From Nitrospiraceae bacterium (GTDB lineage Bacteria; Nitrospirota; Nitrospiria; Nitrospirales; Nitrospiraceae): a stretch of DNA of 64,000 nt. A program made the position numbers and the translations under genes. Below the pieces are notes generated by a model. It did no database searches. It was not told the origin of the DNA and was given only the letters and a program-made list of their open reading frames with translations. Position 1 is the stretch's first letter. Each line of letters opens with the position of its first letter. The stretch lies in NCBI GenBank assembly GCA_919902665.1, contig CAKKRK010000020.1, forward strand, positions 124,001-188,000. Reading direction: 5' to 3'. Shown here piece by piece: positions 1-64,000 of this stretch.

Positions 1-58
1 ACAACAGGTCGCTGACGATATCCTGGCTCAGTTCGGATTCAAATGAGGCGCTTGCATC

Positions 59-829
59 ATGGATATTGCAACCATACTCGGGCTGGTGTTGGCGTTGGGC
101 TCCATTATCGGAGGCCAAATACTGGAGGGTGGGCACATCGGCTCGATTATGCAGCTCACGGCCTTCATCATCGTGATCGGCGGGACGTTCGGAGCGATTT
201 GTGTGCAGAATCCGCTGTCGGTGGTCATGAAGGCGTTCAGTTCCCTGTCTCTGGCGATCGCAGGCCCCCATATCGACAATAAGGGAACCATCAAGTTGAT
301 CCTGGATCTTGCAAACGTCTCACGGAAACAAGGGTTGCTAGCACTTGAGGGCAAACTCAAAGACATCAAAGATCCCTTCATGAAGAAGGGAATCCAGCTC
401 ATCGTCGATGGAACCGATCCGAAAGCCGTGCACGAGATCCTTGAGATTGAGGTGGAACACCATGAGGAGCAAGGCGTCCATGCGGCCAAGGTATGGGAAG
501 CCGCGGGTGGGTACGCACCGACCGTCGGCATTATCGGCGCGGTGCTCGGGCTGATTCACGTGATGGAGAATCTGGCCGATCCCTCAAAACTGGGTGGCGG
601 TATTGCGGTGGCGTTCGTCGCTACGGTCTACGGCGTGGGAGCAGCCAACCTCTTTTTCTTGCCGCTGGCCAATAAGATCAAGTTCAAGTTGAAGGAGGAA
701 GCCGGGTCACGCAACGTCATCATCATGGGACTGGTAGGACTGGCCCAGGGTGAAAACCCCCGATTGCTGCAGGAGAAGCTGGAAAGCTTTCTTCCCCACA
801 GCGAACGCACGAAGGAAGCGAAAAAATGA
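59..829 (+). CDS. motA: Flagellar motor stator protein MotA
   Basis: 256-aa ORF with MotA-type N-terminus (MDIATILGLVLALGSIIGGQILEGGHIGSI) and PTVGIIGAVLGLIHVMENLADPSKLGGGIAVAFVATVYGVG motif; followed by motB. Confidence 0.95.
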   Translation: MDIATILGLVLALGSIIGGQILEGGHIGSIMQLTAFIIVIGGTFGAICVQNPLSVVMKAFSSLSLAIAGPHIDNKGTIKLILDLANVSRKQGLLALEGKLKDIKDPFMKKGIQLIVDGTDPKAVHEILEIEVEHHEEQGVHAAKVWEAAGGYAPTVGIIGAVLGLIHVMENLADPSKLGGGIAVAFVATVYGVGAANLFFLPLANKIKFKLKEEAGSRNVIIMGLVGLAQGENPRLLQEKLESFLPHSERTKEAKK

Positions 830-934
830 TGTCGTTCGTGAAGCCGGCTTCGACTCAGCGAGGCGAGCGACTCTCGTGTCTCGTGGACGCCATGAAGAGG
901 GCTGACTCACACCCTTCACCTTTCACGGTCGTCA

Positions 935-1783
935 ATGGCGAAGCATAAACACGAAGAGCATGAAAATCACGAGCGGTGGTTGGTTTCCTATGCCGACTTT
1001 ATTACGTTGCTGTTTGCGTTCTTTGTTGTGATGTACTCGATCTCGTCCGTCAATGTGGGGCGGTATCGGACCGTCAGCGAATCGATCAAGGCGGCGCTGA
1101 ATCCACTCTCTAATCATTCTGGAGAAAACCGGATCATCAACATCGGCGAGGCCAAATCGGTTCAGCAGGGGCGAAACCCATCCGATGCCAAGCAGACGGT
1201 TCTTCGACACCTCAATAAGCAGATCCAGGCTATCAGCGACAAGCAAGTGAAGGACCTGGTGGCGTTCGTCACTGTCGTCCAGAAAATCAATGGAGATATT
1301 GTGATTAGGATTCCAGACAGACTGCTGTTCAATAGCGGTGAAGGGACGGTTCGAGCTGAAGCGTTGCCATTTCTCGAAGGATTGGGCGGTGTCATCCTGG
1401 AATTGAACCGCCATACGCGTGTCGAAGGCCATACCGATAACGTCCCGATCAGGACGGCGCTGTTTCCGTCCAATTGGGAATTGTCCTCGACACGGGCGGT
1501 GATGGTGGTGCGGGTGCTGTCGGAGCTCTACGGAGTACCGGCGGATCACCTGGCGGCCGTCGGGCATGCCGACACCAGGCCCATCACGGCCAATTCAGAT
1601 GCGGAACAGAGGGCCAAGAATCGCCGAGTGGAGGTCGTCATTCTTGAACAGGCTCCGCCCGCTCCTGTCCTCGAGACGGGAAACAGCGCGGACGCGTTCG
1701 GACGATCGACGGAGGATGTGCCGCAGAGCGCGTCGCAGTTTGTTCCGGAACTATCCGGCGAGGGGCAATCGCCAACGCCATAG
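935..1783 (+). CDS. motB: Flagellar motor protein MotB (plug/TM + OmpA-like peptidoglycan-binding domain)
   Basis: ERWLVSYADFITLLFAFFVVMYSISSVN TM motif and C-terminal OmpA-like domain (VEGHTDNVPI...NWELSSTRA...NRRVEVVI). Confidence 0.95.
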   Translation: MAKHKHEEHENHERWLVSYADFITLLFAFFVVMYSISSVNVGRYRTVSESIKAALNPLSNHSGENRIINIGEAKSVQQGRNPSDAKQTVLRHLNKQIQAISDKQVKDLVAFVTVVQKINGDIVIRIPDRLLFNSGEGTVRAEALPFLEGLGGVILELNRHTRVEGHTDNVPIRTALFPSNWELSSTRAVMVVRVLSELYGVPADHLAAVGHADTRPITANSDAEQRAKNRRVEVVILEQAPPAPVLETGNSADAFGRSTEDVPQSASQFVPELSGEGQSPTP

Positions 1784-1812
1784 GTGGGGTTCGCATTTCA
1801 TGCAGTCGGCAC

Positions 1813-1840
1813 TCAAGTCTTGATCCTCAGCAGCCGACAA
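1813..1840 (+). promoter_or_regulatory. Candidate sigma28 (FliA)-type promoter upstream of the STAS/che operon
   Basis: TCAAGTCT-N12-GCCGACAA resembles TAAAGTTT-N11-GCCGATAA; located ~38 bp before the ATG at 1878. Confidence 0.35.
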
Positions 1841-1877
1841 TAGGATTCAGTACTTTCAGTCAGGAGGGGCTTGCGCT

Positions 1878-2180
1878 ATGGCCACGGAATCATCATCCCC
1901 GCAACCATCCCAGGCGGATGATCAGAACCCCAGACATCTCGCTCCGAAAGGGGATATCACTATTTTCGAAGCGAGTGAATTCAAAGACGCGCTGACGAAG
2001 TTGTTCACAAACGATGGGTTGGTGTCATTAGACCTCAGCGCTGTCGCCAGAGTCGATACGGCGGCGATTCAGCTGCTGCTGGCCGCTAAGAAACAAAACC
2101 GAATGTTCGTGTCGGGGATCTCCGAGGACCTACAGACACGATTACAGCAGCTGGGATTTACTGGGTCACTCAGTGAATGA
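1878..2180 (+). CDS. STAS-domain protein
   Basis: 100-aa STAS-like sequence (GDITIFEASEFKDALTKLF...VSLDLSAVARVDTAAIQLLLAAKK). Confidence 0.75.
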   Translation: MATESSSPQPSQADDQNPRHLAPKGDITIFEASEFKDALTKLFTNDGLVSLDLSAVARVDTAAIQLLLAAKKQNRMFVSGISEDLQTRLQQLGFTGSLSE

Positions 2181-2311
2181 CGAGTCACGGCTCCGAGCTG
2201 GGGATAGACGTCCGGCGTTCAGGACAGGCGAGCGATATGCAGGGTCGTTCTCCACAGGGACGATAAGCTGCGGGGTATTGAGACTGCCACGAGCGGAGCG
2301 AGAACAAGACG

Positions 2312-2851
2312 ATGAATTCATCGAAAGTGCCCGGCGGAAGCATCAGAGAGGCGGCTGACGTCGGGGATGTGGAGCGTGAGGCCCATCGACGAGCCTGGGA
2401 AAGTTTCGGGAACGATGCCGTGCAGATCATTCCGATTCTCAAGGCGCACATGGCGGCCGTGACACAAGAAACCGAGCGAGCGGCGATGGAGCTGATGGGC
2501 TATCTTCAAGTCCTGGCCTCTTCCAGCGCGGCCATCACTGCCACAGATAAAGCGGCCAGTTTGTCGAAGGTGGTGATGGCGATGCAGTTCCAGGACATTA
2601 CGCGGCAGAAGTTGGAACATGTCGGGTCGGCGCTGGACCAACTCCAGCAGCACGTGCAGGTGTTGTTGGAAGGGCCTGAGAATCCGAAGGCACAACAAGA
2701 GATCGCGGCGCTGCAGCGGATGGAGCGCAGCTACACGATGGATGCCGAACGCCGCCTGCACGAGGCGGGGGGCGTGTCTGATTATCTCGAGCCCGTGCCA
2801 ATAGACATCGAGCCATCCAAGAACGAGACGGATTCCGTGACGTTGTTCTAG
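2312..2851 (+). CDS. CheZ-like chemotaxis phosphatase / chemotaxis-associated protein
   Basis: helical protein with KVVMAMQFQDITRQKLEHVGSALDQLQ, similar to the CheZ FQDxTxQ motif; immediately upstream of cheY. Confidence 0.65.
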   Translation: MNSSKVPGGSIREAADVGDVEREAHRRAWESFGNDAVQIIPILKAHMAAVTQETERAAMELMGYLQVLASSSAAITATDKAASLSKVVMAMQFQDITRQKLEHVGSALDQLQQHVQVLLEGPENPKAQQEIAALQRMERSYTMDAERRLHEAGGVSDYLEPVPIDIEPSKNETDSVTLF

Positions 2852-2881
2852 AACGAGGCCTACTGAAGCCGGAGGGGCAAT

Positions 2882-3253
2882 ATGAGCAAGACAGCCTTGG
2901 TCGTCGATGATTCACGCACCATGCGGCAAATGGTCGCATTCACCCTCACGAACGCCGGGTTTACCGTGATAGAAGCGGAAGATGGGAAAGACGCGGTGAG
3001 TAAAGTCGCAGCCGGAACCAAACTGGATATCGTCGTGACGGATCTCAATATGCCGGAAATGGACGGGATCACCCTGATCAAGAAACTGCGGCAGTTGACC
3101 GCCTACAAATTCACGCCGATTCTCATGTTGACGACGGAGTCGGCGATGGAAAAAAAGAAAGAGGGCAAAGAAGCCGGCGCAACGGGATGGATCGTCAAGC
3201 CGTTCAATCCGGACGTTTTGCTGAAAACTATCGCTAAAGTGCTGCCGGCATAG
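2882..3253 (+). CDS. cheY: Chemotaxis response regulator CheY
   Basis: single receiver domain: VVDDSRTMRQMV, VTDLNMPEMDGI, LTTES, GWIVKPFNPDVLL. Confidence 0.92.
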   Translation: MSKTALVVDDSRTMRQMVAFTLTNAGFTVIEAEDGKDAVSKVAAGTKLDIVVTDLNMPEMDGITLIKKLRQLTAYKFTPILMLTTESAMEKKKEGKEAGATGWIVKPFNPDVLLKTIAKVLPA

Positions 3254-3379
3254 CCTTTCAACCACGGGGAATGTTTTGAGTTGCTGGTTTTATGTTGCAA
3301 GTTGAGGAAAGCGGCCATCCGATAACATGAAGCGCGAAACCCGAAACGTGAAGCCTGCCAGCGGACGACGAGGTTCAAG

Positions 3380-5569
3380 ATGAGTAACGATTTTGCACAA
3401 TTTCAAGACGCCTTTTTTGAGGAGGCCGCGGAGCATTTAGCCGTTGTCGAGGAAGGATTGTTGGAACTGGAACAGCATCCAGAGGATCGGGATCTCCTCA
3501 ACAAGATCTTTCGTTCGGCCCATTCGATCAAGGGCGCGAGCGGCATGTTCGGCTTCAGTGCGGTGGCGCAGTTTACCCATAAGATGGAAACGTTGCTCGA
3601 TCTGTTGCGCAACGGACAAAAGGTCGTCACGCCACAGATCGCCGATCTGCTACTCAAGTCCACGGACTGCCTCAAGACATTGATCGATGCGGCGAAGACC
3701 GGCGCGTCGGTGGACAATGAGACGGTTCAGCGGCTCGCGGCTGAACTGGCGGCTGCCAGCGCCTTGAACGCCCCGCCGGCAGGGCAGTCGGCGGACCCGG
3801 CCAAAGCGGCGGCGGTGATGTCTATCGACCATGCGCATGTCTATACGATCCACTGGACTCCGCCCGAGTGGCTGTTTCAGCGCGGTCTCGACCCGCTGCA
3901 GATCTTCAAAGAGCTTGGGGCTCTGGGAACCTTGTCTGAAGTCAAAGTCGACGACTCCCGGCTTCCTGATGTGGCCGATATGGACCCGGAGAGATGCTAC
4001 TTGTCCTGGAGCATGCGGGTGAGGACCGGGAAAGACCGGCAAGTCGTCGAAGCCGTATTCGAGTTCGTCCGCGAAGACAGTGTACTCACGATTGAAGAGG
4101 TTAGGGGTGAGGCGTCAGGGGTGAAGGGCGAGGGGCACCGTTCGTCTGCGCCACCGTACGCCTCACCCCTCACCTCTGAGGGCAGTGAGGATGAGCCCAA
4201 GCCCCTGGGAGAGATTCTGGTCGAGAGCGGCGTCGTCTCGCGTGAAGCGCTTGACGGGGCGTTGGCGCAACAAAAGCGGGTCGGCGAGATCTTAATCGAG
4301 CAACATGCCGCCAGCCCTCAGCAAGTTGAACAGGCACTCCAGAAACAACGGAAGATGGAGGCGGCCGCTCAATCGAAGAAAACCGATACGGCCTCGATTC
4401 GCGTGGACACCGACAAAATCGATAAGCTGATCAATCTCGTGGGTGAACTGGTGATTACCCAGTCGATGCTGAGCGATCTCGGCGCCCGCTTTGAGATGAG
4501 CCAGATGCCGGTGTTGCTGGAGCGGGTGGCCCAATTGGAGCGCAATACGCGAGAGATTCAGGAACGGGTTATGAGCATCCGCATGTTGCCCATCGGCACG
4601 GCCTTTGCCCGATTCCCGCGACTGGTGCGCGATCTCTCGGCCAAGGCGGGCAAGAAGATCCAGCTTGTCCTGTCCGGGGAAGAGACAGAATTGGATAAGA
4701 CGGTCATCGAATCCATTAACGATCCGCTCACGCATTTGGTCAGGAATTCAGCCGACCATGGATTGGAAGCCCCGGAAGAACGGCTGGACAACAATAAGCC
4801 GGAACTGGGAACGATCAGGCTCAATGCGTTTCATGCAGGCGGCAGTATTTGCATTACCGTCGAAGACGACGGCCGCGGCCTCAATCGCAACAAGATTCTT
4901 GCTAAGGCGATCAAGCAGGGGTTGATTTCTGAAAACGATAAGTTACCGGACGACCAGATCTGGTCCTTGATCTTCAAGCCTGGATTTTCGACGGCGGAGA
5001 AAATCACCGATATCTCGGGCCGTGGCGTCGGTATGGACGTCGTCAAGCGCAACATCGAAACGCTGGGGGGTACCGTCAGCATCAAGACGACGGAGGGACG
5101 CGGGACGGTCTTTACGCTCAAACTGCCGCTGACGCTCGCCATCATCGAAGGCATGACGATTCGTGTCGGGCAAGAGACCTATATCGTGCCGTTGTTGTCT
5201 ATCTTGGAGTCCATCCAGCCCAAGGCCGGCATGATCAAGACCGTCGTCGAGAAGGGCGAACTGATCAACGTGCGCGGCACCTATTTGCCGGTGGTGCGTA
5301 TGTATGAAGTGTTTTCTCTTCAGCCAGAGATCACCGATCCCACCCAGGCCATTCTGCTCATTCTCGAGACAGAAGGAGAACAGGTGGCGGTGATGGTGGA
5401 TGAGATTCTCGGCCAGCAGCAGGTCGTGATCAAAAGCATGGAGCAAAACTTCCGCAAGGTCGAGGGCATCGCAGGCGCCACGATCCTCGGCGACGGGACG
5501 GTCGGGTTCATCCTGGATGTGCGCGGTCTCCTGCAGATCGCGCGCCAGGCTACACAGGTCGCCGCGTAG
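3380..5569 (+). CDS. cheA: Chemotaxis histidine kinase CheA with MshEN/GspE-N-like motifs in the linker
   Basis: P1 HPt (RSAHSIKGASGMFG), P3/P4 (NDPLTHLVRNSADHGLE...DDGRGLN...GRGVGMDVV), P5 CheW-like C-terminus. Confidence 0.95.
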   Translation: MSNDFAQFQDAFFEEAAEHLAVVEEGLLELEQHPEDRDLLNKIFRSAHSIKGASGMFGFSAVAQFTHKMETLLDLLRNGQKVVTPQIADLLLKSTDCLKTLIDAAKTGASVDNETVQRLAAELAAASALNAPPAGQSADPAKAAAVMSIDHAHVYTIHWTPPEWLFQRGLDPLQIFKELGALGTLSEVKVDDSRLPDVADMDPERCYLSWSMRVRTGKDRQVVEAVFEFVREDSVLTIEEVRGEASGVKGEGHRSSAPPYASPLTSEGSEDEPKPLGEILVESGVVSREALDGALAQQKRVGEILIEQHAASPQQVEQALQKQRKMEAAAQSKKTDTASIRVDTDKIDKLINLVGELVITQSMLSDLGARFEMSQMPVLLERVAQLERNTREIQERVMSIRMLPIGTAFARFPRLVRDLSAKAGKKIQLVLSGEETELDKTVIESINDPLTHLVRNSADHGLEAPEERLDNNKPELGTIRLNAFHAGGSICITVEDDGRGLNRNKILAKAIKQGLISENDKLPDDQIWSLIFKPGFSTAEKITDISGRGVGMDVVKRNIETLGGTVSIKTTEGRGTVFTLKLPLTLAIIEGMTIRVGQETYIVPLLSILESIQPKAGMIKTVVEKGELINVRGTYLPVVRMYEVFSLQPEITDPTQAILLILETEGEQVAVMVDEILGQQQVVIKSMEQNFRKVEGIAGATILGDGTVGFILDVRGLLQIARQATQVAA
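4097..4176. repeat. Palindromic repeat inserted in frame inside cheA
   Basis: arms gaggttaggggtgaggcgt (4097-4115) and acgcctcacccctcacctc (4158-4176) are inverted with 18/19 matches. Confidence 0.75.
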
Positions 5570-5655
5570 CGGCCCGTGGCAGGTGTCAGGCAAGAAGTCG
5601 AAGCGTGAAATCTGAAACGAGTTCTCAGAGTGGGGATTCTTAAGAGGAGGATGAC

Positions 5656-6174
5656 ATGGCTACTGTGACGGTTGAGACCGCGACAAAAGAGCTCCATCAA
5701 CAGATCGGCCTCACGACGGACGGCAGCCAGTTCCTGACGTTCAATCTGGGCGACGAGCTCTACGGGGTGGACATCCTCCGTGTCCAGGAGATCAAGGGCT
5801 ACACGGTGGTGACGAAGATCCCCAATACACCCTCGCACATCAAAGGCGTGTTGAATCTCCGAGGCACGATCGTGCCGATCGTCGAACTGCGTACCAAGTT
5901 CGGCATGCCGACGATCGATTACACGGCCTTCACCGTCATTATTGTTGTGGTCGTACGGGACAAGGTCATGGGCCTGGTGGTGGATTCCGTGTCGGATGTG
6001 TTGAACATCGAGAAGAAAGACATGCAGCAGTCGCCGCAATTCGGAGCTAGTGTGGATGTGAGCTTTCTCAACGGTATCGGCAAATCCGGTGACAAGCTCG
6101 TAGCGCTGCTAGACATGGATGGGTTGCTCTGTGAGGGGGATCTACAGGAAGCCGCCGCCGGGGCCGCTGTGTGA
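5656..6174 (+). CDS. cheW: Chemotaxis adaptor CheW
   Basis: FLTFNLGDELYGVDILRVQEIKGYTVVTKIPNTPSHIKGVLNLRGTIVPIVELR. Confidence 0.95.
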   Translation: MATVTVETATKELHQQIGLTTDGSQFLTFNLGDELYGVDILRVQEIKGYTVVTKIPNTPSHIKGVLNLRGTIVPIVELRTKFGMPTIDYTAFTVIIVVVVRDKVMGLVVDSVSDVLNIEKKDMQQSPQFGASVDVSFLNGIGKSGDKLVALLDMDGLLCEGDLQEAAAGAAV

Positions 6175-6300
6175 ATGCTCAACGGAAATGAACACCGGGT
6201 GATGCCATCAGTCGCTCAATTCCCGAGCGGTGGGGACCATGCGATCAGAATATTTGATGTTGAACCTATCAAAGTAAGAAGCAATCCATGACTGCGATCA

Positions 6301-6510
6301 GTGAGAAATCCGAGTCCACCTCAGGTCATGACGAAGCGAGAGACCGCGCGTCCGGTAAGCAGGCCGCCGGTTAAGCCGATGGTTGGTTCCAAGCTGCCCT
6401 CTAAGAAACCGCTTGCAGCCAAGTCTGTGGAACACGAAGGGTCGGTCGGAGTTGCAGCCGGTAATGGCAAGGATCGCCACAGTGCAGGCGATGAGTTCGA
6501 AGAATTCTAA
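6301..6510 (+). CDS. Small ORF ending in the same EFEEF C-terminal pentapeptide as the adjacent MCP (orphan tether or MCP remnant)
   Basis: GTG-started ORF (or ATG at 6328), proline/lysine-rich, ends ...SAGDEFEEF*; the MCP at 6689-9136 ends ...KEEEFEEF*. Confidence 0.4.
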   Translation: MRNPSPPQVMTKRETARPVSRPPVKPMVGSKLPSKKPLAAKSVEHEGSVGVAAGNGKDRHSAGDEFEEF

Positions 6511-6688
6511 TTCAGGTGGCGGCGCCGTAGCCAATGGCGGTAATCGGAAGGGACAGGGTGTGACTCATGATGTGCCTGCATCAGCCGATAGAGGACTGTC
6601 ACAAATCCGGCTGTGAAGGGTCTCAGTGCGGGCGAATGGCCGACTGACTTCGGACGGCGATGAAGGGTGATCTTGGAAGGGAGGTTGT

Positions 6689-9136
6689 ATGCTGAACAGG
6701 TTCAAGAATCTTAACATCAGACTGAAAATGCTCAGTGGCATCGCGGTCGTCGGCGTCTTAATGCTGACTATCGGAGGCATGTCGATGGTGGGCATGAGTC
6801 GGCTGAATGCGAACGCGGAGTTTATCTATAAGACGAACTTGCATGGAGTCACGATCATGAGTGACCTGCGCGCGCAGATGCTGCGCAGGAGCAACCTCGT
6901 CGTATGGCACATCCTGGCCACTGATTCAGCCAGGATGGCTGAGCTGGAGCAAGGCATCATCGAGCTGGACAAGGAAATAGAGAGGCAGTTGGAGAAGTAC
7001 GCTCCGCTCATCGCCACGGAAGAGGAGTGGAAGATCTTTGAATCATTCAAGGCCGGGGTCCCAGAGTATATGGAAATCCGCAAGAAAATGTTGCAGCTCA
7101 GCAAGAATCACAGCAAGGACGCTGCGGCAGAGATGCAGAAAACCGATCTGACCGAGAAAGTCAAGGTGCTCAATAGCACGGTCGAATGGTTGGTCAAGGA
7201 AAACAGTAGACAGGCGGAAGAAAGTTACAACACCGGCCACGACTTGAATGTGACCTCGAATTGGCTGATGGTCCTGACCATCCTCGCCGCGGCCGGTATC
7301 GGTGCGTTTGTCATGTGGTTCATCTCCAAGTTGATCGTCGAGAATCTGTCCAATGTGCTGGCGGCAGCGGAGCAACTTCAAAACGGCAATCTGACCCATC
7401 GATCACAGGTCACGTCTCTGGACGAAATCGGGAAGCTGGCGGTGGCTTTCAACCTGATGGCCGAGACGATGCAGGGCAAAGTCGAACAGGAGCAAAGGAG
7501 CGCGTCAGAGATGAAGGGGATTACGGGTGCGCTGAACCGTGCCCAGGCGGTAATCGAATTCAGTCCGGACGGGACGGTGCTCACGGCGAACGAGAATTTC
7601 CTCAACGCTCTCGGCTACTCATTAGCGGAGATCAAAGGGCAGCACCATCGGATGTTTTGCGAGGCATCGTACACGAACAGTGGTGAGTATATGGCGTTTT
7701 GGCAGCGCATGAACCGGGGCGAGTACGATGCGGGGGTGTACCGGCGAGTGGGCAAGGGGGGCAAGGAGGTTTGGATTCAGGCCTCGTACAACCCGATTCT
7801 GGATGCCGCCGGCAAGGTGTGCAAAGTCGTCAAGTTCGCCACGGACGTGACCGGTCAGAGGTTGGCGCAAAATGAGGTAGAAAAACTTATCAAGACCGCC
7901 GCGGCCGGCGATTTATCCAATCGAATCGACATCACGCAATTCGAGGGGGCGGCCAAAGCACTGACAGCCAGCGTCAATCAGTTGCTCGATGCGGTGGTGA
8001 CTCCGCTCCGGGAAGCACAGATGGTTTTGACGGCGTTGGCGGACTGCGATCTAACTCGTTCAATGACGGGCATGTATCACGGTGAGTTTGAGCTGATGAA
8101 GTCTAGCCTCAATGGGGCAGTGCATAAGCTGACGGAAACGATCACGGTCGTGCGAGAGGCAGTGGAATCGGTGACCGCCGGATCGGAAGAGATCAGCAAA
8201 GGGAGTGAAGATTTGTCGCAGAGGACCAGCGAGCAGGCCGGTTCTCTGGAAGAAACGAGCGCTTCCATGGAGCAAATGACCGCCACCGTGAAGCAGAACG
8301 CGGACAATGCCAAACAGGCCAATCAGCTGGCGATTGCGGCTCGCGACACCGCCGACAAGGGTGGCGCGGTGACCAAGAAAGCCGTCGATGCGATGGGGGA
8401 GATCAACAAGAGCAGCAAGAAGATTGCGGACATTATCACGGTGATCGATGAGATCGCGTTTCAGACCAATCTGCTGGCGTTGAATGCTGCGGTCGAGGCC
8501 GCGCGGGCCGGCGAACATGGCCGGGGGTTTGCGGTCGTGGCGTCGGAGGTTCGTAACTTGGCACAACGGTCCGCGACGGCGGCGAAGGAGATCAAGGGGC
8601 TGATCAATGAGTCGATTCAGCGTGTGATGGACGGAAGCGAGCTGGTCAATCAATCCGGCAAGACCCTGGAAGAGATTGTGAATTCCGTCAAGCGGGTGAC
8701 GGACATCATTGCAGAGATCAGCGCGGCCTCGCAAGAACAGGCGAGCGGGATCGACCAAGTGAACAAGGCGATCATGCAGATGGACGTAACCACGCAGCAG
8801 AATGCCGCTTTGGTCGAACAAACAACCAGCGCCAGCCAGACCATGACTCAACAAGCGAATAGTCTGCTCACCCACGTCTCGCTGTTCAAGACTCAGGTGA
8901 CCGAGACGCAGAAGGCGAGGATGAAGGCCGTCGAGATGCATCGTGGGAGCACCGCCCTTGCGATTCACGATGTGTATGTGAAAGGAGGCGATGATGATGC
9001 GGCCCCGAGCAAACCGCAATCGCCCCGCGCGGGAGTCCGGAAACAGTTTGCTGGGGTGAGGCCGATGCGCAGTCCGAATACGCTCTCCACCGTTAAGGCC
9101 AGCGGGACAAAGGAGGAAGAGTTCGAGGAATTTTAA
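6689..9136 (+). CDS. Methyl-accepting chemotaxis protein (4HB-like sensor, HAMP, PAS, MCP signalling domain)
   Basis: two TM segments, PAS segment (AVIEFSPDGTVLTANENFLNALGYSLAEIKGQHH), hairpin tip DEIAFQTNLLALNAAVEAARAGEHGRGFAVVASEVRNLAQRS. Confidence 0.95.
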   Translation: MLNRFKNLNIRLKMLSGIAVVGVLMLTIGGMSMVGMSRLNANAEFIYKTNLHGVTIMSDLRAQMLRRSNLVVWHILATDSARMAELEQGIIELDKEIERQLEKYAPLIATEEEWKIFESFKAGVPEYMEIRKKMLQLSKNHSKDAAAEMQKTDLTEKVKVLNSTVEWLVKENSRQAEESYNTGHDLNVTSNWLMVLTILAAAGIGAFVMWFISKLIVENLSNVLAAAEQLQNGNLTHRSQVTSLDEIGKLAVAFNLMAETMQGKVEQEQRSASEMKGITGALNRAQAVIEFSPDGTVLTANENFLNALGYSLAEIKGQHHRMFCEASYTNSGEYMAFWQRMNRGEYDAGVYRRVGKGGKEVWIQASYNPILDAAGKVCKVVKFATDVTGQRLAQNEVEKLIKTAAAGDLSNRIDITQFEGAAKALTASVNQLLDAVVTPLREAQMVLTALADCDLTRSMTGMYHGEFELMKSSLNGAVHKLTETITVVREAVESVTAGSEEISKGSEDLSQRTSEQAGSLEETSASMEQMTATVKQNADNAKQANQLAIAARDTADKGGAVTKKAVDAMGEINKSSKKIADIITVIDEIAFQTNLLALNAAVEAARAGEHGRGFAVVASEVRNLAQRSATAAKEIKGLINESIQRVMDGSELVNQSGKTLEEIVNSVKRVTDIIAEISAASQEQASGIDQVNKAIMQMDVTTQQNAALVEQTTSASQTMTQQANSLLTHVSLFKTQVTETQKARMKAVEMHRGSTALAIHDVYVKGGDDDAAPSKPQSPRAGVRKQFAGVRPMRSPNTLSTVKASGTKEEEFEEF

Positions 9137-9431
9137 GGGCAGGTACGTCGCGCTGACCCCTTCTGCTTCAGGCGGAGGGGTATCGCCTCGGCAGCTTCTC
9201 GATCAGGCTGAGCGTATCCCGAGCCGCTGTCTGAGTGAAGGGGCTCGTCTCACAATCGGATGAGAAGGAATGGCGTCAACGCTCTGCCTGGGGGCTTTAT
9301 CCATTCTTTCCCTGGGATCTCCCCACCGCGCAGTCAAGAATTTCACTCCATCGACCGACAAGATTCTAGCCACTAAGACAGCCGGGCATGCCGCGCATCT
9401 CTTCTGTGGGCAAGCGAAGCGGAGTCCCCCT

Positions 9432-10250
9432 ATGGGCCACACGATTACGACAGAAGAATTTGAACGTTTTCGCACCTTGATCTACGACGAGAGTGGTATT
9501 TCGCTCAATGAGCAAAAGCGCACGCTGGTGGCGTCCCGCCTGTCAAAACGGCTGCAGCATCTCGGGATTCAGACATTTTCCGAGTATTACAGCGTGATTA
9601 CAGAGGACGCGACTCGAGAAGAGTTCACGCAGATGCTGGATCTGATCTCTACCAACAAGACGGATTTCTTTCGCGAACCGCAACATTTCGAATTTCTTCG
9701 CACCACCATTCTTCCCGGGTTGGCGGCGGCCAAGCAGATACGAATCTGGTCCTCCGCCTGTTCGACCGGAGAAGAACCCTATACGATCGCCATGACATTA
9801 TTTGAGAGCGTCCAGGATGTCGCGCAGTGGGATTGCAAGATCTTGGCGTCGGATCTTTCGACCAGGGTCTTAGCCAAGGCGGCATCGGGGGTCTACGACC
9901 AAGACCGGTTTCGTGATGTGCCTCCCGACCTCCTGCATCGTCATTTTTTACGCGGACGAGACGGCAGCGGGGGACTGTACAAGGTAAAACCGCATTTGGC
10001 CGCCATGATCCAGTTTCGCCGGATCAATCTCATGGACGAGCGGTTTCCTATCACGACCCCGCTCGACCTGATTTTCTGCCGCAACGTCATGATTTACTTC
10101 GATCGCCCGACGCAGGAGACACTTGTCAACAAGTTTTATGGGTATTTGAAACCTGGCGGCTATCTCTTTATCGGGCACTCAGAAAGCTTGCAGTGGCTTA
10201 AGCATCCTTTTCAGACGGTCGTCCCGACCGTGTATTACAAAGCGCCATAG
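9432..10250 (+). CDS. cheR: Chemotaxis methyltransferase CheR
   Basis: IWSSACSTGEEPYTIAM SAM motif, LIFCRNVMIYFD, GGYLFIGHSESL; the listed ORF starts at 9270 but the conserved N-terminus begins at ATG 9432. Confidence 0.93.
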   Translation: MGHTITTEEFERFRTLIYDESGISLNEQKRTLVASRLSKRLQHLGIQTFSEYYSVITEDATREEFTQMLDLISTNKTDFFREPQHFEFLRTTILPGLAAAKQIRIWSSACSTGEEPYTIAMTLFESVQDVAQWDCKILASDLSTRVLAKAASGVYDQDRFRDVPPDLLHRHFLRGRDGSGGLYKVKPHLAAMIQFRRINLMDERFPITTPLDLIFCRNVMIYFDRPTQETLVNKFYGYLKPGGYLFIGHSESLQWLKHPFQTVVPTVYYKAP

Positions 10251-10260
10251 GATTTATCCG

Positions 10261-10866
10261 GTGATTGACAACGAAGAGTTCAGCCATGTGCGGCGTATGC
10301 GGGACAGTCGGTTTCCTCATGAAATAGCGTCTATTCTTCCGGGAGAGTTCTTTGTCAGCGCGGCACCGATGGTGGTCTACACCGTGCTGGGGTCCTGTAT
10401 TTCCGCCTGCATCCGCGACTCGGTCGCCGGCGTGGGCGGGATGAATCACTTCATGCTGCCGGAGCCGAAGGGAAGAGACGGTTCGGCCTGGGGCGAGCCG
10501 ACCCGGTACGGGTCCTTCGCCATGGAGTCGCTGATCAACGGCATTTTGAAGCGTGGAGGGCTGAGAAGCCGACTGGAGGTCAAGCTGTTCGGAGCCGGGA
10601 AAATCTATGAGGGGAAGATCGATGTGGGGGCCAACAACGCGGCGTGGGTGACGCAGTATCTGCAGAGCGAGGGGTTGGCTGTTGTCAAGGCGGATCTCGG
10701 CGATATGTTTCCGAGGAAAGTCTATTACTTTACCGATTCGGGGCGTGTGCTGATGAAAAAGATCGAACGGCTCAAGAATCGGACGATCGTCGAGCGGGAG
10801 ACTGAATACAGTGCGCGCATTACACAGCGGAAAGAGCAGCCGACGGAGGATGTGATGTTGTTCTGA
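10261..10866 (+). CDS. cheD: Chemoreceptor glutamine deamidase CheD
   Basis: VYTVLGSCISACIRDSVAGVGGMNHFMLP and VKLFGAGKIYEG; GTG start. Confidence 0.92.
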   Translation: MIDNEEFSHVRRMRDSRFPHEIASILPGEFFVSAAPMVVYTVLGSCISACIRDSVAGVGGMNHFMLPEPKGRDGSAWGEPTRYGSFAMESLINGILKRGGLRSRLEVKLFGAGKIYEGKIDVGANNAAWVTQYLQSEGLAVVKADLGDMFPRKVYYFTDSGRVLMKKIERLKNRTIVERETEYSARITQRKEQPTEDVMLF

Positions 10867-10926
10867 TGACAGCTATCAGCCAGCAGTCTTCAGTAAAAAG
10901 ATCCGAAGCTGAACGCTGACAGCTGA

Positions 10927-12000
<1,074 letters not shown>

Positions 12001-12016
12001 CGAGTCTGGAGTTCCT

Positions 12017-12355
12017 ATGCCGATCACTCAACGAGCTTGGCGTGACGCAACCGTGATCCATGTCGACGATGTCTTCACCTATCGCAACCGCAAAGACTTC
12101 TCTTCTGTGGTGACGGCGTATGGAGCGTCTGGCGGCAGGCATCTCATCGTTGATCTGCACGAGGCGACGTATATGGACAGTTCCGCACTGGGCCTCTTGG
12201 CCCTGACGTCTTAACAGTTGTCCGTGGAGGAACGATGGATCAGCTTGGTGGGCCCGCAGGGTACTGTGAAGCAGGTCTTGGAGATGGCCAATATCGACAA
12301 GATGATTGCAGTGTTTCCGACGGAAGATGCCGCGGTTGCCGCTCGAGCCGCATAG
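12017..12355 (+). pseudogene. STAS-domain protein interrupted by an in-frame TAA (12212-12214)
   Basis: ORF stops at 12214, but the same frame continues QLSVEERWISLVGPQGTVKQVLEMANIDKMIAVFPTEDAAVAARAA* to 12355 and aligns without gaps to the neighbouring STAS protein. Confidence 0.75.
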
Positions 12356-12406
12356 TGGAATGACACGAGCCGGTCAGGACTATCTGCATACATAAAGGGG
12401 GGAGTC

Positions 12407-12757
12407 ATGGCGATGCAAACAAAAGAACGCCCCGTGCCGAACGGTGTGGTTCTTGAGATGACAGGAGATCTCACTTATGCCAATCGTGAGCAGTTCAAGA
12501 CAGCGGTTGAAGCGATCCGACAGAAGGGCTGTCGTCATCTGATTTTGGATATGGCCGAAGTTCGTTTTGTGGACAGCTCCGGCCTCGGCTTGCTGGCGCT
12601 TGTATCTCAGAACTTCAAGCTGAGTCAGGCGAAAGTAAGCATGTTGAAGCCGCAAAGTTACGTTCGGGAAATTATGAGCCTGGCCAACATTCAGAAACTG
12701 ATTCCGGTCTATGATAATGAGCAGGATGCCTTGACCGGACATCAACGCGCAGCCTAG
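12407..12757 (+). CDS. STAS-domain protein (anti-sigma-factor-antagonist family)
   Basis: LEMTGDLTYANREQFKTAVEAIRQKGCRHLILDMAEVRFVDSSGLGLLALVS. Confidence 0.88.
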   Translation: MAMQTKERPVPNGVVLEMTGDLTYANREQFKTAVEAIRQKGCRHLILDMAEVRFVDSSGLGLLALVSQNFKLSQAKVSMLKPQSYVREIMSLANIQKLIPVYDNEQDALTGHQRAA

Positions 12758-12888
12758 CCGGTCGGCGTGAAGCGTTGTCGATTCGAACTCAAAGTTTCTG
12801 GTTTGTAGTTTCATGTTGCCCGGAAACAGTCTCCGAAAACTAGAAACTCAATGCGTATCATCAGAAACCTCTGATTCACGGAGTACCA

Positions 12889-14097
12889 ATGTCCTTTGAG
12901 TCGTCCGCCACGGCTGCCGATCCCGCCGGTTCGCCGCCGCCGCATACTGTTCTTGTCGTGGATGATGAGCCCACGGCACGGCTAGCCTTGGTGGCTCGAC
13001 TGAAACGGCTCGGCTATCGGGTGATTCAAGCCGGTGATGGGAAGGCCGGATTGGAGGCGCTTCGACGAGAGCGGCCTGAGCTGACCATCCTGGATTGGAT
13101 GATGCCGGAAATGGACGGGCCGTCTTTCTGCGAATATGTGCGGCAAGATCCGGAACTCCAGACGAGTCAGATCTTGATGATGACAAGTCATGATCAGCCG
13201 GAGCAGATCGCCGAAGGCTTGGCCCGCGGCGCCGATGACTTTCTGAGTAAAGCTGCCAGTAAGTACGAAATTACTGCTCGCGTGCAGGCCGGGATGCGTG
13301 CGGCGACGTTGGTCAGAAGGTTGAAAGATGCCACCGAGGAGATCCGCCAGAAGCAGGAGGCGCTCGAACAGGAGCTTCAGTCCGCCGCGCGCTATGTGGA
13401 GTCGCTGCTTCCTGCGCCGGGGACTATTTTGTCCGGCGTGCAGATGGCCCATGCCTACCGACCCTCTCTCGCCTTGGGCGGCGACCTCTTCAATGTCGTG
13501 CAGTGGAGTGAGGATGTGCTGGGTTTGTATTTGCTCGATGCGTCCGGCCATGGTGTTTCGCCGGCGTTGCGATCCGCTTCATTTGCCACTTTTCTTCGAA
13601 GAGACAGTTTGCTCCGTCATGTCGGCTCGAATGACCCTGGAGCCATTCTGACGGAAGCCAATAAGCAATTCCCACTCACGGAATCTGGACACTATTTCAC
13701 GATCGTCTTCGCGAGTCTCGATCTCCGATGCCATACCCTCTCCTATGCGACAGCCGGGCACGGCGGGGCGTTGCTTCACCGCCGGTCCGGTGAAGTCTGT
13801 TGGATGATCCAACCAAATTTGCCGCTTGGGTTTGATCCTTCAACAAGCTATGTCACCGCGACGCTTCCTATTGGTCCGGGAGACCGGTTGTACCTGCTCA
13901 GCGACGGACTGTACGAATTCCCTGCAGCGAACGGGGAGTTGTGGGGACAGGGTCGGTTGGAGAAGACGATTCAAGCACTGGGTCGGCAGCCCTTAGAGAC
14001 CGTCATCACAGAGACGATCGCAGAGGCGGTGCGTTGGCAGGGGCATGAGCAATTTCCTGATGATGTGGCCTTGATGGGCATCGAGGTCGCCATCTGA
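12889..14097 (+). CDS. Response regulator with PP2C/SpoIIE phosphatase output (RsbU/HsbR-like)
   Basis: receiver (VVDDEPTARLAL...LDWMMPEMDG) + SpoIIE (ALGGDLFNVVQWSEDVLGLYLLDASGHGVSPAL...GDRLYLLSDGLYE). Confidence 0.9.
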   Translation: MSFESSATAADPAGSPPPHTVLVVDDEPTARLALVARLKRLGYRVIQAGDGKAGLEALRRERPELTILDWMMPEMDGPSFCEYVRQDPELQTSQILMMTSHDQPEQIAEGLARGADDFLSKAASKYEITARVQAGMRAATLVRRLKDATEEIRQKQEALEQELQSAARYVESLLPAPGTILSGVQMAHAYRPSLALGGDLFNVVQWSEDVLGLYLLDASGHGVSPALRSASFATFLRRDSLLRHVGSNDPGAILTEANKQFPLTESGHYFTIVFASLDLRCHTLSYATAGHGGALLHRRSGEVCWMIQPNLPLGFDPSTSYVTATLPIGPGDRLYLLSDGLYEFPAANGELWGQGRLEKTIQALGRQPLETVITETIAEAVRWQGHEQFPDDVALMGIEVAI

Positions 14098-14126
14098 CCG
14101 CAGAGATAGTTCGGGAGGGTGATCTC

Positions 14127-14486
14127 ATGAGTCAGGATCGTGTCTTCAGCTTCGATGAGGCCCTCGCCCGCGTCGATGATGACCGAGAGACGTTCCAGAT
14201 GATGATCGAATTGTTTATAGAGCATGGTCCGAAGGACTTGGTGGAGGCGCAATCGGCCCTAGACGCTGGAAATGCGCTGGGTGTGGCGCGATCGAGTCAC
14301 AAGTTGAAGGGCGCCCTTCTCCAGTTTTGCGCTCCGGCTGCCCTTCATGCCTGCAAGGAATTGGAAGAGTCTGCGAAAGCAGGAAATCTAGCGAACGGAG
14401 CACAACTGTATGCCACCTTGGAGCAGGAAGTTCAGCGGCTTCTCGTTGCGCTTCGTCAGGTATACGACAAAGGGATGGCCGCATGA
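14127..14486 (+). CDS. HPt-domain phosphotransfer protein
   Basis: RSSHKLKGALLQFCAPAALHACKELE, canonical HPt histidine motif. Confidence 0.85.
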   Translation: MSQDRVFSFDEALARVDDDRETFQMMIELFIEHGPKDLVEAQSALDAGNALGVARSSHKLKGALLQFCAPAALHACKELEESAKAGNLANGAQLYATLEQEVQRLLVALRQVYDKGMAA

Positions 14487-15382
14487 ATCTGCCACTACCA
14501 GCTGATCATCTCTTGGTCATTGATCCTTGTTTGGAGACGCAATCTCGTATTGCGCACTATGTGAAAGACAGAGGGTTTTCGGTTATGAGCGTCCCGGACG
14601 CTGTGGCTGCGATGGCCAAGCTTGAGGAGGTCGTTCCTGATATTGTGATCACCGACATGTTTCTTCCGGACGGTGCCGGATTGGCATTGGTCAAGGAACT
14701 CAAGGCTCGGCATGAGCCATGTCCAGTGATTGTCATGGGGCACAATGCGCCGGAACCGCTTATTATCGAGGCCCTGCGTGGCGGGGCGATCGATTATCTG
14801 CATAAGCCGATTGCCGAAGAAGAGCTATCCTCTGTGCTGCAGCGTGCTCGGGACTTCTTGCCCTGTCATCCGCTGGACGTGCCAGGGGCTCGACAATTTG
14901 ACTATGAATTAACCGTTGATACGGATCCTGCGAATATCCCCGGGGTTATTTCGTGGCTCCTCAAGATGACCGCTTCCGCATTACCGCCGGTCCAGAGAAT
15001 CCATATTCAGGGTGCGCTGCAAGAGTTGCTCTTTAATGCCGTTGAACATGGGAATCTGGAGATTCAGGATCGTGAAAAACAGGAGGCCCTGGCCGACGGT
15101 TGTTATGATCAGTTATTGGCTCAACGCTTGGCGCAGTCTCGTCTCAGAGCACGCCGCGTGATGATCCGTGTGTTTCACGAGCGGAGTAACAACCACTTGG
15201 AGTACCGAATCACCGATGAGGGAAAGGGATTCCCGTGGCGGGCTGTGCTGACGCGACCTCAGGAGATGCGCGAATCTGAGGGCGCGAGCGGTCGAGGGAT
15301 TCTACTGACGCGAGCCTTCTTTCCCAGTCTGACTTACAACGAACGGGGAAATGAGGTCACGATCACGGTGCCGATGGACTGA
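14483..15382 (+). CDS. Response regulator with HATPase_c (anti-sigma/RsbW-like) output
   Basis: ATG at 14483 overlaps the HPt stop; receiver (VITDMFLPDGAGLALV...DYLHKPI) + HATPase (LQELLFNAVEHGNLE...ITDEGKGFPW...GRGILLTRAFF). Confidence 0.82.
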   Translation: MNLPLPADHLLVIDPCLETQSRIAHYVKDRGFSVMSVPDAVAAMAKLEEVVPDIVITDMFLPDGAGLALVKELKARHEPCPVIVMGHNAPEPLIIEALRGGAIDYLHKPIAEEELSSVLQRARDFLPCHPLDVPGARQFDYELTVDTDPANIPGVISWLLKMTASALPPVQRIHIQGALQELLFNAVEHGNLEIQDREKQEALADGCYDQLLAQRLAQSRLRARRVMIRVFHERSNNHLEYRITDEGKGFPWRAVLTRPQEMRESEGASGRGILLTRAFFPSLTYNERGNEVTITVPMD

Positions 15383-15383
15383 G

Positions 15384-15465
15384 TTGCAAGTTCAACGTTT
15401 CATGTTTCATGTTGAGAGGGAGGCCTCGACAACTTGGAACCTGAAACATCAAACCTGAAAACATT
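15384..15465. repeat. Imperfect palindromic repeat between convergent genes
   Basis: gttgcaagttcaacgtttcatgtttcatgttgagag ... acaacttggaacctgaaacatcaaacctgaaaac; self-complementary, between stops at 15382 and 15467. Confidence 0.55.
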
Positions 15466-15466
15466 C

Positions 15467-16411
15467 CTAGAGAATCCGCAGATATTCGACTGTAGTCTCG
15501 CCCTTGCTGGCATCTCGCTTCAGGACGGCCCATGAGGCCTTGGTCGTTTCATTCACGGTGACGGCGAGGCGTGCGGAGAAATAGTCAGATTTGATATCAT
15601 AGTCGCTTCTCAGTGTCCGACCGATCTCTTGAAAGCTACTCACTCGATCGAGGTCCACTTTTGTTTTATAGGGGCGTCCTTGGACGATCTCCACGGCCAT
15701 CGTTTGGGTGACGTTCGGATCCAGAGTCTGAATGACGATGGGATCCGCGGTGTTGATGTTCATCGGCACGCCTCCCTCTTGCGGGAAGACCGTCACGTAG
15801 GGAGAGAGTCGTTCGATGATCTCCAGCGTGAACCCCTTGATGAGTCGGAGATCTCCCATTCCAGGTAACGGGCTATTCGCGGACCGATAGGGTGGCCTCA
15901 ACGATTGGTAGTAGAGGCTCTCGGCGCCGGCCGGCTGAGGCACTTCATCCTGGTCGATCCAATCGATGAGCGCATCGACTAGGGTGGGGCTGACCCTGAG
16001 CAGTTCAAACAATCGCTTGGCTCGGAGGATTTTCTTTTTCTGTTCAATGTCGCCTCCCGTAGCCGATGCGAGGTCGTTCAGGTTGAATTTCCCCGTCTCA
16101 TCCTGGATCTGCGCGGTCAGGAATCCGTCCCCAATTGGATAGTTCTTGATCGGCATGGCCCAGATATCGGTCGGCGCATCGTATTTCTGCCCCGTCATCT
16201 TTTCACGCAAGAGATCTTGCAGCAGCACGGCTCGCGCGGCCTGCACGGCGGCTCGGGTCAGCATGCCTGTTTTGTAGTCGTCCCGAAAGGCGGCGGCGGC
16301 TCGGTATTCACGGCGCGCTTCCGCATCGAACTCAAGAATCATGGCGGTGAGCAGCGTGAGCACCAGGAGGGCTAAGAGCAGTGCGACGCCTCGTTCATCA
16401 GCTTTTCGCAT
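15467..16411 (-). CDS. gspK: Type II secretion minor pseudopilin GspK
   Basis: ERGVALLLALLVLTLLTAMILEF prepilin-like TM, GspK body (DETGKFNLNDLAS, ALIDWIDQDEVPQPAGAESLYY). Confidence 0.9.
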   Translation of the reverse strand: MRKADERGVALLLALLVLTLLTAMILEFDAEARREYRAAAAFRDDYKTGMLTRAAVQAARAVLLQDLLREKMTGQKYDAPTDIWAMPIKNYPIGDGFLTAQIQDETGKFNLNDLASATGGDIEQKKKILRAKRLFELLRVSPTLVDALIDWIDQDEVPQPAGAESLYYQSLRPPYRSANSPLPGMGDLRLIKGFTLEIIERLSPYVTVFPQEGGVPMNINTADPIVIQTLDPNVTQTMAVEIVQGRPYKTKVDLDRVSSFQEIGRTLRSDYDIKSDYFSARLAVTVNETTKASWAVLKRDASKGETTVEYLRIL

Positions 16412-16946
16412 AGCTCAAGACCCGCACGGTTGCATCGAGATTGACCGGATTGTCGAATTTGGGGCGGATCTGCAGGTGGCGAACCTGAAGGTCGTACGGG
16501 GCTTGATCAATGGCCACGAGTAATGCCAGCAAGTCCGGCAATTGGATGCCGTCCAATCGGAGATCGACGGCCGTTTCTTCGTAGCCTTGCGCCAGTGATT
16601 GGACTTGCGGTTGCATGCTGGTGATGCGCTCGCGCACATGGGCGGTGGTGGCCGCTTCCTCCATGAACGTCAGCAGGGAGAAGTGGCTGTCGGCTCCGGG
16701 CATGCGACTCTCGGTCTTGGTCAGGCGCTCCCGTTTGGCGAGATAGGCTTGGCCGAGCACCGTGAGTTCGGCCAGCTCTTTCTGCTTTCGAATCTCTTGG
16801 CGCCCGAGGCGGTCCAGGGTGTCCAACAGAGGGTCGACGATCAGGATAAAGAGGAGGCTGAGGCCAAGCACGATGCCGCCTGCCAGGACAAGGGTGCGCT
16901 CACGCTGCGACATCTGGCGCCAGCGTTCTCGAACGCTCTGCGTCAT
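16398..16946 (-). CDS. gspM: Type II secretion protein GspM
   Basis: WRQMSQRERTLVLAGGIVLGLSLLFILIVDPLLD; between gspL and gspK. Confidence 0.85.
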   Translation of the reverse strand: MTQSVRERWRQMSQRERTLVLAGGIVLGLSLLFILIVDPLLDTLDRLGRQEIRKQKELAELTVLGQAYLAKRERLTKTESRMPGADSHFSLLTFMEEAATTAHVRERITSMQPQVQSLAQGYEETAVDLRLDGIQLPDLLALLVAIDQAPYDLQVRHLQIRPKFDNPVNLDATVRVLSYAKS

Positions 16947-18526
16947 GACTTCTCCACCGTGACCGTGATTCGAAAGACGACTTGATTGGGGCTTGCGCCC
17001 ACTCGGGTTTCCGTCACCGCGACATCTTTCAATCGAGGGCTCGAGGCGAAGGTTTGCTTGAGTCGCTCCACGGCGTCGAAGGAGATCGTCTCACCCTCCA
17101 TGAGGACGGTCGTTCCGTCGACGGTCAGTTCGCGCACCTTGACCGTCGTTCCGGGCGGGAGTTGTTTCACGAACGTTGAGAGCGTGTGTAGGACCTTGCC
17201 CTCCGCCGTATCGACGGCGCCGAGTGCTTTATCCAGGACTCCGATGCGGTACTGGGCTTGATCGAGCTCTTCTCCTGGCGCCGCACCCGGTCCAAAGAAC
17301 TGCTCATACTGGCTGTGCAGGGTCGTTTTCAGTCGAGCGACCCGCTGGTCGTGCAGCCAGAAGTGAATCGAGAAATCCATGATCGCCAGGATAGCAATGA
17401 CCAGACCGGCGGCGATCGCCAGGCGACGGTCTTGTTTGGTCGTGGCGCTGTCGGGCAACGCTGCGTCGGTGACGCCTTTGAGATCGAGCGCGAGTTCCAT
17501 GGGCGCCGACGCGAATCGCCATCGCGGTCGGATGATCTTGGGGTGAATCGCCAAGCCGAACGCGATGGAGAATGCCCGTGGGGTGTCGGCTCCGAACCCT
17601 TGGCGAGGTCCGACCGGATAGAGTCCCAATTGTCGCGAGAGGTAGCCGCCGACTTCTTGAAGTTTTGACCCGCCTCCGCATACCCAACAGTGCGTCAAGC
17701 GGCTGCGCTCGTTGCCCAGCTGGGCCTGCAAGGTGATGCGGAGCTCTTTCAGGATCGGCTCTAACAACCCGTGGACTTGCTCCACGGCCATCGTCCGTTT
17801 CAGACGCTCAGCGCCGGCGAAACTACAGGCGTGCCGGACAGCCAGGGCATGCGTCAGATGATTGCCGCCCCACAGGATCGTTCGCAGGAGCAGAGGACGT
17901 CCTCCCTGTACGAGGCAGAGCGTCGTCTTCGAGGCTCCGACGTCGATGATGGCGAGGTCTTGCGGGACGGCCGCTCCTTCTTCTTGCAGATATTGCGTGA
18001 CGGAGAAGAGGGCCATCGCGTCGACATTGATCGCCGAGGGTTCCACATCGGCTTGGGCCAGAAATCGGAGATGCTCCGCGACCTTGTCTCTCGGCGCGGC
18101 CGTGACCAGGACCTCCGAGCCCTTGCTTTCGCGGGCCAGGCCTTCCGCTGTATGTCCGGGCGGCAAGATCAGGCTTCCGATCGCAAGATCTTCGAGCGGC
18201 ATCGGAACGAGATTCTCGACCTCAAAGGGGACGACTTGAGCGAGCTTGGTCGAATCCTTGAAGGGGAAGGAGAGGGTTCTGACGAACAGATCCTGACAAG
18301 GAATCGCGGTCACCAATCGGTCGGTGGCATAGAGTCCGTTACGCCAGAGGAATCCGCGCAGCGACTGCACGCGTCGAGCCGGTTCGAGATCTTCGGGACG
18401 GGAGAACGGGAGGGGCTGTTGAAAGTAATCGATCGTTTCGCGCCCGCTCAGACGGCGGCGGAAACGCACGGCCTTCAAGCCCGTTTGTCCGATGTCCAGT
18501 CCGACACATTCGTTTGTGATCGACAT
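16943..18526 (-). CDS. gspL: Type II secretion protein GspL (PilM-like actin-fold + periplasmic domain)
   Basis: CVGLDIGQTGLKAVRFRRR...FEVENLVPMPLED...IDVGASKTTLCLV. Confidence 0.88.
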   Translation of the reverse strand: MSITNECVGLDIGQTGLKAVRFRRRLSGRETIDYFQQPLPFSRPEDLEPARRVQSLRGFLWRNGLYATDRLVTAIPCQDLFVRTLSFPFKDSTKLAQVVPFEVENLVPMPLEDLAIGSLILPPGHTAEGLARESKGSEVLVTAAPRDKVAEHLRFLAQADVEPSAINVDAMALFSVTQYLQEEGAAVPQDLAIIDVGASKTTLCLVQGGRPLLLRTILWGGNHLTHALAVRHACSFAGAERLKRTMAVEQVHGLLEPILKELRITLQAQLGNERSRLTHCWVCGGGSKLQEVGGYLSRQLGLYPVGPRQGFGADTPRAFSIAFGLAIHPKIIRPRWRFASAPMELALDLKGVTDAALPDSATTKQDRRLAIAAGLVIAILAIMDFSIHFWLHDQRVARLKTTLHSQYEQFFGPGAAPGEELDQAQYRIGVLDKALGAVDTAEGKVLHTLSTFVKQLPPGTTVKVRELTVDGTTVLMEGETISFDAVERLKQTFASSPRLKDVAVTETRVGASPNQVVFRITVTVEKS

Positions 18527-18619
18527 GAATCTACTTGAGTCTCATCTTTCTTGTTGTGAATGTCATGTTGTCGGAATACGTGAACCATGAACCTTGGAAC
18601 GTGACACTTCCGAACTACT

Positions 18620-19504
18620 TTACAATGCAATCCTCGCTTGTGCCAAGGTCCCGACGATCTTGACGGTCATAGGCGTTCCAGGTGGTGGCGAGGGAAAGCC
18701 CAGTGTACCGGCCTTCGAGGCAAATCCGGGGCCCGGGACGACCGTGACCGTGAGATTCACGTGGCTCTGTTGTATGGGTTGCTGGAGGGTAAGGTATCCT
18801 TCGCCCGTAAAGGAGCCGTCGATGCCATCGCCCTTCAGTTGAGTCACATCACAACGGAGGTCGCGGCATGCCAGGCCGGCCGAGACCTGGCTGAATGTGA
18901 GCGACAGGGTGCGCCCGTTTCCGAGCGGAATCTGATCGATCACCAGGTCCGTCGCTTCGGCGGTCCACGTGCCTTCCCCCTTCATCGCGGTGACGGTCGC
19001 CTGGCCGGAATTGACCCGGTGGGAGAAGTTGCCGGTGAGCGTGCCGTGCGTGACGTAGCGGCGGAGGAGTTTGGACAGGTCCACGTGCTGCACCTGTCCC
19101 TTGATCGTGATGGGGCCGTCGAAGGAAAGTGACGAGGCCGTGATGGTGCTTTTCGCGAGATCTGTCGAGGACGCGGTTTCCGTCAGTTTTGCGACGATAT
19201 CGAGCCCGAGCGTGCCGCTTAATGCCGATGTGACGCCGAGCTTGGCCTGCAACGCAGCCAATTGGATCGGGGTCCAGTTCGGTTTTGATAAGGTAACGTT
19301 TTGCCATTCAAGGCTTGGCGGGAGCCCCACAGTCCAATAGGCCACTCGGACGTCCATCCCCGTGGCCCGCGTGAGTTCCGCCACGATCCTCGCCTGGAGC
19401 ATTCCATACGGGAACGTCGCGATCAGGCACAACACCAGGATGGAGATCCCCCCTCCCGTCCACACCAGGATTTCTCGCCATGCTTCAGGCCATTTGATGG
19501 TCAT
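18620..19504 (-). CDS. gspN: Type II secretion protein GspN
   Basis: single N-terminal TM + AsmA/GspN-like repeats; likely start at ATG 19504 overlapping gspJ stop. Confidence 0.75.
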   Translation of the reverse strand: MTIKWPEAWREILVWTGGGISILVLCLIATFPYGMLQARIVAELTRATGMDVRVAYWTVGLPPSLEWQNVTLSKPNWTPIQLAALQAKLGVTSALSGTLGLDIVAKLTETASSTDLAKSTITASSLSFDGPITIKGQVQHVDLSKLLRRYVTHGTLTGNFSHRVNSGQATVTAMKGEGTWTAEATDLVIDQIPLGNGRTLSLTFSQVSAGLACRDLRCDVTQLKGDGIDGSFTGEGYLTLQQPIQQSHVNLTVTVVPGPGFASKAGTLGFPSPPPGTPMTVKIVGTLAQARIAL

Positions 19505-20124
19505 GATGCGCCGATCGTCACCCATTCCCGCACCGTCCATGGAACGGCATCGGGGTATTGAAATGTCACTTCGATCAACAAGGCCTTGGGGAGTTTTTGG
19601 ACCGCGGGCCATTCGTCGATCCAGATCCGGTTCTGGTCATCGTAATAGCGAATGTTGAACGCGTGGACACGGTCGGCCAGTTCCATCTGGCTCAACGACT
19701 CATGCGTATCCGTCAGCGTATAGAGATTCCGACGGACGAACCGAATGAGCCGATCCCGCTCACGCGTGTACACCACGCGAACCGTCTCGCTTTCCTTGGC
19801 GGCCGACGTGCTCAATTCCTGACTCATCGCAAGGATGGCGAGGATGTCGGCCGGTTGTCCGTCCTGCGTCCCGTTCGTTCCCACCCATGGGTACTGGGGA
19901 GTGCGTTTGCTGAGCGCAATTTCTTCGGCCATGAGACGCAATATTCGTCTGATCGTTTGTTCCTTCGCCACATGGTCTCGTCCCGCTTCCACGGCTCTCG
20001 TTGTCATGACGAGCGACCCGAAGACCATGGCGCCGACCATGCCGAGCAAGGCTACCGCCACCAAGACTTCGACGAGCGTAAAGCCCGCGCCGGACTTAAA
20101 AGGTGGAACGGCCGGCAAAGACAT
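19501..20124 (-). CDS. gspJ: Type II secretion minor pseudopilin GspJ
   Basis: AGFTLVEVLVAVALLGMVGAMVFGSL prepilin motif. Confidence 0.88.
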   Translation of the reverse strand: MSLPAVPPFKSGAGFTLVEVLVAVALLGMVGAMVFGSLVMTTRAVEAGRDHVAKEQTIRRILRLMAEEIALSKRTPQYPWVGTNGTQDGQPADILAILAMSQELSTSAAKESETVRVVYTRERDRLIRFVRRNLYTLTDTHESLSQMELADRVHAFNIRYYDDQNRIWIDEWPAVQKLPKALLIEVTFQYPDAVPWTVREWVTIGAS

Positions 20125-20533
20125 AGGTGCTGACCTCTATTGATTCTTCAAACTCGCCCCGCAGCCACGAGACTTTGATCCGGATCTCCCGAACCAACTC
20201 CAATGGAGTAGGGGCGATCGTCCGTTTCCATCTGTACCCGACCGCTCTCGGAACTGCTTGGATGTTGGTTTGTACACCAAGCGGGAGGTTCAGGAACTCC
20301 CCGCTGGTTTCCCCGATCGCATATTGTCCTGAAAGTTCAGTCTCCAATAGTTTCTCTTGGGCCAACAGGGTGGCGGAGGTCAGTTCGGACGCTCTCTCTT
20401 GAAGTTCCAGGTCGAAATTCCTGAGGCCAAGCAGAATCGGGAGCGCGATTGCCAGCAGGGCGATGGCGAGTAGCACTTCGAGTAGCGTGAATCCATCTTC
20501 GTTAGGCTTGGCTCGATGTCCATCGTGGGCCAT
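20096..20533 (-). CDS. gspI: Type II secretion minor pseudopilin GspI
   Basis: DGFTLLEVLLAIALLAIALPILLGL prepilin motif; order in operon. Confidence 0.85.
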   Translation of the reverse strand: MAHDGHRAKPNEDGFTLLEVLLAIALLAIALPILLGLRNFDLELQERASELTSATLLAQEKLLETELSGQYAIGETSGEFLNLPLGVQTNIQAVPRAVGYRWKRTIAPTPLELVREIRIKVSWLRGEFEESIEVSTYVFAGRSTF

Positions 20534-20542
20534 TGCAATCTA

Positions 20543-21232
20543 CTACTGGTTCGGAACCAACCCTCTCTGCGAGGCTCCCGCCCCTCCTTGCTGGTTTGCC
20601 TTCAAGAGCAACCGGACTCGGTCGGGGATGATTGGGTTTAGGGGAGGGTCGAGTCGTTCATCGCTGACCCGAATTCTTCCTGTCAATGAATCGATCGCCA
20701 GTCCCAAGAGATTGTTCTTCGCATCCATCAGATACAGTGTGACCGGCTCAATCCGGCCATTGGCGAAGAAGGACACGTCGACACGTCCAGAAAATCGTTT
20801 GTCTTGGCCGATGGAGACCTCCGTAAATCGGATTGATTCCGGGAGCGTACGAGGGATCTTCCAGGCAGGATCAAGCGGGATCCGCTCCTCCTTGCCCTCC
20901 ACCAGCATCATCCAGTAGGTTCCCTGATCGATGTCGAGGTAGAGCTTCAGGGGCTTTTGGCTCGTGGTCGCCAGCCCTTGAACGGTTCGAAGGACGCCGA
21001 CCAGTTTCCGTCCTGTAGAGCTCAAGTCCTCGGTAAGACTGATCCGCGGGAAGACGACGGCCACGACAACAGTCAGGAGAAACAGGACGATCAGCATTTC
21101 GAGGATGGTGAAGCCTGTTGCAACGCGTAAGGGGTGAGAGGTGAAGGGTGAGGGGGATGGATGAAGGCATACGGCACGGCATAAGCCGTCACGCGGGGGT
21201 GTCTTCTCCAGTGACCAATAGCCGGTGACCAT
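20543..21232 (-). CDS. gspH: Type II secretion minor pseudopilin GspH (long repeat-bearing leader)
   Basis: ATGFTILEMLIVLFLLTVVVAVVFPRISL prepilin motif; leader encodes LHPSPSPFTSHPLR. Confidence 0.82.
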   Translation of the reverse strand: MVTGYWSLEKTPPRDGLCRAVCLHPSPSPFTSHPLRVATGFTILEMLIVLFLLTVVVAVVFPRISLTEDLSSTGRKLVGVLRTVQGLATTSQKPLKLYLDIDQGTYWMMLVEGKEERIPLDPAWKIPRTLPESIRFTEVSIGQDKRFSGRVDVSFFANGRIEPVTLYLMDAKNNLLGLAIDSLTGRIRVSDERLDPPLNPIIPDRVRLLLKANQQGGAGASQRGLVPNQ

Positions 21233-21239
21233 TACCGTC

Positions 21240-21836
21240 CTATTCTTTGTCGAGGTTCCAATTGGTGATGTCGGCGTTCACGCCCTCCCCACCGACCTCG
21301 CCGTCCGTTCCAAGGGAGGTGATTTCGTACTCCACTTTGTACTCTCCTCGTTGGACCGGGCTGAGATATTTATAGGGATTGCTCCAGGGATCTTCCGGCA
21401 GCTTGGGCAGATATCCTCCGAGCTTCCATTTCTTCGGGATCACTCCGACGGCGGGCTTTTCAACGAGCGACTTGAGGCCCTGTTCGGTGGAGGGATAGAC
21501 ACCGTTATCCAGTTTATAGAGTTGCAGCGCTCCCTCGATATTACGAATCTGGACCTTAGCCGCCGTGCGCTTGGCGTCATCTGTTCTGCCCATGATGCGT
21601 GGGACGACCAGGGCTGCGAGAATGGCCAAGATGGCCACGACGACCATGATCTCGATGAAGGTGAAGGCCTGTTCCTCGTAGAAACGACGGCGTGACGAGT
21701 GTTGGGTGCTGAGTGCTGGGTGAAGACTGGAAGCTCCCTGCGTTCTTCTCCACATCATGATCATGGGCCAATGGTTTCGCTGCTCTCGTGTGCTCATCGA
21801 ATGCCTCCCTGTTCCTTTCTGCCTATCACGCATCAC
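21240..21836 (-). CDS. gspG: Type II secretion major pseudopilin GspG
   Basis: AFTFIEIMVVVAILAILAALVVPRIMGRTDDAKRTAAKVQIRNIEGALQLYKLDNGVYPSTEQGLKSLVEKP. Confidence 0.95.
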   Translation of the reverse strand: MMRDRQKGTGRHSMSTREQRNHWPMIMMWRRTQGASSLHPALSTQHSSRRRFYEEQAFTFIEIMVVVAILAILAALVVPRIMGRTDDAKRTAAKVQIRNIEGALQLYKLDNGVYPSTEQGLKSLVEKPAVGVIPKKWKLGGYLPKLPEDPWSNPYKYLSPVQRGEYKVEYEITSLGTDGEVGGEGVNADITNWNLDKE

Positions 21837-21855
21837 CCCTTCACAGAAGACTGTT

Positions 21856-23094
21856 TTATCGAACCATCTGGCCCATTTCGAAGATGGGCAAGAGAATCGC
21901 GACGACGATGAAGAGGACGACGGCGCCCATGGCTAGGATCATGACCGGCTCCATGAGCGAGGTCAAGCGGGCGATGACCCGTTCCACTTCTCCGTCGTAG
22001 ATTTGACTCACTCGGCGCAACATCTCCTCCATCTCGCCGCTCTTTTCACCGACGGCGATCATGTGGGTGACCAGGGCCGGAAATTCGCCGCTTCGCTTGA
22101 GCGGATCGGCGATCGTCTCGCCCTCGCGGATATTCTGCCGTGCCGCTTCGACCGTTTCTTCCAGCACGCGATTGTTCATGACGCGTTTCGAGACATCCAT
22201 CGCGTCGAGCAGCTGAACCCCGCTGGCCAACATCGTGGCCAGCGTGCTGGTGAGTCTGGAAATGGACACCATCCGCGCGACGTCTCCGATCAAGGGGAGT
22301 CTCAGGATCATCCGGTCCGCCATCATGCACCCAGCTCCGGTCCGAATGAACCGTCGTGCCATATAGAGGCCTCCGAGGAGAACCCCGACCAATACCATCC
22401 AGTAGTCGGCAAAGAACTGGCTGATGGACATCAAGGCGACCGTCGGCCACGGCAAGGCTTGTTTCTGTTGCGCGAACACCATCGTAATCTTGGGAACGAC
22501 AAACGTAATGAGGAAAAAGAGGATCGCCGACCCGATCACGAGCATGATGAGCGGGTAGAGCATCGCATTGGTGACTTTGTTCCTCAGGGCCAGTTGTTTC
22601 TCCAAGAACTCTGTAAGCCGGAACAGAATCTGATCCAGCGCACCACTGGTCTCGCCGGCTCGTACCATGTGCACATAGATCGGAGAGAAATCCTTCCCGT
22701 ATGTCTCCAAGACGGCACTCAATGCTTTCCCCCCCCGGACTTGCTCTCGGATATCGGCGAGGAGCGCCTTGATGGGTTTCTTCTCGGCTTGGTCCACTAA
22801 GACGCCGAGGGCTTCGACCAACGGAAGGCCGGCTACGAGCAGTGTCGCAAACTGCCTGGTCAGGAGGGCCAGGTCGGTGGAGGCGAGAGTGGCCGATCGG
22901 CCGATGGATCGCTCGGTGCGGCCGGGGGATTGTTCTTGCGAGTGGGGCGGGGCTTGGCCCTGCTCGACAACATCGGTCGGATAGACGCCCTCTTTCCTCA
23001 GTTTGAGGCGGGCGACCTTGGGGTTCTCCGCATCGATGATCCCGGTTGTGGTTCCGCCGTCGTTTCGGTAGCCCTGGTATTGATAGACCGGCAT
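21856..23094 (-). CDS. gspF: Type II secretion inner-membrane protein GspF
   Basis: LALLTRQFATLLVAGLPLVEALGVLVDQ...SGEMEEMLRRVSQIYDGEVERVIARLTSLMEPVMI. Confidence 0.95.
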   Translation of the reverse strand: MPVYQYQGYRNDGGTTTGIIDAENPKVARLKLRKEGVYPTDVVEQGQAPPHSQEQSPGRTERSIGRSATLASTDLALLTRQFATLLVAGLPLVEALGVLVDQAEKKPIKALLADIREQVRGGKALSAVLETYGKDFSPIYVHMVRAGETSGALDQILFRLTEFLEKQLALRNKVTNAMLYPLIMLVIGSAILFFLITFVVPKITMVFAQQKQALPWPTVALMSISQFFADYWMVLVGVLLGGLYMARRFIRTGAGCMMADRMILRLPLIGDVARMVSISRLTSTLATMLASGVQLLDAMDVSKRVMNNRVLEETVEAARQNIREGETIADPLKRSGEFPALVTHMIAVGEKSGEMEEMLRRVSQIYDGEVERVIARLTSLMEPVMILAMGAVVLFIVVAILLPIFEMGQMVR

Positions 23095-23191
23095 GATCAG
23101 CAGACTCCGGATGCATCAGGCTGGACCGACCGGTGCCCGACAGTCCATGATCGAACCGGCTCGAGGAGACGGTCAGTGCCTCGGTGCCACA

Positions 23192-24943
23192 TTAGTCGAC
23201 GTCGATTTCCTGTTGCGTGATCCGCATGACTTCTTCCAGCGTGGTCTGGCCTTGGAGGACGCGTTGGGCACCCTCCTGTTTCAACGTCACCATGCCGTTC
23301 GTGATCGCGGCGTGTTTGATGGCTGTCGAGTCGGCTTTGCTGCCGATGAGCCGCCGAATGTCGTCGTTGAGCACCATGAGCTCAAAAATTCCGATGCGCC
23401 CGCGATAGCCGGTTTGGGAACAGGCGGCACATCCGGCTCCTCGATAGAGGGTCACGGTGGACCCAGGCGCGACGTCCAAACGACTGAGTTCTTCATCGCT
23501 TGGCGCATAGGGACGCTTGCAGTCCGGACAAATTCTTCTCAGCAGGCGTTGGGCCAGGACCGCCACGACCGACGAGGCGACCAGAAACGGTTCGATCCCC
23601 ATATCAATCAGACGGGTGGCGGCGCTCGCCGCATCGTTCGTATGCAGGGTGGAAAACACCAAGTGTCCGGTGAGGGAGGCATGAATGGCGATCTCCGCCG
23701 TTTCGCGGTCTCGAATCTCACCGATCATGATGACATCAGGGTCTTGCCGGAGAATCGAGCGCAGTCCGGCGGCAAACGACAAGTTGATCTTGGGGTTCAC
23801 TTGCATCTGTCCGATGCCGAGCAGTTGGTACTCCACGGGATCTTCGACCGTGATGATATTCTTGTCCGGCGCATTGATATGGCTCAGGGCGGCATAGAGG
23901 GTTGTGGTTTTGCCGCTTCCCGTGGGGCCGGTTACGAGAATAATCCCGTGCGCCAATTGGATCAGTTGATGGATCACGGCCAGTCGCTCTTTGGAGAAGC
24001 CCATTTCCGAGAGGTTCAGCAGGCGGTTTTCCTTCTCCAGTAATCGCAAGACGACCCGCTCGCCGTGCGAGGTGGGTAAGACCGAGACTCGAAGGTCGAC
24101 ATCTTTCCCGGAGGTTCGGATGGCGAACCGGCCGTCTTGGGGCAAGCGCTTCTCGGCAATGTTGAGACCGGCCATGATCTTGAGGCGCGCGATAATGCTG
24201 GCTTGCAAATGTTTGGGTGGTGTAAGGACTGGATAGAGCACGCCGTCGATGCGATACCTCACCACCAACCCTCGCTCGAACGATTCGAAATGGATGTCGC
24301 TCGCTCGTTGTCGAACCGCTTGAAACAGCACCGAGTTGACTAATCGAATGATCGGCGCTTCGTCGGTGGCATCCAGCAAGTCTTGCGGTTCATCGAGTTC
24401 GTGTGCGAGTTGGTCGAGGCTCTGGTTGGCCGCGATGTCTTCCATCACTTGTTCCGCACCGGCCGGATTGGCAATTTCGTCGTAGGCTCGGTTCAAGCAG
24501 GCCAGTAGCGCGACACTGGTGGTCAAGATCGGTTTAATCGGTTTGCCCAACAGTAATCGAAGGTCGTCCAGCGCGACGGTTTCCAGAGGATCGGTGGATG
24601 CGGTCAGAATAGCCCCTTCTTCATATCGGAGCGGCAAGACTCGATAGCGTCGACAAAACGCGATGGGGATTTTCTTAATCAGTTCGTGATCCACATGGGT
24701 GGTGTCGAGCTGAGGCATCCAGGACATCTCAAATTGTTGGGCGAGCGCCTCGAGCACCTGCTCTTCCCTCAGGAGGCGCAGATGCAGCAGCACTTCTCCC
24801 AGCAGGCCACCTTTTTCGTGCTGGTAGGCTAAGGCCTCCTCAAGTTTTGAGTCCAAGAGATTGAACTTTTCCTCAAGAATACGTCCCAAGAGCGGGCGAT
24901 GAACGCGAGGAATGGACTGATCGTTGTCGAGCTGTTCGGACAA
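23192..24943 (-). CDS. gspE: Type II secretion ATPase GspE with N-terminal MshEN-type domain
   Basis: GPTGSGKTTTLYAAL Walker A, CPDCKRPY...CAAC zinc motif, N-terminus LLGRILEEKFNLLDSKLEEALAYQ-HEKGG-LLGEVLLHLRLLREEQVLEALAQQ. Confidence 0.95.
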   Translation of the reverse strand: MSEQLDNDQSIPRVHRPLLGRILEEKFNLLDSKLEEALAYQHEKGGLLGEVLLHLRLLREEQVLEALAQQFEMSWMPQLDTTHVDHELIKKIPIAFCRRYRVLPLRYEEGAILTASTDPLETVALDDLRLLLGKPIKPILTTSVALLACLNRAYDEIANPAGAEQVMEDIAANQSLDQLAHELDEPQDLLDATDEAPIIRLVNSVLFQAVRQRASDIHFESFERGLVVRYRIDGVLYPVLTPPKHLQASIIARLKIMAGLNIAEKRLPQDGRFAIRTSGKDVDLRVSVLPTSHGERVVLRLLEKENRLLNLSEMGFSKERLAVIHQLIQLAHGIILVTGPTGSGKTTTLYAALSHINAPDKNIITVEDPVEYQLLGIGQMQVNPKINLSFAAGLRSILRQDPDVIMIGEIRDRETAEIAIHASLTGHLVFSTLHTNDAASAATRLIDMGIEPFLVASSVVAVLAQRLLRRICPDCKRPYAPSDEELSRLDVAPGSTVTLYRGAGCAACSQTGYRGRIGIFELMVLNDDIRRLIGSKADSTAIKHAAITNGMVTLKQEGAQRVLQGQTTLEEVMRITQQEIDVD

Positions 24944-25136
24944 TTTACCCTGACCTCTTCTGCCTGGAGACCCGCGCCATTATTGGTTGTTTCTCCACTC
25001 TGCCACTATCTCGCTCGTAAAGATACTCTCCCTTCCAACGGCCTGGCAAGGACAGCTCGCCTTCCTTGCGTGCCATGAAGGCGTTGAAGAGTGCCAGTTG
25101 ACAGGAATACGAAGGGGCAGCGTGCTGACTGTCGTG

Positions 25137-26024
25137 TCAGCGAAGCTCGTACGTAATCGTCGAGCGCTGATTGTTCCGGAGCATGTCGAGCTTGACGATC
25201 TGCTCATTCTTCAGTTGTTGCAATAAATTCAACATGGTACTGGGATCGCGAATATCGACTCCATTGACTCGCTGCAGGACATCTCCCGTCTGGACCCCAA
25301 TTTTTTCATAGAAACTGGTCGGTGCAATATAGTCCAGGCGAAACCCGTTGACGCTTCCGTTTACCATATGTGGTGCGGCTCTGGCTTGAGATAAAAGTTT
25401 CGGCAGATCGCTCATGGCCTGCTCCACTTCACGGCGGTCGACGACTTTGCGGAGCGGAACGCCGGCGGTTGGTTGCTGAACGGCAGACGGCGGGGTACCA
25501 GTAGCACCGCCTGGTACCGGTGGGTGCTCCAACAGCGCCAGCTCTAATAATTCCTCTAGGTCGCCCTGGCGGACCAAGATTCCATTCCGCCGAATCTCAC
25601 TCACTTCTCCAAGATCAAGGATTTGATCATGGACACGATACAGGGCCTGTTGTTTGGAGGCCATCTCCTCGACGATCGCAAAGACACCGCGCTGATCGCC
25701 AAACACGATACCGAGCAAGCGCATCCTGGCCGCTAAGCCGAGCGACGCTCGAACTGGGGTTCCGGAGGGTCCTCGACCGTTTGCATTCGTGACTCCACTC
25801 TGCGGCGCGGTGGGGAGGACGAACAGGCCGCTGGAGCGCACATCCTCCACTGCCTGGGTCGGTGAATAGGAGGCGAGTAACGACGAGCCAGTCGATTGTG
25901 TCTCACCGGATGCCACCGAATGTGTCGGAATCACATATAATGCATCGGCAACAAAGGCATTGATAGAGTGGGCGATTAGGAGACCACTTCCGACCAGACA
26001 GATGAAGAGCCCGATGCGACGCAT
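25137..26024 (-). CDS. gspC: Type II secretion protein GspC (HR + PDZ domain)
   Basis: N-terminal TM (MRRIGLFICLVGSGLLIAHSINAF), PDZ (YEKIGVQTGDVLQRVNGVDIRDPSTMLNLLQQLKN). Confidence 0.85.
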   Translation of the reverse strand: MRRIGLFICLVGSGLLIAHSINAFVADALYVIPTHSVASGETQSTGSSLLASYSPTQAVEDVRSSGLFVLPTAPQSGVTNANGRGPSGTPVRASLGLAARMRLLGIVFGDQRGVFAIVEEMASKQQALYRVHDQILDLGEVSEIRRNGILVRQGDLEELLELALLEHPPVPGGATGTPPSAVQQPTAGVPLRKVVDRREVEQAMSDLPKLLSQARAAPHMVNGSVNGFRLDYIAPTSFYEKIGVQTGDVLQRVNGVDIRDPSTMLNLLQQLKNEQIVKLDMLRNNQRSTITYELR

Positions 26025-26189
26025 ATGTTGATGAGGGATTGGTGGCACGATATGTTCTCTGGTTCTACCTGCCTCATGGTACATGGCCCATATTGGTGGC
26101 CGCAAGAATCTTTTGGCAACTTCTTTTAGGTCATGAGTAGACAAAGGGACCGAAGCACGCAATAATCTCTTCCTTGCCTAATCATTCTG

Positions 26190-26599
26190 GTGCTCATCCG
26201 GAAATGCGTGGCAGACAGGGACGAGGGACAGGCTTCGATGACGCTTTGGGGAGATGGGTCGCCGAGCCGGGGGTTTTTATATGTCGAGGATGCGGCCGAG
26301 GGCGTTCTTTTAGCGGCTGAACAGTATGAGGGGAGTCTCCCTGTCAACTTGTGGACAGGGGAAGAAATCGCTATCCGTGATTTAGCGACCCTGATTGCTA
26401 CCGAAGTTGGCTTTGCAGGACACATTCAATGGGATACCTCCAAGCCGAACGGACAGCCGTAGCGCTGTCTGGAGGTGAGTCGAGCCAAGCTAAGCAGCTT
26501 TTTTAATTTCAAGCTCAACACGGCTTGCGCGACGGGTTGAAAAAGACGGTCCAGTGGTTTCACGCCAATTGTAAGACGATACGGGAAGTGCAGTTCTGA
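26190..26599 (+). pseudogene. Decayed C-terminal fragment of GDP-L-fucose synthase / NAD-dependent epimerase
   Basis: GDGSPSRGFLYVEDAAEGVLLAAEQYEGSLPVNLWTGEEIAIRDLATLIATEVGF...WDTSKPNGQP* then RCLEVSRAK and, after a frameshift, GLRDGLKKTVQWFHANCKTIREVQF*; N-terminal catalytic half absent. Confidence 0.8.
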
Positions 26600-26760
26600 C
26601 AGGATGGTGAAAAAGTCTGCCAGCGGCGTTGCCTGTCTTGCCGAACCGGTCCGCGCAGGCAGGTCGTATCGCTCAGGGGCTCACTATACCGAAGCATACG
26701 TCTCAAAGTCTTTCAAGATAGATCGATTGGAATTATGCCCGAGTTGAGATGAGGTGAACA

Positions 26761-27864
26761 GTGAAGCGTATCGATATCATTGCCGGAGCCAGGCCCAACT
26801 TCATGAAGATCGCCCCGATCATCGATGCCCTGAAGGCAGCAGAGAAGCGCGGTGGCCCTCTACGGTACCGATTGATTCATACGGGCCAGCATTATGACCG
26901 TGCCATGTCAGGCAGCTTCTTTGAAGAACTTGGGATTCCTGATCCGGACATCAATCTCGAGGTGGGATCGGGTACTCAGGCTGAGCAAACTGCCGGGATT
27001 ATGGTCGGGTACGAGAAGGTCCTCTTGAAGGAGAGGAGTGACCTCTGTCTGGTTGTCGGTGATGTGACATCCACGATGGCCTGTTCCATCGCGGCGCGAA
27101 AACTGGGTGTGCCGGTGGCTCATGTCGAAGGCGGGATTCGGTCTGGGGATTGGACGATGCCGGAGGAAATCAACCGGGTGGTAACCGACTCCATTACCAA
27201 TTGGTTTTTTACAACGAGCGAAACGGCCAACGACCATTTACGCCGTGCCGGTGTCACCGACGATCGAATCTTTTTTGTGGGCAACACCATGATCGACACG
27301 TTGCTCAAACAGTTGCCTCGATTGCGTCAGCCGGCCTGCTGGGAGTCACTCACATTACAACCCGGTCACTATATGGTCATCACACTCCATCGTCCGGCCA
27401 ATGTGGATGGAGAACAACAATTGCTCCGACTGCTGCGAGCCATTGCCGATGGAACTAGCGGCCTGCCCGTTATCTTTCCGGTCCATCCCAGGACGGCTAA
27501 GAATCTGAGAGACACGGGGAATACGCTTCCGTCAATGCACTACGTCGATCCACTGGGCTATTTGGAATTCAACTATCTGGTGAAGCATGCCAAAGGTGTG
27601 ATCACCGACTCGGGAGGTATTACCGAGGAAACGACGGTACTTGGTGTGCCCTGTCTCACCCTGCGTGACAACACTGAACGTCCTGAGACCATCACCATCG
27701 GCACCAACGAACTGATCGGGACTGATCCGAGCAAGCTTCCTCCAGCACTCGGGCGATTGATGGCAGGACAATGGAAGAAAGGGGCGATCCCACCGCTGTG
27801 GGATGGCAAAGCGGCGGAGCGGATTGTGGAGCAGTTGGAGAGACTGCTGCTCACAGGTTGTTGA
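26761..27864 (+). CDS. wecB: UDP-N-acetylglucosamine 2-epimerase (non-hydrolysing)
   Basis: ARPNFMKIAPII, LIHTGQHYD, VVGDVTSTMACSIAARKLGVPVAHVEGGIRSGDWTMPEEINR, DSGGITEETTVLGVPCLTLRDNTERPET. Confidence 0.95.
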   Translation: MKRIDIIAGARPNFMKIAPIIDALKAAEKRGGPLRYRLIHTGQHYDRAMSGSFFEELGIPDPDINLEVGSGTQAEQTAGIMVGYEKVLLKERSDLCLVVGDVTSTMACSIAARKLGVPVAHVEGGIRSGDWTMPEEINRVVTDSITNWFFTTSETANDHLRRAGVTDDRIFFVGNTMIDTLLKQLPRLRQPACWESLTLQPGHYMVITLHRPANVDGEQQLLRLLRAIADGTSGLPVIFPVHPRTAKNLRDTGNTLPSMHYVDPLGYLEFNYLVKHAKGVITDSGGITEETTVLGVPCLTLRDNTERPETITIGTNELIGTDPSKLPPALGRLMAGQWKKGAIPPLWDGKAAERIVEQLERLLLTGC

Positions 27865-27973
27865 TACGGGACTGGCTCCGCAGTCTTCGGCGGTGCTTGT
27901 CCCAGTATCCTGATACTGATTCTGGAGGCATGGCATGAACACTGCGGCGAAGATCGTTGACCCTCGCGCCATG
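27654..27973 (+). repeat. Reference copy A of the wecB-3'-end repeat, extending ~110 bp past the stop codon into the next ORF
   Basis: aligns without gaps, ~320 bp, to 29338-29448 joined to 30893-31101. Confidence 0.85.
27903..27918. promoter_or_regulatory. Palindrome CAGTATC-CT-GATACTG upstream of DUF2442-like gene (candidate operator)
   Basis: perfect 7-bp arms; same 16-mer recurs at 31031-31046. Confidence 0.4.
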
Positions 27974-28216
27974 ACCGTTGAAGTCACCGACGATGAGATC
28001 ATTGCGCATTTGGTGGATGGACGGACAATCAGCGTACCGTTGGTCTGGTCATGGCGTTTATCGGAAGCAACTCAGGAGCAGCGACAACATTGGGAAATCC
28101 TTGGCGACGGTCAGGGGGTTCATTGGCCTGATATCGACGAAGATATCAGCGCTGAGGGCATGCTGCACGGAGCTCCGGCTCATCGTCCCAGAACATCCAC
28201 AGGACACGCGGCCTAA
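27935..28216 (+). CDS. DUF2442-like small protein (antitoxin-like)
   Basis: VTDDEIIAHLVDGRTISVPLVWSWRLSEATQEQRQHWEILGDGQGVHWPDIDEDISAEGML. Confidence 0.75.
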   Translation: MNTAAKIVDPRAMTVEVTDDEIIAHLVDGRTISVPLVWSWRLSEATQEQRQHWEILGDGQGVHWPDIDEDISAEGMLHGAPAHRPRTSTGHAA

Positions 28217-28294
28217 CCTGACTGAGCTCCTCACGCACAAACGCCGAGAAGGCTATCTGTAAGGAGGAGGCGGCAGAGAAACAATACTCCTGGG

Positions 28295-28505
28295 GAAGAA
28301 ACGGCGATCCTTTGCCACAACACCGAACGCCCTGAGACCATCACCATCGGCACCAATGAACTGATCGGTGCTGACCCGAGCAAACTGCCTCCGGCCCTGG
28401 CCGGATTGATGGCTGGACAGTGGAAGAAAGGCGCGATTCCGCAAAATGGGATGGGAAGGCGGCGGAACGGATCGCGGAGCAGTTGGAGCGGATACTGGCG
28501 AGAAC
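28295..28505 (+). pseudogene. Orphan wecB 3'-end copy B (internal deletion and frameshift)
   Basis: EETAIL-(~20 bp deletion)-HNTERPETITIGTNELIGADPSKLPPALAGLMAGQWKKGAIP-(frameshift)-AKWDGKAAERIAEQLERILA. Confidence 0.85.
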
Positions 28506-28678
28506 TGAGGTGGGGGTAAGCAGGAAGCGCGTGCTTCGGTCTTGCCTGATAGCGAGACTTCCCATAGAGTAGGAGCGGCCCGTGCGCCTGGTCTCGTCAC
28601 ACATGAGTAATACATGCAGCACAACACTGCCGCACAGCATCATCTGAATCGATGAACAGGGACTGAAACTCCGATGGC

Positions 28679-28918
28679 ATGGAGGAAACCATGAAGGAAT
28701 TGGATCGTATCACCATGGACCCAGCAGTCATGGGAGGGAAACCCTGTATCCGGGGTATGCGAGTGACCGTCGGGACTATCGTTGGCTTAATGGCGGCGGG
28801 GAAAGTGATTGAGGAGGTGTTGGCAGCCTATCCCTACATCGAACGGGAAGATATCTTGCAAGCCTTAACCTACGCAGCCTGGAGATCGGAAGAAAAGGAT
28901 CTTCCCTTGGTCTCCTGA
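28679..28918 (+). CDS. DUF433-family antitoxin-like protein
   Basis: ITMDPAVMGGKPCIRGMRVTVGTIVGLMAAGKVIEEVLAAYPYIEREDILQALTYAAW. Confidence 0.9.
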   Translation: MEETMKELDRITMDPAVMGGKPCIRGMRVTVGTIVGLMAAGKVIEEVLAAYPYIEREDILQALTYAAWRSEEKDLPLVS

Positions 28919-29283
28919 TGAAATTCCTCATCGATATGAATCTCTCGCCTGACTTGTTAGACCCATTCGCCGCAGAAGGGTGGGACGCTATGCACTGGGC
29001 GACCGTCGGCGAGCCTTGTGCTACCGATGACGTTATTATGAAATGGGCCAGAGACAATGCCTATGTGATCGTGACGCACGATCTTGATTTCTCAGCATTG
29101 CTCGCGGCAACACGGGCAATCGGCCCAAGCGTCATCCAAGTGCGCACACAGAATGTTCTGCCCGACGCGCTTCGAATCGTGCTCATCAATGCAATCAAGC
29201 AATTCCGCCGGGAACTCGAAGAAGGGGCGCTGATTTCCATTGACCTCCAACGCGCCAGAGCACGCGTCTTACCATTCGAATAG
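28918..29283 (+). CDS. DUF5615-family PIN-like toxin candidate
   Basis: MKFLIDMNLSPDLLDPFAAEGWDAMHW...VIVTHDLDFSALLA; ATGA overlap with the DUF433 gene. Confidence 0.88.
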   Translation: MKFLIDMNLSPDLLDPFAAEGWDAMHWATVGEPCATDDVIMKWARDNAYVIVTHDLDFSALLAATRAIGPSVIQVRTQNVLPDALRIVLINAIKQFRRELEEGALISIDLQRARARVLPFE

Positions 29284-29337
29284 TGGGGAAATCTAAGTGT
29301 TGCACAGGTCGTTCTTGAATAGGCTTCCTGCATCGTG

Positions 29338-29448
29338 CCTCACCTTGCGTGACAACACCGAGCGGCCTGAAACCATCACGATTGGCACCAATGAACTGAT
29401 CGGGACTGATCCAAGCAAGCTTCCACCCGCGCTGGCGCGATTGATGTC
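29338..29448 (+). pseudogene. Orphan wecB 3'-end copy C (5' half, interrupted by IS element)
   Basis: CLTLRDNTERPETITIGTNELIGTDPSKLPPALARLM; continues at 30893 after removal of the IS. Confidence 0.85.
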
Positions 29449-29604
29449 TGTACCGCTTCTGATTTCTTGGACACGGTTGTTGCCATATTGGCCCCGACCT
29501 TGCGGGGCGCCTCGTTCGACGATCGTCGTTCCTGAGCCAACGCTGTGCGTCGTATTTTCTCGCCCACCCGGTGAATCCGCTGATGACCTGAGGTTCTCGT
29601 GCTC

Positions 29605-30501
29605 TCATGCGGCTGCCGATGGGCTCAGGAAGTCTTGCCGCACCTGAGCCGGGGAGCGAAACCCATGCCGCTCGACGAGCCACTGCTCATTATAGAGCCG
29701 CAACCAGTCGTGGAGGGCGCGGCGGAGATCCTCGACGGTCTGGAACGTGCGCACCCACAGCAGCTGCTCCTTGAGCGTCCGAATGAACCGCTCCGCAACC
29801 CCGTTGCCTTCTGGGGCACGCACGAACGCCGGACTCGACGTCATTCCGAGAAACCGGAGTTCAGTCTGGAATGCCTCGCTCATATACTGACTGCCGTGAT
29901 CATGCCGCACCTGCACGCCCGTCGCACGGCCAGCCGAGAACACGCCGAACTGCTGGCGCACCCCTTGGCGGATGGGTTCCAAGGCCTCAAAACGGGTGGC
30001 CCGGGTCGCCGCATGAATCCCCACCCCTTCGAGCGTGCAATGATCGATGGCCACGAAGACGGTCACGGAGCCATCCTCCACCGTGACGGTGCTGGTGGCA
30101 TCGGTGCCCCACATCTGATTCGGGCGCTCGGTCGTGATCGTGCCGTCGTGGACCCGTGGCCCCAAGACACGCGGCGCCCGGCTGGGAGCCAAGAGGTCAG
30201 CCTGCCGCATGAGCCGCAGCACCCGTAGTTTGGACGTACGAATCCCCTGCGCCCGCAGCCGTGCCCACACTTTGCGGTGCCCTTCCCCGAGAAACGGCGA
30301 GGCGGCAAGCACCTGCCGAATGTGCCCGGTGAGCACCTCGTCGGTGTACGCCGTCTTCGGGCCTCGCTTGGCTGGTGCGCCGTGCGACTGAGCTACGCGC
30401 TCTTGCTGGTGATAGAACGTCGACCGACGCACGCCCCATTCCTGACAGACTCGCACCACACCATACGGGCGATTCATGGAAAGCGACGTGGTGTGGCTCA
30501 T
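29605..30501 (-). CDS. IS3-family transposase OrfB (rve integrase core)
   Basis: DDE core: NQMWGTDAT, HDHGSQYMSEAF, GNGVAERFIRTLKEQ. Confidence 0.93.
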   Translation of the reverse strand: MSHTTSLSMNRPYGVVRVCQEWGVRRSTFYHQQERVAQSHGAPAKRGPKTAYTDEVLTGHIRQVLAASPFLGEGHRKVWARLRAQGIRTSKLRVLRLMRQADLLAPSRAPRVLGPRVHDGTITTERPNQMWGTDATSTVTVEDGSVTVFVAIDHCTLEGVGIHAATRATRFEALEPIRQGVRQQFGVFSAGRATGVQVRHDHGSQYMSEAFQTELRFLGMTSSPAFVRAPEGNGVAERFIRTLKEQLLWVRTFQTVEDLRRALHDWLRLYNEQWLVERHGFRSPAQVRQDFLSPSAAA

Positions 30502-30833
30502 CGCGTCGACCTCCCGGTAGCTAAAGGGGGGCCACCTCGTAACCGCTGGACCGCTTCCCGCGACAGTGCCAAGCGCATCGTCAAATCCCCAACCATGGCC
30601 TTCAGCCGTGCGAGTTCGTCGTCGCGGCCATTGTCAGCCCGGCTCTTCAACCCGGCCTGCCCACTGGCTACAAACTGGTCCCGCCACTCCGACACCGTCG
30701 CGGCGGTGATCCCCGCTTCACGGGAGACCAGATCGAGATCGTCGCCACGCAGCACGCGGAGCACCACGTCCATCTTCTTGCGCGAGGAAAACCGGCCTCG
30801 CTCTGCCTTCGATTTCGCCATAAACACCTCCAT
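30498..30833 (-). CDS. IS3-family transposase OrfA (HTH)
   Basis: KKMDVVLRVLRGDDLDLVSREAGITAATVSEWRDQFVASGQAGLKSR; the listed ORF runs upstream to 31280, but IS-internal starts lie at ~30821/30833. Confidence 0.85.
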   Translation of the reverse strand: MEVFMAKSKAERGRFSSRKKMDVVLRVLRGDDLDLVSREAGITAATVSEWRDQFVASGQAGLKSRADNGRDDELARLKAMVGDLTMRLALSREAVQRLRGGPPLATGRSTR

Positions 30834-30888
30834 CACTGAAGGGCAGTATGCCCCAATGGGGTGTCCAAAGAAATCGTGGGGCGGAGGA

Positions 30889-31101
30889 TGTCCGGGCAGT
30901 GGAAGAAAGGGGCGATTCCTGCCAAATGGGATGGCAAGGCGGCGGAGCGGATTGTAGAGCAGTTGGAGAGACTGCTGCTCCCAGGCTGTTGACAGGGGAC
31001 CGGCTCTGCCGTCTTCGGCGGTGCCTGTCCCAGTATCCTGATACTGATCATGGAGGCCTGGCATGAACACTGCGGCGAAGATCGTTGACCCCACGGCTAT
31101 G
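30889..31101 (+). pseudogene. Orphan wecB 3'-end copy D (3' half, plus downstream spacer and first 13 codons of a DUF2442-like gene)
   Basis: GQWKKGAIPAKWDGKAAERIVEQLERLLLPGC*, then spacer with CAGTATCCTGATACTG and MNTAAKIVDPTAM; gap-free to 27761-27973. Confidence 0.85.
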
Positions 31102-31364
31102 CGCTGGAGGGTTGAGGCGAGCACCTGCACGCGAGGCTGGCGGGACGAGCGAGACCGATGCAACAGGGCGTGCCGAGTTTTAAGTTGGGGAGATGTGAGC
31201 CGCGGGAGGTGGGAAGCCGGAAGAGAAATTGGGAGCATCCAGAGCAGTCGAGGTAAGATGATCGGCCGCGCTTGACGCATCCCTTCGAGTATGGGAATGT
31301 TGGGTGACGGTACCGCAGGACAATCGAGCTTGTTACGTTGTCGTTAGATGTTCGCAGAACGGTT

Positions 31365-31625
31365 ATGACGACAATTCTGCAGATTCTCGGTTGGCGTTTG
31401 TTTTTCTACGCAAACGAAGGAAATGAGCCCCCGCACGTGCATGTGCGAAAAGCCGAGAAGGAATGCAAGTACTGGCTGGATCGGGAGGGCTATGACCTCG
31501 AGGAGGCGTTTTCCTATCAAATGACGGCACGAGACACACGTGAGGTAAGAAAGATTGTGTTTGAACATTTCGACTACATTCTCCAACAGTGGGATGAGTT
31601 TGAGCGGAGGAAGAAGAATGGGTAA
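31365..31625 (+). CDS. DUF4160-family protein (toxin-like partner)
   Basis: TTILQILGWRLFFYANEGNEPPHVHVRKAEKECKYWLD. Confidence 0.88.
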   Translation: MTTILQILGWRLFFYANEGNEPPHVHVRKAEKECKYWLDREGYDLEEAFSYQMTARDTREVRKIVFEHFDYILQQWDEFERRKKNG

Positions 31626-31872
31626 CTATCACAACGTGACAGAGATTGTCGTCGAAGAGGGTCGGTTGCGCCTTGAAGTGGACGGGGAAAGGCTTTCCTT
31701 TCCACTCGCGGAGTTGTCTGATCGGCTCGCCGCATCGACACCGGAACAGCAGCATGTATGCGAGGTGAGTCCATCGGGATACGGCATTCGTTGGCCGCTC
31801 ATCGACGAGGATTTATCGATCGACGGATTGATGGGTATTCGGCACGAACCGAGTAAGAAAGCCTGCGCATAA
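31618..31872 (+). CDS. DUF2442-family protein (antitoxin-like partner)
   Basis: overlaps DUF4160 stop; RLRLEVDGERLSFPLAELSDRLAASTPEQQ...GYGIRWPLIDEDLSIDGLM. Confidence 0.85.
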   Translation: MGNYHNVTEIVVEEGRLRLEVDGERLSFPLAELSDRLAASTPEQQHVCEVSPSGYGIRWPLIDEDLSIDGLMGIRHEPSKKACA

Positions 31873-32144
31873 CGTGGTGCTCTATCTCACTCCTTTCCGC
31901 CTGTCACCGTGTCTGATGCCGACGTCGACCGGCTCAAATTGACACTCGCTTCGTGATCAGCAGAAATCTTCGACTATCCCGGTCTCTTTCTTCTATGTGT
32001 CGCGCCGGACAACGCAGCACGGGAACTTCTCTTCCGACACCGCCGCTCATGATTGCTGAAGCTGAAGGAAGACGGTGGTCAATCAATTAAATGGCATGTA
32101 CGATTCAAGATCCTATCTCTGACGGTCCTCGCGTGAGCCTTCTT

Positions 32145-32204
32145 TAACCAAAGGCACCAAACAGACCAAAGAAACCAGACAGACCAGAAAGACCAGACAG
32201 ACCA
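32145..32204. repeat. Low-complexity ~8-10 bp tandem motif (AGACCAGACAGACCAAA...)
   Basis: aaccaaaggcaccaaacagaccaaagaaaccagacagaccagaaagaccagacagacc immediately before wecB tail E. Confidence 0.7.
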
Positions 32205-32344
32205 ACCTGCCGGGTCTTGCGCCATTGATGGGAGGACAATGGAAGAAAGGGGCGATTCCTGCGAAATGGGATGGCAAGGCGGCGGAGCGGATTGTGGAGT
32301 GTTTGGAGCGAGTGCTGGCGTGGGTAGATAATGCTTGCTTCTAA
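32205..32344 (+). pseudogene. Orphan wecB 3'-end copy E
   Basis: NLPGLAPLMGGQWKKGAIPAKWDGKAAERIVECLERVLAWVDNACF*. Confidence 0.85.
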
Positions 32345-32543
32345 GCAGCGCTGTACTAATAGGGTCGTGCTTGATCTGAAAATTCGTCAATCAATCTGTG
32401 AAGCCTGTCCAGAATAGCTCCCGCGTTTCTGCACGCTCCAATTTGAACGTCTCTGGACGGTCTTACCTTTGTTCACGTAAGGCACGTTCCCTAACCTAGT
32501 CTTGCAACGCGCTGATTCATTGCATCCTTCAAATCCATTCCTC

Positions 32544-32579
32544 TGGCCCAAGCCGTGCTGATATGAAAACCGTTTTCAT
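32544..32579 (+). promoter_or_regulatory. Candidate sigma54 promoter TGGCCCAAGCCGTGCT plus ATGAAAAC-C-GTTTTCAT palindrome upstream of the EPS operon
   Basis: GG-N10-GC spacing; perfect 8-bp-arm palindrome 4 nt downstream. Confidence 0.4.
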
Positions 32580-32847
32580 TTGTCAGATGCGTTTGCGGTC
32601 AATATCATCACAGAGGTTTCTCTAGCATAGTATCCGAACTGAGAGATGATTCTGCGTGACCATGCGGAATCCATCCCTAGTGGAAAGGGGTTGAGGGAAC
32701 CATATCGAATATCATTTCGATGTGGTTTTAATTGCAAACTAAAAAAACAAATTGGCGACAATCCCCCTGTAATCGCATTGGCTCCATCTGTTACTGAGCT
32801 AGGATATCACAGCAAACTATTATCATCAGGTCAGCATTGCAACTTTC

Positions 32848-33909
32848 ATGGAGCAATCAGTGACACAGCCCTCTGTCAGTGTTGTAATCCCTGTCTACAA
32901 TGGTGTGCGTTTCATTCAGGAAAGTATAAACAGTGTGCTGACTCAGACAATTGCAGACATTGAAATTATTGTTGTTGATGATGGATCCACTGATGGCACA
33001 ACGGAAGTTGTTCTCGGATACACCGACGCGCGTGTTCGGCTAGTTCGCCTAACTCAGAACTGTGGCCCTGCAGAGGCTCGCAATGCTGGAATTCGTCAAG
33101 CAATGGGGAAGTACATCGCCATGTTAGATGCTGATGATATTGCAGAGCCCACTCGTTTTGCTGAGCAAATTGAGGCAATGGAGCAGGATAAGGAACTTGT
33201 CTGTCTAGGATGCTGGGGTACGGTCATTAATGGTAATTCAAGGCCGACAGGTAAGGTATTACAGATGCAGCCCTGTAGTGATGCATTAGGCGTCCTACTA
33301 TTATTCAGGAACCAAATTATGGGGTCGAGTGTAATGTTTCGTCGGCAGACATTTCCGGAAGTATCATATCCGAACATCCCTATGGCAGAAGACTATAGTT
33401 TTATCGCCGCCATGTCGAAGCTTGGAAAGGTTGGTAATATCCCTAAATTTCTGATGCGCGTTCGTAGAGATGGGACAAGCCTAACTTATGCCAAACAAGA
33501 GCTCATGACTGAATGTGTGGGGCAAATATTGAAACAGCAACTTGAAGGATTTGGAGTTAATCCATCGATACGTGAATTGCAGGTACATCAACATATCGGT
33601 CGACTTATTATGCGGAGCTCGATCTCGCTACTCGAAGAATGTGATAGCTGGTTGCACAAGTTAATTCAGAATAATGAAGTGATACATCGCTTTGAGCCCA
33701 ACACCTTTCGCTCGGTTGCGAGTAAGGAATGGTTCGAACTGTGCAAGCATGCCTCTCCAGCGGGATTCGTTGCATGGCGACGGTATTGGCGTTCGGACCT
33801 CTCGAGGGTTTGGCAACCTAGCACCTTGCAGTGCGTGAGATTTCTGGCGAAGTGTGCGGTGCGACACCGGCGTGAAGGTGGCGATCTCCCAAAGTTTGTC
33901 GCTACGTAA
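32848..33909 (+). CDS. Glycosyltransferase family 2
   Basis: SVVIPVYNGVRFIQESINSVLTQTIADIEIIVVDDGSTDGT...GKYIAMLDADDIAEPTRFAEQ. Confidence 0.93.
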   Translation: MEQSVTQPSVSVVIPVYNGVRFIQESINSVLTQTIADIEIIVVDDGSTDGTTEVVLGYTDARVRLVRLTQNCGPAEARNAGIRQAMGKYIAMLDADDIAEPTRFAEQIEAMEQDKELVCLGCWGTVINGNSRPTGKVLQMQPCSDALGVLLLFRNQIMGSSVMFRRQTFPEVSYPNIPMAEDYSFIAAMSKLGKVGNIPKFLMRVRRDGTSLTYAKQELMTECVGQILKQQLEGFGVNPSIRELQVHQHIGRLIMRSSISLLEECDSWLHKLIQNNEVIHRFEPNTFRSVASKEWFELCKHASPAGFVAWRRYWRSDLSRVWQPSTLQCVRFLAKCAVRHRREGGDLPKFVAT

Positions 33910-35273
33910 TGAGCATGAATATTCGTCTTTTCTTCTTACTCCTACTATTTGCAGTCTTGCTCTTGTCTGAGATGTTCGGTTGGAAACTGGGGGTGTCTCA
34001 GGGGCTGAGTGTCAAGAATGCTTTCCTGTACGGATTTCTTGTTTTGTGCCTGGTTGAACGCATGATGTCGAAAGGTCAGAAGGATCCGCTTTTGACGACT
34101 ATACATGGGCCATTTATTTTCTTAATCCTAATAGCAGGTATATCGTGGATGTTCACGGACGTAAGAACAAACATGCAGCACTATTCGAACGAAGACCGTC
34201 TTATAGCTCTAAAGAGCACGCTGGCGGATTTCTATTTATTTTTCCTGGTCTACTATTTAGGGGTCCGAAAACTGGAGGACGCGATTGTTCTTTCTAAGGC
34301 CATATTGGTTCTCGTCTTTGTCAGTAACATCGTCACCGTTATCGATGTCTATAATATTCCCGATCTGGGAATCGTCAAGCAGATGGATGAGGCTGAGAGC
34401 GAAGCGAATCGAGGAAGATTGATGGGGCCTATGGGTGAGCCAAATCAATACGCGTCGTTCCTTATCTTGTTTTTCCCTTCTTACGTTGCTCTTGCTTTGA
34501 CCTCAACGAGGGGTACGGTTGCGCGGTACACATATTTATCGGCCAGCGTGGCCACCCTCATTGCATTGCTTCTGACGGGTTCGCGTGGTGGTATCTTTGG
34601 TTTGATTGCAGCGGGAGTATGGGGCTACTGGCTTATTCGCACGAAGGTGCGTCTGAAATCGGCGTTCAGAGTCATTCTGATCTCGGTTCCTATAGTAGGT
34701 GTAGCGATAATGCTTGCCGCGATGAAGTATGGCACGCTGTTAATGGGTCGGATCGAAGCGACTTCAAAGGCAGGCACAGCGACAGCTGCTAGTGCAGGGA
34801 GGACGTTGATTTGGGAGATGGGCCTCAATGTGATGGCAGATCATCCGAGTTCCTTTCTTACTGGCATGGGCTGGCATACATTCGCCCCTTATGTGGGTGT
34901 TGTGCCGCATAATACGTATCTCTGGTATTTCTTCAACCTTGGGATAGTAGGGTTGCTGCTCTATTTGGTCATCCTAGGCAACGTCCTGAAATTGACTCGC
35001 AATGCAGTAAGTGGAGAGTCAGTGGATAGCAATATATTGCTTATGGGGTTCATTTTTGGTTTTGCTGGGTTATTAATGTCGATTTGTTTCGTCGATCTGT
35101 TCGCACCATGGTATTTCATCTGGGCCTATATTGGAGTCATGGCTCGTGTGGCAGTGCAGATGAATTTGGAAGTTCAGAAAAGGCAGGAGCAAGCACAAGA
35201 AGGCGGACTCGAAATTGATTTGAATATTCTACCTCCATCTCTCGGTACGGCACCCACAGTTCGTGTGTTATAG
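33909..35273 (+). CDS. O-antigen ligase/polymerase-like membrane protein (Wzy/WaaL type)
   Basis: multi-TM protein with GEPNQYASFLILFFPSYVAL and GMGWHTFAPYVGVVPHNTYLWYFFNLGIVGL. Confidence 0.85.
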   Translation: MSMNIRLFFLLLLFAVLLLSEMFGWKLGVSQGLSVKNAFLYGFLVLCLVERMMSKGQKDPLLTTIHGPFIFLILIAGISWMFTDVRTNMQHYSNEDRLIALKSTLADFYLFFLVYYLGVRKLEDAIVLSKAILVLVFVSNIVTVIDVYNIPDLGIVKQMDEAESEANRGRLMGPMGEPNQYASFLILFFPSYVALALTSTRGTVARYTYLSASVATLIALLLTGSRGGIFGLIAAGVWGYWLIRTKVRLKSAFRVILISVPIVGVAIMLAAMKYGTLLMGRIEATSKAGTATAASAGRTLIWEMGLNVMADHPSSFLTGMGWHTFAPYVGVVPHNTYLWYFFNLGIVGLLLYLVILGNVLKLTRNAVSGESVDSNILLMGFIFGFAGLLMSICFVDLFAPWYFIWAYIGVMARVAVQMNLEVQKRQEQAQEGGLEIDLNILPPSLGTAPTVRVL

Positions 35274-35306
35274 GGTCTTTCTTAAGATAATTTAGGGACT
35301 TTAGAG

Positions 35307-36452
35307 GTGGCGATGCCACAGCGAAAGCCAATCAAAATCTGTCTATTGGGGCTTGAGAACATATCTGTTCTTATGAACGGATTTAACAATGTTCGAGTCG
35401 GCGGGGAACAGGTGCAGCAATCACTATTGGCACGAGCCCTAAGCCCTTCAGGCTATCAGGTATCGATGGTCTGTATGGACTACGGCCAGCCGGATGGGGC
35501 AGAAGAAGACGGAGTTCGAGTATACAAAGCGTATGCTCCGAGTGCTGGGCTTCCTGGGGTTCGATTCATCTATCCTCGCTGGATCAAGCTGTGGTCTGCA
35601 TTGCGACGTGCGGATGCAGACATCTATTACACCAGCTGTGCCGGCATGCAGGTAGGATTGCTCGCACTCTTTTGTGAGCGATACAAGCGAAAGTTTATCT
35701 ACCGAGTAGCATCCGACAACGACTGCAATCCTTCCGGCCTCCTCATTCATTTGGCTAGAGATAAGTACCTGTATGAATATGGACTACAGCATGCACATGG
35801 AATTTTGGCGCAGTCCCAGCAGCAATTTGAAGCGCTCGAAGCAAACTATCAACTGACTTCTCAAATTGCAGGTATGTTTGTAGAAAAGCCGTCTAGAAGT
35901 ATTTCCTATGAGAAGCGGGACATTGATGTACTCTGGGTCAATAATATTCGCCAGTTGAAGCGACCGGATCTGGCACTTGACTTAGCGGAATCTATGCCAA
36001 GTGTTTCCTTCCACATGATCGGGGGGCCAAATGAGCCCGAGTTGTATGAGCGAATCTACAGACGGGCAAAATCACTGAGGAATGTGATCTTTCATGGCGC
36101 GGTCCCGTATAGGCAGGTCGGGGAATTTTATGATCGTTGTCGTGTATTCCTCAACACCTCAGACATCGAGGGGTTTCCCAATTCATACTTGCAGGCATGG
36201 GTGCGTGGTAGGCCGGTGGTCGCATTTTTTGACCCTGATGGAATCATTGCAAGGGAATCTATCGGGTGGGCGGTACGTAGTCTTGATGAAATGACTTCAG
36301 CCATTCACTCGCTTCTTACTCAGGAATCCTTGCTGTATGGCATCGAAGTCCGCTGCCAAAAGTTTATGTCAGAAAATTACAGCGATACGGTCGTACTTAA
36401 GTCCTACCTTCAAATGCTTGAAGGGTTGGCATCTGATAATGCTTCGGGTTAG
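35307..36452 (+). CDS. Glycosyltransferase (GT4-like)
   Basis: GT-B fold; VLWVNNIRQLKRPDLALDLAESMP...FLNTSDIEGFPNSYLQAWVRGRPVVAF. Confidence 0.85.
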   Translation: MAMPQRKPIKICLLGLENISVLMNGFNNVRVGGEQVQQSLLARALSPSGYQVSMVCMDYGQPDGAEEDGVRVYKAYAPSAGLPGVRFIYPRWIKLWSALRRADADIYYTSCAGMQVGLLALFCERYKRKFIYRVASDNDCNPSGLLIHLARDKYLYEYGLQHAHGILAQSQQQFEALEANYQLTSQIAGMFVEKPSRSISYEKRDIDVLWVNNIRQLKRPDLALDLAESMPSVSFHMIGGPNEPELYERIYRRAKSLRNVIFHGAVPYRQVGEFYDRCRVFLNTSDIEGFPNSYLQAWVRGRPVVAFFDPDGIIARESIGWAVRSLDEMTSAIHSLLTQESLLYGIEVRCQKFMSENYSDTVVLKSYLQMLEGLASDNASG

Positions 36453-37947
36453 TCCGAAGGCTCCCAGCAATCCTATGGCGCAATCCTCCTTCAAGAAACA
36501 AGTGCTCTCCCTCACTGCTTCGAGGTTTATCGATTACGGGATGCAGTTCCTCGTGCCTATGATGCTCGCTCGAGTATTTAGACCTAATGATTATGGCCAG
36601 TATATGCTCTTGTGGCTGGTAGTGAACACAGCCCTGACTGTTACGACGCTTCATATGCCACAAAGCTTGCTCTACTTTCTGCCTCACAGCCGCACAGAAA
36701 CGGAGAAAGTTCGGCATATCCTTAACACTATTCTGTTTCTGATTATGACTGGATTGTTAGCATCATGTATCGTTAATCCTTGGGTGCCATTATTGCCGGA
36801 GCGATTTGTTGTGGCTGGAGAGCATGCCTGGGTCGTTCCAGCTCTGGTTTTTCTATGGACGGTGAGTCAGTTAACAGACATTGTGCCCACAGCAGAGGAA
36901 CGTATTGGCTGGCAGGCGTTTGCTGTCATCAGTTTATCCGCGATCCGTGGTCTACTGATTACGGGAATCGCCTGGTATTTCCAAGATATCGGATTGGTTT
37001 TCACAGGGTTGGTGGCCTTCGCCACCATTAAGATCGGCGTGTTCCTTGTCTACCTACTCACATACCACCCGTTAGTGAACTGGGGTATAGACCGAAAGCT
37101 CCTTTGTTCCCAACTAGACTATTCCATCCCTTTTGGCATTGGTGCAGGGCTTTTCATGTTGCGAATTCAGGCTGATCAATGGATCGTTGCAGTGCTCTTC
37201 TCTGCTGGGGAATTTTCCCTCTTTGTTATAGGTGCCTACTTGGGGCCATTGTTAACGGTGATACGAGAATCGGTCAATTCAGTCTTACTGCCGAAGCTCA
37301 GCCGACTCCAGGCGGAAGGAGATCGGGAAGCAGTGATCGAGTTATCCCGTACAAGCAATATTCACATGGCGTTCATCCTCTTCCCACTTCTGGTCTGGTT
37401 TTTCATTTTCTCTGGCGACGTTATCGAAGTAGTCTTTTCCTCAGTGTACAGAGATGCGTCGACAGTGATGCGCATTTATATCCTGAGCTATCTAACGATG
37501 ACCTTTGAGGTCAACAATCTGTTCAGGGTTCTTGGCGGAGGTCGATATAGTATTTATCTGTCGTTAGGTCTGTTGGTTCCGGCCGTTTCCACAAGCTTTT
37601 GGGGCGGTATCACGTATGGTCTGTGGGGGGCAGCTTTGGGAGCGGCAGTGGTGACATACATTGGAGAAACCTTAAAGCTAAAATACGTTGCGAGACAGCT
37701 GGCTGTCTCTGTGGCGCGCGTTGTGGACTGGCAAAGTTGGGCAATCCTTTTTACCGCGAGTATTGTAGCAGGTGTGTTTGCTCATGAAACAATAGAACGA
37801 TTCAGCGGTCATATCCAAGGGGCATTCTTGCGATCAGTTCTTGGTGCAGGAATTATCGCGGCAGTCTACTCTCTGTTGGTTATTGTGACGCGCGGTTCCC
37901 TGTTTTCGGCTTGGTTCAACATGGTTCGTATGAGGCCTGCCCCATGA
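36439..37947 (+). CDS. Oligosaccharide flippase (Wzx-like)
   Basis: ~12 TM; ASRFIDYGMQFLVPMMLARVFRPNDYGQYMLLWLVVNTALT; true start 36439 or 36475. Confidence 0.85.
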   Translation: MLRVSPKAPSNPMAQSSFKKQVLSLTASRFIDYGMQFLVPMMLARVFRPNDYGQYMLLWLVVNTALTVTTLHMPQSLLYFLPHSRTETEKVRHILNTILFLIMTGLLASCIVNPWVPLLPERFVVAGEHAWVVPALVFLWTVSQLTDIVPTAEERIGWQAFAVISLSAIRGLLITGIAWYFQDIGLVFTGLVAFATIKIGVFLVYLLTYHPLVNWGIDRKLLCSQLDYSIPFGIGAGLFMLRIQADQWIVAVLFSAGEFSLFVIGAYLGPLLTVIRESVNSVLLPKLSRLQAEGDREAVIELSRTSNIHMAFILFPLLVWFFIFSGDVIEVVFSSVYRDASTVMRIYILSYLTMTFEVNNLFRVLGGGRYSIYLSLGLLVPAVSTSFWGGITYGLWGAALGAAVVTYIGETLKLKYVARQLAVSVARVVDWQSWAILFTASIVAGVFAHETIERFSGHIQGAFLRSVLGAGIIAAVYSLLVIVTRGSLFSAWFNMVRMRPAP

Positions 37948-37973
37948 AGTATCCAGGGCATAAATGTTGAGTT

Positions 37974-39254
37974 ATGAGAATGAACACATACAAAAATCTG
38001 ATCTTGTGTCCAATCAGTATTGCGTTGTTGATTATATTTGGTGGGTGGGAAATGGGTGCTCATGCTGCAGCCCCCCAAGGGTTTCCCTTGATTATGGCCA
38101 TGAATATCGGGAAAAAAAATTACGATGACCCTGAATATTTGGCAGCTCTGAGTCGGCCTAATTTTGTGATACTTGGCTTTTATCCAGACTGGCGAGGGAA
38201 AGACGGAAAATCGTCTATAGAAGCCGTTGTGCAAGCTATTAAGAAACGGAACCCTGCGATTCTTATCGGACAATACACAATACTGAGCGAAACCCAAGAT
38301 TCAACAGACCGCACAAGCGCAGATACCGATAAAGGCAAGAAACTAGATCGGGAAGGTTGGTGGTTACTAAATGCAAATAAGAAACGAGTGCAATGGACCG
38401 ACAAATATAATGCCTTCGAGGCCAATATCACCCAATGGACAAAGCCTGATGAAAAAGGCTTACGGTATCCCGAATGGGTTGCGCATCGCGACTACGGTAT
38501 TTATTTCAGAACAATTCCTGGGTTCGACATCTGGTATTTCGATAATGCATTGAGCAAGCCCGCCGTAAAAACCGCCGACTGGAATCGCGACGGTAACAAC
38601 GATGCAAATGATAACTCTGAAATATTACGGGCTCATCGCTCGGGCCATGTAGCAGAATGGCGGAAGGCTCGTGAATTGCGTCCCGATATCTTTCTCATGG
38701 GTAACTCGGATGACCTGTCATCGCCTGAATTTTCAGGAAATCTACAGGGCGCGTTTTTGGAGGGATTGATAGGAGTATCCTGGTCGATGGAGCGTTGGCA
38801 AGGGTGGGAGAAGATGATGTCTCGATATCACTCAGCCATGATTCATACCGCATCACCCCACCTTGTGGGATTTAACGTATGGGGGAGAGCAGACGATTAC
38901 CAGCAAATGCGGTATGGCCTTACCTCTTGTCTCTTAGATAATGGGTACTTTTCTTATACTGATCCCAACGTCGGCTATAGCTCTGTCCCTTGGTTCGATG
39001 AATTTGACGTGCACCTTGGCGATCCCGTAGCCCCTGTCCAAACAGAGCCCTGGGAGCAAGGTATCTATCGGCGAGTCTTTCAACATGGGTTGGTCCTCGT
39101 GAATCCAGGAGCCCTCGCAAGGACCGTTCGGCTCAACCCTGGGTATAGGCATTTCGACGGAACCCAAGTCCCCGAGGTCAACAATGGAAAGCCCGTGACG
39201 AGCATAACCATCCCTTCAAAAGACGGGATTATCCTTATTCGCATGGATCGGTAA
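37974..39254 (+). CDS. Secreted putative glycoside hydrolase (GHL15-like TIM-barrel)
   Basis: signal peptide; FVILGFYPDW, FDIWYFDNAL...DWNRDGNND, LRPDIFLMGNSDD, GAFLEGLIGV. Confidence 0.6.
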   Translation: MRMNTYKNLILCPISIALLIIFGGWEMGAHAAAPQGFPLIMAMNIGKKNYDDPEYLAALSRPNFVILGFYPDWRGKDGKSSIEAVVQAIKKRNPAILIGQYTILSETQDSTDRTSADTDKGKKLDREGWWLLNANKKRVQWTDKYNAFEANITQWTKPDEKGLRYPEWVAHRDYGIYFRTIPGFDIWYFDNALSKPAVKTADWNRDGNNDANDNSEILRAHRSGHVAEWRKARELRPDIFLMGNSDDLSSPEFSGNLQGAFLEGLIGVSWSMERWQGWEKMMSRYHSAMIHTASPHLVGFNVWGRADDYQQMRYGLTSCLLDNGYFSYTDPNVGYSSVPWFDEFDVHLGDPVAPVQTEPWEQGIYRRVFQHGLVLVNPGALARTVRLNPGYRHFDGTQVPEVNNGKPVTSITIPSKDGIILIRMDR

Positions 39255-39264
39255 TACGAGGCGC

Positions 39265-40389
39265 ATGCATAAAGTCTTATTCGTTGTTCCCTCATTGATG
39301 CGAGCCGGCGCCGAGACGCAGCTTGTTGATCTAATCAATGGTTTACCCAAAGAGGAGTTTGGGAAGTATCTCCTGAGTTTTGAAAGTGGTCTCGACCAAT
39401 TATCGAGGGTAAACCAAAATGAAGTTGTCTTTGTCCATATCCCTCGCCGGTATAAATTCGACCTTGCTGTCGCCAAGGCTATCGCGAAACTCATCGACGA
39501 AGAGCAAATTGTAGCCGTCCATTGTTCTTTGCAAATTGCACTTTTCATGGGATGGCTCGGAATTAGACTAGCCAAGCGGAAACCTGCACTCATGGTTACG
39601 GTCCACACCACACTGAACCGTTCATTCAGAGAAGAAGCATTCGACTGGTTGTTGTATCAGTGGCTGATGCGATCGTGCGAAAAGGTCCTTTTTGTTTGCA
39701 GGAGTCAAGCGACGCATTGGCAAAAGAAATTTCCATTCCTGAAGTCTCGGGCGGTAGTCGTGCATAACGGAGTTGATGTGGAATATTTTCGACGTGAGCC
39801 GTTCGAAGAAACCGGGCGGAAACTGCGAGAGGGGCTAGCGATTCCACCCAACGCAGTAGTCCTCTGTCATATCGCAGCATTCAGGCCAGAAAAGGGCCAT
39901 GACGTATTACTTGCCGGGTTTGTTGACGTACTGCAAAATCATCCAAACACATATCTACTCTTTGCTGGGGATGGGCCACTCCGTGCTTCCATCGAGTTGC
40001 ACGTTTGGCAGAAGCAACTTGATAGGCACATTCGTTTTCTCGGAAGTATCACGGACGTTCGGCCCCTGTTGGCCGGCTCTGCTATGTCAATAGTACCCTC
40101 CACAGCCGAAACGTTCTCGATGGCGATGTTAGAGTCGCTCGCGATGGAAGTGCCCGTAATTGCGACAGCCGTCGGTGGCTCTTCGGAAGCGGTCCAAGAT
40201 GGACAAACTGGGTTATTGGTTCCACCGCGGGACGTCATCGCCCTCGCACTGGCAATTGAGCAACTGATAGTCGATGCCGAAGCTCGAAAGAAAATGGGGG
40301 AGATGGGAAGGGCTTTAATAAAAGAACGATTTACCCAACGCGGTATGCAGGCAGCAACCAGCGAAGTACTAAAGTCCGTTCAATGCTGA
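39265..40389 (+). CDS. Glycosyltransferase (GT4)
   Basis: VPSLMRAGAETQLVDLINGL...AAFRPEKGHDVLLAGF...VPSTAETFSMAMLESLAMEVPVIATAVGGSSEAV. Confidence 0.92.
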   Translation: MHKVLFVVPSLMRAGAETQLVDLINGLPKEEFGKYLLSFESGLDQLSRVNQNEVVFVHIPRRYKFDLAVAKAIAKLIDEEQIVAVHCSLQIALFMGWLGIRLAKRKPALMVTVHTTLNRSFREEAFDWLLYQWLMRSCEKVLFVCRSQATHWQKKFPFLKSRAVVVHNGVDVEYFRREPFEETGRKLREGLAIPPNAVVLCHIAAFRPEKGHDVLLAGFVDVLQNHPNTYLLFAGDGPLRASIELHVWQKQLDRHIRFLGSITDVRPLLAGSAMSIVPSTAETFSMAMLESLAMEVPVIATAVGGSSEAVQDGQTGLLVPPRDVIALALAIEQLIVDAEARKKMGEMGRALIKERFTQRGMQAATSEVLKSVQC

Positions 40390-40546
40390 TCGCCGCAATG
40401 CCTCAGGGAGCCCGGATCGCTATTGAATATCGTCGGCAATGTTCCTCTCTCACACTTTCTCGGATAGTGATTTATCAAGTCAGCATGATCGATTACCTGC
40501 CGATTGTTGGAAAGAGGCACGCGGGATCCCTGTGACGTAGTGGAGT

Positions 40547-41635
40547 ATGCAGATGCCGGAAAAGAAATGTATCGTCATGGTAGGTCCTTCAATACGTTCC
40601 CAAGGTGGAATCTCCACAGTTGTCATGAGCTGGCAGAAGGCCGGGCTATTTGAGCGATGGCCTATTACATTTCTCGAAACCCATATAGAAGGAACCACGC
40701 TCAACAAACTGCGCGTCGGTTGTACTGCCTTTCTGCGATTCATGATCTTGTTGATATCGAACCGAGTCGCTTGCCTCCATCTACACGTCGCCCGACATAC
40801 AAGCTTTTGGCGCAAAGCAATTTTTTCTCTGGCAGCTTTTCTGATGCGCCGGCCGGTGCTACTTCACTTTCACAGCGGGGGGTTCCCTGCCTTTTATCAC
40901 GACGATTGTAATTGGCTGCAGAAACAAGCCGTCCAGTTTATACTGAATCACGCCGATCAACTGATCACTGTGTCTTCGAGCTGGGGCGAGACCCTTAGCC
41001 TCATTTCCACAAATCGTCGCATTACCGTTATCGAAAACTTTCTAGTTCCACCATCAGAAATACCTGACGACGCAATTCGCAATAAAGATCACGTTCTATT
41101 TCTCGGCCTCTTGAACCGTGATAAAGGCTTCTATGATCTGCTTGAAGCCGTCGCGCCACTCTGCAATGAATTCCCGTCACTGGTACTCGCGTGCGGAGGT
41201 AAGGGGAATCGGGCCGAAGTGAACGAACGAATTAAGCGCTTGGAAATCGAGAGCCACGTTAAACTTCTAGGCTGGATCACTGGCGCATCCAAGGACACTT
41301 GGCTGGCTCGTGCATCATTCTATGTTTTGCCGTCATATGTAGAGGGTATGCCTATGGGAGTCCTTGAGGCGATGGCTTGGGGTATGCCAGTGGTGGCAAG
41401 CACAGTAGGGGGGGTCCCAGACGTCGTCGAGCATGAACGTGAAGGACTTCTGATAGAAGCGGGGGACATTGCTGGTCTCCGTGATGCAATGAGGAGGTTA
41501 CTCAAAAATGACGAAGAGCGAAAGCGGATGGGGCTGGCGGCTAGGAAGAAAATGGAACTTGCATTTTCTTCCAAGGCCGTTGTTCCCCGTATCGATCTTT
41601 TGTATGGAGCGTACTGCGAGCACTCATGCCATTAG
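40547..41635 (+). CDS. Glycosyltransferase (GT4)
   Basis: GPSIRSQGGISTVV...FLGLLNRDKGFYDLLEAV...LPSYVEGMPMGVLEAMAWGMPVVASTVGGVPDVV. Confidence 0.92.
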   Translation: MQMPEKKCIVMVGPSIRSQGGISTVVMSWQKAGLFERWPITFLETHIEGTTLNKLRVGCTAFLRFMILLISNRVACLHLHVARHTSFWRKAIFSLAAFLMRRPVLLHFHSGGFPAFYHDDCNWLQKQAVQFILNHADQLITVSSSWGETLSLISTNRRITVIENFLVPPSEIPDDAIRNKDHVLFLGLLNRDKGFYDLLEAVAPLCNEFPSLVLACGGKGNRAEVNERIKRLEIESHVKLLGWITGASKDTWLARASFYVLPSYVEGMPMGVLEAMAWGMPVVASTVGGVPDVVEHEREGLLIEAGDIAGLRDAMRRLLKNDEERKRMGLAARKKMELAFSSKAVVPRIDLLYGAYCEHSCH

Positions 41636-41669
41636 ATAAAGTAGTCTTGGCACGTAGGGAGGGGCTTAG

Positions 41670-42503
41670 ATGAGTCCAAAACGTATTGAATTGTTGGGCG
41701 TCCCAGTTGATTGCGTGACCATGGAGCAAGCCATCGAATGGGCTGAATCAAAATTACAGGGGAACCATCCCTGCACAATTCTGGCTGTGAATCCCGAGAA
41801 AGTGATGCGTGCCCAGCAAGACAGCGAGCTCCTTGATCAGCTCCGGTCTGCCGATCTGCTTATTCCTGATGGTATCGGTGTCGTCCTCGCCGCCCGTCTT
41901 TTGGGGTTAGGCCACGCTGAGCGAATCCCTGGCTCCGAACTGATGCCAAAACTCTGCGAGCGAGCTGCCTCGAAAGGCTATGCAGTGTTCCTCTTTGGGG
42001 CGAGCACTGAAGTCAACCAGCGAGCTGTCACAGTTTTACGTGACCGATATCCGGGGATTCGCATAGTTGGGTTCCAACATGGTTATGTGAAAGAAGAAGA
42101 GATGCTCTCACTCATCGCACGCATCAACGAGTGCCAGCCTGACCTTCTCTTTGTTGCATTAGGCAGTCCACAGCAAGAACTGTGGATGGCTCGGTATTTG
42201 CCACTCTTGAAAGTGAAAGTTTGTCAGGGGGTTGGTGGAACCTTTGACGTCATTGCAGGTAGGGTGAAGCGTGCACCGTTTTTATTCAGGTCTATGCATC
42301 TTGAATGGTTCTACCGGTTGCTCTCACAGCCTAGTCGTATTTTCAGGCAGACTGCACTCCTGGTGTTTGCTTATCAGGTTCTGAAAAGCAAGTTTACGCG
42401 GAAGTCAGTTCAGCAACCTACCTTCTCCGTCCCAACAGCCTCTGTATCACGTGGACTTCCTGATTCAGGTAAGTCTGACCATCATAGGGAAAAAGCTGCC
42501 TAG
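41670..42503 (+). CDS. WecG/TagA/CpsF family glycosyltransferase
   Basis: NPEKVMRAQQDSELLDQLRSADLLIPDGIGVVLAARLLG...RIPGSELMPKLCERAASKGYAVFLFGA...LFVALGSPQQELWM. Confidence 0.93.
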   Translation: MSPKRIELLGVPVDCVTMEQAIEWAESKLQGNHPCTILAVNPEKVMRAQQDSELLDQLRSADLLIPDGIGVVLAARLLGLGHAERIPGSELMPKLCERAASKGYAVFLFGASTEVNQRAVTVLRDRYPGIRIVGFQHGYVKEEEMLSLIARINECQPDLLFVALGSPQQELWMARYLPLLKVKVCQGVGGTFDVIAGRVKRAPFLFRSMHLEWFYRLLSQPSRIFRQTALLVFAYQVLKSKFTRKSVQQPTFSVPTASVSRGLPDSGKSDHHREKAA

Positions 42504-42710
42504 CTTGCGAGGCAAACTAGGTGAGGCTTTCTTCTAGTTTCTGGCTAACCGTATACTTTTTGTGTAATGAGGTGTGCTGATGCAGCAGCATACCTTTTCT
42601 ATATATTCTTCTTTACATAATTGAACATCGTTGTGGGGACATGCACACAGCTGCCGACGCAGGCCTCCATCATGCTCTTTATTTTTCAGTGACATACACG
42701 GTGCATTTGC

Positions 42711-42726
42711 TGGTCTGGGATTTGCT
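42711..42726 (+). promoter_or_regulatory. Sigma54-type promoter upstream of VPLPA-CTERM gene 1
   Basis: TGGTCTGGGATTTGCT (GG-N10-GC); conserved identically before gene 2. Confidence 0.7.
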
Positions 42727-42799
42727 CAGCAATCTTCCCATTGCTACCGACTGATATGTGTTCCTTATGTGTCAACCTCTAGAAGGAGTGGTGATAGAG

Positions 42800-43459
42800 A
42801 TGATGAAACAGTGGCTTAGGAGAGGATTCATGCTGCCGGCTGCCGCAGTGTGTGCCCTATTGATTCCCTGTGCGGCAGCTCAGGCAGCGTTTATTCAGTA
42901 CTCCTTTACCGGAACTGTCGGGGGGGCGAGTGGAGCATTGAGGTCCGATATACCGGTGGGGTCCGCAATGTCAGGGACCTTTTCTTTTGATCCTACAACG
43001 TCGCCCACTGGCACCGGCCGGTATATGGGAGCGCTACAGGGTTTCTCGCTGAACGTTGGGGGCTACTCGGTCAGTTTCGATCCCTCCGGTGACGTGAACC
43101 TTATCCGACTTACCGATAACCCTTCCGGCGATCTATGGCGTCTTAGGACTTCCGTCATGGGGGATGGTATCGGGCAATACTCACCAACGGAATTCCGTCT
43201 GGATTTGGCGGATGAGGATGGCCTGGCGATCAATGGGACCTCTCTTCAGGATCCTCCAAGTCTCGGAAGTCTCACCTCGACTCACTGGCGACTTGTGTTT
43301 GAGGATGCAGATGGAAGAATGGTTAGGATTCAAGGAGTCTTGAATAGTTTGACGGCAGTGCCGTTGCCAGCCGCAGTGCTTCTGTTCGGTGCGGGCCTCA
43401 TCTCGCTGGTTGGTCTGGGTGCGGGAGGGTTGAGAAATCTCCGCGGGGCCAAGGCGTAG
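42800..43459 (+). CDS. VPLPA-CTERM sorting-domain protein 1 (exosortase substrate)
   Basis: signal peptide; C-terminus AVPLPAAVLLFGAGLISLVGLGAGGLRNLRGAKA. Confidence 0.88.
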   Translation: MMKQWLRRGFMLPAAAVCALLIPCAAAQAAFIQYSFTGTVGGASGALRSDIPVGSAMSGTFSFDPTTSPTGTGRYMGALQGFSLNVGGYSVSFDPSGDVNLIRLTDNPSGDLWRLRTSVMGDGIGQYSPTEFRLDLADEDGLAINGTSLQDPPSLGSLTSTHWRLVFEDADGRMVRIQGVLNSLTAVPLPAAVLLFGAGLISLVGLGAGGLRNLRGAKA

Positions 43460-43484
43460 TCAAGAATCTCGTTTCTGATAGCTG

Positions 43485-43516
43485 GGGCTTGATATCCCGA
43501 GCGGGGTATCAAGCCC
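43485..43516 (+). terminator. Stem-loop terminator-like hairpin after VPLPA gene 1
   Basis: GGGCTTGATATCCC-gagc-GGGGTATCAAGCCC followed by gttctttct. Confidence 0.65.
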
Positions 43517-43662
43517 GTTCTTTCTCCGAAATTGATCGACAGATCGCCGAGTACCATAAGATATTTACATAATTGAACATCATCGATGGAATGTGCACAC
43601 CGTCGATTTAGAGAACCTGTCTCGCCATTCTTCGTTTTCAGTCACATAGAAGGTTCAACGAA

Positions 43663-43678
43663 TGGTCTGGGATTTGCT
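43663..43678 (+). promoter_or_regulatory. Sigma54-type promoter upstream of VPLPA-CTERM gene 2
   Basis: TGGTCTGGGATTTGCT, same sequence and spacing as 42711. Confidence 0.7.
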
Positions 43679-43747
43679 CAGCAATCATCCCATTGCTACT
43701 AACTGATACGTGTTTCTTATGGTGCAGTCTCTAGAAGGAGTGGTGAT

Positions 43748-44407
43748 ATGCAGTTGATAAAGGAATGGTTTAAGAGAGGATTTATCCTGCCGGCAACAGC
43801 AGTGTGCGCCCTCTCGGTTCCGATCTCAACAGCGCAAGCGGCTTTCGTGAACTACTCGTTCATCGGCAGTATTGACAATGATCCTCAGGCGTTGTCCCCG
43901 ATTTCCGGATCATTTCAATTCGACAATGCGACAGGTGGCAGCGGCGGCGTCTACAATGGAGCAGTAACGGGTTTCACTCTGAATCTTAGTGGGCTCTACA
44001 CGTCATCCTTCAAGCTAGGTGCCAACGCCGTCACGATTTCGAAGAATATCACTCTTGGTGGCGGCAATGGTGATCGTTGGGAACTGTCGTCTGCCGCTAC
44101 TGGTTCCAATCTGAATGGTTTCACGGCGTACGATTTTGATCTTCGTCTCGACCGTGTAGGAGGAGGATTGTTTGCAAATACGGACCTGCAGAACCCTCCA
44201 AGTTTGAACGGTTTGAATGGTGTGACCGGAAGATGGCGACTCTTTTTCGAGGATGCGAATGGTAATCCAGCCGTGTTTCTCGGATCAATTACTAGTCTGA
44301 CTGCCGTGCCGTTGCCGGCGGCGGTGCTCCTGTTCGGAGCGGGCCTTATTTCGCTGGTTGGTCTGGGCGCGGGAGGGTTAAGAAATATCCGCGGAGTCAG
44401 GGCGTAA
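43748..44407 (+). CDS. VPLPA-CTERM sorting-domain protein 2 (exosortase substrate)
   Basis: signal peptide; C-terminus AVPLPAAVLLFGAGLISLVGLGAGGLRNIRGVRA. Confidence 0.88.
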   Translation: MQLIKEWFKRGFILPATAVCALSVPISTAQAAFVNYSFIGSIDNDPQALSPISGSFQFDNATGGSGGVYNGAVTGFTLNLSGLYTSSFKLGANAVTISKNITLGGGNGDRWELSSAATGSNLNGFTAYDFDLRLDRVGGGLFANTDLQNPPSLNGLNGVTGRWRLFFEDANGNPAVFLGSITSLTAVPLPAAVLLFGAGLISLVGLGAGGLRNIRGVRA

Positions 44408-44432
44408 TCACGAACCTCGTTTTTGACACCTG

Positions 44433-44464
44433 GGGCTTGATACCCATCACGGGGTATCAAGCCC
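44433..44464 (+). terminator. Stem-loop terminator-like hairpin after VPLPA gene 2
   Basis: GGGCTTGATACCC-loop-GGGTATCAAGCCC perfect 13-bp stem followed by gttcgttctt. Confidence 0.68.
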
Positions 44465-44589
44465 GTTCGTTCTTCAAAATCAATCGACAGATCGCCGGGT
44501 ACCATAGATAATCAGGTTTCGCCTCACTCTTCTGGATCGGCGTAGCTCTTTTGACTCATTCCCTATCATCGTGTGAGTAGTGCTGTTGT

Positions 44590-46164
44590 ATGGCTAGCAA
44601 TCGCTCTCTTCTCCTCACTTCAGCCTTGGTCGTGGCGCTATTGGGCTATATGTATGCAGACAGTCTTGTCTTCTTGTTCAGCCGCTGGGTTGGCACCGAA
44701 GATTATAGCCACGGAATCTTTGTACCGTTCATCAGTGGGTATTTGATTTGGCAATCCCGGCGCTGTCTCAGCCAGGTTTCGGGGGAGAAGTCATGGGTGG
44801 GGCTTGCGGTCATTGCTCTGGGGCTCATGCTCTATGTGGTGGGGGAATTCTCCACGCTGTTTATTGTTCTCCATTTCTCTTTGTGGATGGTGATCGTCGG
44901 ATTGGCCATCGCACTGCTCGGGATTCGCGGGGCGAAAGCCATCGCGTTTCCTCTCGGCTATCTCCTGACCGCAATCCCTCTTCCGACGTTTATCATTGCG
45001 AGTCTGTCGAGCCAACTTCAACTGTGGTCCTCATCGCTCGGAGTCGGATGCCTGCAGCTTGTCGGTGTGATGGCCTTTCGCGAAGGCAATGTCATCGATC
45101 TGGGGACGGTGCAGCTTCAAGTGGTAGAAGCGTGTAGTGGGATTCGATACCTGCTTCCCCTCGCTTCTCTCGCGCTGCTCTGCGCGTACCTGTTCAAAGA
45201 CAGGATGTGGAAACGAGTGGTGCTCGTGCTTTCCTCGATTCCAATCTCGATCATGCTGAATGGTTTTCGCATCGGCATGATCGGAGTGCTCGTCGAGCTC
45301 TATGGGAAAGGTGCGGCAGACGGCTTTTATCATCTCTTCGAAGGGTGGGTCATTTTCATGGTGAGTTTCTGGTTGTTGATTGCAGAGATGGCGCTCCTAG
45401 CACGAATAGGGGAGGTGAAGTCGCAAGGGGCTGTCTTTGACCGATTGACCTGGAGAGATCAATCAGAAGCGAGCGCCCATCAGGCCGCGTGCATGGGGCC
45501 AGGCCGAATCCAATCGTCTCCACGCCACGCCTATTTGTGTAGCGTAGCCCTGCTTGCCCCATTTACGTTGTTCTCGACCGTGGTTGCGGATCGTCAAGAA
45601 AGTTCTCCTCCCCGCACGGCGTTCGTTGATTTTCCGATGCAGATCAACGGCTGGCAAGGATCGCCCTTTCCTCTTGAACCACAATACATCGACGCACTTC
45701 GGTTCGATGATTATGTCCTGGCGGACTATCGATCGGGTAATAAGCAGCCGGTGAATTTCTATGCTGCCTACTACCGATCACAACGGAAGGGGCAATCGGC
45801 GCATTCGCCTCAAAGTTGTCTGCCGGGTGGAGGATGGGAAATCGCTTCCCTGACGCAACGGGATCTGCCGATGTCGCAGGGAATGATGCAGCCGCTCAAC
45901 GTCAATCGGGCGGTTATTCAGAAGGGGGATCAGAAGCAAATCGTCTTGTACTGGTTCAAGCAACGCGAGCGACATATCACAAATGAATACCTGGTCAAGG
46001 TCTACTTACTGTGGGATGCCTTTTCTCGGCAACGGACTGACGGGGCTCTTGTGAGATTGGCCTCGTTGGTTGGTCCAGGGGAATCTGAGTCCACAGTTGA
46101 CCAACGGCTTCAGGAGTTCGCGGTTGTAGCCGGGCGGGAATTGACTAGGTTCGTACCAGACTGA
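44590..46164 (+). CDS. Exosortase fused to EpsI domain (probably VPLPA-CTERM-specific, XrtD type)
   Basis: multi-TM with catalytic VVEACSGIRYL (Cys), MLNGFRIGMIGV (Arg), FYHLFEGW (His); C-terminal EpsI (SPQSCLPGGGWEI). Confidence 0.88.
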   Translation: MASNRSLLLTSALVVALLGYMYADSLVFLFSRWVGTEDYSHGIFVPFISGYLIWQSRRCLSQVSGEKSWVGLAVIALGLMLYVVGEFSTLFIVLHFSLWMVIVGLAIALLGIRGAKAIAFPLGYLLTAIPLPTFIIASLSSQLQLWSSSLGVGCLQLVGVMAFREGNVIDLGTVQLQVVEACSGIRYLLPLASLALLCAYLFKDRMWKRVVLVLSSIPISIMLNGFRIGMIGVLVELYGKGAADGFYHLFEGWVIFMVSFWLLIAEMALLARIGEVKSQGAVFDRLTWRDQSEASAHQAACMGPGRIQSSPRHAYLCSVALLAPFTLFSTVVADRQESSPPRTAFVDFPMQINGWQGSPFPLEPQYIDALRFDDYVLADYRSGNKQPVNFYAAYYRSQRKGQSAHSPQSCLPGGGWEIASLTQRDLPMSQGMMQPLNVNRAVIQKGDQKQIVLYWFKQRERHITNEYLVKVYLLWDAFSRQRTDGALVRLASLVGPGESESTVDQRLQEFAVVAGRELTRFVPD

Positions 46165-46196
46165 ACCGCCGTGATTGAGGCCTTGAGAGTGTATCT

Positions 46197-47831
46197 ATGG
46201 TGAGTGAGCTGTTCTTTAGTTCCATGACCGCCTTGCTTGTGTGCATGGCGCTGATCCCACTCTTGCGGCTCATAGCAGAGCGGTTGAAGATTATGGATCA
46301 GCCTGGGGGGCGGAAAGTTCACGAACATCCGGTTCCACGGATCGGCGGGATTGCTTTTGCCGTTGGTGCCTGCGCGTCGATCGCCTGGTGGGGCGAGAAA
46401 GATGCCGTCACCCTGTCGGTTCTGCTGGGCTGTGTAATCATCGTGGCGTTCGGGGTTTGGGACGACCGCGTCGATCTTAGCTATCGAAGCAAACTCGTTG
46501 GCCAGCTGTTCGCCGCCCTTGCCGTTGTGTTAGGCGGGGATATTTGGTTTACCACTCTTCCGTTTCTCCCTGATGTGGAGGTGCCGGCATGGGTGGGGAT
46601 GTGTGTCACCGTTCTGTTTCTTATTGGTGTCTCCAACGCTGTCAATCTGACGGACGGGTTGGATGGGTTAGCTGGTGGGCTGTCGTTCCTGACTCTATCT
46701 GGGATTGCCTATTTAGCCTATCTTTCCAATGATTCGACTGTCTTGTTCTTGACGGTCCCATTTCTTGGCGGGCTTTTGGGATTCCTACGCTACAACACCT
46801 ATCCGGCTCGCATTTTCATGGGAGATGGCGGCAGCCAATTGTTGGGCTTCATCATGGGCGTGCTGGCTGTTCTGTTGACGGATTCGTCACATGGTCCGTT
46901 CACTCCCAGCCTCGCATTCTTTCTGTTGGGGTTGCCATTTCTGGACACGCTCGGCGTGACGGGACAGCGGTTGGCAGAAGGCCGTCCTCCATTCGTCGGC
47001 GACCGGGCGCACATTCACCATAAACTGCTTCGCTTTGGATTCACGCACTATGAGGCCGTGACCCTCATCTATGTGATTCAGGCAAGCATGTTGAGCTTGG
47101 CCTATGTCCTACGATGGCAGTCTGAGCTGGTTATCCTAGTACTCTATCTCACGATTGCGGGATCGGTCTTGATGTTGTTTATCGCAGCAGGGCGAGGACT
47201 GCTACCCAGTCTCACGGCACAAAGTGGTCATTTCCTCTCGAATGTGGTTGTGCGGCGAGTGATGAGTGGTCCATGGCTGACGAATCTGCCCATGCAATTT
47301 CTGGCCGTGATGGTGCCAGGTTTCCTCATTGTGCTGGTATTTGTCCCATCGAATGTGCCGGCCGATGTTGGGTACCTCTCGATCATCATTTTTGGGATTG
47401 TGTTACTCGGCCTCTCGCTCTCTCCTCGGATTGCGCCGTACTTTGTTCGTGGTGGGCTCTATGTTGGGACGACTTTCCTCCTCTATGTCTGTGAAGCGTC
47501 ACGATATCAATCCATGTCCGCTGTTGCGATGCTCCACAATGCATTCTTTGTCGTGGTTGCCGTGATGGTCATCTTGAGTCTCCGGTTCAATGAGGAGAAT
47601 CGCTTTCAAACCACACCGCTCGATTATCTGATGGTGTTCTTGGCGGTGACTTTCCCGCTGCTTCCGGAAGTGAGCGCCGATATTGCGCATCTAGGTGTCT
47701 TCGCCGCCAAGCTGATGGTGCTCTTCTTTTCTTTTGAGTTGCTGTTCCATGCTTTTGCCAACCGTGTCCGACAGCTTGGTCTTGTATCGCTCTGGATTCT
47801 GTTCGGGCTCGGAATTCGGATTTTGTTGTAG
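46197..47831 (+). CDS. WecA/MraY-family polyprenyl-phosphate glycosyl-1-phosphate transferase with extended C-terminal membrane region
   Basis: DQPGGRKVHEHPVPRIGGIAF, NLTDGLDGLAGGL, ARIFMGDGGSQLLGF, DRAHIHHKLLRFG. Confidence 0.92.
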   Translation: MVSELFFSSMTALLVCMALIPLLRLIAERLKIMDQPGGRKVHEHPVPRIGGIAFAVGACASIAWWGEKDAVTLSVLLGCVIIVAFGVWDDRVDLSYRSKLVGQLFAALAVVLGGDIWFTTLPFLPDVEVPAWVGMCVTVLFLIGVSNAVNLTDGLDGLAGGLSFLTLSGIAYLAYLSNDSTVLFLTVPFLGGLLGFLRYNTYPARIFMGDGGSQLLGFIMGVLAVLLTDSSHGPFTPSLAFFLLGLPFLDTLGVTGQRLAEGRPPFVGDRAHIHHKLLRFGFTHYEAVTLIYVIQASMLSLAYVLRWQSELVILVLYLTIAGSVLMLFIAAGRGLLPSLTAQSGHFLSNVVVRRVMSGPWLTNLPMQFLAVMVPGFLIVLVFVPSNVPADVGYLSIIIFGIVLLGLSLSPRIAPYFVRGGLYVGTTFLLYVCEASRYQSMSAVAMLHNAFFVVVAVMVILSLRFNEENRFQTTPLDYLMVFLAVTFPLLPEVSADIAHLGVFAAKLMVLFFSFELLFHAFANRVRQLGLVSLWILFGLGIRILL

Positions 47832-47860
47832 CAAGACGAGTTACGTAATAACCTAGGCTT

Positions 47861-50293
47861 ATGCGTGTACCATTTTTGTATAGCAGTAGTCGGGAGATGT
47901 TTGGCATGCGTGTGATGAGCGGAATCATTCTTCTGGCCGCCGTCACACTGACAGCGTGCGGTGGTCCTGAGGAAAGAAAAGCGAAGTACCTTGCCAAGGC
48001 GAATGAGTACATAGACGCAGCCAACTATCCCAAGGCCCGGGTCGCCCTGAGAAACGTGCTAAAGATCGATCCCAAAGACGCGGAGGCCTACTATCTCTTT
48101 GCTCAAGTCGAAGAAAAAGAGAAAAACTGGCGCAATGCTGTTCAGCTGTATCAGGAGGCTGTGCGCCTGGTCCCCGATCATGCGGCCGCCCTCATTACTC
48201 TGGCGAAGTACTATCTTGAAGCAAGACTGACGGAGCAGGTGGTTCAAGCAGCGGACACGGTGCTCAAAAAAGATCCCCGCAATCCGCAGGCCAGTGCGCT
48301 GAAAATTGCGGCTCAGGCCGTAACGGAAGCAGCCATTCCTTCGGTCATTCCCAACGCGGAGGCACTGGCGAAGGAGTTTCCAACAGACCCAGATGTTGCC
48401 ATCCTACTCGCGACATTGTACGGCCAACAACGGCGCTATAGGGAAGCGGAGACGACGTTGAGGCGTGCCCTTGACTCCCATCCGAGGGACCTAGATCTTT
48501 TGAATAATTTGAGCAGGATCTTGACGCAAGCCAACAATATGGCCGGTGCCGAGGCTGTTATGCGGTTGATGGTCGCGGCTGAACCGACATCCATTGATCA
48601 TCGAGTAAGACTTGCCCGCTTCTATGTCGGACAGGGGGCGCAGAATAAAGCGGAAGCTGTGTTGCGAGAGGCAATCGCACTGGATCCAAACAGCGAACAG
48701 CGGAGGATCATGCTCGCGGAGTTGTTTGTGAACACAAAGGATGTGGCCGCTGCCGAACAGGTGCTTCTTGATGCGGCGGAGCAAATCCCGCATTCAACCC
48801 ACATCCAATTCGGGCTCAGTGCGCTCTACAGAAAGGGCGGACAGGACCTCAAGGCTCGTCAGCGCTACGCACTATTGGTCAAGGAGTACACAGACAAACC
48901 TGTCGGCCTGGAAGCCAAGATCAAACTGGCAGAGATGGATTTTGTGGAAGGGAAGCAGGTTGACGCGGAACGTCAGGTGCAGGAGGTGTTGAAGTCCAAC
49001 CCTCGCTCATCGGATGGACTGATTCTTACAGGACGTATGGCATTGACCAGACGAAACGGAAAAGAAGCGGTGCAGGCGTTTCGCACCGTTCTGCACGATC
49101 AGCCAGAGTTGGCCACGATTCACTATCTCCTTGGCCGGGCCTATCAGTTGACCGGAGACACGAATCTTGCGAAAGACAGTTTTGAGCGGGCTGTAACGCT
49201 GTATCCAGACCAGATGGATGCGAAACGGTCTCTAGCCGTTCTTGAGAGCAAGAGCGGTCGTTATCAGCAGGCTCGCGCTCGGCTCGATGACTTGCTGAAA
49301 CAGCGTCCCGATGATGTGATTGCTCTCGACATGCTGATGACGCTGGACCTGGTCACGAAGAATTGGCAGGATGCCGAACAGACATTGGCGCGGCTTCGCC
49401 AGATATCCACCGGCAATAATCCTTTGGCCTTGTTAGCCGAAGGGCGGTTTCATGAGGCTCAGCGTCGTCTGAGCGAGGCGAGGCGAGCCTATGAGCGCGC
49501 AACGGCACTGGCTCCGAACGAACCAGAGCCACTGTTGTCTCTCGTGAAGGTAGAGGTAGCGTTAGGACAAGCATCGCAGTCCAGAACCCGTCTGGAAGCT
49601 CTTCTTGCTTCCCGCAAGGACCATTCGTTTGCGCATGGATTACTGGGAGAGGTCTTGGCCCTCACGCGAGAGTATGAAGGGGCAGTATTCCACTATCGGG
49701 AGGCCGTACGAGTAAATCCAAAGTGGATGACGCCCTGGCTCAACTGGGCCATGTTGTCGCTGTCCCAGAGGAAACCGGATATAGCCATACAGGTTCTAGG
49801 AGAAGGGCTCAAGGCCAACCCTGAGAGCGAGGAGTTGCACATGCTGTTGGCCTCTGCGCGCTCCGAGCAAGGACAGATCGATCTTGCTATAGCTGCATAT
49901 GAGACGACCTTGCGGCTGAATTCTCGAAACCTGCTGGCGGCGAATAACCTGGCAGTTCTACTTGTGGACCACAAGCGTGATCCATCGAGTTTGCAAAGGG
50001 CCTTTTCGCTCAGTCGAGATTTTGAAAAAGAGGCGCCGCATCCTCTCTTTATCGATACGCTCGGCTGGGTGCGATTTAAGATGGGGCAACAGGAAGAGGC
50101 AATTCGGTTGATGAAAGATGCCGTCGCCAAATCTCCGGACATGTCTGTCCTGAATTATCATCTTGGGATGGCATTGTTTCAGTCTGGTCAACGTGTCGAG
50201 GCCCGTACTTATTTGTCAAAGGCGCTCAAGAGTTCCGATTCATTCGAAGGGCGGCAAGACGCAGAGCAGGTGCTCGCCCAACTAAGGGGGTAA
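47861..50293 (+). CDS. PEP-CTERM-system TPR-repeat lipoprotein (PrsT-like)
   Basis: lipobox LTAC, ~20 TPR-like repeats; position within exosortase/EPS locus. Confidence 0.82.
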   Translation: MRVPFLYSSSREMFGMRVMSGIILLAAVTLTACGGPEERKAKYLAKANEYIDAANYPKARVALRNVLKIDPKDAEAYYLFAQVEEKEKNWRNAVQLYQEAVRLVPDHAAALITLAKYYLEARLTEQVVQAADTVLKKDPRNPQASALKIAAQAVTEAAIPSVIPNAEALAKEFPTDPDVAILLATLYGQQRRYREAETTLRRALDSHPRDLDLLNNLSRILTQANNMAGAEAVMRLMVAAEPTSIDHRVRLARFYVGQGAQNKAEAVLREAIALDPNSEQRRIMLAELFVNTKDVAAAEQVLLDAAEQIPHSTHIQFGLSALYRKGGQDLKARQRYALLVKEYTDKPVGLEAKIKLAEMDFVEGKQVDAERQVQEVLKSNPRSSDGLILTGRMALTRRNGKEAVQAFRTVLHDQPELATIHYLLGRAYQLTGDTNLAKDSFERAVTLYPDQMDAKRSLAVLESKSGRYQQARARLDDLLKQRPDDVIALDMLMTLDLVTKNWQDAEQTLARLRQISTGNNPLALLAEGRFHEAQRRLSEARRAYERATALAPNEPEPLLSLVKVEVALGQASQSRTRLEALLASRKDHSFAHGLLGEVLALTREYEGAVFHYREAVRVNPKWMTPWLNWAMLSLSQRKPDIAIQVLGEGLKANPESEELHMLLASARSEQGQIDLAIAAYETTLRLNSRNLLAANNLAVLLVDHKRDPSSLQRAFSLSRDFEKEAPHPLFIDTLGWVRFKMGQQEEAIRLMKDAVAKSPDMSVLNYHLGMALFQSGQRVEARTYLSKALKSSDSFEGRQDAEQVLAQLRG

Positions 50294-50302
50294 GGATAAT
50301 TT

Positions 50303-50905
50303 ATGTTTCGTTCAGTGCGAGTATTGTTGATTAGGGGGGTGATGGCTGCTGCCGTTGCGATGATGGCGATGCCTGTGCATGCAGATGATGCCATACAGCC
50401 TGCGTTGGTGTTGCAACTGGATCCAGGATACCGGCTTGGCGCAGAGGATGTTTTGCTGGTATCGGTCTGGAAGGATGAACAGTTGACGCGAGAGGTGGTG
50501 GTTCGTCCAGACGGCATGTTTTCGTTTCCCCTCGTCGGCGATATACAGGCGGAAGAGCGAACGGTCGAGGACATTCGCGGCGATCTCGTGAAACGGCTGA
50601 TCAAGTATATTCCGAATCCCAATGTGTCCATTGCGGTCACGAAAGTGATCAGTTACAAGGTCTACGTCGTCGGACGAGTGAATAAGCCGGGTGAGTATGT
50701 GGTCGGCCATTACACCGATGTGCTGCAGGCGCTCAGCCTGGCTGGCGGACTCACTCCGTTTGCTGCAGAAAACGAGATCAAGGTCATGCGTCGAGTGAGA
50801 GGGGAACAATACGCCATTCCCTTTCGCTATGGAGATGTGCGGAAAGGCAGAGATCTGGAGCAGAACATCATTCTCCATCGTGGTGACGTGGTCATGGTGC
50901 CTTGA
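50303..50905 (+). CDS. Polysaccharide export protein (Wza/SLBB-like)
   Basis: YRLGAEDVLLVSVWKDEQLTREVVVRPDGMFSFPLVGDIQAEERTVEDI...VYVVGRVNKPGEY. Confidence 0.93.
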   Translation: MFRSVRVLLIRGVMAAAVAMMAMPVHADDAIQPALVLQLDPGYRLGAEDVLLVSVWKDEQLTREVVVRPDGMFSFPLVGDIQAEERTVEDIRGDLVKRLIKYIPNPNVSIAVTKVISYKVYVVGRVNKPGEYVVGHYTDVLQALSLAGGLTPFAAENEIKVMRRVRGEQYAIPFRYGDVRKGRDLEQNIILHRGDVVMVP

Positions 50906-52140
50906 GCAACGTCACGTCTATGCGACCGAGTTGCAAGGGAAGAGGTCATGGGTGGAGTCGAAGCGACATTGTTTATTGTGTTTTCGTGGCGGTGATCATG
51001 ACGGCCAATATGGCGCCGAGAAGCGAGGCTGCTGAATGGTCACTCGCACCTTCTATCGGTGCCAAAGGGGTCTATAACAGCAACTTGCTCTTGACCCCTC
51101 TACCTCATGACAAGACCTACGGCTATTGGGTGACTCCAGCAGCAGAGTTTTCCGGCAAGACCGAACGCCTTGATGTCAGTAGCCGGATTGCCGCGGATGT
51201 CGTTGGATATTTCGGTGGGGAGGACCGGCAGTTCACAAATGTCTTCGCCCCGTTGTCCGTACGGTACAAGACCGAGAATGATCTTATTGGTTTCACAGGC
51301 GGCTTTACCCGTGACAATACGTTGCTGAGCGAATTGCAAGAGACGGGGGTCGTTCTACAGTTCGCTCAGCGCAATCAGTGGACATTGAACCCAACCTGGA
51401 CAAGAAAGTTGAGCGAAAAACTGTCATTTCAATCGAATGCACAGTTTTCCGATACCACGTATGAGACTGCCAGGTTGGTTGACAATCGATTGGTGGGTGG
51501 GTCCGGAGGATTGCTGTATCAGCTGAGCGAGCGGGATCAAATCCAATTATCAGGGTCGTATACTCACTTTCGCACGACCGGGTCACCGTTTGGGTTTCAA
51601 GCTAATTATCCTGGAATCAACATGAGCCTGACGCATGCCTTCTCTGAATCGCTGACAGGGACGATCAACGGTGGTCCGAGATTCTTGTCTTCAACCTCGC
51701 AGGCTCCGCTTGGTGCCATTACGGCTTACGATACAGTGTGGTTGGCAGGAGCGAACATGACAAAGAATTGGGAGAAGGCCACAGTGCGCGTGACTTTTGC
51801 TCGAGATCTGGCCCCCAGTGGATTCGGATTATTGATTCAGACCAATCGGGGAGAGATCGCTGGTTCCTATGAGTTTTCAGAAATCTTGACAGGTTCCCTG
51901 AATCTGGCTGGAATTCTCACGTCCGGAAAGAGCAGCGCGACTATCGGCGGAGTCTTTCCGGATAGCAGCTATGTCAGCCTGACGCCGAAGCTCTCCTGGA
52001 AGGTACTGGAATGGTGGCAGGCGGAGGTGTCGTATATGTACCGATGGCGCGATGTTGACACTGCCGCAGATTCAGCCGAGTCCCATGCGACGACGTTCAT
52101 GGTGACCTACTATCCACCCAAACTTTCATTTTCTCACTAA
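50902..52140 (+). CDS. Outer-membrane beta-barrel protein of the EPS system
   Basis: TTG start; repeated amphipathic strands, SNLLLTP...FSGKTERLDVSSRIAADV..., ends FMVTYYPPKLSFSH. Confidence 0.65.
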   Translation: MSNVTSMRPSCKGRGHGWSRSDIVYCVFVAVIMTANMAPRSEAAEWSLAPSIGAKGVYNSNLLLTPLPHDKTYGYWVTPAAEFSGKTERLDVSSRIAADVVGYFGGEDRQFTNVFAPLSVRYKTENDLIGFTGGFTRDNTLLSELQETGVVLQFAQRNQWTLNPTWTRKLSEKLSFQSNAQFSDTTYETARLVDNRLVGGSGGLLYQLSERDQIQLSGSYTHFRTTGSPFGFQANYPGINMSLTHAFSESLTGTINGGPRFLSSTSQAPLGAITAYDTVWLAGANMTKNWEKATVRVTFARDLAPSGFGLLIQTNRGEIAGSYEFSEILTGSLNLAGILTSGKSSATIGGVFPDSSYVSLTPKLSWKVLEWWQAEVSYMYRWRDVDTAADSAESHATTFMVTYYPPKLSFSH

Positions 52141-52144
52141 GGCT

Positions 52145-53908
52145 ATGACACAGAAGCTACAGGCATCCGAACCGACCATGAGCATGAAGGACTATTTCGC
52201 AGCCTTTCATCGCCGCCGGAAACTGATCCTTCTCACTGGTATGGGGATCTTGACCCTGTCCTTGACGCTCGCATTTCTGTGGCCGCCGACCTATAAGTCG
52301 ACGGCCACCATCTTAATTGAGGAGCAGGAGATTCCTTCCGATCTCGTCCGTTCGACCATCACCAGTTATGCCGATCAACGGATTGAGACGATCAAGCAAC
52401 AGGTGATGAGCCGCACGACCCTCTGGAAAGTGGTCGAACAATTCAATCTTTACCAAGATTTGCGGAAGAACAGTCCGGCCGAAGAAATCGTCAAACGCTT
52501 CATCAAGGACATCGAGGTGGAAGTGATCAGTGCCGACGTCGTGGATAAGCGCACGCAGCATGCGACCAAGGCGACCATTGCTTTTATGGTGGCATATCAA
52601 AATCAATCCCCGGAGTTGGCGCAGAAGGTAGCGAATGAGCTGACCAGCTTATTTTTGGGGGAAAACTTGAAGAGTCGCGAGCGGCAAGCACAGGAGGCGA
52701 CGTCATTTCTTCAGCAGGAAGCGGACAATCTCGCCCGGCATATCGGTGAGATCGATGAGAAAGTTGCGTCGTTTAAACATCGAGTAGGCGGAGCGCTTCC
52801 TGAGCTCATGCCGCTCAATCAGCAGATGATGAATCAAGCTGAGCGCGAGTTGATGGATATCGATCAACAGATCCGAGGCCATGAAGAGCGCAAAAGCTAT
52901 CTCGAAGGAGAATTGGCGACGATCAAGCCGAACACGCCGATTCTATCAGTCACGGGGGAACGCATTTTGGACTCCTCCGAGCGCGTACGGGCGCTTCGAG
53001 CTGAATTTGCAGGGGCAGCTGCCAATCTGTCACCGGACCATCCGGATATCATGAAGATGAAACAAGAGATTGATGCCTTGGAGAAAGAGAGCGGGCAGGG
53101 CCCTGATGCGGAGGAACTCTCCAAGCGCCTGCTCGACGCCCGTACCACTCTTGCGGCTGACATGGAACGGCTGGGGAGCGAGCATCCTGATATTCTTCAA
53201 GCACGGAGGAAAATTGCCGCACTCGAACAGGAAGCGGGTCGGCTGGGAACCATGTCGTTTGCGCAGAGGACTCAGAGACCTGAAAATCCCGCCTATATCA
53301 ATCTTCAAGCTCAGCTGAATTCCGCAACCTCTTCGTTGGAAGCCCTTCGCAAGACTCGTGTGGATGTGAAGCGCCGACTTCAGGAGTATGCGACGCGTCT
53401 GGAACGGGCTCCGGAGATTGAACCGGAGTACTTGGTGCTGACGCGGGATCGCGATACATCTGGGCAAAAGTATCAGGAAATCCGCTCGCGATTATTGGAA
53501 GCGAAGGTGTCGGAAGGTTTGGAGGTTCAGCGAAAAGGCGAACGCTTTTCACTGATCGACCCGCCCAGTCTTCCGGAAAAACCGTATAAGCCGAATCGCA
53601 TGGCCATCGTTCTCCTTGGTTGCATTCTTGCCGTAGGCACCGGAGTCGGCTTAGGGGCGGCGGCCGAGTCACTTGACCATTCGATCAGGACACCCGATCA
53701 GCTCGTCGCCTTGACGCAGCAGTTCCCCTTGGCCGTGATTCCGTTCATGCCGAACGAGGATGATGTCTCGCATGCGAGACTACGACGGTGGGTCGTTCAG
53801 ACGGCAGGGCTAGGTGCCGTTGCGACAGGCCTTGTTGTGTTACATGTGTTTATCATGCCGTTGGATGTTCTGTGGTTTACCGCTCTGCGGCGGTTTGGGG
53901 TGGAATAA
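52145..53908 (+). CDS. Chain-length determinant / Wzz-GumC family protein
   Basis: MSMKDYFAAFHRRRKLILLTGMGILTLSLTLAFLWPPTYKSTATILIEEQ; coiled coils; C-terminal TM. Confidence 0.9.
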   Translation: MTQKLQASEPTMSMKDYFAAFHRRRKLILLTGMGILTLSLTLAFLWPPTYKSTATILIEEQEIPSDLVRSTITSYADQRIETIKQQVMSRTTLWKVVEQFNLYQDLRKNSPAEEIVKRFIKDIEVEVISADVVDKRTQHATKATIAFMVAYQNQSPELAQKVANELTSLFLGENLKSRERQAQEATSFLQQEADNLARHIGEIDEKVASFKHRVGGALPELMPLNQQMMNQAERELMDIDQQIRGHEERKSYLEGELATIKPNTPILSVTGERILDSSERVRALRAEFAGAAANLSPDHPDIMKMKQEIDALEKESGQGPDAEELSKRLLDARTTLAADMERLGSEHPDILQARRKIAALEQEAGRLGTMSFAQRTQRPENPAYINLQAQLNSATSSLEALRKTRVDVKRRLQEYATRLERAPEIEPEYLVLTRDRDTSGQKYQEIRSRLLEAKVSEGLEVQRKGERFSLIDPPSLPEKPYKPNRMAIVLLGCILAVGTGVGLGAAAESLDHSIRTPDQLVALTQQFPLAVIPFMPNEDDVSHARLRRWVVQTAGLGAVATGLVVLHVFIMPLDVLWFTALRRFGVE

Positions 53909-53922
53909 GGTAATAGATTAAT

Positions 53923-54747
53923 ATGAATCGAATTCGGACCGCGCTTGAATTGTACAAGGATTTGCGAGGCTCTTCTTCCCATGAGGAGAGCCCGAAGAAG
54001 ACCGTTCACTCGGTACCGCCGCCGATCACCTATACCAAAACCAGATCGCTGAGTATTCCGCACGAGGTGCTGCATAGGCATCGAGTCATGGCCGCGCACA
54101 ACAACGGACCGTTCGTCGATGCATACAAAATTCTTCGAACACAGGTCACGCAGCGATTGCGAGAGAATGGATGGAATGTGGTGGGGGTGACGAGTCCTGG
54201 GTACGGCGAGGGTAAGACACTGACGGCCGTCAATTTGGCCGTGAGTCTTGCCATGGAAACAACCCAGACGGTCCTTCTCGTCGATTCTGATTTGCAGGAC
54301 CCCACGGTGCATCAGGTATTCGGCTTGACCGACTGTCTTGGTCTTGCGGATTATTTGTTGGACGATCAGCCGGTCGAGGATCTACTGCTTCATCCAGGAA
54401 TAGGGCGATTCGTCCTGTTGCCAGGGGGGCGGGCGATCTCCAGCTCCACCGAAATTTTGACTTCGCCGAAAATGGTGGCGCTCGTTGAGGAGTTGAAGCA
54501 TCGGTATCCCTCCCGAGTCGTCATCTTCGACCTCCCTCCGTTGCTCCATACGGCGGATGTCTTGGCCTTTTCTCCCTACACGGATGCGCTGCTGATGGTG
54601 GTGGAGGAGGGGAAGACGACGGGCGAAGAACTGCAGCGGGCCCTGGCGTTGGTTAAGAATTCACGTCCTGTTCTGGGAACGGTGTTAAACAAGGCAGGGC
54701 GATCGTCTCTGACTCTTGCGCAGATGAAGACCATGGTGGCCACGTAG
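53923..54747 (+). CDS. CpsD/BY-kinase-like P-loop ATPase
   Basis: VVGVTSPGYGEGKTLTAVNLAVSLAMETTQTVLLVDSDLQDP...VVIFDLPPLLHTADVLAFSPYTDALLMVVEEG. Confidence 0.9.
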   Translation: MNRIRTALELYKDLRGSSSHEESPKKTVHSVPPPITYTKTRSLSIPHEVLHRHRVMAAHNNGPFVDAYKILRTQVTQRLRENGWNVVGVTSPGYGEGKTLTAVNLAVSLAMETTQTVLLVDSDLQDPTVHQVFGLTDCLGLADYLLDDQPVEDLLLHPGIGRFVLLPGGRAISSSTEILTSPKMVALVEELKHRYPSRVVIFDLPPLLHTADVLAFSPYTDALLMVVEEGKTTGEELQRALALVKNSRPVLGTVLNKAGRSSLTLAQMKTMVAT

Positions 54748-54778
54748 CCCGTGAGGTCGGCCATCGAACGGCGCACCT

Positions 54779-56185
54779 ATGTATGAAGCATTCTATCGAT
54801 TCAAGGCTAAGCCGTTCGCGCTCTTGCCGGACAGCAGTTTCCTGTACCACGGCTCGGAGCACCAGACCGCCTATAGCCTGTTGGAATATGGGATTCTGAG
54901 TCAGGCGCCGTTTATGGTGCTGACTGGCGATCCCGGCATGGGGAAGACATCTCTTCTTCAGAAGCTCATCGCTGAGCATGGCAGCAAACATAAAATTGGG
55001 CTGGTCACTAACGCTCGTTATGATATTGAGCAGCTCTTGCCATGGATTCTGTTGTCTCTTGGGTTAAGTACGAAGCGGCTTGATCCGATCGAAGCCTACC
55101 ATCTCTTTTCAGAGTTTCTGTCTCAAGAAGCGAAGCGCTCGCGACGGGTGATTCTCATCGTTGATGAAGCGCAAAGTCTGGGTGCTGAGTTGCTCGAAGA
55201 GTTGCGGCTGTTGTCCAACATGAACGATGGCAAGACCTTGAAGCTGCAGATCATCCTCTCAGGCCAACCCGATCTCCAAACACTGCTTCGGCGTATCGAC
55301 ATGACGCAATTCGCGCAGCGGATCGTCGTCGACTATCATCTGAAACCGCTCTCGGAAAGTGATACCGCCCATTGTATTCGCCATCGATTACGAGTTGCCG
55401 GTGGATTGCCGTCTCTCTTTACGAACAAAGCCTGTGCGTTGGTGCATCGATTGAGTCGAGGGAATCCGAGACTGATCAATCAAGTCTCCGATATCGCCTT
55501 GACCTACGGGTACGCCGAACAAGTGAGAATCATTACCTCCAAGTTGGTGGCCCAAGCTGCCCTTGATCGAAGCAAAGGCGGAATCCTTCCCCTGGCCGAG
55601 CAAGAGGAGTTGGTGGGACTCGCGGCGGATCCTGACGATCCCGCGGAACTGGATGATCCTATTCCAAGCCCAGGGCTGAATACGGTGGCTGTTGAATCGG
55701 CCGAGGCCCAGTCGATGAGCCCTCCAGAGGATGACTATGCGCGAGCGATGGATCTTAAAGAACTAGGGCGATTGGAAGACGCGGTCGAGTTGTTTCATTC
55801 GGCAGCCAGGGACAAATCCATGTGGTTCAAGGCCTATGCACAAGTCGGATTGTGTTACGTCAAGATGAAAGAACACCATGCGGCGATACAGGCATTCCGC
55901 ACGGCTCTGGACGATCCCACAGCCTTGCAACAGGATATGCTTGACGTGCTTTATGTCTTGGGACGCAGTCTCGAGTCCATCGGAAAGGCCGACCAAGCGG
56001 TCGAGGTGTACCATCGAATCAATCAGGTGGCCCCAACGTATCGAGATGTCACGAGCCGGTTGCGAGGATTGCAGTCGCCCCGGAAACAGTCAAATCCGAA
56101 ATTGAAGTTTGCCGCGAAACAGCACTCGTGGGTCACCGGTCTGGCAGATGCTGTCCAACGCTTGTTTGTCGGCAGCAGGAAGTAG
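54779..56185 (+). CDS. ExeA/XrtA-associated AAA ATPase with C-terminal TPR
   Basis: MYEAFYRFKAKPFALLPDSSFLYHG...LTGDPGMGKTSLLQKL...ILIVDEAQSLGAELLEELRLLSN. Confidence 0.88.
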   Translation: MYEAFYRFKAKPFALLPDSSFLYHGSEHQTAYSLLEYGILSQAPFMVLTGDPGMGKTSLLQKLIAEHGSKHKIGLVTNARYDIEQLLPWILLSLGLSTKRLDPIEAYHLFSEFLSQEAKRSRRVILIVDEAQSLGAELLEELRLLSNMNDGKTLKLQIILSGQPDLQTLLRRIDMTQFAQRIVVDYHLKPLSESDTAHCIRHRLRVAGGLPSLFTNKACALVHRLSRGNPRLINQVSDIALTYGYAEQVRIITSKLVAQAALDRSKGGILPLAEQEELVGLAADPDDPAELDDPIPSPGLNTVAVESAEAQSMSPPEDDYARAMDLKELGRLEDAVELFHSAARDKSMWFKAYAQVGLCYVKMKEHHAAIQAFRTALDDPTALQQDMLDVLYVLGRSLESIGKADQAVEVYHRINQVAPTYRDVTSRLRGLQSPRKQSNPKLKFAAKQHSWVTGLADAVQRLFVGSRK

Positions 56186-56270
56186 ACGTCCATTTCTTTC
56201 CTCTACACGATACGATTTCTGCCTTGATTGATGGGTGCCGTTGGGAGTTGGGAAGAGTAATGAGAGAGTC

Positions 56271-56699
56271 ATGTCAGATTCGATCAAGGACACATCCGAC
56301 CCTGAAGTGAGCCCGGCGGAGCGCTATGAGCGGGGAGTCGCGCTCAAAAAGGCTGGGCTGCATAAGGCCGCTATCGATCAGTTTGAGATGGCTGCCGTCG
56401 ATACGTCATTGGCCGTGAAAGCTAATGCGCAGATTGGACTTTGTTATAAATTATCAGGCTGCTATGAGGAGGCCATCCCGGCGTTTCAGAAGGCGCTCAA
56501 ATCCACACCGGCCTCATCAAAGGAGACCGTTCAGATACTCTATGTCCTCGGTCGAACCCTGGAATCGTTGGGCCGGATCGCAGAAACACTCGAAGCCTAT
56601 CGCTGGATCAGGCGGGAAGATCCAGCCTATCGGGATGTGGCTGAACGTATCGAGCAACTCAGCTCTCGCCGTCCGACAGTGGCCACAAAAAAGAACTAG
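56271..56699 (+). CDS. Small TPR protein, paralogous to the C-terminus of the preceding ATPase
   Basis: YERGVALKKAGLHKAAIDQFEMAAVDTSLAVKANAQIGLCYKLSGCYEEAIPAFQKAL...LYVLGRTLESLGR. Confidence 0.8.
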   Translation: MSDSIKDTSDPEVSPAERYERGVALKKAGLHKAAIDQFEMAAVDTSLAVKANAQIGLCYKLSGCYEEAIPAFQKALKSTPASSKETVQILYVLGRTLESLGRIAETLEAYRWIRREDPAYRDVAERIEQLSSRRPTVATKKN

Positions 56700-56712
56700 T
56701 ATGAGACAGCAG

Positions 56713-56916
56713 CTACGTGGACAATGAGGGGACTCGCAATTCGTATCCGAACCCTTGCCGTCGCAGGCAGATGAGTTCTCGTCGACTGAGTTCATCCACG
56801 AGCGAGAACACCTGATTCCAGGTGAACTCTGGAAGATATGATATGAGTTCTTCAAGTTGGATTTGTCGCCGCTCGTGGACGATGGCTAATAGTTTCACTG
56901 CAGCCTGTTGAGTCAT
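56713..56916 (-). CDS. Small winged-helix-like hypothetical protein
   Basis: QLEELISYLPEFTWNQVFSLVDELSRRELICLRRQGFGYELRVP. Confidence 0.55.
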   Translation of the reverse strand: MTQQAAVKLLAIVHERRQIQLEELISYLPEFTWNQVFSLVDELSRRELICLRRQGFGYELRVPSLST

Positions 56917-57431
56917 CGAGATCCTCCTTGGTTACACAGATCATGGTAAACGGAATCGTGAGGCTCTGCCCTCAAGGTCGGACTCCACCGAACGGCCATA
57001 ACGCGAACGATTCCTAACACCAGCACAATGCCGCAGAGCACCGTCAGCGCTTGCCAGTCACCTCCTTTGAACCACTGGGAAATCACTTCCGTCAGCATGA
57101 CGACCAGGATCGTATCAACAATGAACGTCACCTTGACGCGACCTTCCCGAAAGTAGGTCACCGTCGTTTTGAATACTTCGACAATGGCCAGCAAGATGAG
57201 TGTATTGACGATGACTTGCCGCAATACGACTTCGGCCGAGTGATCGAGGAGCAAGCGGATATCCCAAAACGTTTTGAGCGCGCCTCCGGTTAGAGCGGTC
57301 AGGAGCGTCAGAATCACGAGGCTGAGCACTCCCTTCATGGCCAAGCTCCATACCTCAAGAGGATCGAGATGAGCGGCCCGGCGCCAGAGAACCCCGCTAT
57401 CAAACAGACGAAGTGCTTCGAGTGCTGGCAT
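56913..57431 (-). CDS. PsiE-like (phosphate-starvation-inducible) membrane protein
   Basis: four TM; VFKTTVTYFREGRVKVTFIVDTILVVMLTEVISQWFKGGDWQAL. Confidence 0.75.
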   Translation of the reverse strand: MPALEALRLFDSGVLWRRAAHLDPLEVWSLAMKGVLSLVILTLLTALTGGALKTFWDIRLLLDHSAEVVLRQVIVNTLILLAIVEVFKTTVTYFREGRVKVTFIVDTILVVMLTEVISQWFKGGDWQALTVLCGIVLVLGIVRVMAVRWSPTLRAEPHDSVYHDLCNQGGSR

Positions 57432-57565
57432 AGTCTTCTTCCTTTCCGTTGTATCTGCTTAGGAGAATATCCGGCCATCGTTTCAGAACGGTCACATAGA
57501 GGTAAAACTTGTGTTAACTGCCTAGTTGCGGTGTGGTAGGCTCACGCCCTATAGAGGGAGGTCGT

Positions 57566-58099
57566 ATGGACTGTATTCTGATTCGCCATGGTATTGCAGT
57601 AGAACCTGACGAGTGGGAAGGAACGGAAGAAAATCGTCCGCTTACAGAGAAAGGCAAAAAACGTGTCAAGCAGGCCGCTATTGGGATCGCTGCACTCGAC
57701 TGTAAGCCGACTCATCTGTTTACGAGCCCGTTCGTGCGGGCCTATGATACCGCGAGGATCCTGCGTACGGTCGTCTGTCCGGTTCTGAAGGTCGAGACAC
57801 GGGAAGAGTTAGCTGTCGGAGCGAAGCCTGAGCAGCTTGTTGCACTTCTCAACACGCTTCCCTCGGACTCGGTGGTGATCTGTGTGGGACATGAGCCTCA
57901 GCTTGGTGAAGCTGTGAGTCTGTTGCTCTGTGGAAAAGTATTTCCCAACTTTCCTTTCAAGAAGTCTGGCGCTGCATGCATTGAGGCAGAGGGCATCATC
58001 AAGCCGAATCAGGGGCGGTTGCGCTGGTGGTTGCCACCGCTGCAGCTGCGGGTCTTGGGCAAGCGAACGCGGACAGAGAAACAGGATGAATCGTCTTAG
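57566..58099 (+). CDS. sixA: Phosphohistidine phosphatase SixA
   Basis: MDCILIRHGIAVEPDEWEGTEENRPLTEKGKKRVKQ...HLFTSPFVRAYDTARIL. Confidence 0.9.
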   Translation: MDCILIRHGIAVEPDEWEGTEENRPLTEKGKKRVKQAAIGIAALDCKPTHLFTSPFVRAYDTARILRTVVCPVLKVETREELAVGAKPEQLVALLNTLPSDSVVICVGHEPQLGEAVSLLLCGKVFPNFPFKKSGAACIEAEGIIKPNQGRLRWWLPPLQLRVLGKRTRTEKQDESS

Positions 58100-58845
58100 G
58101 ACGGGACTGCTTTCGTACCGCTGGGAGGCTTGTGGTTTTGTAACACAGGGAGAATATACCCTCGAAGCTCGTTCTGGATCTCTTCGGGCGACTTTCGCGC
58201 GTCGACGACGTTGAAGCGAAATTCCAGGGCCATCTTGTCGAACTCTCCGATCAGCAGCGATTGGTATTTCTTGAAACTATCATACAGGTCCCCTCCGAGA
58301 CGGAGATCCATACCGGATTCCCAGTAGTTCATTCCAGTGGTTTCGATGACTCGAAGCGCCAGAGTCTCGACGTCAATACGGAGGTAACACACGAGGTCGG
58401 GAATCAACGCAAACCCAAGCACATTGCGGATCCATGCGCGGTCGGCGCTTCGCACAAAATCGCGGGCGAACGCTGTATAGATATAGCGATCCGCCAGGAC
58501 GACGAACCCTGATCGAAGAGCCGGAATGATCTGATGTTCCAGGCGATCAGCGAAATCCGTCGCATAGAGGAGACTGAGTGACCAACGGTCAAGAATATTG
58601 CCGGCCTTTGCCACTTCGATCGTCTTGGACATGAGGTTGGAGCGGGTCCAACCGGTCGTCATCACCCCGTATCCCTGGACCTCCAGCCATTCCTGCAACA
58701 TCTCAAGGTGCGTCGTTCGCCCCACTCCGTCGGTTCCCTCAATGGCGATCAACTTGCCTTTGAGATCACTCGGATTTAGGTATTTCAAACCGTCGCCAAA
58801 AAAGCGTGCGTCGGCCATAGGTGCCTCGTCTTGGTTTATAGCCAC
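58096..58845 (-). CDS. Thymidylate-kinase-like protein 1 (P-loop Lys replaced by Arg)
   Basis: LIAIEGTDGVGRTTHLEMLQEWL...LADRYIYTAFARDFVR; start may be 58818. Confidence 0.85.
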   Translation of the reverse strand: MAINQDEAPMADARFFGDGLKYLNPSDLKGKLIAIEGTDGVGRTTHLEMLQEWLEVQGYGVMTTGWTRSNLMSKTIEVAKAGNILDRWSLSLLYATDFADRLEHQIIPALRSGFVVLADRYIYTAFARDFVRSADRAWIRNVLGFALIPDLVCYLRIDVETLALRVIETTGMNYWESGMDLRLGGDLYDSFKKYQSLLIGEFDKMALEFRFNVVDARKSPEEIQNELRGYILPVLQNHKPPSGTKAVPS

Positions 58846-59515
58846 GGAGCGCCGCTTCCACGAGCGCCCGCATGTGCTCTTGTTGAGTCTCGATTTCCAG
58901 TGTCGCGTCCATCGTCAAGAGACCATATTCCTCGACGATCTTGTCGTACTCCGCGAGGATCCGCGATTGAAAGAGTCGGAAGCTTTCAGTCACGTCAGGG
59001 CTCAGGTCCATGTCCATGCCAGCTTCATAGTATTTGAACTGGCCGCGAGTGCCTCGCAGGAGTCGTGAGATGGCAACTTCAATAGGAACGTTGAAGTAAA
59101 ACGCCATGTCGGGCTTGATCGCAAACGCGTAGAGTTTCCGAACCCACTCGTCGGCCACGCCACGCACAACGTCGCGTGCAAATGCCGTGTAGATGTAGCG
59201 ATCGGCGAGGACGATCATGCCAGCTTTCAAGGGAGGGAGAATCTGATGATATAGGCGGCTGGCAAAGTCCGTCGCATGTAATAGGCTGAACGTTGTCGGG
59301 GTGAGGCTCTTCGACTTTTTCCCTCGTTTCGTGGTTTCCTTCACAAGTTCCGAGGAATTCCACTCGGTAAAGAACACCTTGTGGCCTTTGGACTCAAGCC
59401 ACTTATGCAGGAGCTGCAATTGGGTGCTTTTGCCTGCCCCATCGATGCCTTCGACGATGATCAGTTTTCCTGGATGAGGATGAGAGGCTGTCGTGAGGAG
59501 GTGGGATTCGCTCAT
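58766..59515 (-). CDS. Thymidylate-kinase-like protein 2
   Basis: LIIVEGIDGAGKSTQLQLLHKWLES...LADRYIYTAFARDVVRGV. Confidence 0.87.
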   Translation of the reverse strand: MSESHLLTTASHPHPGKLIIVEGIDGAGKSTQLQLLHKWLESKGHKVFFTEWNSSELVKETTKRGKKSKSLTPTTFSLLHATDFASRLYHQILPPLKAGMIVLADRYIYTAFARDVVRGVADEWVRKLYAFAIKPDMAFYFNVPIEVAISRLLRGTRGQFKYYEAGMDMDLSPDVTESFRLFQSRILAEYDKIVEEYGLLTMDATLEIETQQEHMRALVEAALRGYKPRRGTYGRRTLFWRRFEIPKSE

Positions 59516-61065
59516 GATTGTCTGGTGTTCAGCGGCATTCCGGAAAATTGCACTCGTCGGCGGAATACCTGTTCGAAAAGATCGGCTCTGCTCTTCGCGG
59601 CCCACAACTCCATCTCCGCGTCCCCGGTCAGATGAACTTGGATTGTGATCTGTTTCCCTGACTTGACGTGCACGGCCTGAACCAGAGAGAAATGCGTTCG
59701 ATCGAGTCCGTCGGCGATCCGTAACAACGAGGCCAGGATCTTGACCACACGTTGCAAACGTGGTGTCAGACGGGTGAATTCTTCATGTTTCAGTGCCGGT
59801 ACGGATCGCCGGTGGTAGCGGGCGACGGTGGCGACCACATCAATGTCCTCGGCCGTCAATCCCCCTAGGTCGCTATGCTTGATCAGGTAGTACGCATGTT
59901 TGTGATGCTGTCTCGGATTGATGAGGTACCCGACATCATGCAAGATGGCGGCGTACTCCAACCAGGTGCGCTCTTGGTGGCCTAAATGATGTTCTCTCTT
60001 CGTTTGATCGAACAGACTCAGTGCCAAGTTGGCCACATGCAGTGAGTGACTTTCTGGTGCCTGGCAGCGTCGGGCAAGGCCGATCACATTGCGACGGCGA
60101 ACATCGGGAATATCCTGTTCGGCTTTCAGCCCCTCTCGGTGCCGTACGATAAAATCGTAGATCACACCCTCACGAATGGCCTTGTCGCACAGCGTGATTG
60201 CGTGAAGGCCCGACAGCTCCAACAGACACCGGAGTACTACGGTCGCCGGTAAGAGTGTGTCGATCCGCTTGGGGTCCAGGCCGGGAATAGCCAGGCGAGC
60301 CTTCACCGATGATTGAGCCAACTCCGCTTCGAGGCTGCGGATATCCTTTAACGACACGGTCGCAAGATTCAGCTGAGGCAACGGTCGGCCGGTATGACGG
60401 AGATGGATGATCTCACCGGCATTTCCTGCCATACCGGAGGTGGCGACCAAGGAGTGGAACTTCTTCATCTTGAAACATCCAAGCGCATCCCGTAGCTCTG
60501 TGATCACGACCTGCTTGAGGGCGCGCATCATCGATTCCGACGGCGGTGTCTTGGGAAGACATTGTTCCGCTAAGCGGATTGCTCCCAGCTTGAGACTCTT
60601 GCCGTGGATCAGGCCATCTCGATTCCCCACGATCAATTCAACGGAACCGCCACCGATGTCGACGACGAGTGTTGGTCCGTCCGGGAGGGCGATACTGTGC
60701 TTGACTCCCAGGAAAATCAGCCGGGCTTCTTCCTCCCCACTAATGACCTTGACCCTCAGTCCCATCTGCTCCATGAGCAAGGAGATGAAATCACCGCCGT
60801 TTTGAGCTTCACGCACGGCACTGGTTGCGACGGCGACGATCCGGTCGAAGCCTTTATTACGGGCCAGCGTGACCAACGTTTTAAGGACGTCCAATGCTCG
60901 GGACATGGCTTCGGCCGAGAGCCGTTTGGTGGCAAAGACGCCGTTGCCCAGCCGTGTCATATCTTTAAAGCGATCGAGTATCTTAAAACTGGCATCGGGG
61001 AGAATTTCAGCCAGCACCATATGAATCGAGTTGGTGCCAATGTCGATGACGGCGAGCTTAGACAC
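59512..61065 (-). CDS. Ppx/GppA exopolyphosphatase family protein with HD-like C-terminus
   Basis: AVIDIGTNSIHMVLAEI...TLVVDIGGGSVELIVG...YAAILHDVGYLINPRQHHKHAYYLI. Confidence 0.93.
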   Translation of the reverse strand: MSKLAVIDIGTNSIHMVLAEILPDASFKILDRFKDMTRLGNGVFATKRLSAEAMSRALDVLKTLVTLARNKGFDRIVAVATSAVREAQNGGDFISLLMEQMGLRVKVISGEEEARLIFLGVKHSIALPDGPTLVVDIGGGSVELIVGNRDGLIHGKSLKLGAIRLAEQCLPKTPPSESMMRALKQVVITELRDALGCFKMKKFHSLVATSGMAGNAGEIIHLRHTGRPLPQLNLATVSLKDIRSLEAELAQSSVKARLAIPGLDPKRIDTLLPATVVLRCLLELSGLHAITLCDKAIREGVIYDFIVRHREGLKAEQDIPDVRRRNVIGLARRCQAPESHSLHVANLALSLFDQTKREHHLGHQERTWLEYAAILHDVGYLINPRQHHKHAYYLIKHSDLGGLTAEDIDVVATVARYHRRSVPALKHEEFTRLTPRLQRVVKILASLLRIADGLDRTHFSLVQAVHVKSGKQITIQVHLTGDAEMELWAAKSRADLFEQVFRRRVQFSGMPLNTRQS

Positions 61066-61193
61066 AGAAGTTTCCTACGATGGAAGAATCGTTGGACCTT
61101 AATGAAAGCGCAGGCGCCTGTCAACAATCAGCGTGTAAACTGTGTGTGACAGGCACAGCCAGAAGGAGAGCATGGCGGAGTGGGATATGCCTA

Positions 61194-61766
61194 TTAGTTG
61201 ACGACGAAATGGACACTCCTGTTTCTCTGCCTGCAATCGTCGGAATGCTCAAAACACAGCGGACGATCTTTTCCGTAACTTGTTGTCGTCACATCGATGG
61301 AGAGCCCCAGTTCCAGAAGGTAGGACTGTACATTTCGTGCTCGGCGTTCGCCCAGCACGAGATTATACGCCGACGTGCCAAAGTCATCGCCGCGCCCTTC
61401 CAAAAGGAGGCGGGTCGCTCGGTCGTGTTGCAGATGTTTGGCGTTAGCGTCCAAGGCACGCATCGCCTCCATCCTGATTGTGTCTTGATCAAAATCGAAT
61501 AGGACGTCACCAAATGTCTCATGGGCCAGGCCGGTCGCGTTTCGAGAGACAAGCTCAGACTGCATGGCCGGGCTTGTTCGGGAGTCGGTCAGGTGCCTGT
61601 CGTCAGGAGGTATCTCTTTGATCACGGGCTCCTTGATCAGTTCTGATTGAGCCTGCCCCTCTTGCCCCGATTCCGATCCCCACCACCATTTTGCTGCGCA
61701 CCCCTGGAGTAGGAGCATGACGAGGACGAACGTGCTTGATGCCATGACACTGCGAACCTGTCTCAT
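61194..61766 (-). CDS. OmpA/Pal-like lipoprotein
   Basis: lipobox LLQGCAAKW; FDFDQDTIRMEAMRALDANAKHL...LEGRGDDFGTSAYNLVLGERRARNVQSYL. Confidence 0.85.
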   Translation of the reverse strand: MRQVRSVMASSTFVLVMLLLQGCAAKWWWGSESGQEGQAQSELIKEPVIKEIPPDDRHLTDSRTSPAMQSELVSRNATGLAHETFGDVLFDFDQDTIRMEAMRALDANAKHLQHDRATRLLLEGRGDDFGTSAYNLVLGERRARNVQSYLLELGLSIDVTTTSYGKDRPLCFEHSDDCRQRNRSVHFVVN

Positions 61767-61799
61767 AGATCCTCCTCCTCAGGAAGGATGAGCCGATTG

Positions 61800-64000
61800 T
61801 TACCGAGGCAGCGTCAGTGCCGCTTCATAGATCGGCTGGGTATCTCTGATCGGTTCCCATCTCAAGATCGCCAATGAATCCTCAACGTACTTCGGCGTCC
61901 GCATACCGTTCAACACGCAGGTCACTCCCGGCGTACTCGTGAGCAGCCACAACATTTTTTGGGAGAGCGACGCGATGCGGTGTGAGGCTGGCAACAGAGG
62001 GTCGATCGTTCGGGCGATTCGTTCTGTCTGCGCATGGCTCCTCAAGATTGCTTCGCGCCGGAATCCACGCAGCAGCGTCAGAAGCTCAGGAATATAGCGT
62101 TGACGCCAGCGTTCCCATTGTTCGGCTCCATCTCCGGAAAGCTGGCGCGTGAGCAGCTGTAAGACCTGGTTGATCTGTGGAGCGATCATGTGGTGTTCGA
62201 TCTGTTCCCAATGTTCGAGCCCCTGTATCTGCGGATGAATGCGATGCAGTTCGGCTGACCAATTGAAGTATTCGGCCGGTGCCGTCTCGGTTCCGGACGA
62301 GGGGATGTTGGGTGCGAGAACAGTTCGGTATTCCTGTTCGAGCACACCCACCGTGCTCAGCTGTTGATCGATATCGATGGGTGGATCTTCGAGCGGGAGA
62401 TTTGCCAGCCTCAACATCCTGTTTGGAGTCACCATGGCATTCAACGGCCGGTTCACGAACACCGCGATTCTGTTCTGGCTCGCATAGTCAAGCACGGTCT
62501 GAAGTTGAGGGCCGGTGTTGGCGGTCCTGGCGGCACCGGCCTCGAGAAGATTCATCGGACATTGAAGCACACGAAAATGATGGGCAGACGCACCGACGGA
62601 TCGGGCTGCGGCTTCAGCGGCTTGCACCATATGCGTGAGCGAGGTCGCTTCCGGATCGTCAGCCGCAGAAGTGACGGTGTTGGACGACACGCCGTAGAAG
62701 CGGAGCCGTCCGGCCGAAACCTGTGTTTCAAAATAGGCAAAGGCTCGTTCAAGTCGCGCATAGAACTCCCCGCGAAGTGCGGTGAGATCAGTTGAACCAC
62801 GATGCTTCGATTCTGAGAGGAAATATTCTGGATTGTGCAGCAGGCAGAGGTCAAGTGTCGCCAGCCCCAAACGATCGAGAGACAACGTCAGTTGGTCCGC
62901 CAAGAATTCAGGATGAATGCAATGCCAAATGCCCTCTCCGTATTTCACCAGTTCAGGGTAGGGGCGGCCGGATTTGTCCTTGGCTTCGGCAAGTTTGAGA
63001 TTCTGCCCCTGGACATATCCGATCTTGGAGACCACGATGATTTCCTCTCGGCGAACCTCACCTGAGGCAGCCAGCTCGGCCAGCACGGAGCCGACTAATC
63101 GCTCGCTGTCGCCATCCGTGTAATTCGTCGAGGTGTCGATGAGATTACAAGACGTTCGCAAGGCTTTTTTCAACGCGTCGCGATAGTCGGCCTGTTGCAT
63201 ATCGACGCGGTATGTTCCGAATCCAAGCCGTGTTGTGGTCAGCCCGGTCGACCCGAGCACTGTAAAGCCTGATGCCAAGCCTGTGTCGCCGTCCCGCGCC
63301 ATTGATCGCGACGCATAGGCCGCCGTACCCTGGATCGTGGCGTGCCCTGGAAGGCTGATCCCTTGCAACAGCGTTGGTTCCGTTCCATGCTCGCTCGGCA
63401 CAGTCTGGTCAGCCTGCAACGCCGCTGAGACCACACGGGGATCGGTGATTGGTTGCCGGCAGCTGTAATTTCGACAGATGTACAGTGTCGGCTTGCCGGA
63501 TAGGGCTGGACGGTCTCGCAAGAGTGGAAGCGAAGAGGGGTGCCCTGGAGCACCCGTTGCCACGATGCGGTTGGGAAGATAACACTGTGCCACCGCCTCA
63601 CGGATGGCACGAAGGTCATCGTGCAACTCATGACCTACGAGGGCCAGTTCCACTGGTCCTTCGATCAGAAAATCGACCACGGCCAGACTCTTCGCGAAGG
63701 CGCGCGGGTAGCGGGTCAGTTGCCGACCGTAGGCGCGTGTGGCAGCGATGGCTGCGTGGCGCCAATCGTCACGATCAAAGTGGAAGGACAGTCGGGCCAG
63801 TGCGGACGCGGCGACAGCGTTGGCGCTGGGCGTGGCTCCGTCCGTGCCCTCCCGGTGTCGGAGAATGAGGGATTCATGGTGTGTCGCCGTCGTGAAAAAT
63901 CCGCCTCGTTCATGGTCCATAAAGTCACTGATCAGGTACTCCGCCAGTCGTGCGGCTGCCTGGAGATACGATTCGGATGAACCGGCTTCATAGAGATCCA
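61800..64000 (-). CDS. DUF255/YyaL-type C-terminal domain fused to aldo/keto reductase (5' end outside window)
   Basis: frame stays open to the window edge (...DLYEAGSSEYLQAAARLAEYLISDFMDHERGGFFTTATHHESLILRHRE); AKR: GFGTYRVD, NLIDTSTNYTDGDSE, VVSKIGY, DLCLLHNPEYF. Confidence 0.82.
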   Translation of the reverse strand, partial: DLYEAGSSESYLQAAARLAEYLISDFMDHERGGFFTTATHHESLILRHREGTDGATPSANAVAASALARLSFHFDRDDWRHAAIAATRAYGRQLTRYPRAFAKSLAVVDFLIEGPVELALVGHELHDDLRAIREAVAQCYLPNRIVATGAPGHPSSLPLLRDRPALSGKPTLYICRNYSCRQPITDPRVVSAALQADQTVPSEHGTEPTLLQGISLPGHATIQGTAAYASRSMARDGDTGLASGFTVLGSTGLTTTRLGFGTYRVDMQQADYRDALKKALRTSCNLIDTSTNYTDGDSERLVGSVLAELAASGEVRREEIIVVSKIGYVQGQNLKLAEAKDKSGRPYPELVKYGEGIWHCIHPEFLADQLTLSLDRLGLATLDLCLLHNPEYFLSESKHRGSTDLTALRGEFYARLERAFAYFETQVSAGRLRFYGVSSNTVTSAADDPEATSLTHMVQAAEAAARSVGASAHHFRVLQCPMNLLEAGAARTANTGPQLQTVLDYASQNRIAVFVNRPLNAMVTPNRMLRLANLPLEDPPIDIDQQLSTVGVLEQEYRTVLAPNIPSSGTETAPAEYFNWSAELHRIHPQIQGLEHWEQIEHHMIAPQINQVLQLLTRQLSGDGAEQWERWRQRYIPELLTLLRGFRREAILRSHAQTERIARTIDPLLPASHRIASLSQKMLWLLTSTPGVTCVLNGMRTPKYVEDSLAILRWEPIRDTQPIYEAALTLPR

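Follow-up and report, generated by a model that had tools for sequence, protein, structure and literature searches.

The two tandem units found in a 64 kb stretch of Nitrospiraceae DNA (the window) are probably expression cassettes with constant ends. Each carries one exosortase substrate, and the middles of the substrate genes appear to have been swapped by recombination between Nitrospira lineages; on the sequence comparisons this reading is given a probability of about 0.72. The architecture, its conservation, the decoupled histories and the break points can be read directly from the alignments and trees. Homologous recombination would be the mechanism of exchange, and the benefit would come from surface variation.

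Two cassette units in the window

Both units are 952 bp long and the copies are spaced 952 bp apart. In each the order is ACATAATTGAACATC, TTTTCAGT.ACATA, TGGTCTGGGATTTGCT, inverted repeat, TCTAGAAGGAGTGGTGAT, gene and hairpin (Table 1). DNA identity between the units is 88% from promoter to ATG, 85% in the tail and 83% in the 3' hairpin region, while at the protein level the ectodomains are 38% and the full-length sequences 51% identical. The initial annotation of two units of about 950 bp with common ends and diverged middles therefore stands, with all of the elements that it named present. Gene 1 most likely starts at the ATG at 42800, rather than at the mechanically assigned GTG at 42758; unit 1 has lost the ATG position from which the gene of unit 2 starts. 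The inverted repeat is present solely in the closest relatives of the window.

Table 1. Features of the cassettes and their surroundings (positions in the window)
Feature	Position	Strand	Basis or remarks
Glycosyltransferase/wzy/wzx/wecG genes, variable polysaccharide island	32848..42503	+	upstream of the cassettes
Upstream element of unit 1 (ACATAATTGAACATC), proposed enhancer site	42615..42629	+	motif search; conserved 93-97 bp before the -24 box in 45/48 units
Second conserved upstream element of unit 1 (TTTTCAGTGACATA)	42683..42696	+	28 bp before the -24 box; conservation across units
-24/-12 (sigma-54-type) promoter of unit 1 (TGGTCTGGGATTTGCT)	42711..42726	+	motif searches
Inverted repeat AGCAAT-N6-ATTGCT, unit 1, spanning the expected start site	42728..42745	+	sequence and relatives
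RBS block of unit 1 (TCTAGAAGGAGTGGTGAT), common to both	42778..42795	+	sequence comparison
VPLPA gene 1, 219 aa	42800..43459	+	signal peptide ~aa 1-30, exchangeable ectodomain ~aa 31-182
VPLPA sorting tail of gene 1	43358..43456	+	tail searches and alignment
Hairpin after gene 1	43485..43516	+	folding z = -4.6
Upstream element of unit 2 (ACATAATTGAACATC)	43567..43581	+	motif search
-24/-12 promoter of unit 2 (TGGTCTGGGATTTGCT)	43663..43678	+	motif searches
Inverted repeat AGCAAT-N6-ATTGCT, unit 2	43680..43697	+	sequence and relatives
RBS block of unit 2 (TCTAGAAGGAGTGGTGAT), common to both	43730..43747	+	sequence comparison
VPLPA gene 2, 219 aa	43748..44407	+	AlphaFold: all-beta ectodomain aa 33-188, C-terminal helix aa 189-209
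VPLPA sorting tail of gene 2	44306..44404	+	tail searches and alignment
Hairpin after gene 2, between gene 2 and xrtD	44433..44464	+	folding z = -5.7
xrtD, VPLPA-CTERM-specific exosortase with fused EpsI (DUF3485) domain	44590..46164	+	TIGR04152 550.2 bits, cut-off 400
Conserved backbone after xrtD: WecA-like transferase, PrsT-like TPR protein	46197..50293	+	profile matches and cross-genome coverage

Each motif is weak when taken alone, since shuffled versions of the 64 kb reached two matches to the degenerate promoter pattern in 22 of 100 cases, and two matches to the upstream element with 3 mismatches in 33 of 100. The ordered set of motifs is not explained by chance. In the whole genome (3.56 Mb in 240 contigs, 99.9% complete) the exact promoter 16-mer is confined to the two units, and the compound pattern CATAWTTGAAC-ACAC-TTTTCA has 2 forward matches, both in the units, against 0 control matches.

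The exosortase match starts 183 bp past the second unit. It identifies the partner as XrtD, well above the TIGR04152 cut-off, which bears out the proposal of an exosortase-D-type enzyme directly downstream. The substrate tails score 10–12 bits against TIGR03370, below its cut-off of 25.35, and in both the VPLPA motif, hydrophobic helix and basic end are visible by eye. XrtD would be the enzyme that cleaves them. The named relatives of both VPLPA proteins are all from Nitrospira, which assigns the genome of the window to this genus. No further VPLPA genes were found in this genome: strong tails occur in the two units alone, a weak match on contig C218 proved to lie in an oxidoreductase-like frame, and another on C230 is weak (E 0.3, 44% identity). 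With one exosortase match and two strong tails, the genome has one XrtD and two recognisable substrates.

Between genomes, the median alignment coverage is 0.00 for the 3.5 kb preceding unit 1, compared with 0.92 for the 2.5 kb from xrtD onward. The cassettes are therefore placed where a variable sugar island meets a conserved export backbone; export genes of the polysaccharide locus are also found downstream of xrtD. An association of ectodomain type with the adjacent sugar island was not evident, as loci L095 and L099, and likewise L100 and L125, share an island and not ectodomains, and L116 and L118 show the reverse. The polysaccharide region also contains IS3-type transposase genes (29605–31280, minus strand).

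In the AlphaFold model of the unit 2 protein (mean pLDDT 72, from eleven sequences) the ectodomain is all-beta, and a single helix follows it at the tail. No match to the ectodomain fold below E 0.001 was found among solved structures. Across 296 genomes of the phylum, a search at E 1e-9 recovered the tail class from a single family only, in three genera.

Conservation of the cassette ends in Nitrospira

The same architecture recurs in 52 units from 46 Nitrospira loci. The comparison drew on some 60 genomes of the genus, with about 80 XrtD loci. Where XrtD is at least 60% identical to that of the window, a VPLPA gene nearly always precedes it by a few hundred bp, most commonly by about 180 bp. 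The -24/-12 motif has 62 matches in 1.39 Mb, counting both strands, of which 50 are upstream of a VPLPA codon, with 48 of these 50 positioned 626–695 nt before it. The GG-N10-GC of the -24/-12 boxes is conserved among the units with exact spacing. Likewise, the TTTTCA element is 28 bp from the -24 box in 39 of the 41 units that carry it.

The upstream element is present in 45 of 48 units at 93–97 bp from the -24 box, and at exactly 95 bp in 32 of them. It is likely, from this nearly fixed distance, that the ACATAWTTGAAC element is an enhancer site, as had been suggested for it. Dispersed VPLPA paralogues away from xrtD have the same promoter elements in ten further loci. The pairing of promoter and VPLPA gene, which was to be sought genome-wide, is thus limited to the two units in this genome and recurs in its relatives, including at the dispersed paralogues. 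A more diverged tail class (GLVALAGLGAGSW) has neither the upstream element nor the promoter. The clade of L104 and its relatives is without the long hairpin and its upstream element is diverged.

A stem was found in 42 of 48 units by a simple 10-pair test; several of those in the L104 clade are merely short or shifted, and most of the remaining six units have a stem by another search. Many of the pairs show compensatory changes in which both partners are altered (C-G to T-A, for example, or A-T to G-C), and the hairpin is followed by an interrupted T-run. It is likely that the hairpin is a terminator or attenuator ahead of xrtD, which would keep the substrate more abundant than the exosortase. 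Neither the hairpin nor the 5' UTR matched a known RNA family, and folding of the 5' UTR was no better than that of shuffled sequences.

Three other arrangements were seen. Genome G013 (L044) has a VPLPA gene with a full promoter, divergent from an OmpR-type response regulator gene, and no XrtD at E 1e-60. In G018 there are eleven consecutive genes with VP[VL]PAA-type tails (L221, 244–13603), without a -24/-12 promoter by the pattern used. L131, L133, L136, L138, L139 and similar loci carry a second exosortase of XrtD-like type, which shares about 50% identity with that of the window, and no VPLPA gene was found in the upstream sequence examined.

Regulation

The initial annotation placed the units under RpoN control. 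The sigma-54-type promoter is indeed tied to VPLPA genes (50 of the 62 motif matches) and rpoN is present in this genome, where the promoters would depend on its product. PrsR, suggested with it, did not hold up. The best matches in this genome are 429.6 bits for PrsR (cut-off 502.6) and 104 bits for PrsK (cut-off 300). The TGTAAA..TTTACA dyad seen beside prsR in other Nitrospira (G032 and G007) is absent from the window and from all 48 VPLPA upstream regions. A different enhancer-binding protein is therefore expected, and inspection of the window's larger ORFs brought none to notice.

Haft et al. (2006, PMC1569441) described, upstream of proteobacterial PEP-CTERM genes, a motif ending in TTTACA together with a sigma-54 site, matched by PrsK, PrsR and PrsT; among the genomes then at hand the pair occurred in Proteobacteria alone. 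It is highly improbable that the units described here belong to this regulon. They have its general layout of enhancer motif, spacer, -24/-12 promoter and long upstream region (PMC1569441), and a PrsT-like gene is close by, but the spacing is about 95 bp rather than about 63, in addition to the lack of the dyad and of PrsR or PrsK above cut-off. In those Nitrospira that do have prsR, PEP-CTERM genes of the VPEPAS type were found with the TGTAAA..TTTACA dyad and a -24/-12 promoter (L215, 13116–13706 and 17873–18556; L216, 17263–17946, minus strand). This regulatory pair resembles the one that was reported in 2006 for Proteobacteria alone (PMC1569441).

Separate histories of ends and ectodomains

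Pairwise identities were correlated with those of XrtD over 37 units adjacent to xrtD, with 1000 permutations. All end regions track XrtD (rho 0.55–0.81): the upstream element at 0.81, the promoter-to-ATG region at 0.77, the hairpin region at 0.78 and the tail DNA at 0.58, each reached in 0 of 1000 permutations. For the ectodomain rho is 0.03 in DNA (347 of 1000) and -0.01 in protein (516 of 1000). Along the protein, the correlation drops to zero past the signal peptide and is restored at the tail. As a control, the WecA-like protein correlates with XrtD at 0.89 and with the ectodomain at 0.00. AU tests on the ectodomains reject the XrtD tree (3e-25), and those on XrtD reject the ectodomain tree (7e-6). 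Judged by these correlations and trees, the ends and the exosortase are of one history and the ectodomain is of another.

Individual pairs of loci illustrate this. L101_1 and L162_1 are 93% identical in ectodomain DNA, 84% in the tail, 65% in the promoter and 62% in XrtD protein; for L125_1 and L128_1 the values are 89%, 73%, 65% and 73%. The reverse is seen between the window and G017, where promoters (92–97%), tails (84–94%) and hairpins are all within 84–97%, and identity falls, at sharp edges, to 47% in the ectodomain protein of unit 1 and 24% in that of unit 2. G065 and G066 share a 10.9 kb stretch at 99% identity that stops a few bases short of the -24 box; past that point they are unrelated, which places a recombination point at the promoter itself.

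The initial annotation saw a duplication-diversification cassette. As a history this is incomplete, as the discordant trees and zero correlation indicate that middles have been exchanged between lineages. No such exchange would be required if the units had arisen by ordinary tandem duplication and their mature domains had then diverged rapidly in place, with the ends held by selection. Signal peptide, tail and promoter are under obvious functional constraint, the two ectodomains can still be aligned (38%), and the duplication is old, since copy 2 of four genomes has orthologous upstream DNA in common. This explanation is nevertheless quite unlikely, because it does not account for distant lineages that have 89–93% identical ectodomain DNA while their ends and XrtD are at 62–84%, nor for the lack of correlation between ectodomain and locus, and a common tree is rejected by the AU tests. 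Alternatively, whole cassettes may have been transferred between genomes, after which gene conversion overwrote their ends with the sequence of the resident copy. Dispersed and degenerate copies exist, so that donors and recipients with several copies are at hand for this. It too is unlikely, as the ends within one genome are not homogenised: of 12 copies in two-copy genomes, 11 have a tail that is nearer to one from a different genome than to that of their partner copy, and in-genome conversion of the tails is on this count not supported as the source of the similar ends.

The compared genomes are one per species and many are MAGs. Tandem near-repeats are difficult for short-read assembly and many of the genomes are in more than 100 contigs, so that collapsed repeats or mixed strains might generate a mosaic. 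That the mosaic is such an artefact is scarcely credible, because swaps lie inside long contigs (976 kb in G017, 4.54 Mb in G065 and 692 kb in G066) and reading frames are intact across the cassette joints. Degenerate cassettes with intact promoters are present in G025 (L169, ~1754–3380, oriented by xrtD, and L170, 2414–3246), one of which is interrupted by stop codons and followed by a transposase-like frame.

The preferred reading is thus exchange of the ectodomain between constant ends. The 5' end (upstream element, -24/-12 promoter and 5' UTR with RBS) would activate the gene through RpoN and an enhancer-binding protein other than PrsR and, with the signal peptide, direct the protein to the membrane. 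At the 3' end the VPLPA tail would pass the protein to the adjacent XrtD, and the hairpin would terminate or attenuate the transcript. Recombination between Nitrospira lineages would replace the all-beta ectodomain, the break points lying close to where the signal peptide is cleaved and directly ahead of SLTAVPLPA, and the ends and xrtD would remain with the locus. The role of the ends as recombination arms is putative, since their conservation is expected from function alone too. At 65% identity in the promoter, ends of distant lineages are too diverged for ordinary homologous recombination, and exchange between them would need intermediates.

Significance and comparison with known systems

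Nitrospira, which live in flocs and biofilms, have a major part in nitrite oxidation in wastewater plants and drinking water. We know of no identified adhesive proteins of these flocs and biofilms. The cassettes provide candidate matrix or surface proteins with a dedicated switch, the exposed parts of which would be traded between lineages. This suggests that the cell surface can be changed without rebuilding the parts for control and anchoring. Sigma-54-type control of exosortase substrates would also extend past Proteobacteria, with a different activator. More tentatively, and at somewhat less than even odds, there may be a family-wide, recombination-fed repertoire of exosortase-anchored surface proteins in Nitrospira, in which a dedicated promoter with a sigma-54 activator and the constant tail serve as fixed sockets for exchanged ectodomains beside an equally variable polysaccharide island, with surface variation driven by phages, grazers or floc partners.

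No description of exosortase substrates with constant ends and a variable middle was found in the literature searched. The XrtD/VPLPA-CTERM system as modelled (TIGR04152, TIGR03370) is matched in the exosortase, which is above cut-off, and in the VPLPA motif, hydrophobic helix and basic end of tails that are nevertheless below theirs. With the PEP-CTERM/EpsH system and its PrsK/PrsR (PMC1569441) the locus shares an exosortase, a C-terminal sorting tail, an enhancer motif with -24/-12 promoter, a long upstream region and a PrsT-like TPR gene. It differs in being from Nitrospirota, in the sequence and spacing of the enhancer, in having no PrsR or PrsK above cut-off, and in having only two substrates, which are beside their exosortase and have exchangeable ectodomains. 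In Aquincola tertiaricarbonis, pepA-prsT depends on RpoN1, has a mapped -24/-12 promoter and is needed for floc formation, and a stem-loop comparable to the hairpin described here lies between pepA and prsT (PMC9850573). An exosortase-type substrate gene, a -24/-12 promoter and a stem-loop ahead of the next gene are thus common to both, whereas the tail here is VPLPA and not PEP, the substrate adjoins xrtD, and PrsK/PrsR are present in Aquincola (PMC9850573).

With one genome per species, constant flanks were found around a middle of discordant history, as is expected of recombinational surface variation. At recombining surface-protein loci such as the Clostridioides difficile S-layer cassette (PMC7677006), surface features are likewise varied by homologous recombination at a conserved position; there it is the surface-layer locus that varies, whereas in Nitrospira it would be the ectodomain alone, between regulatory and sorting ends.
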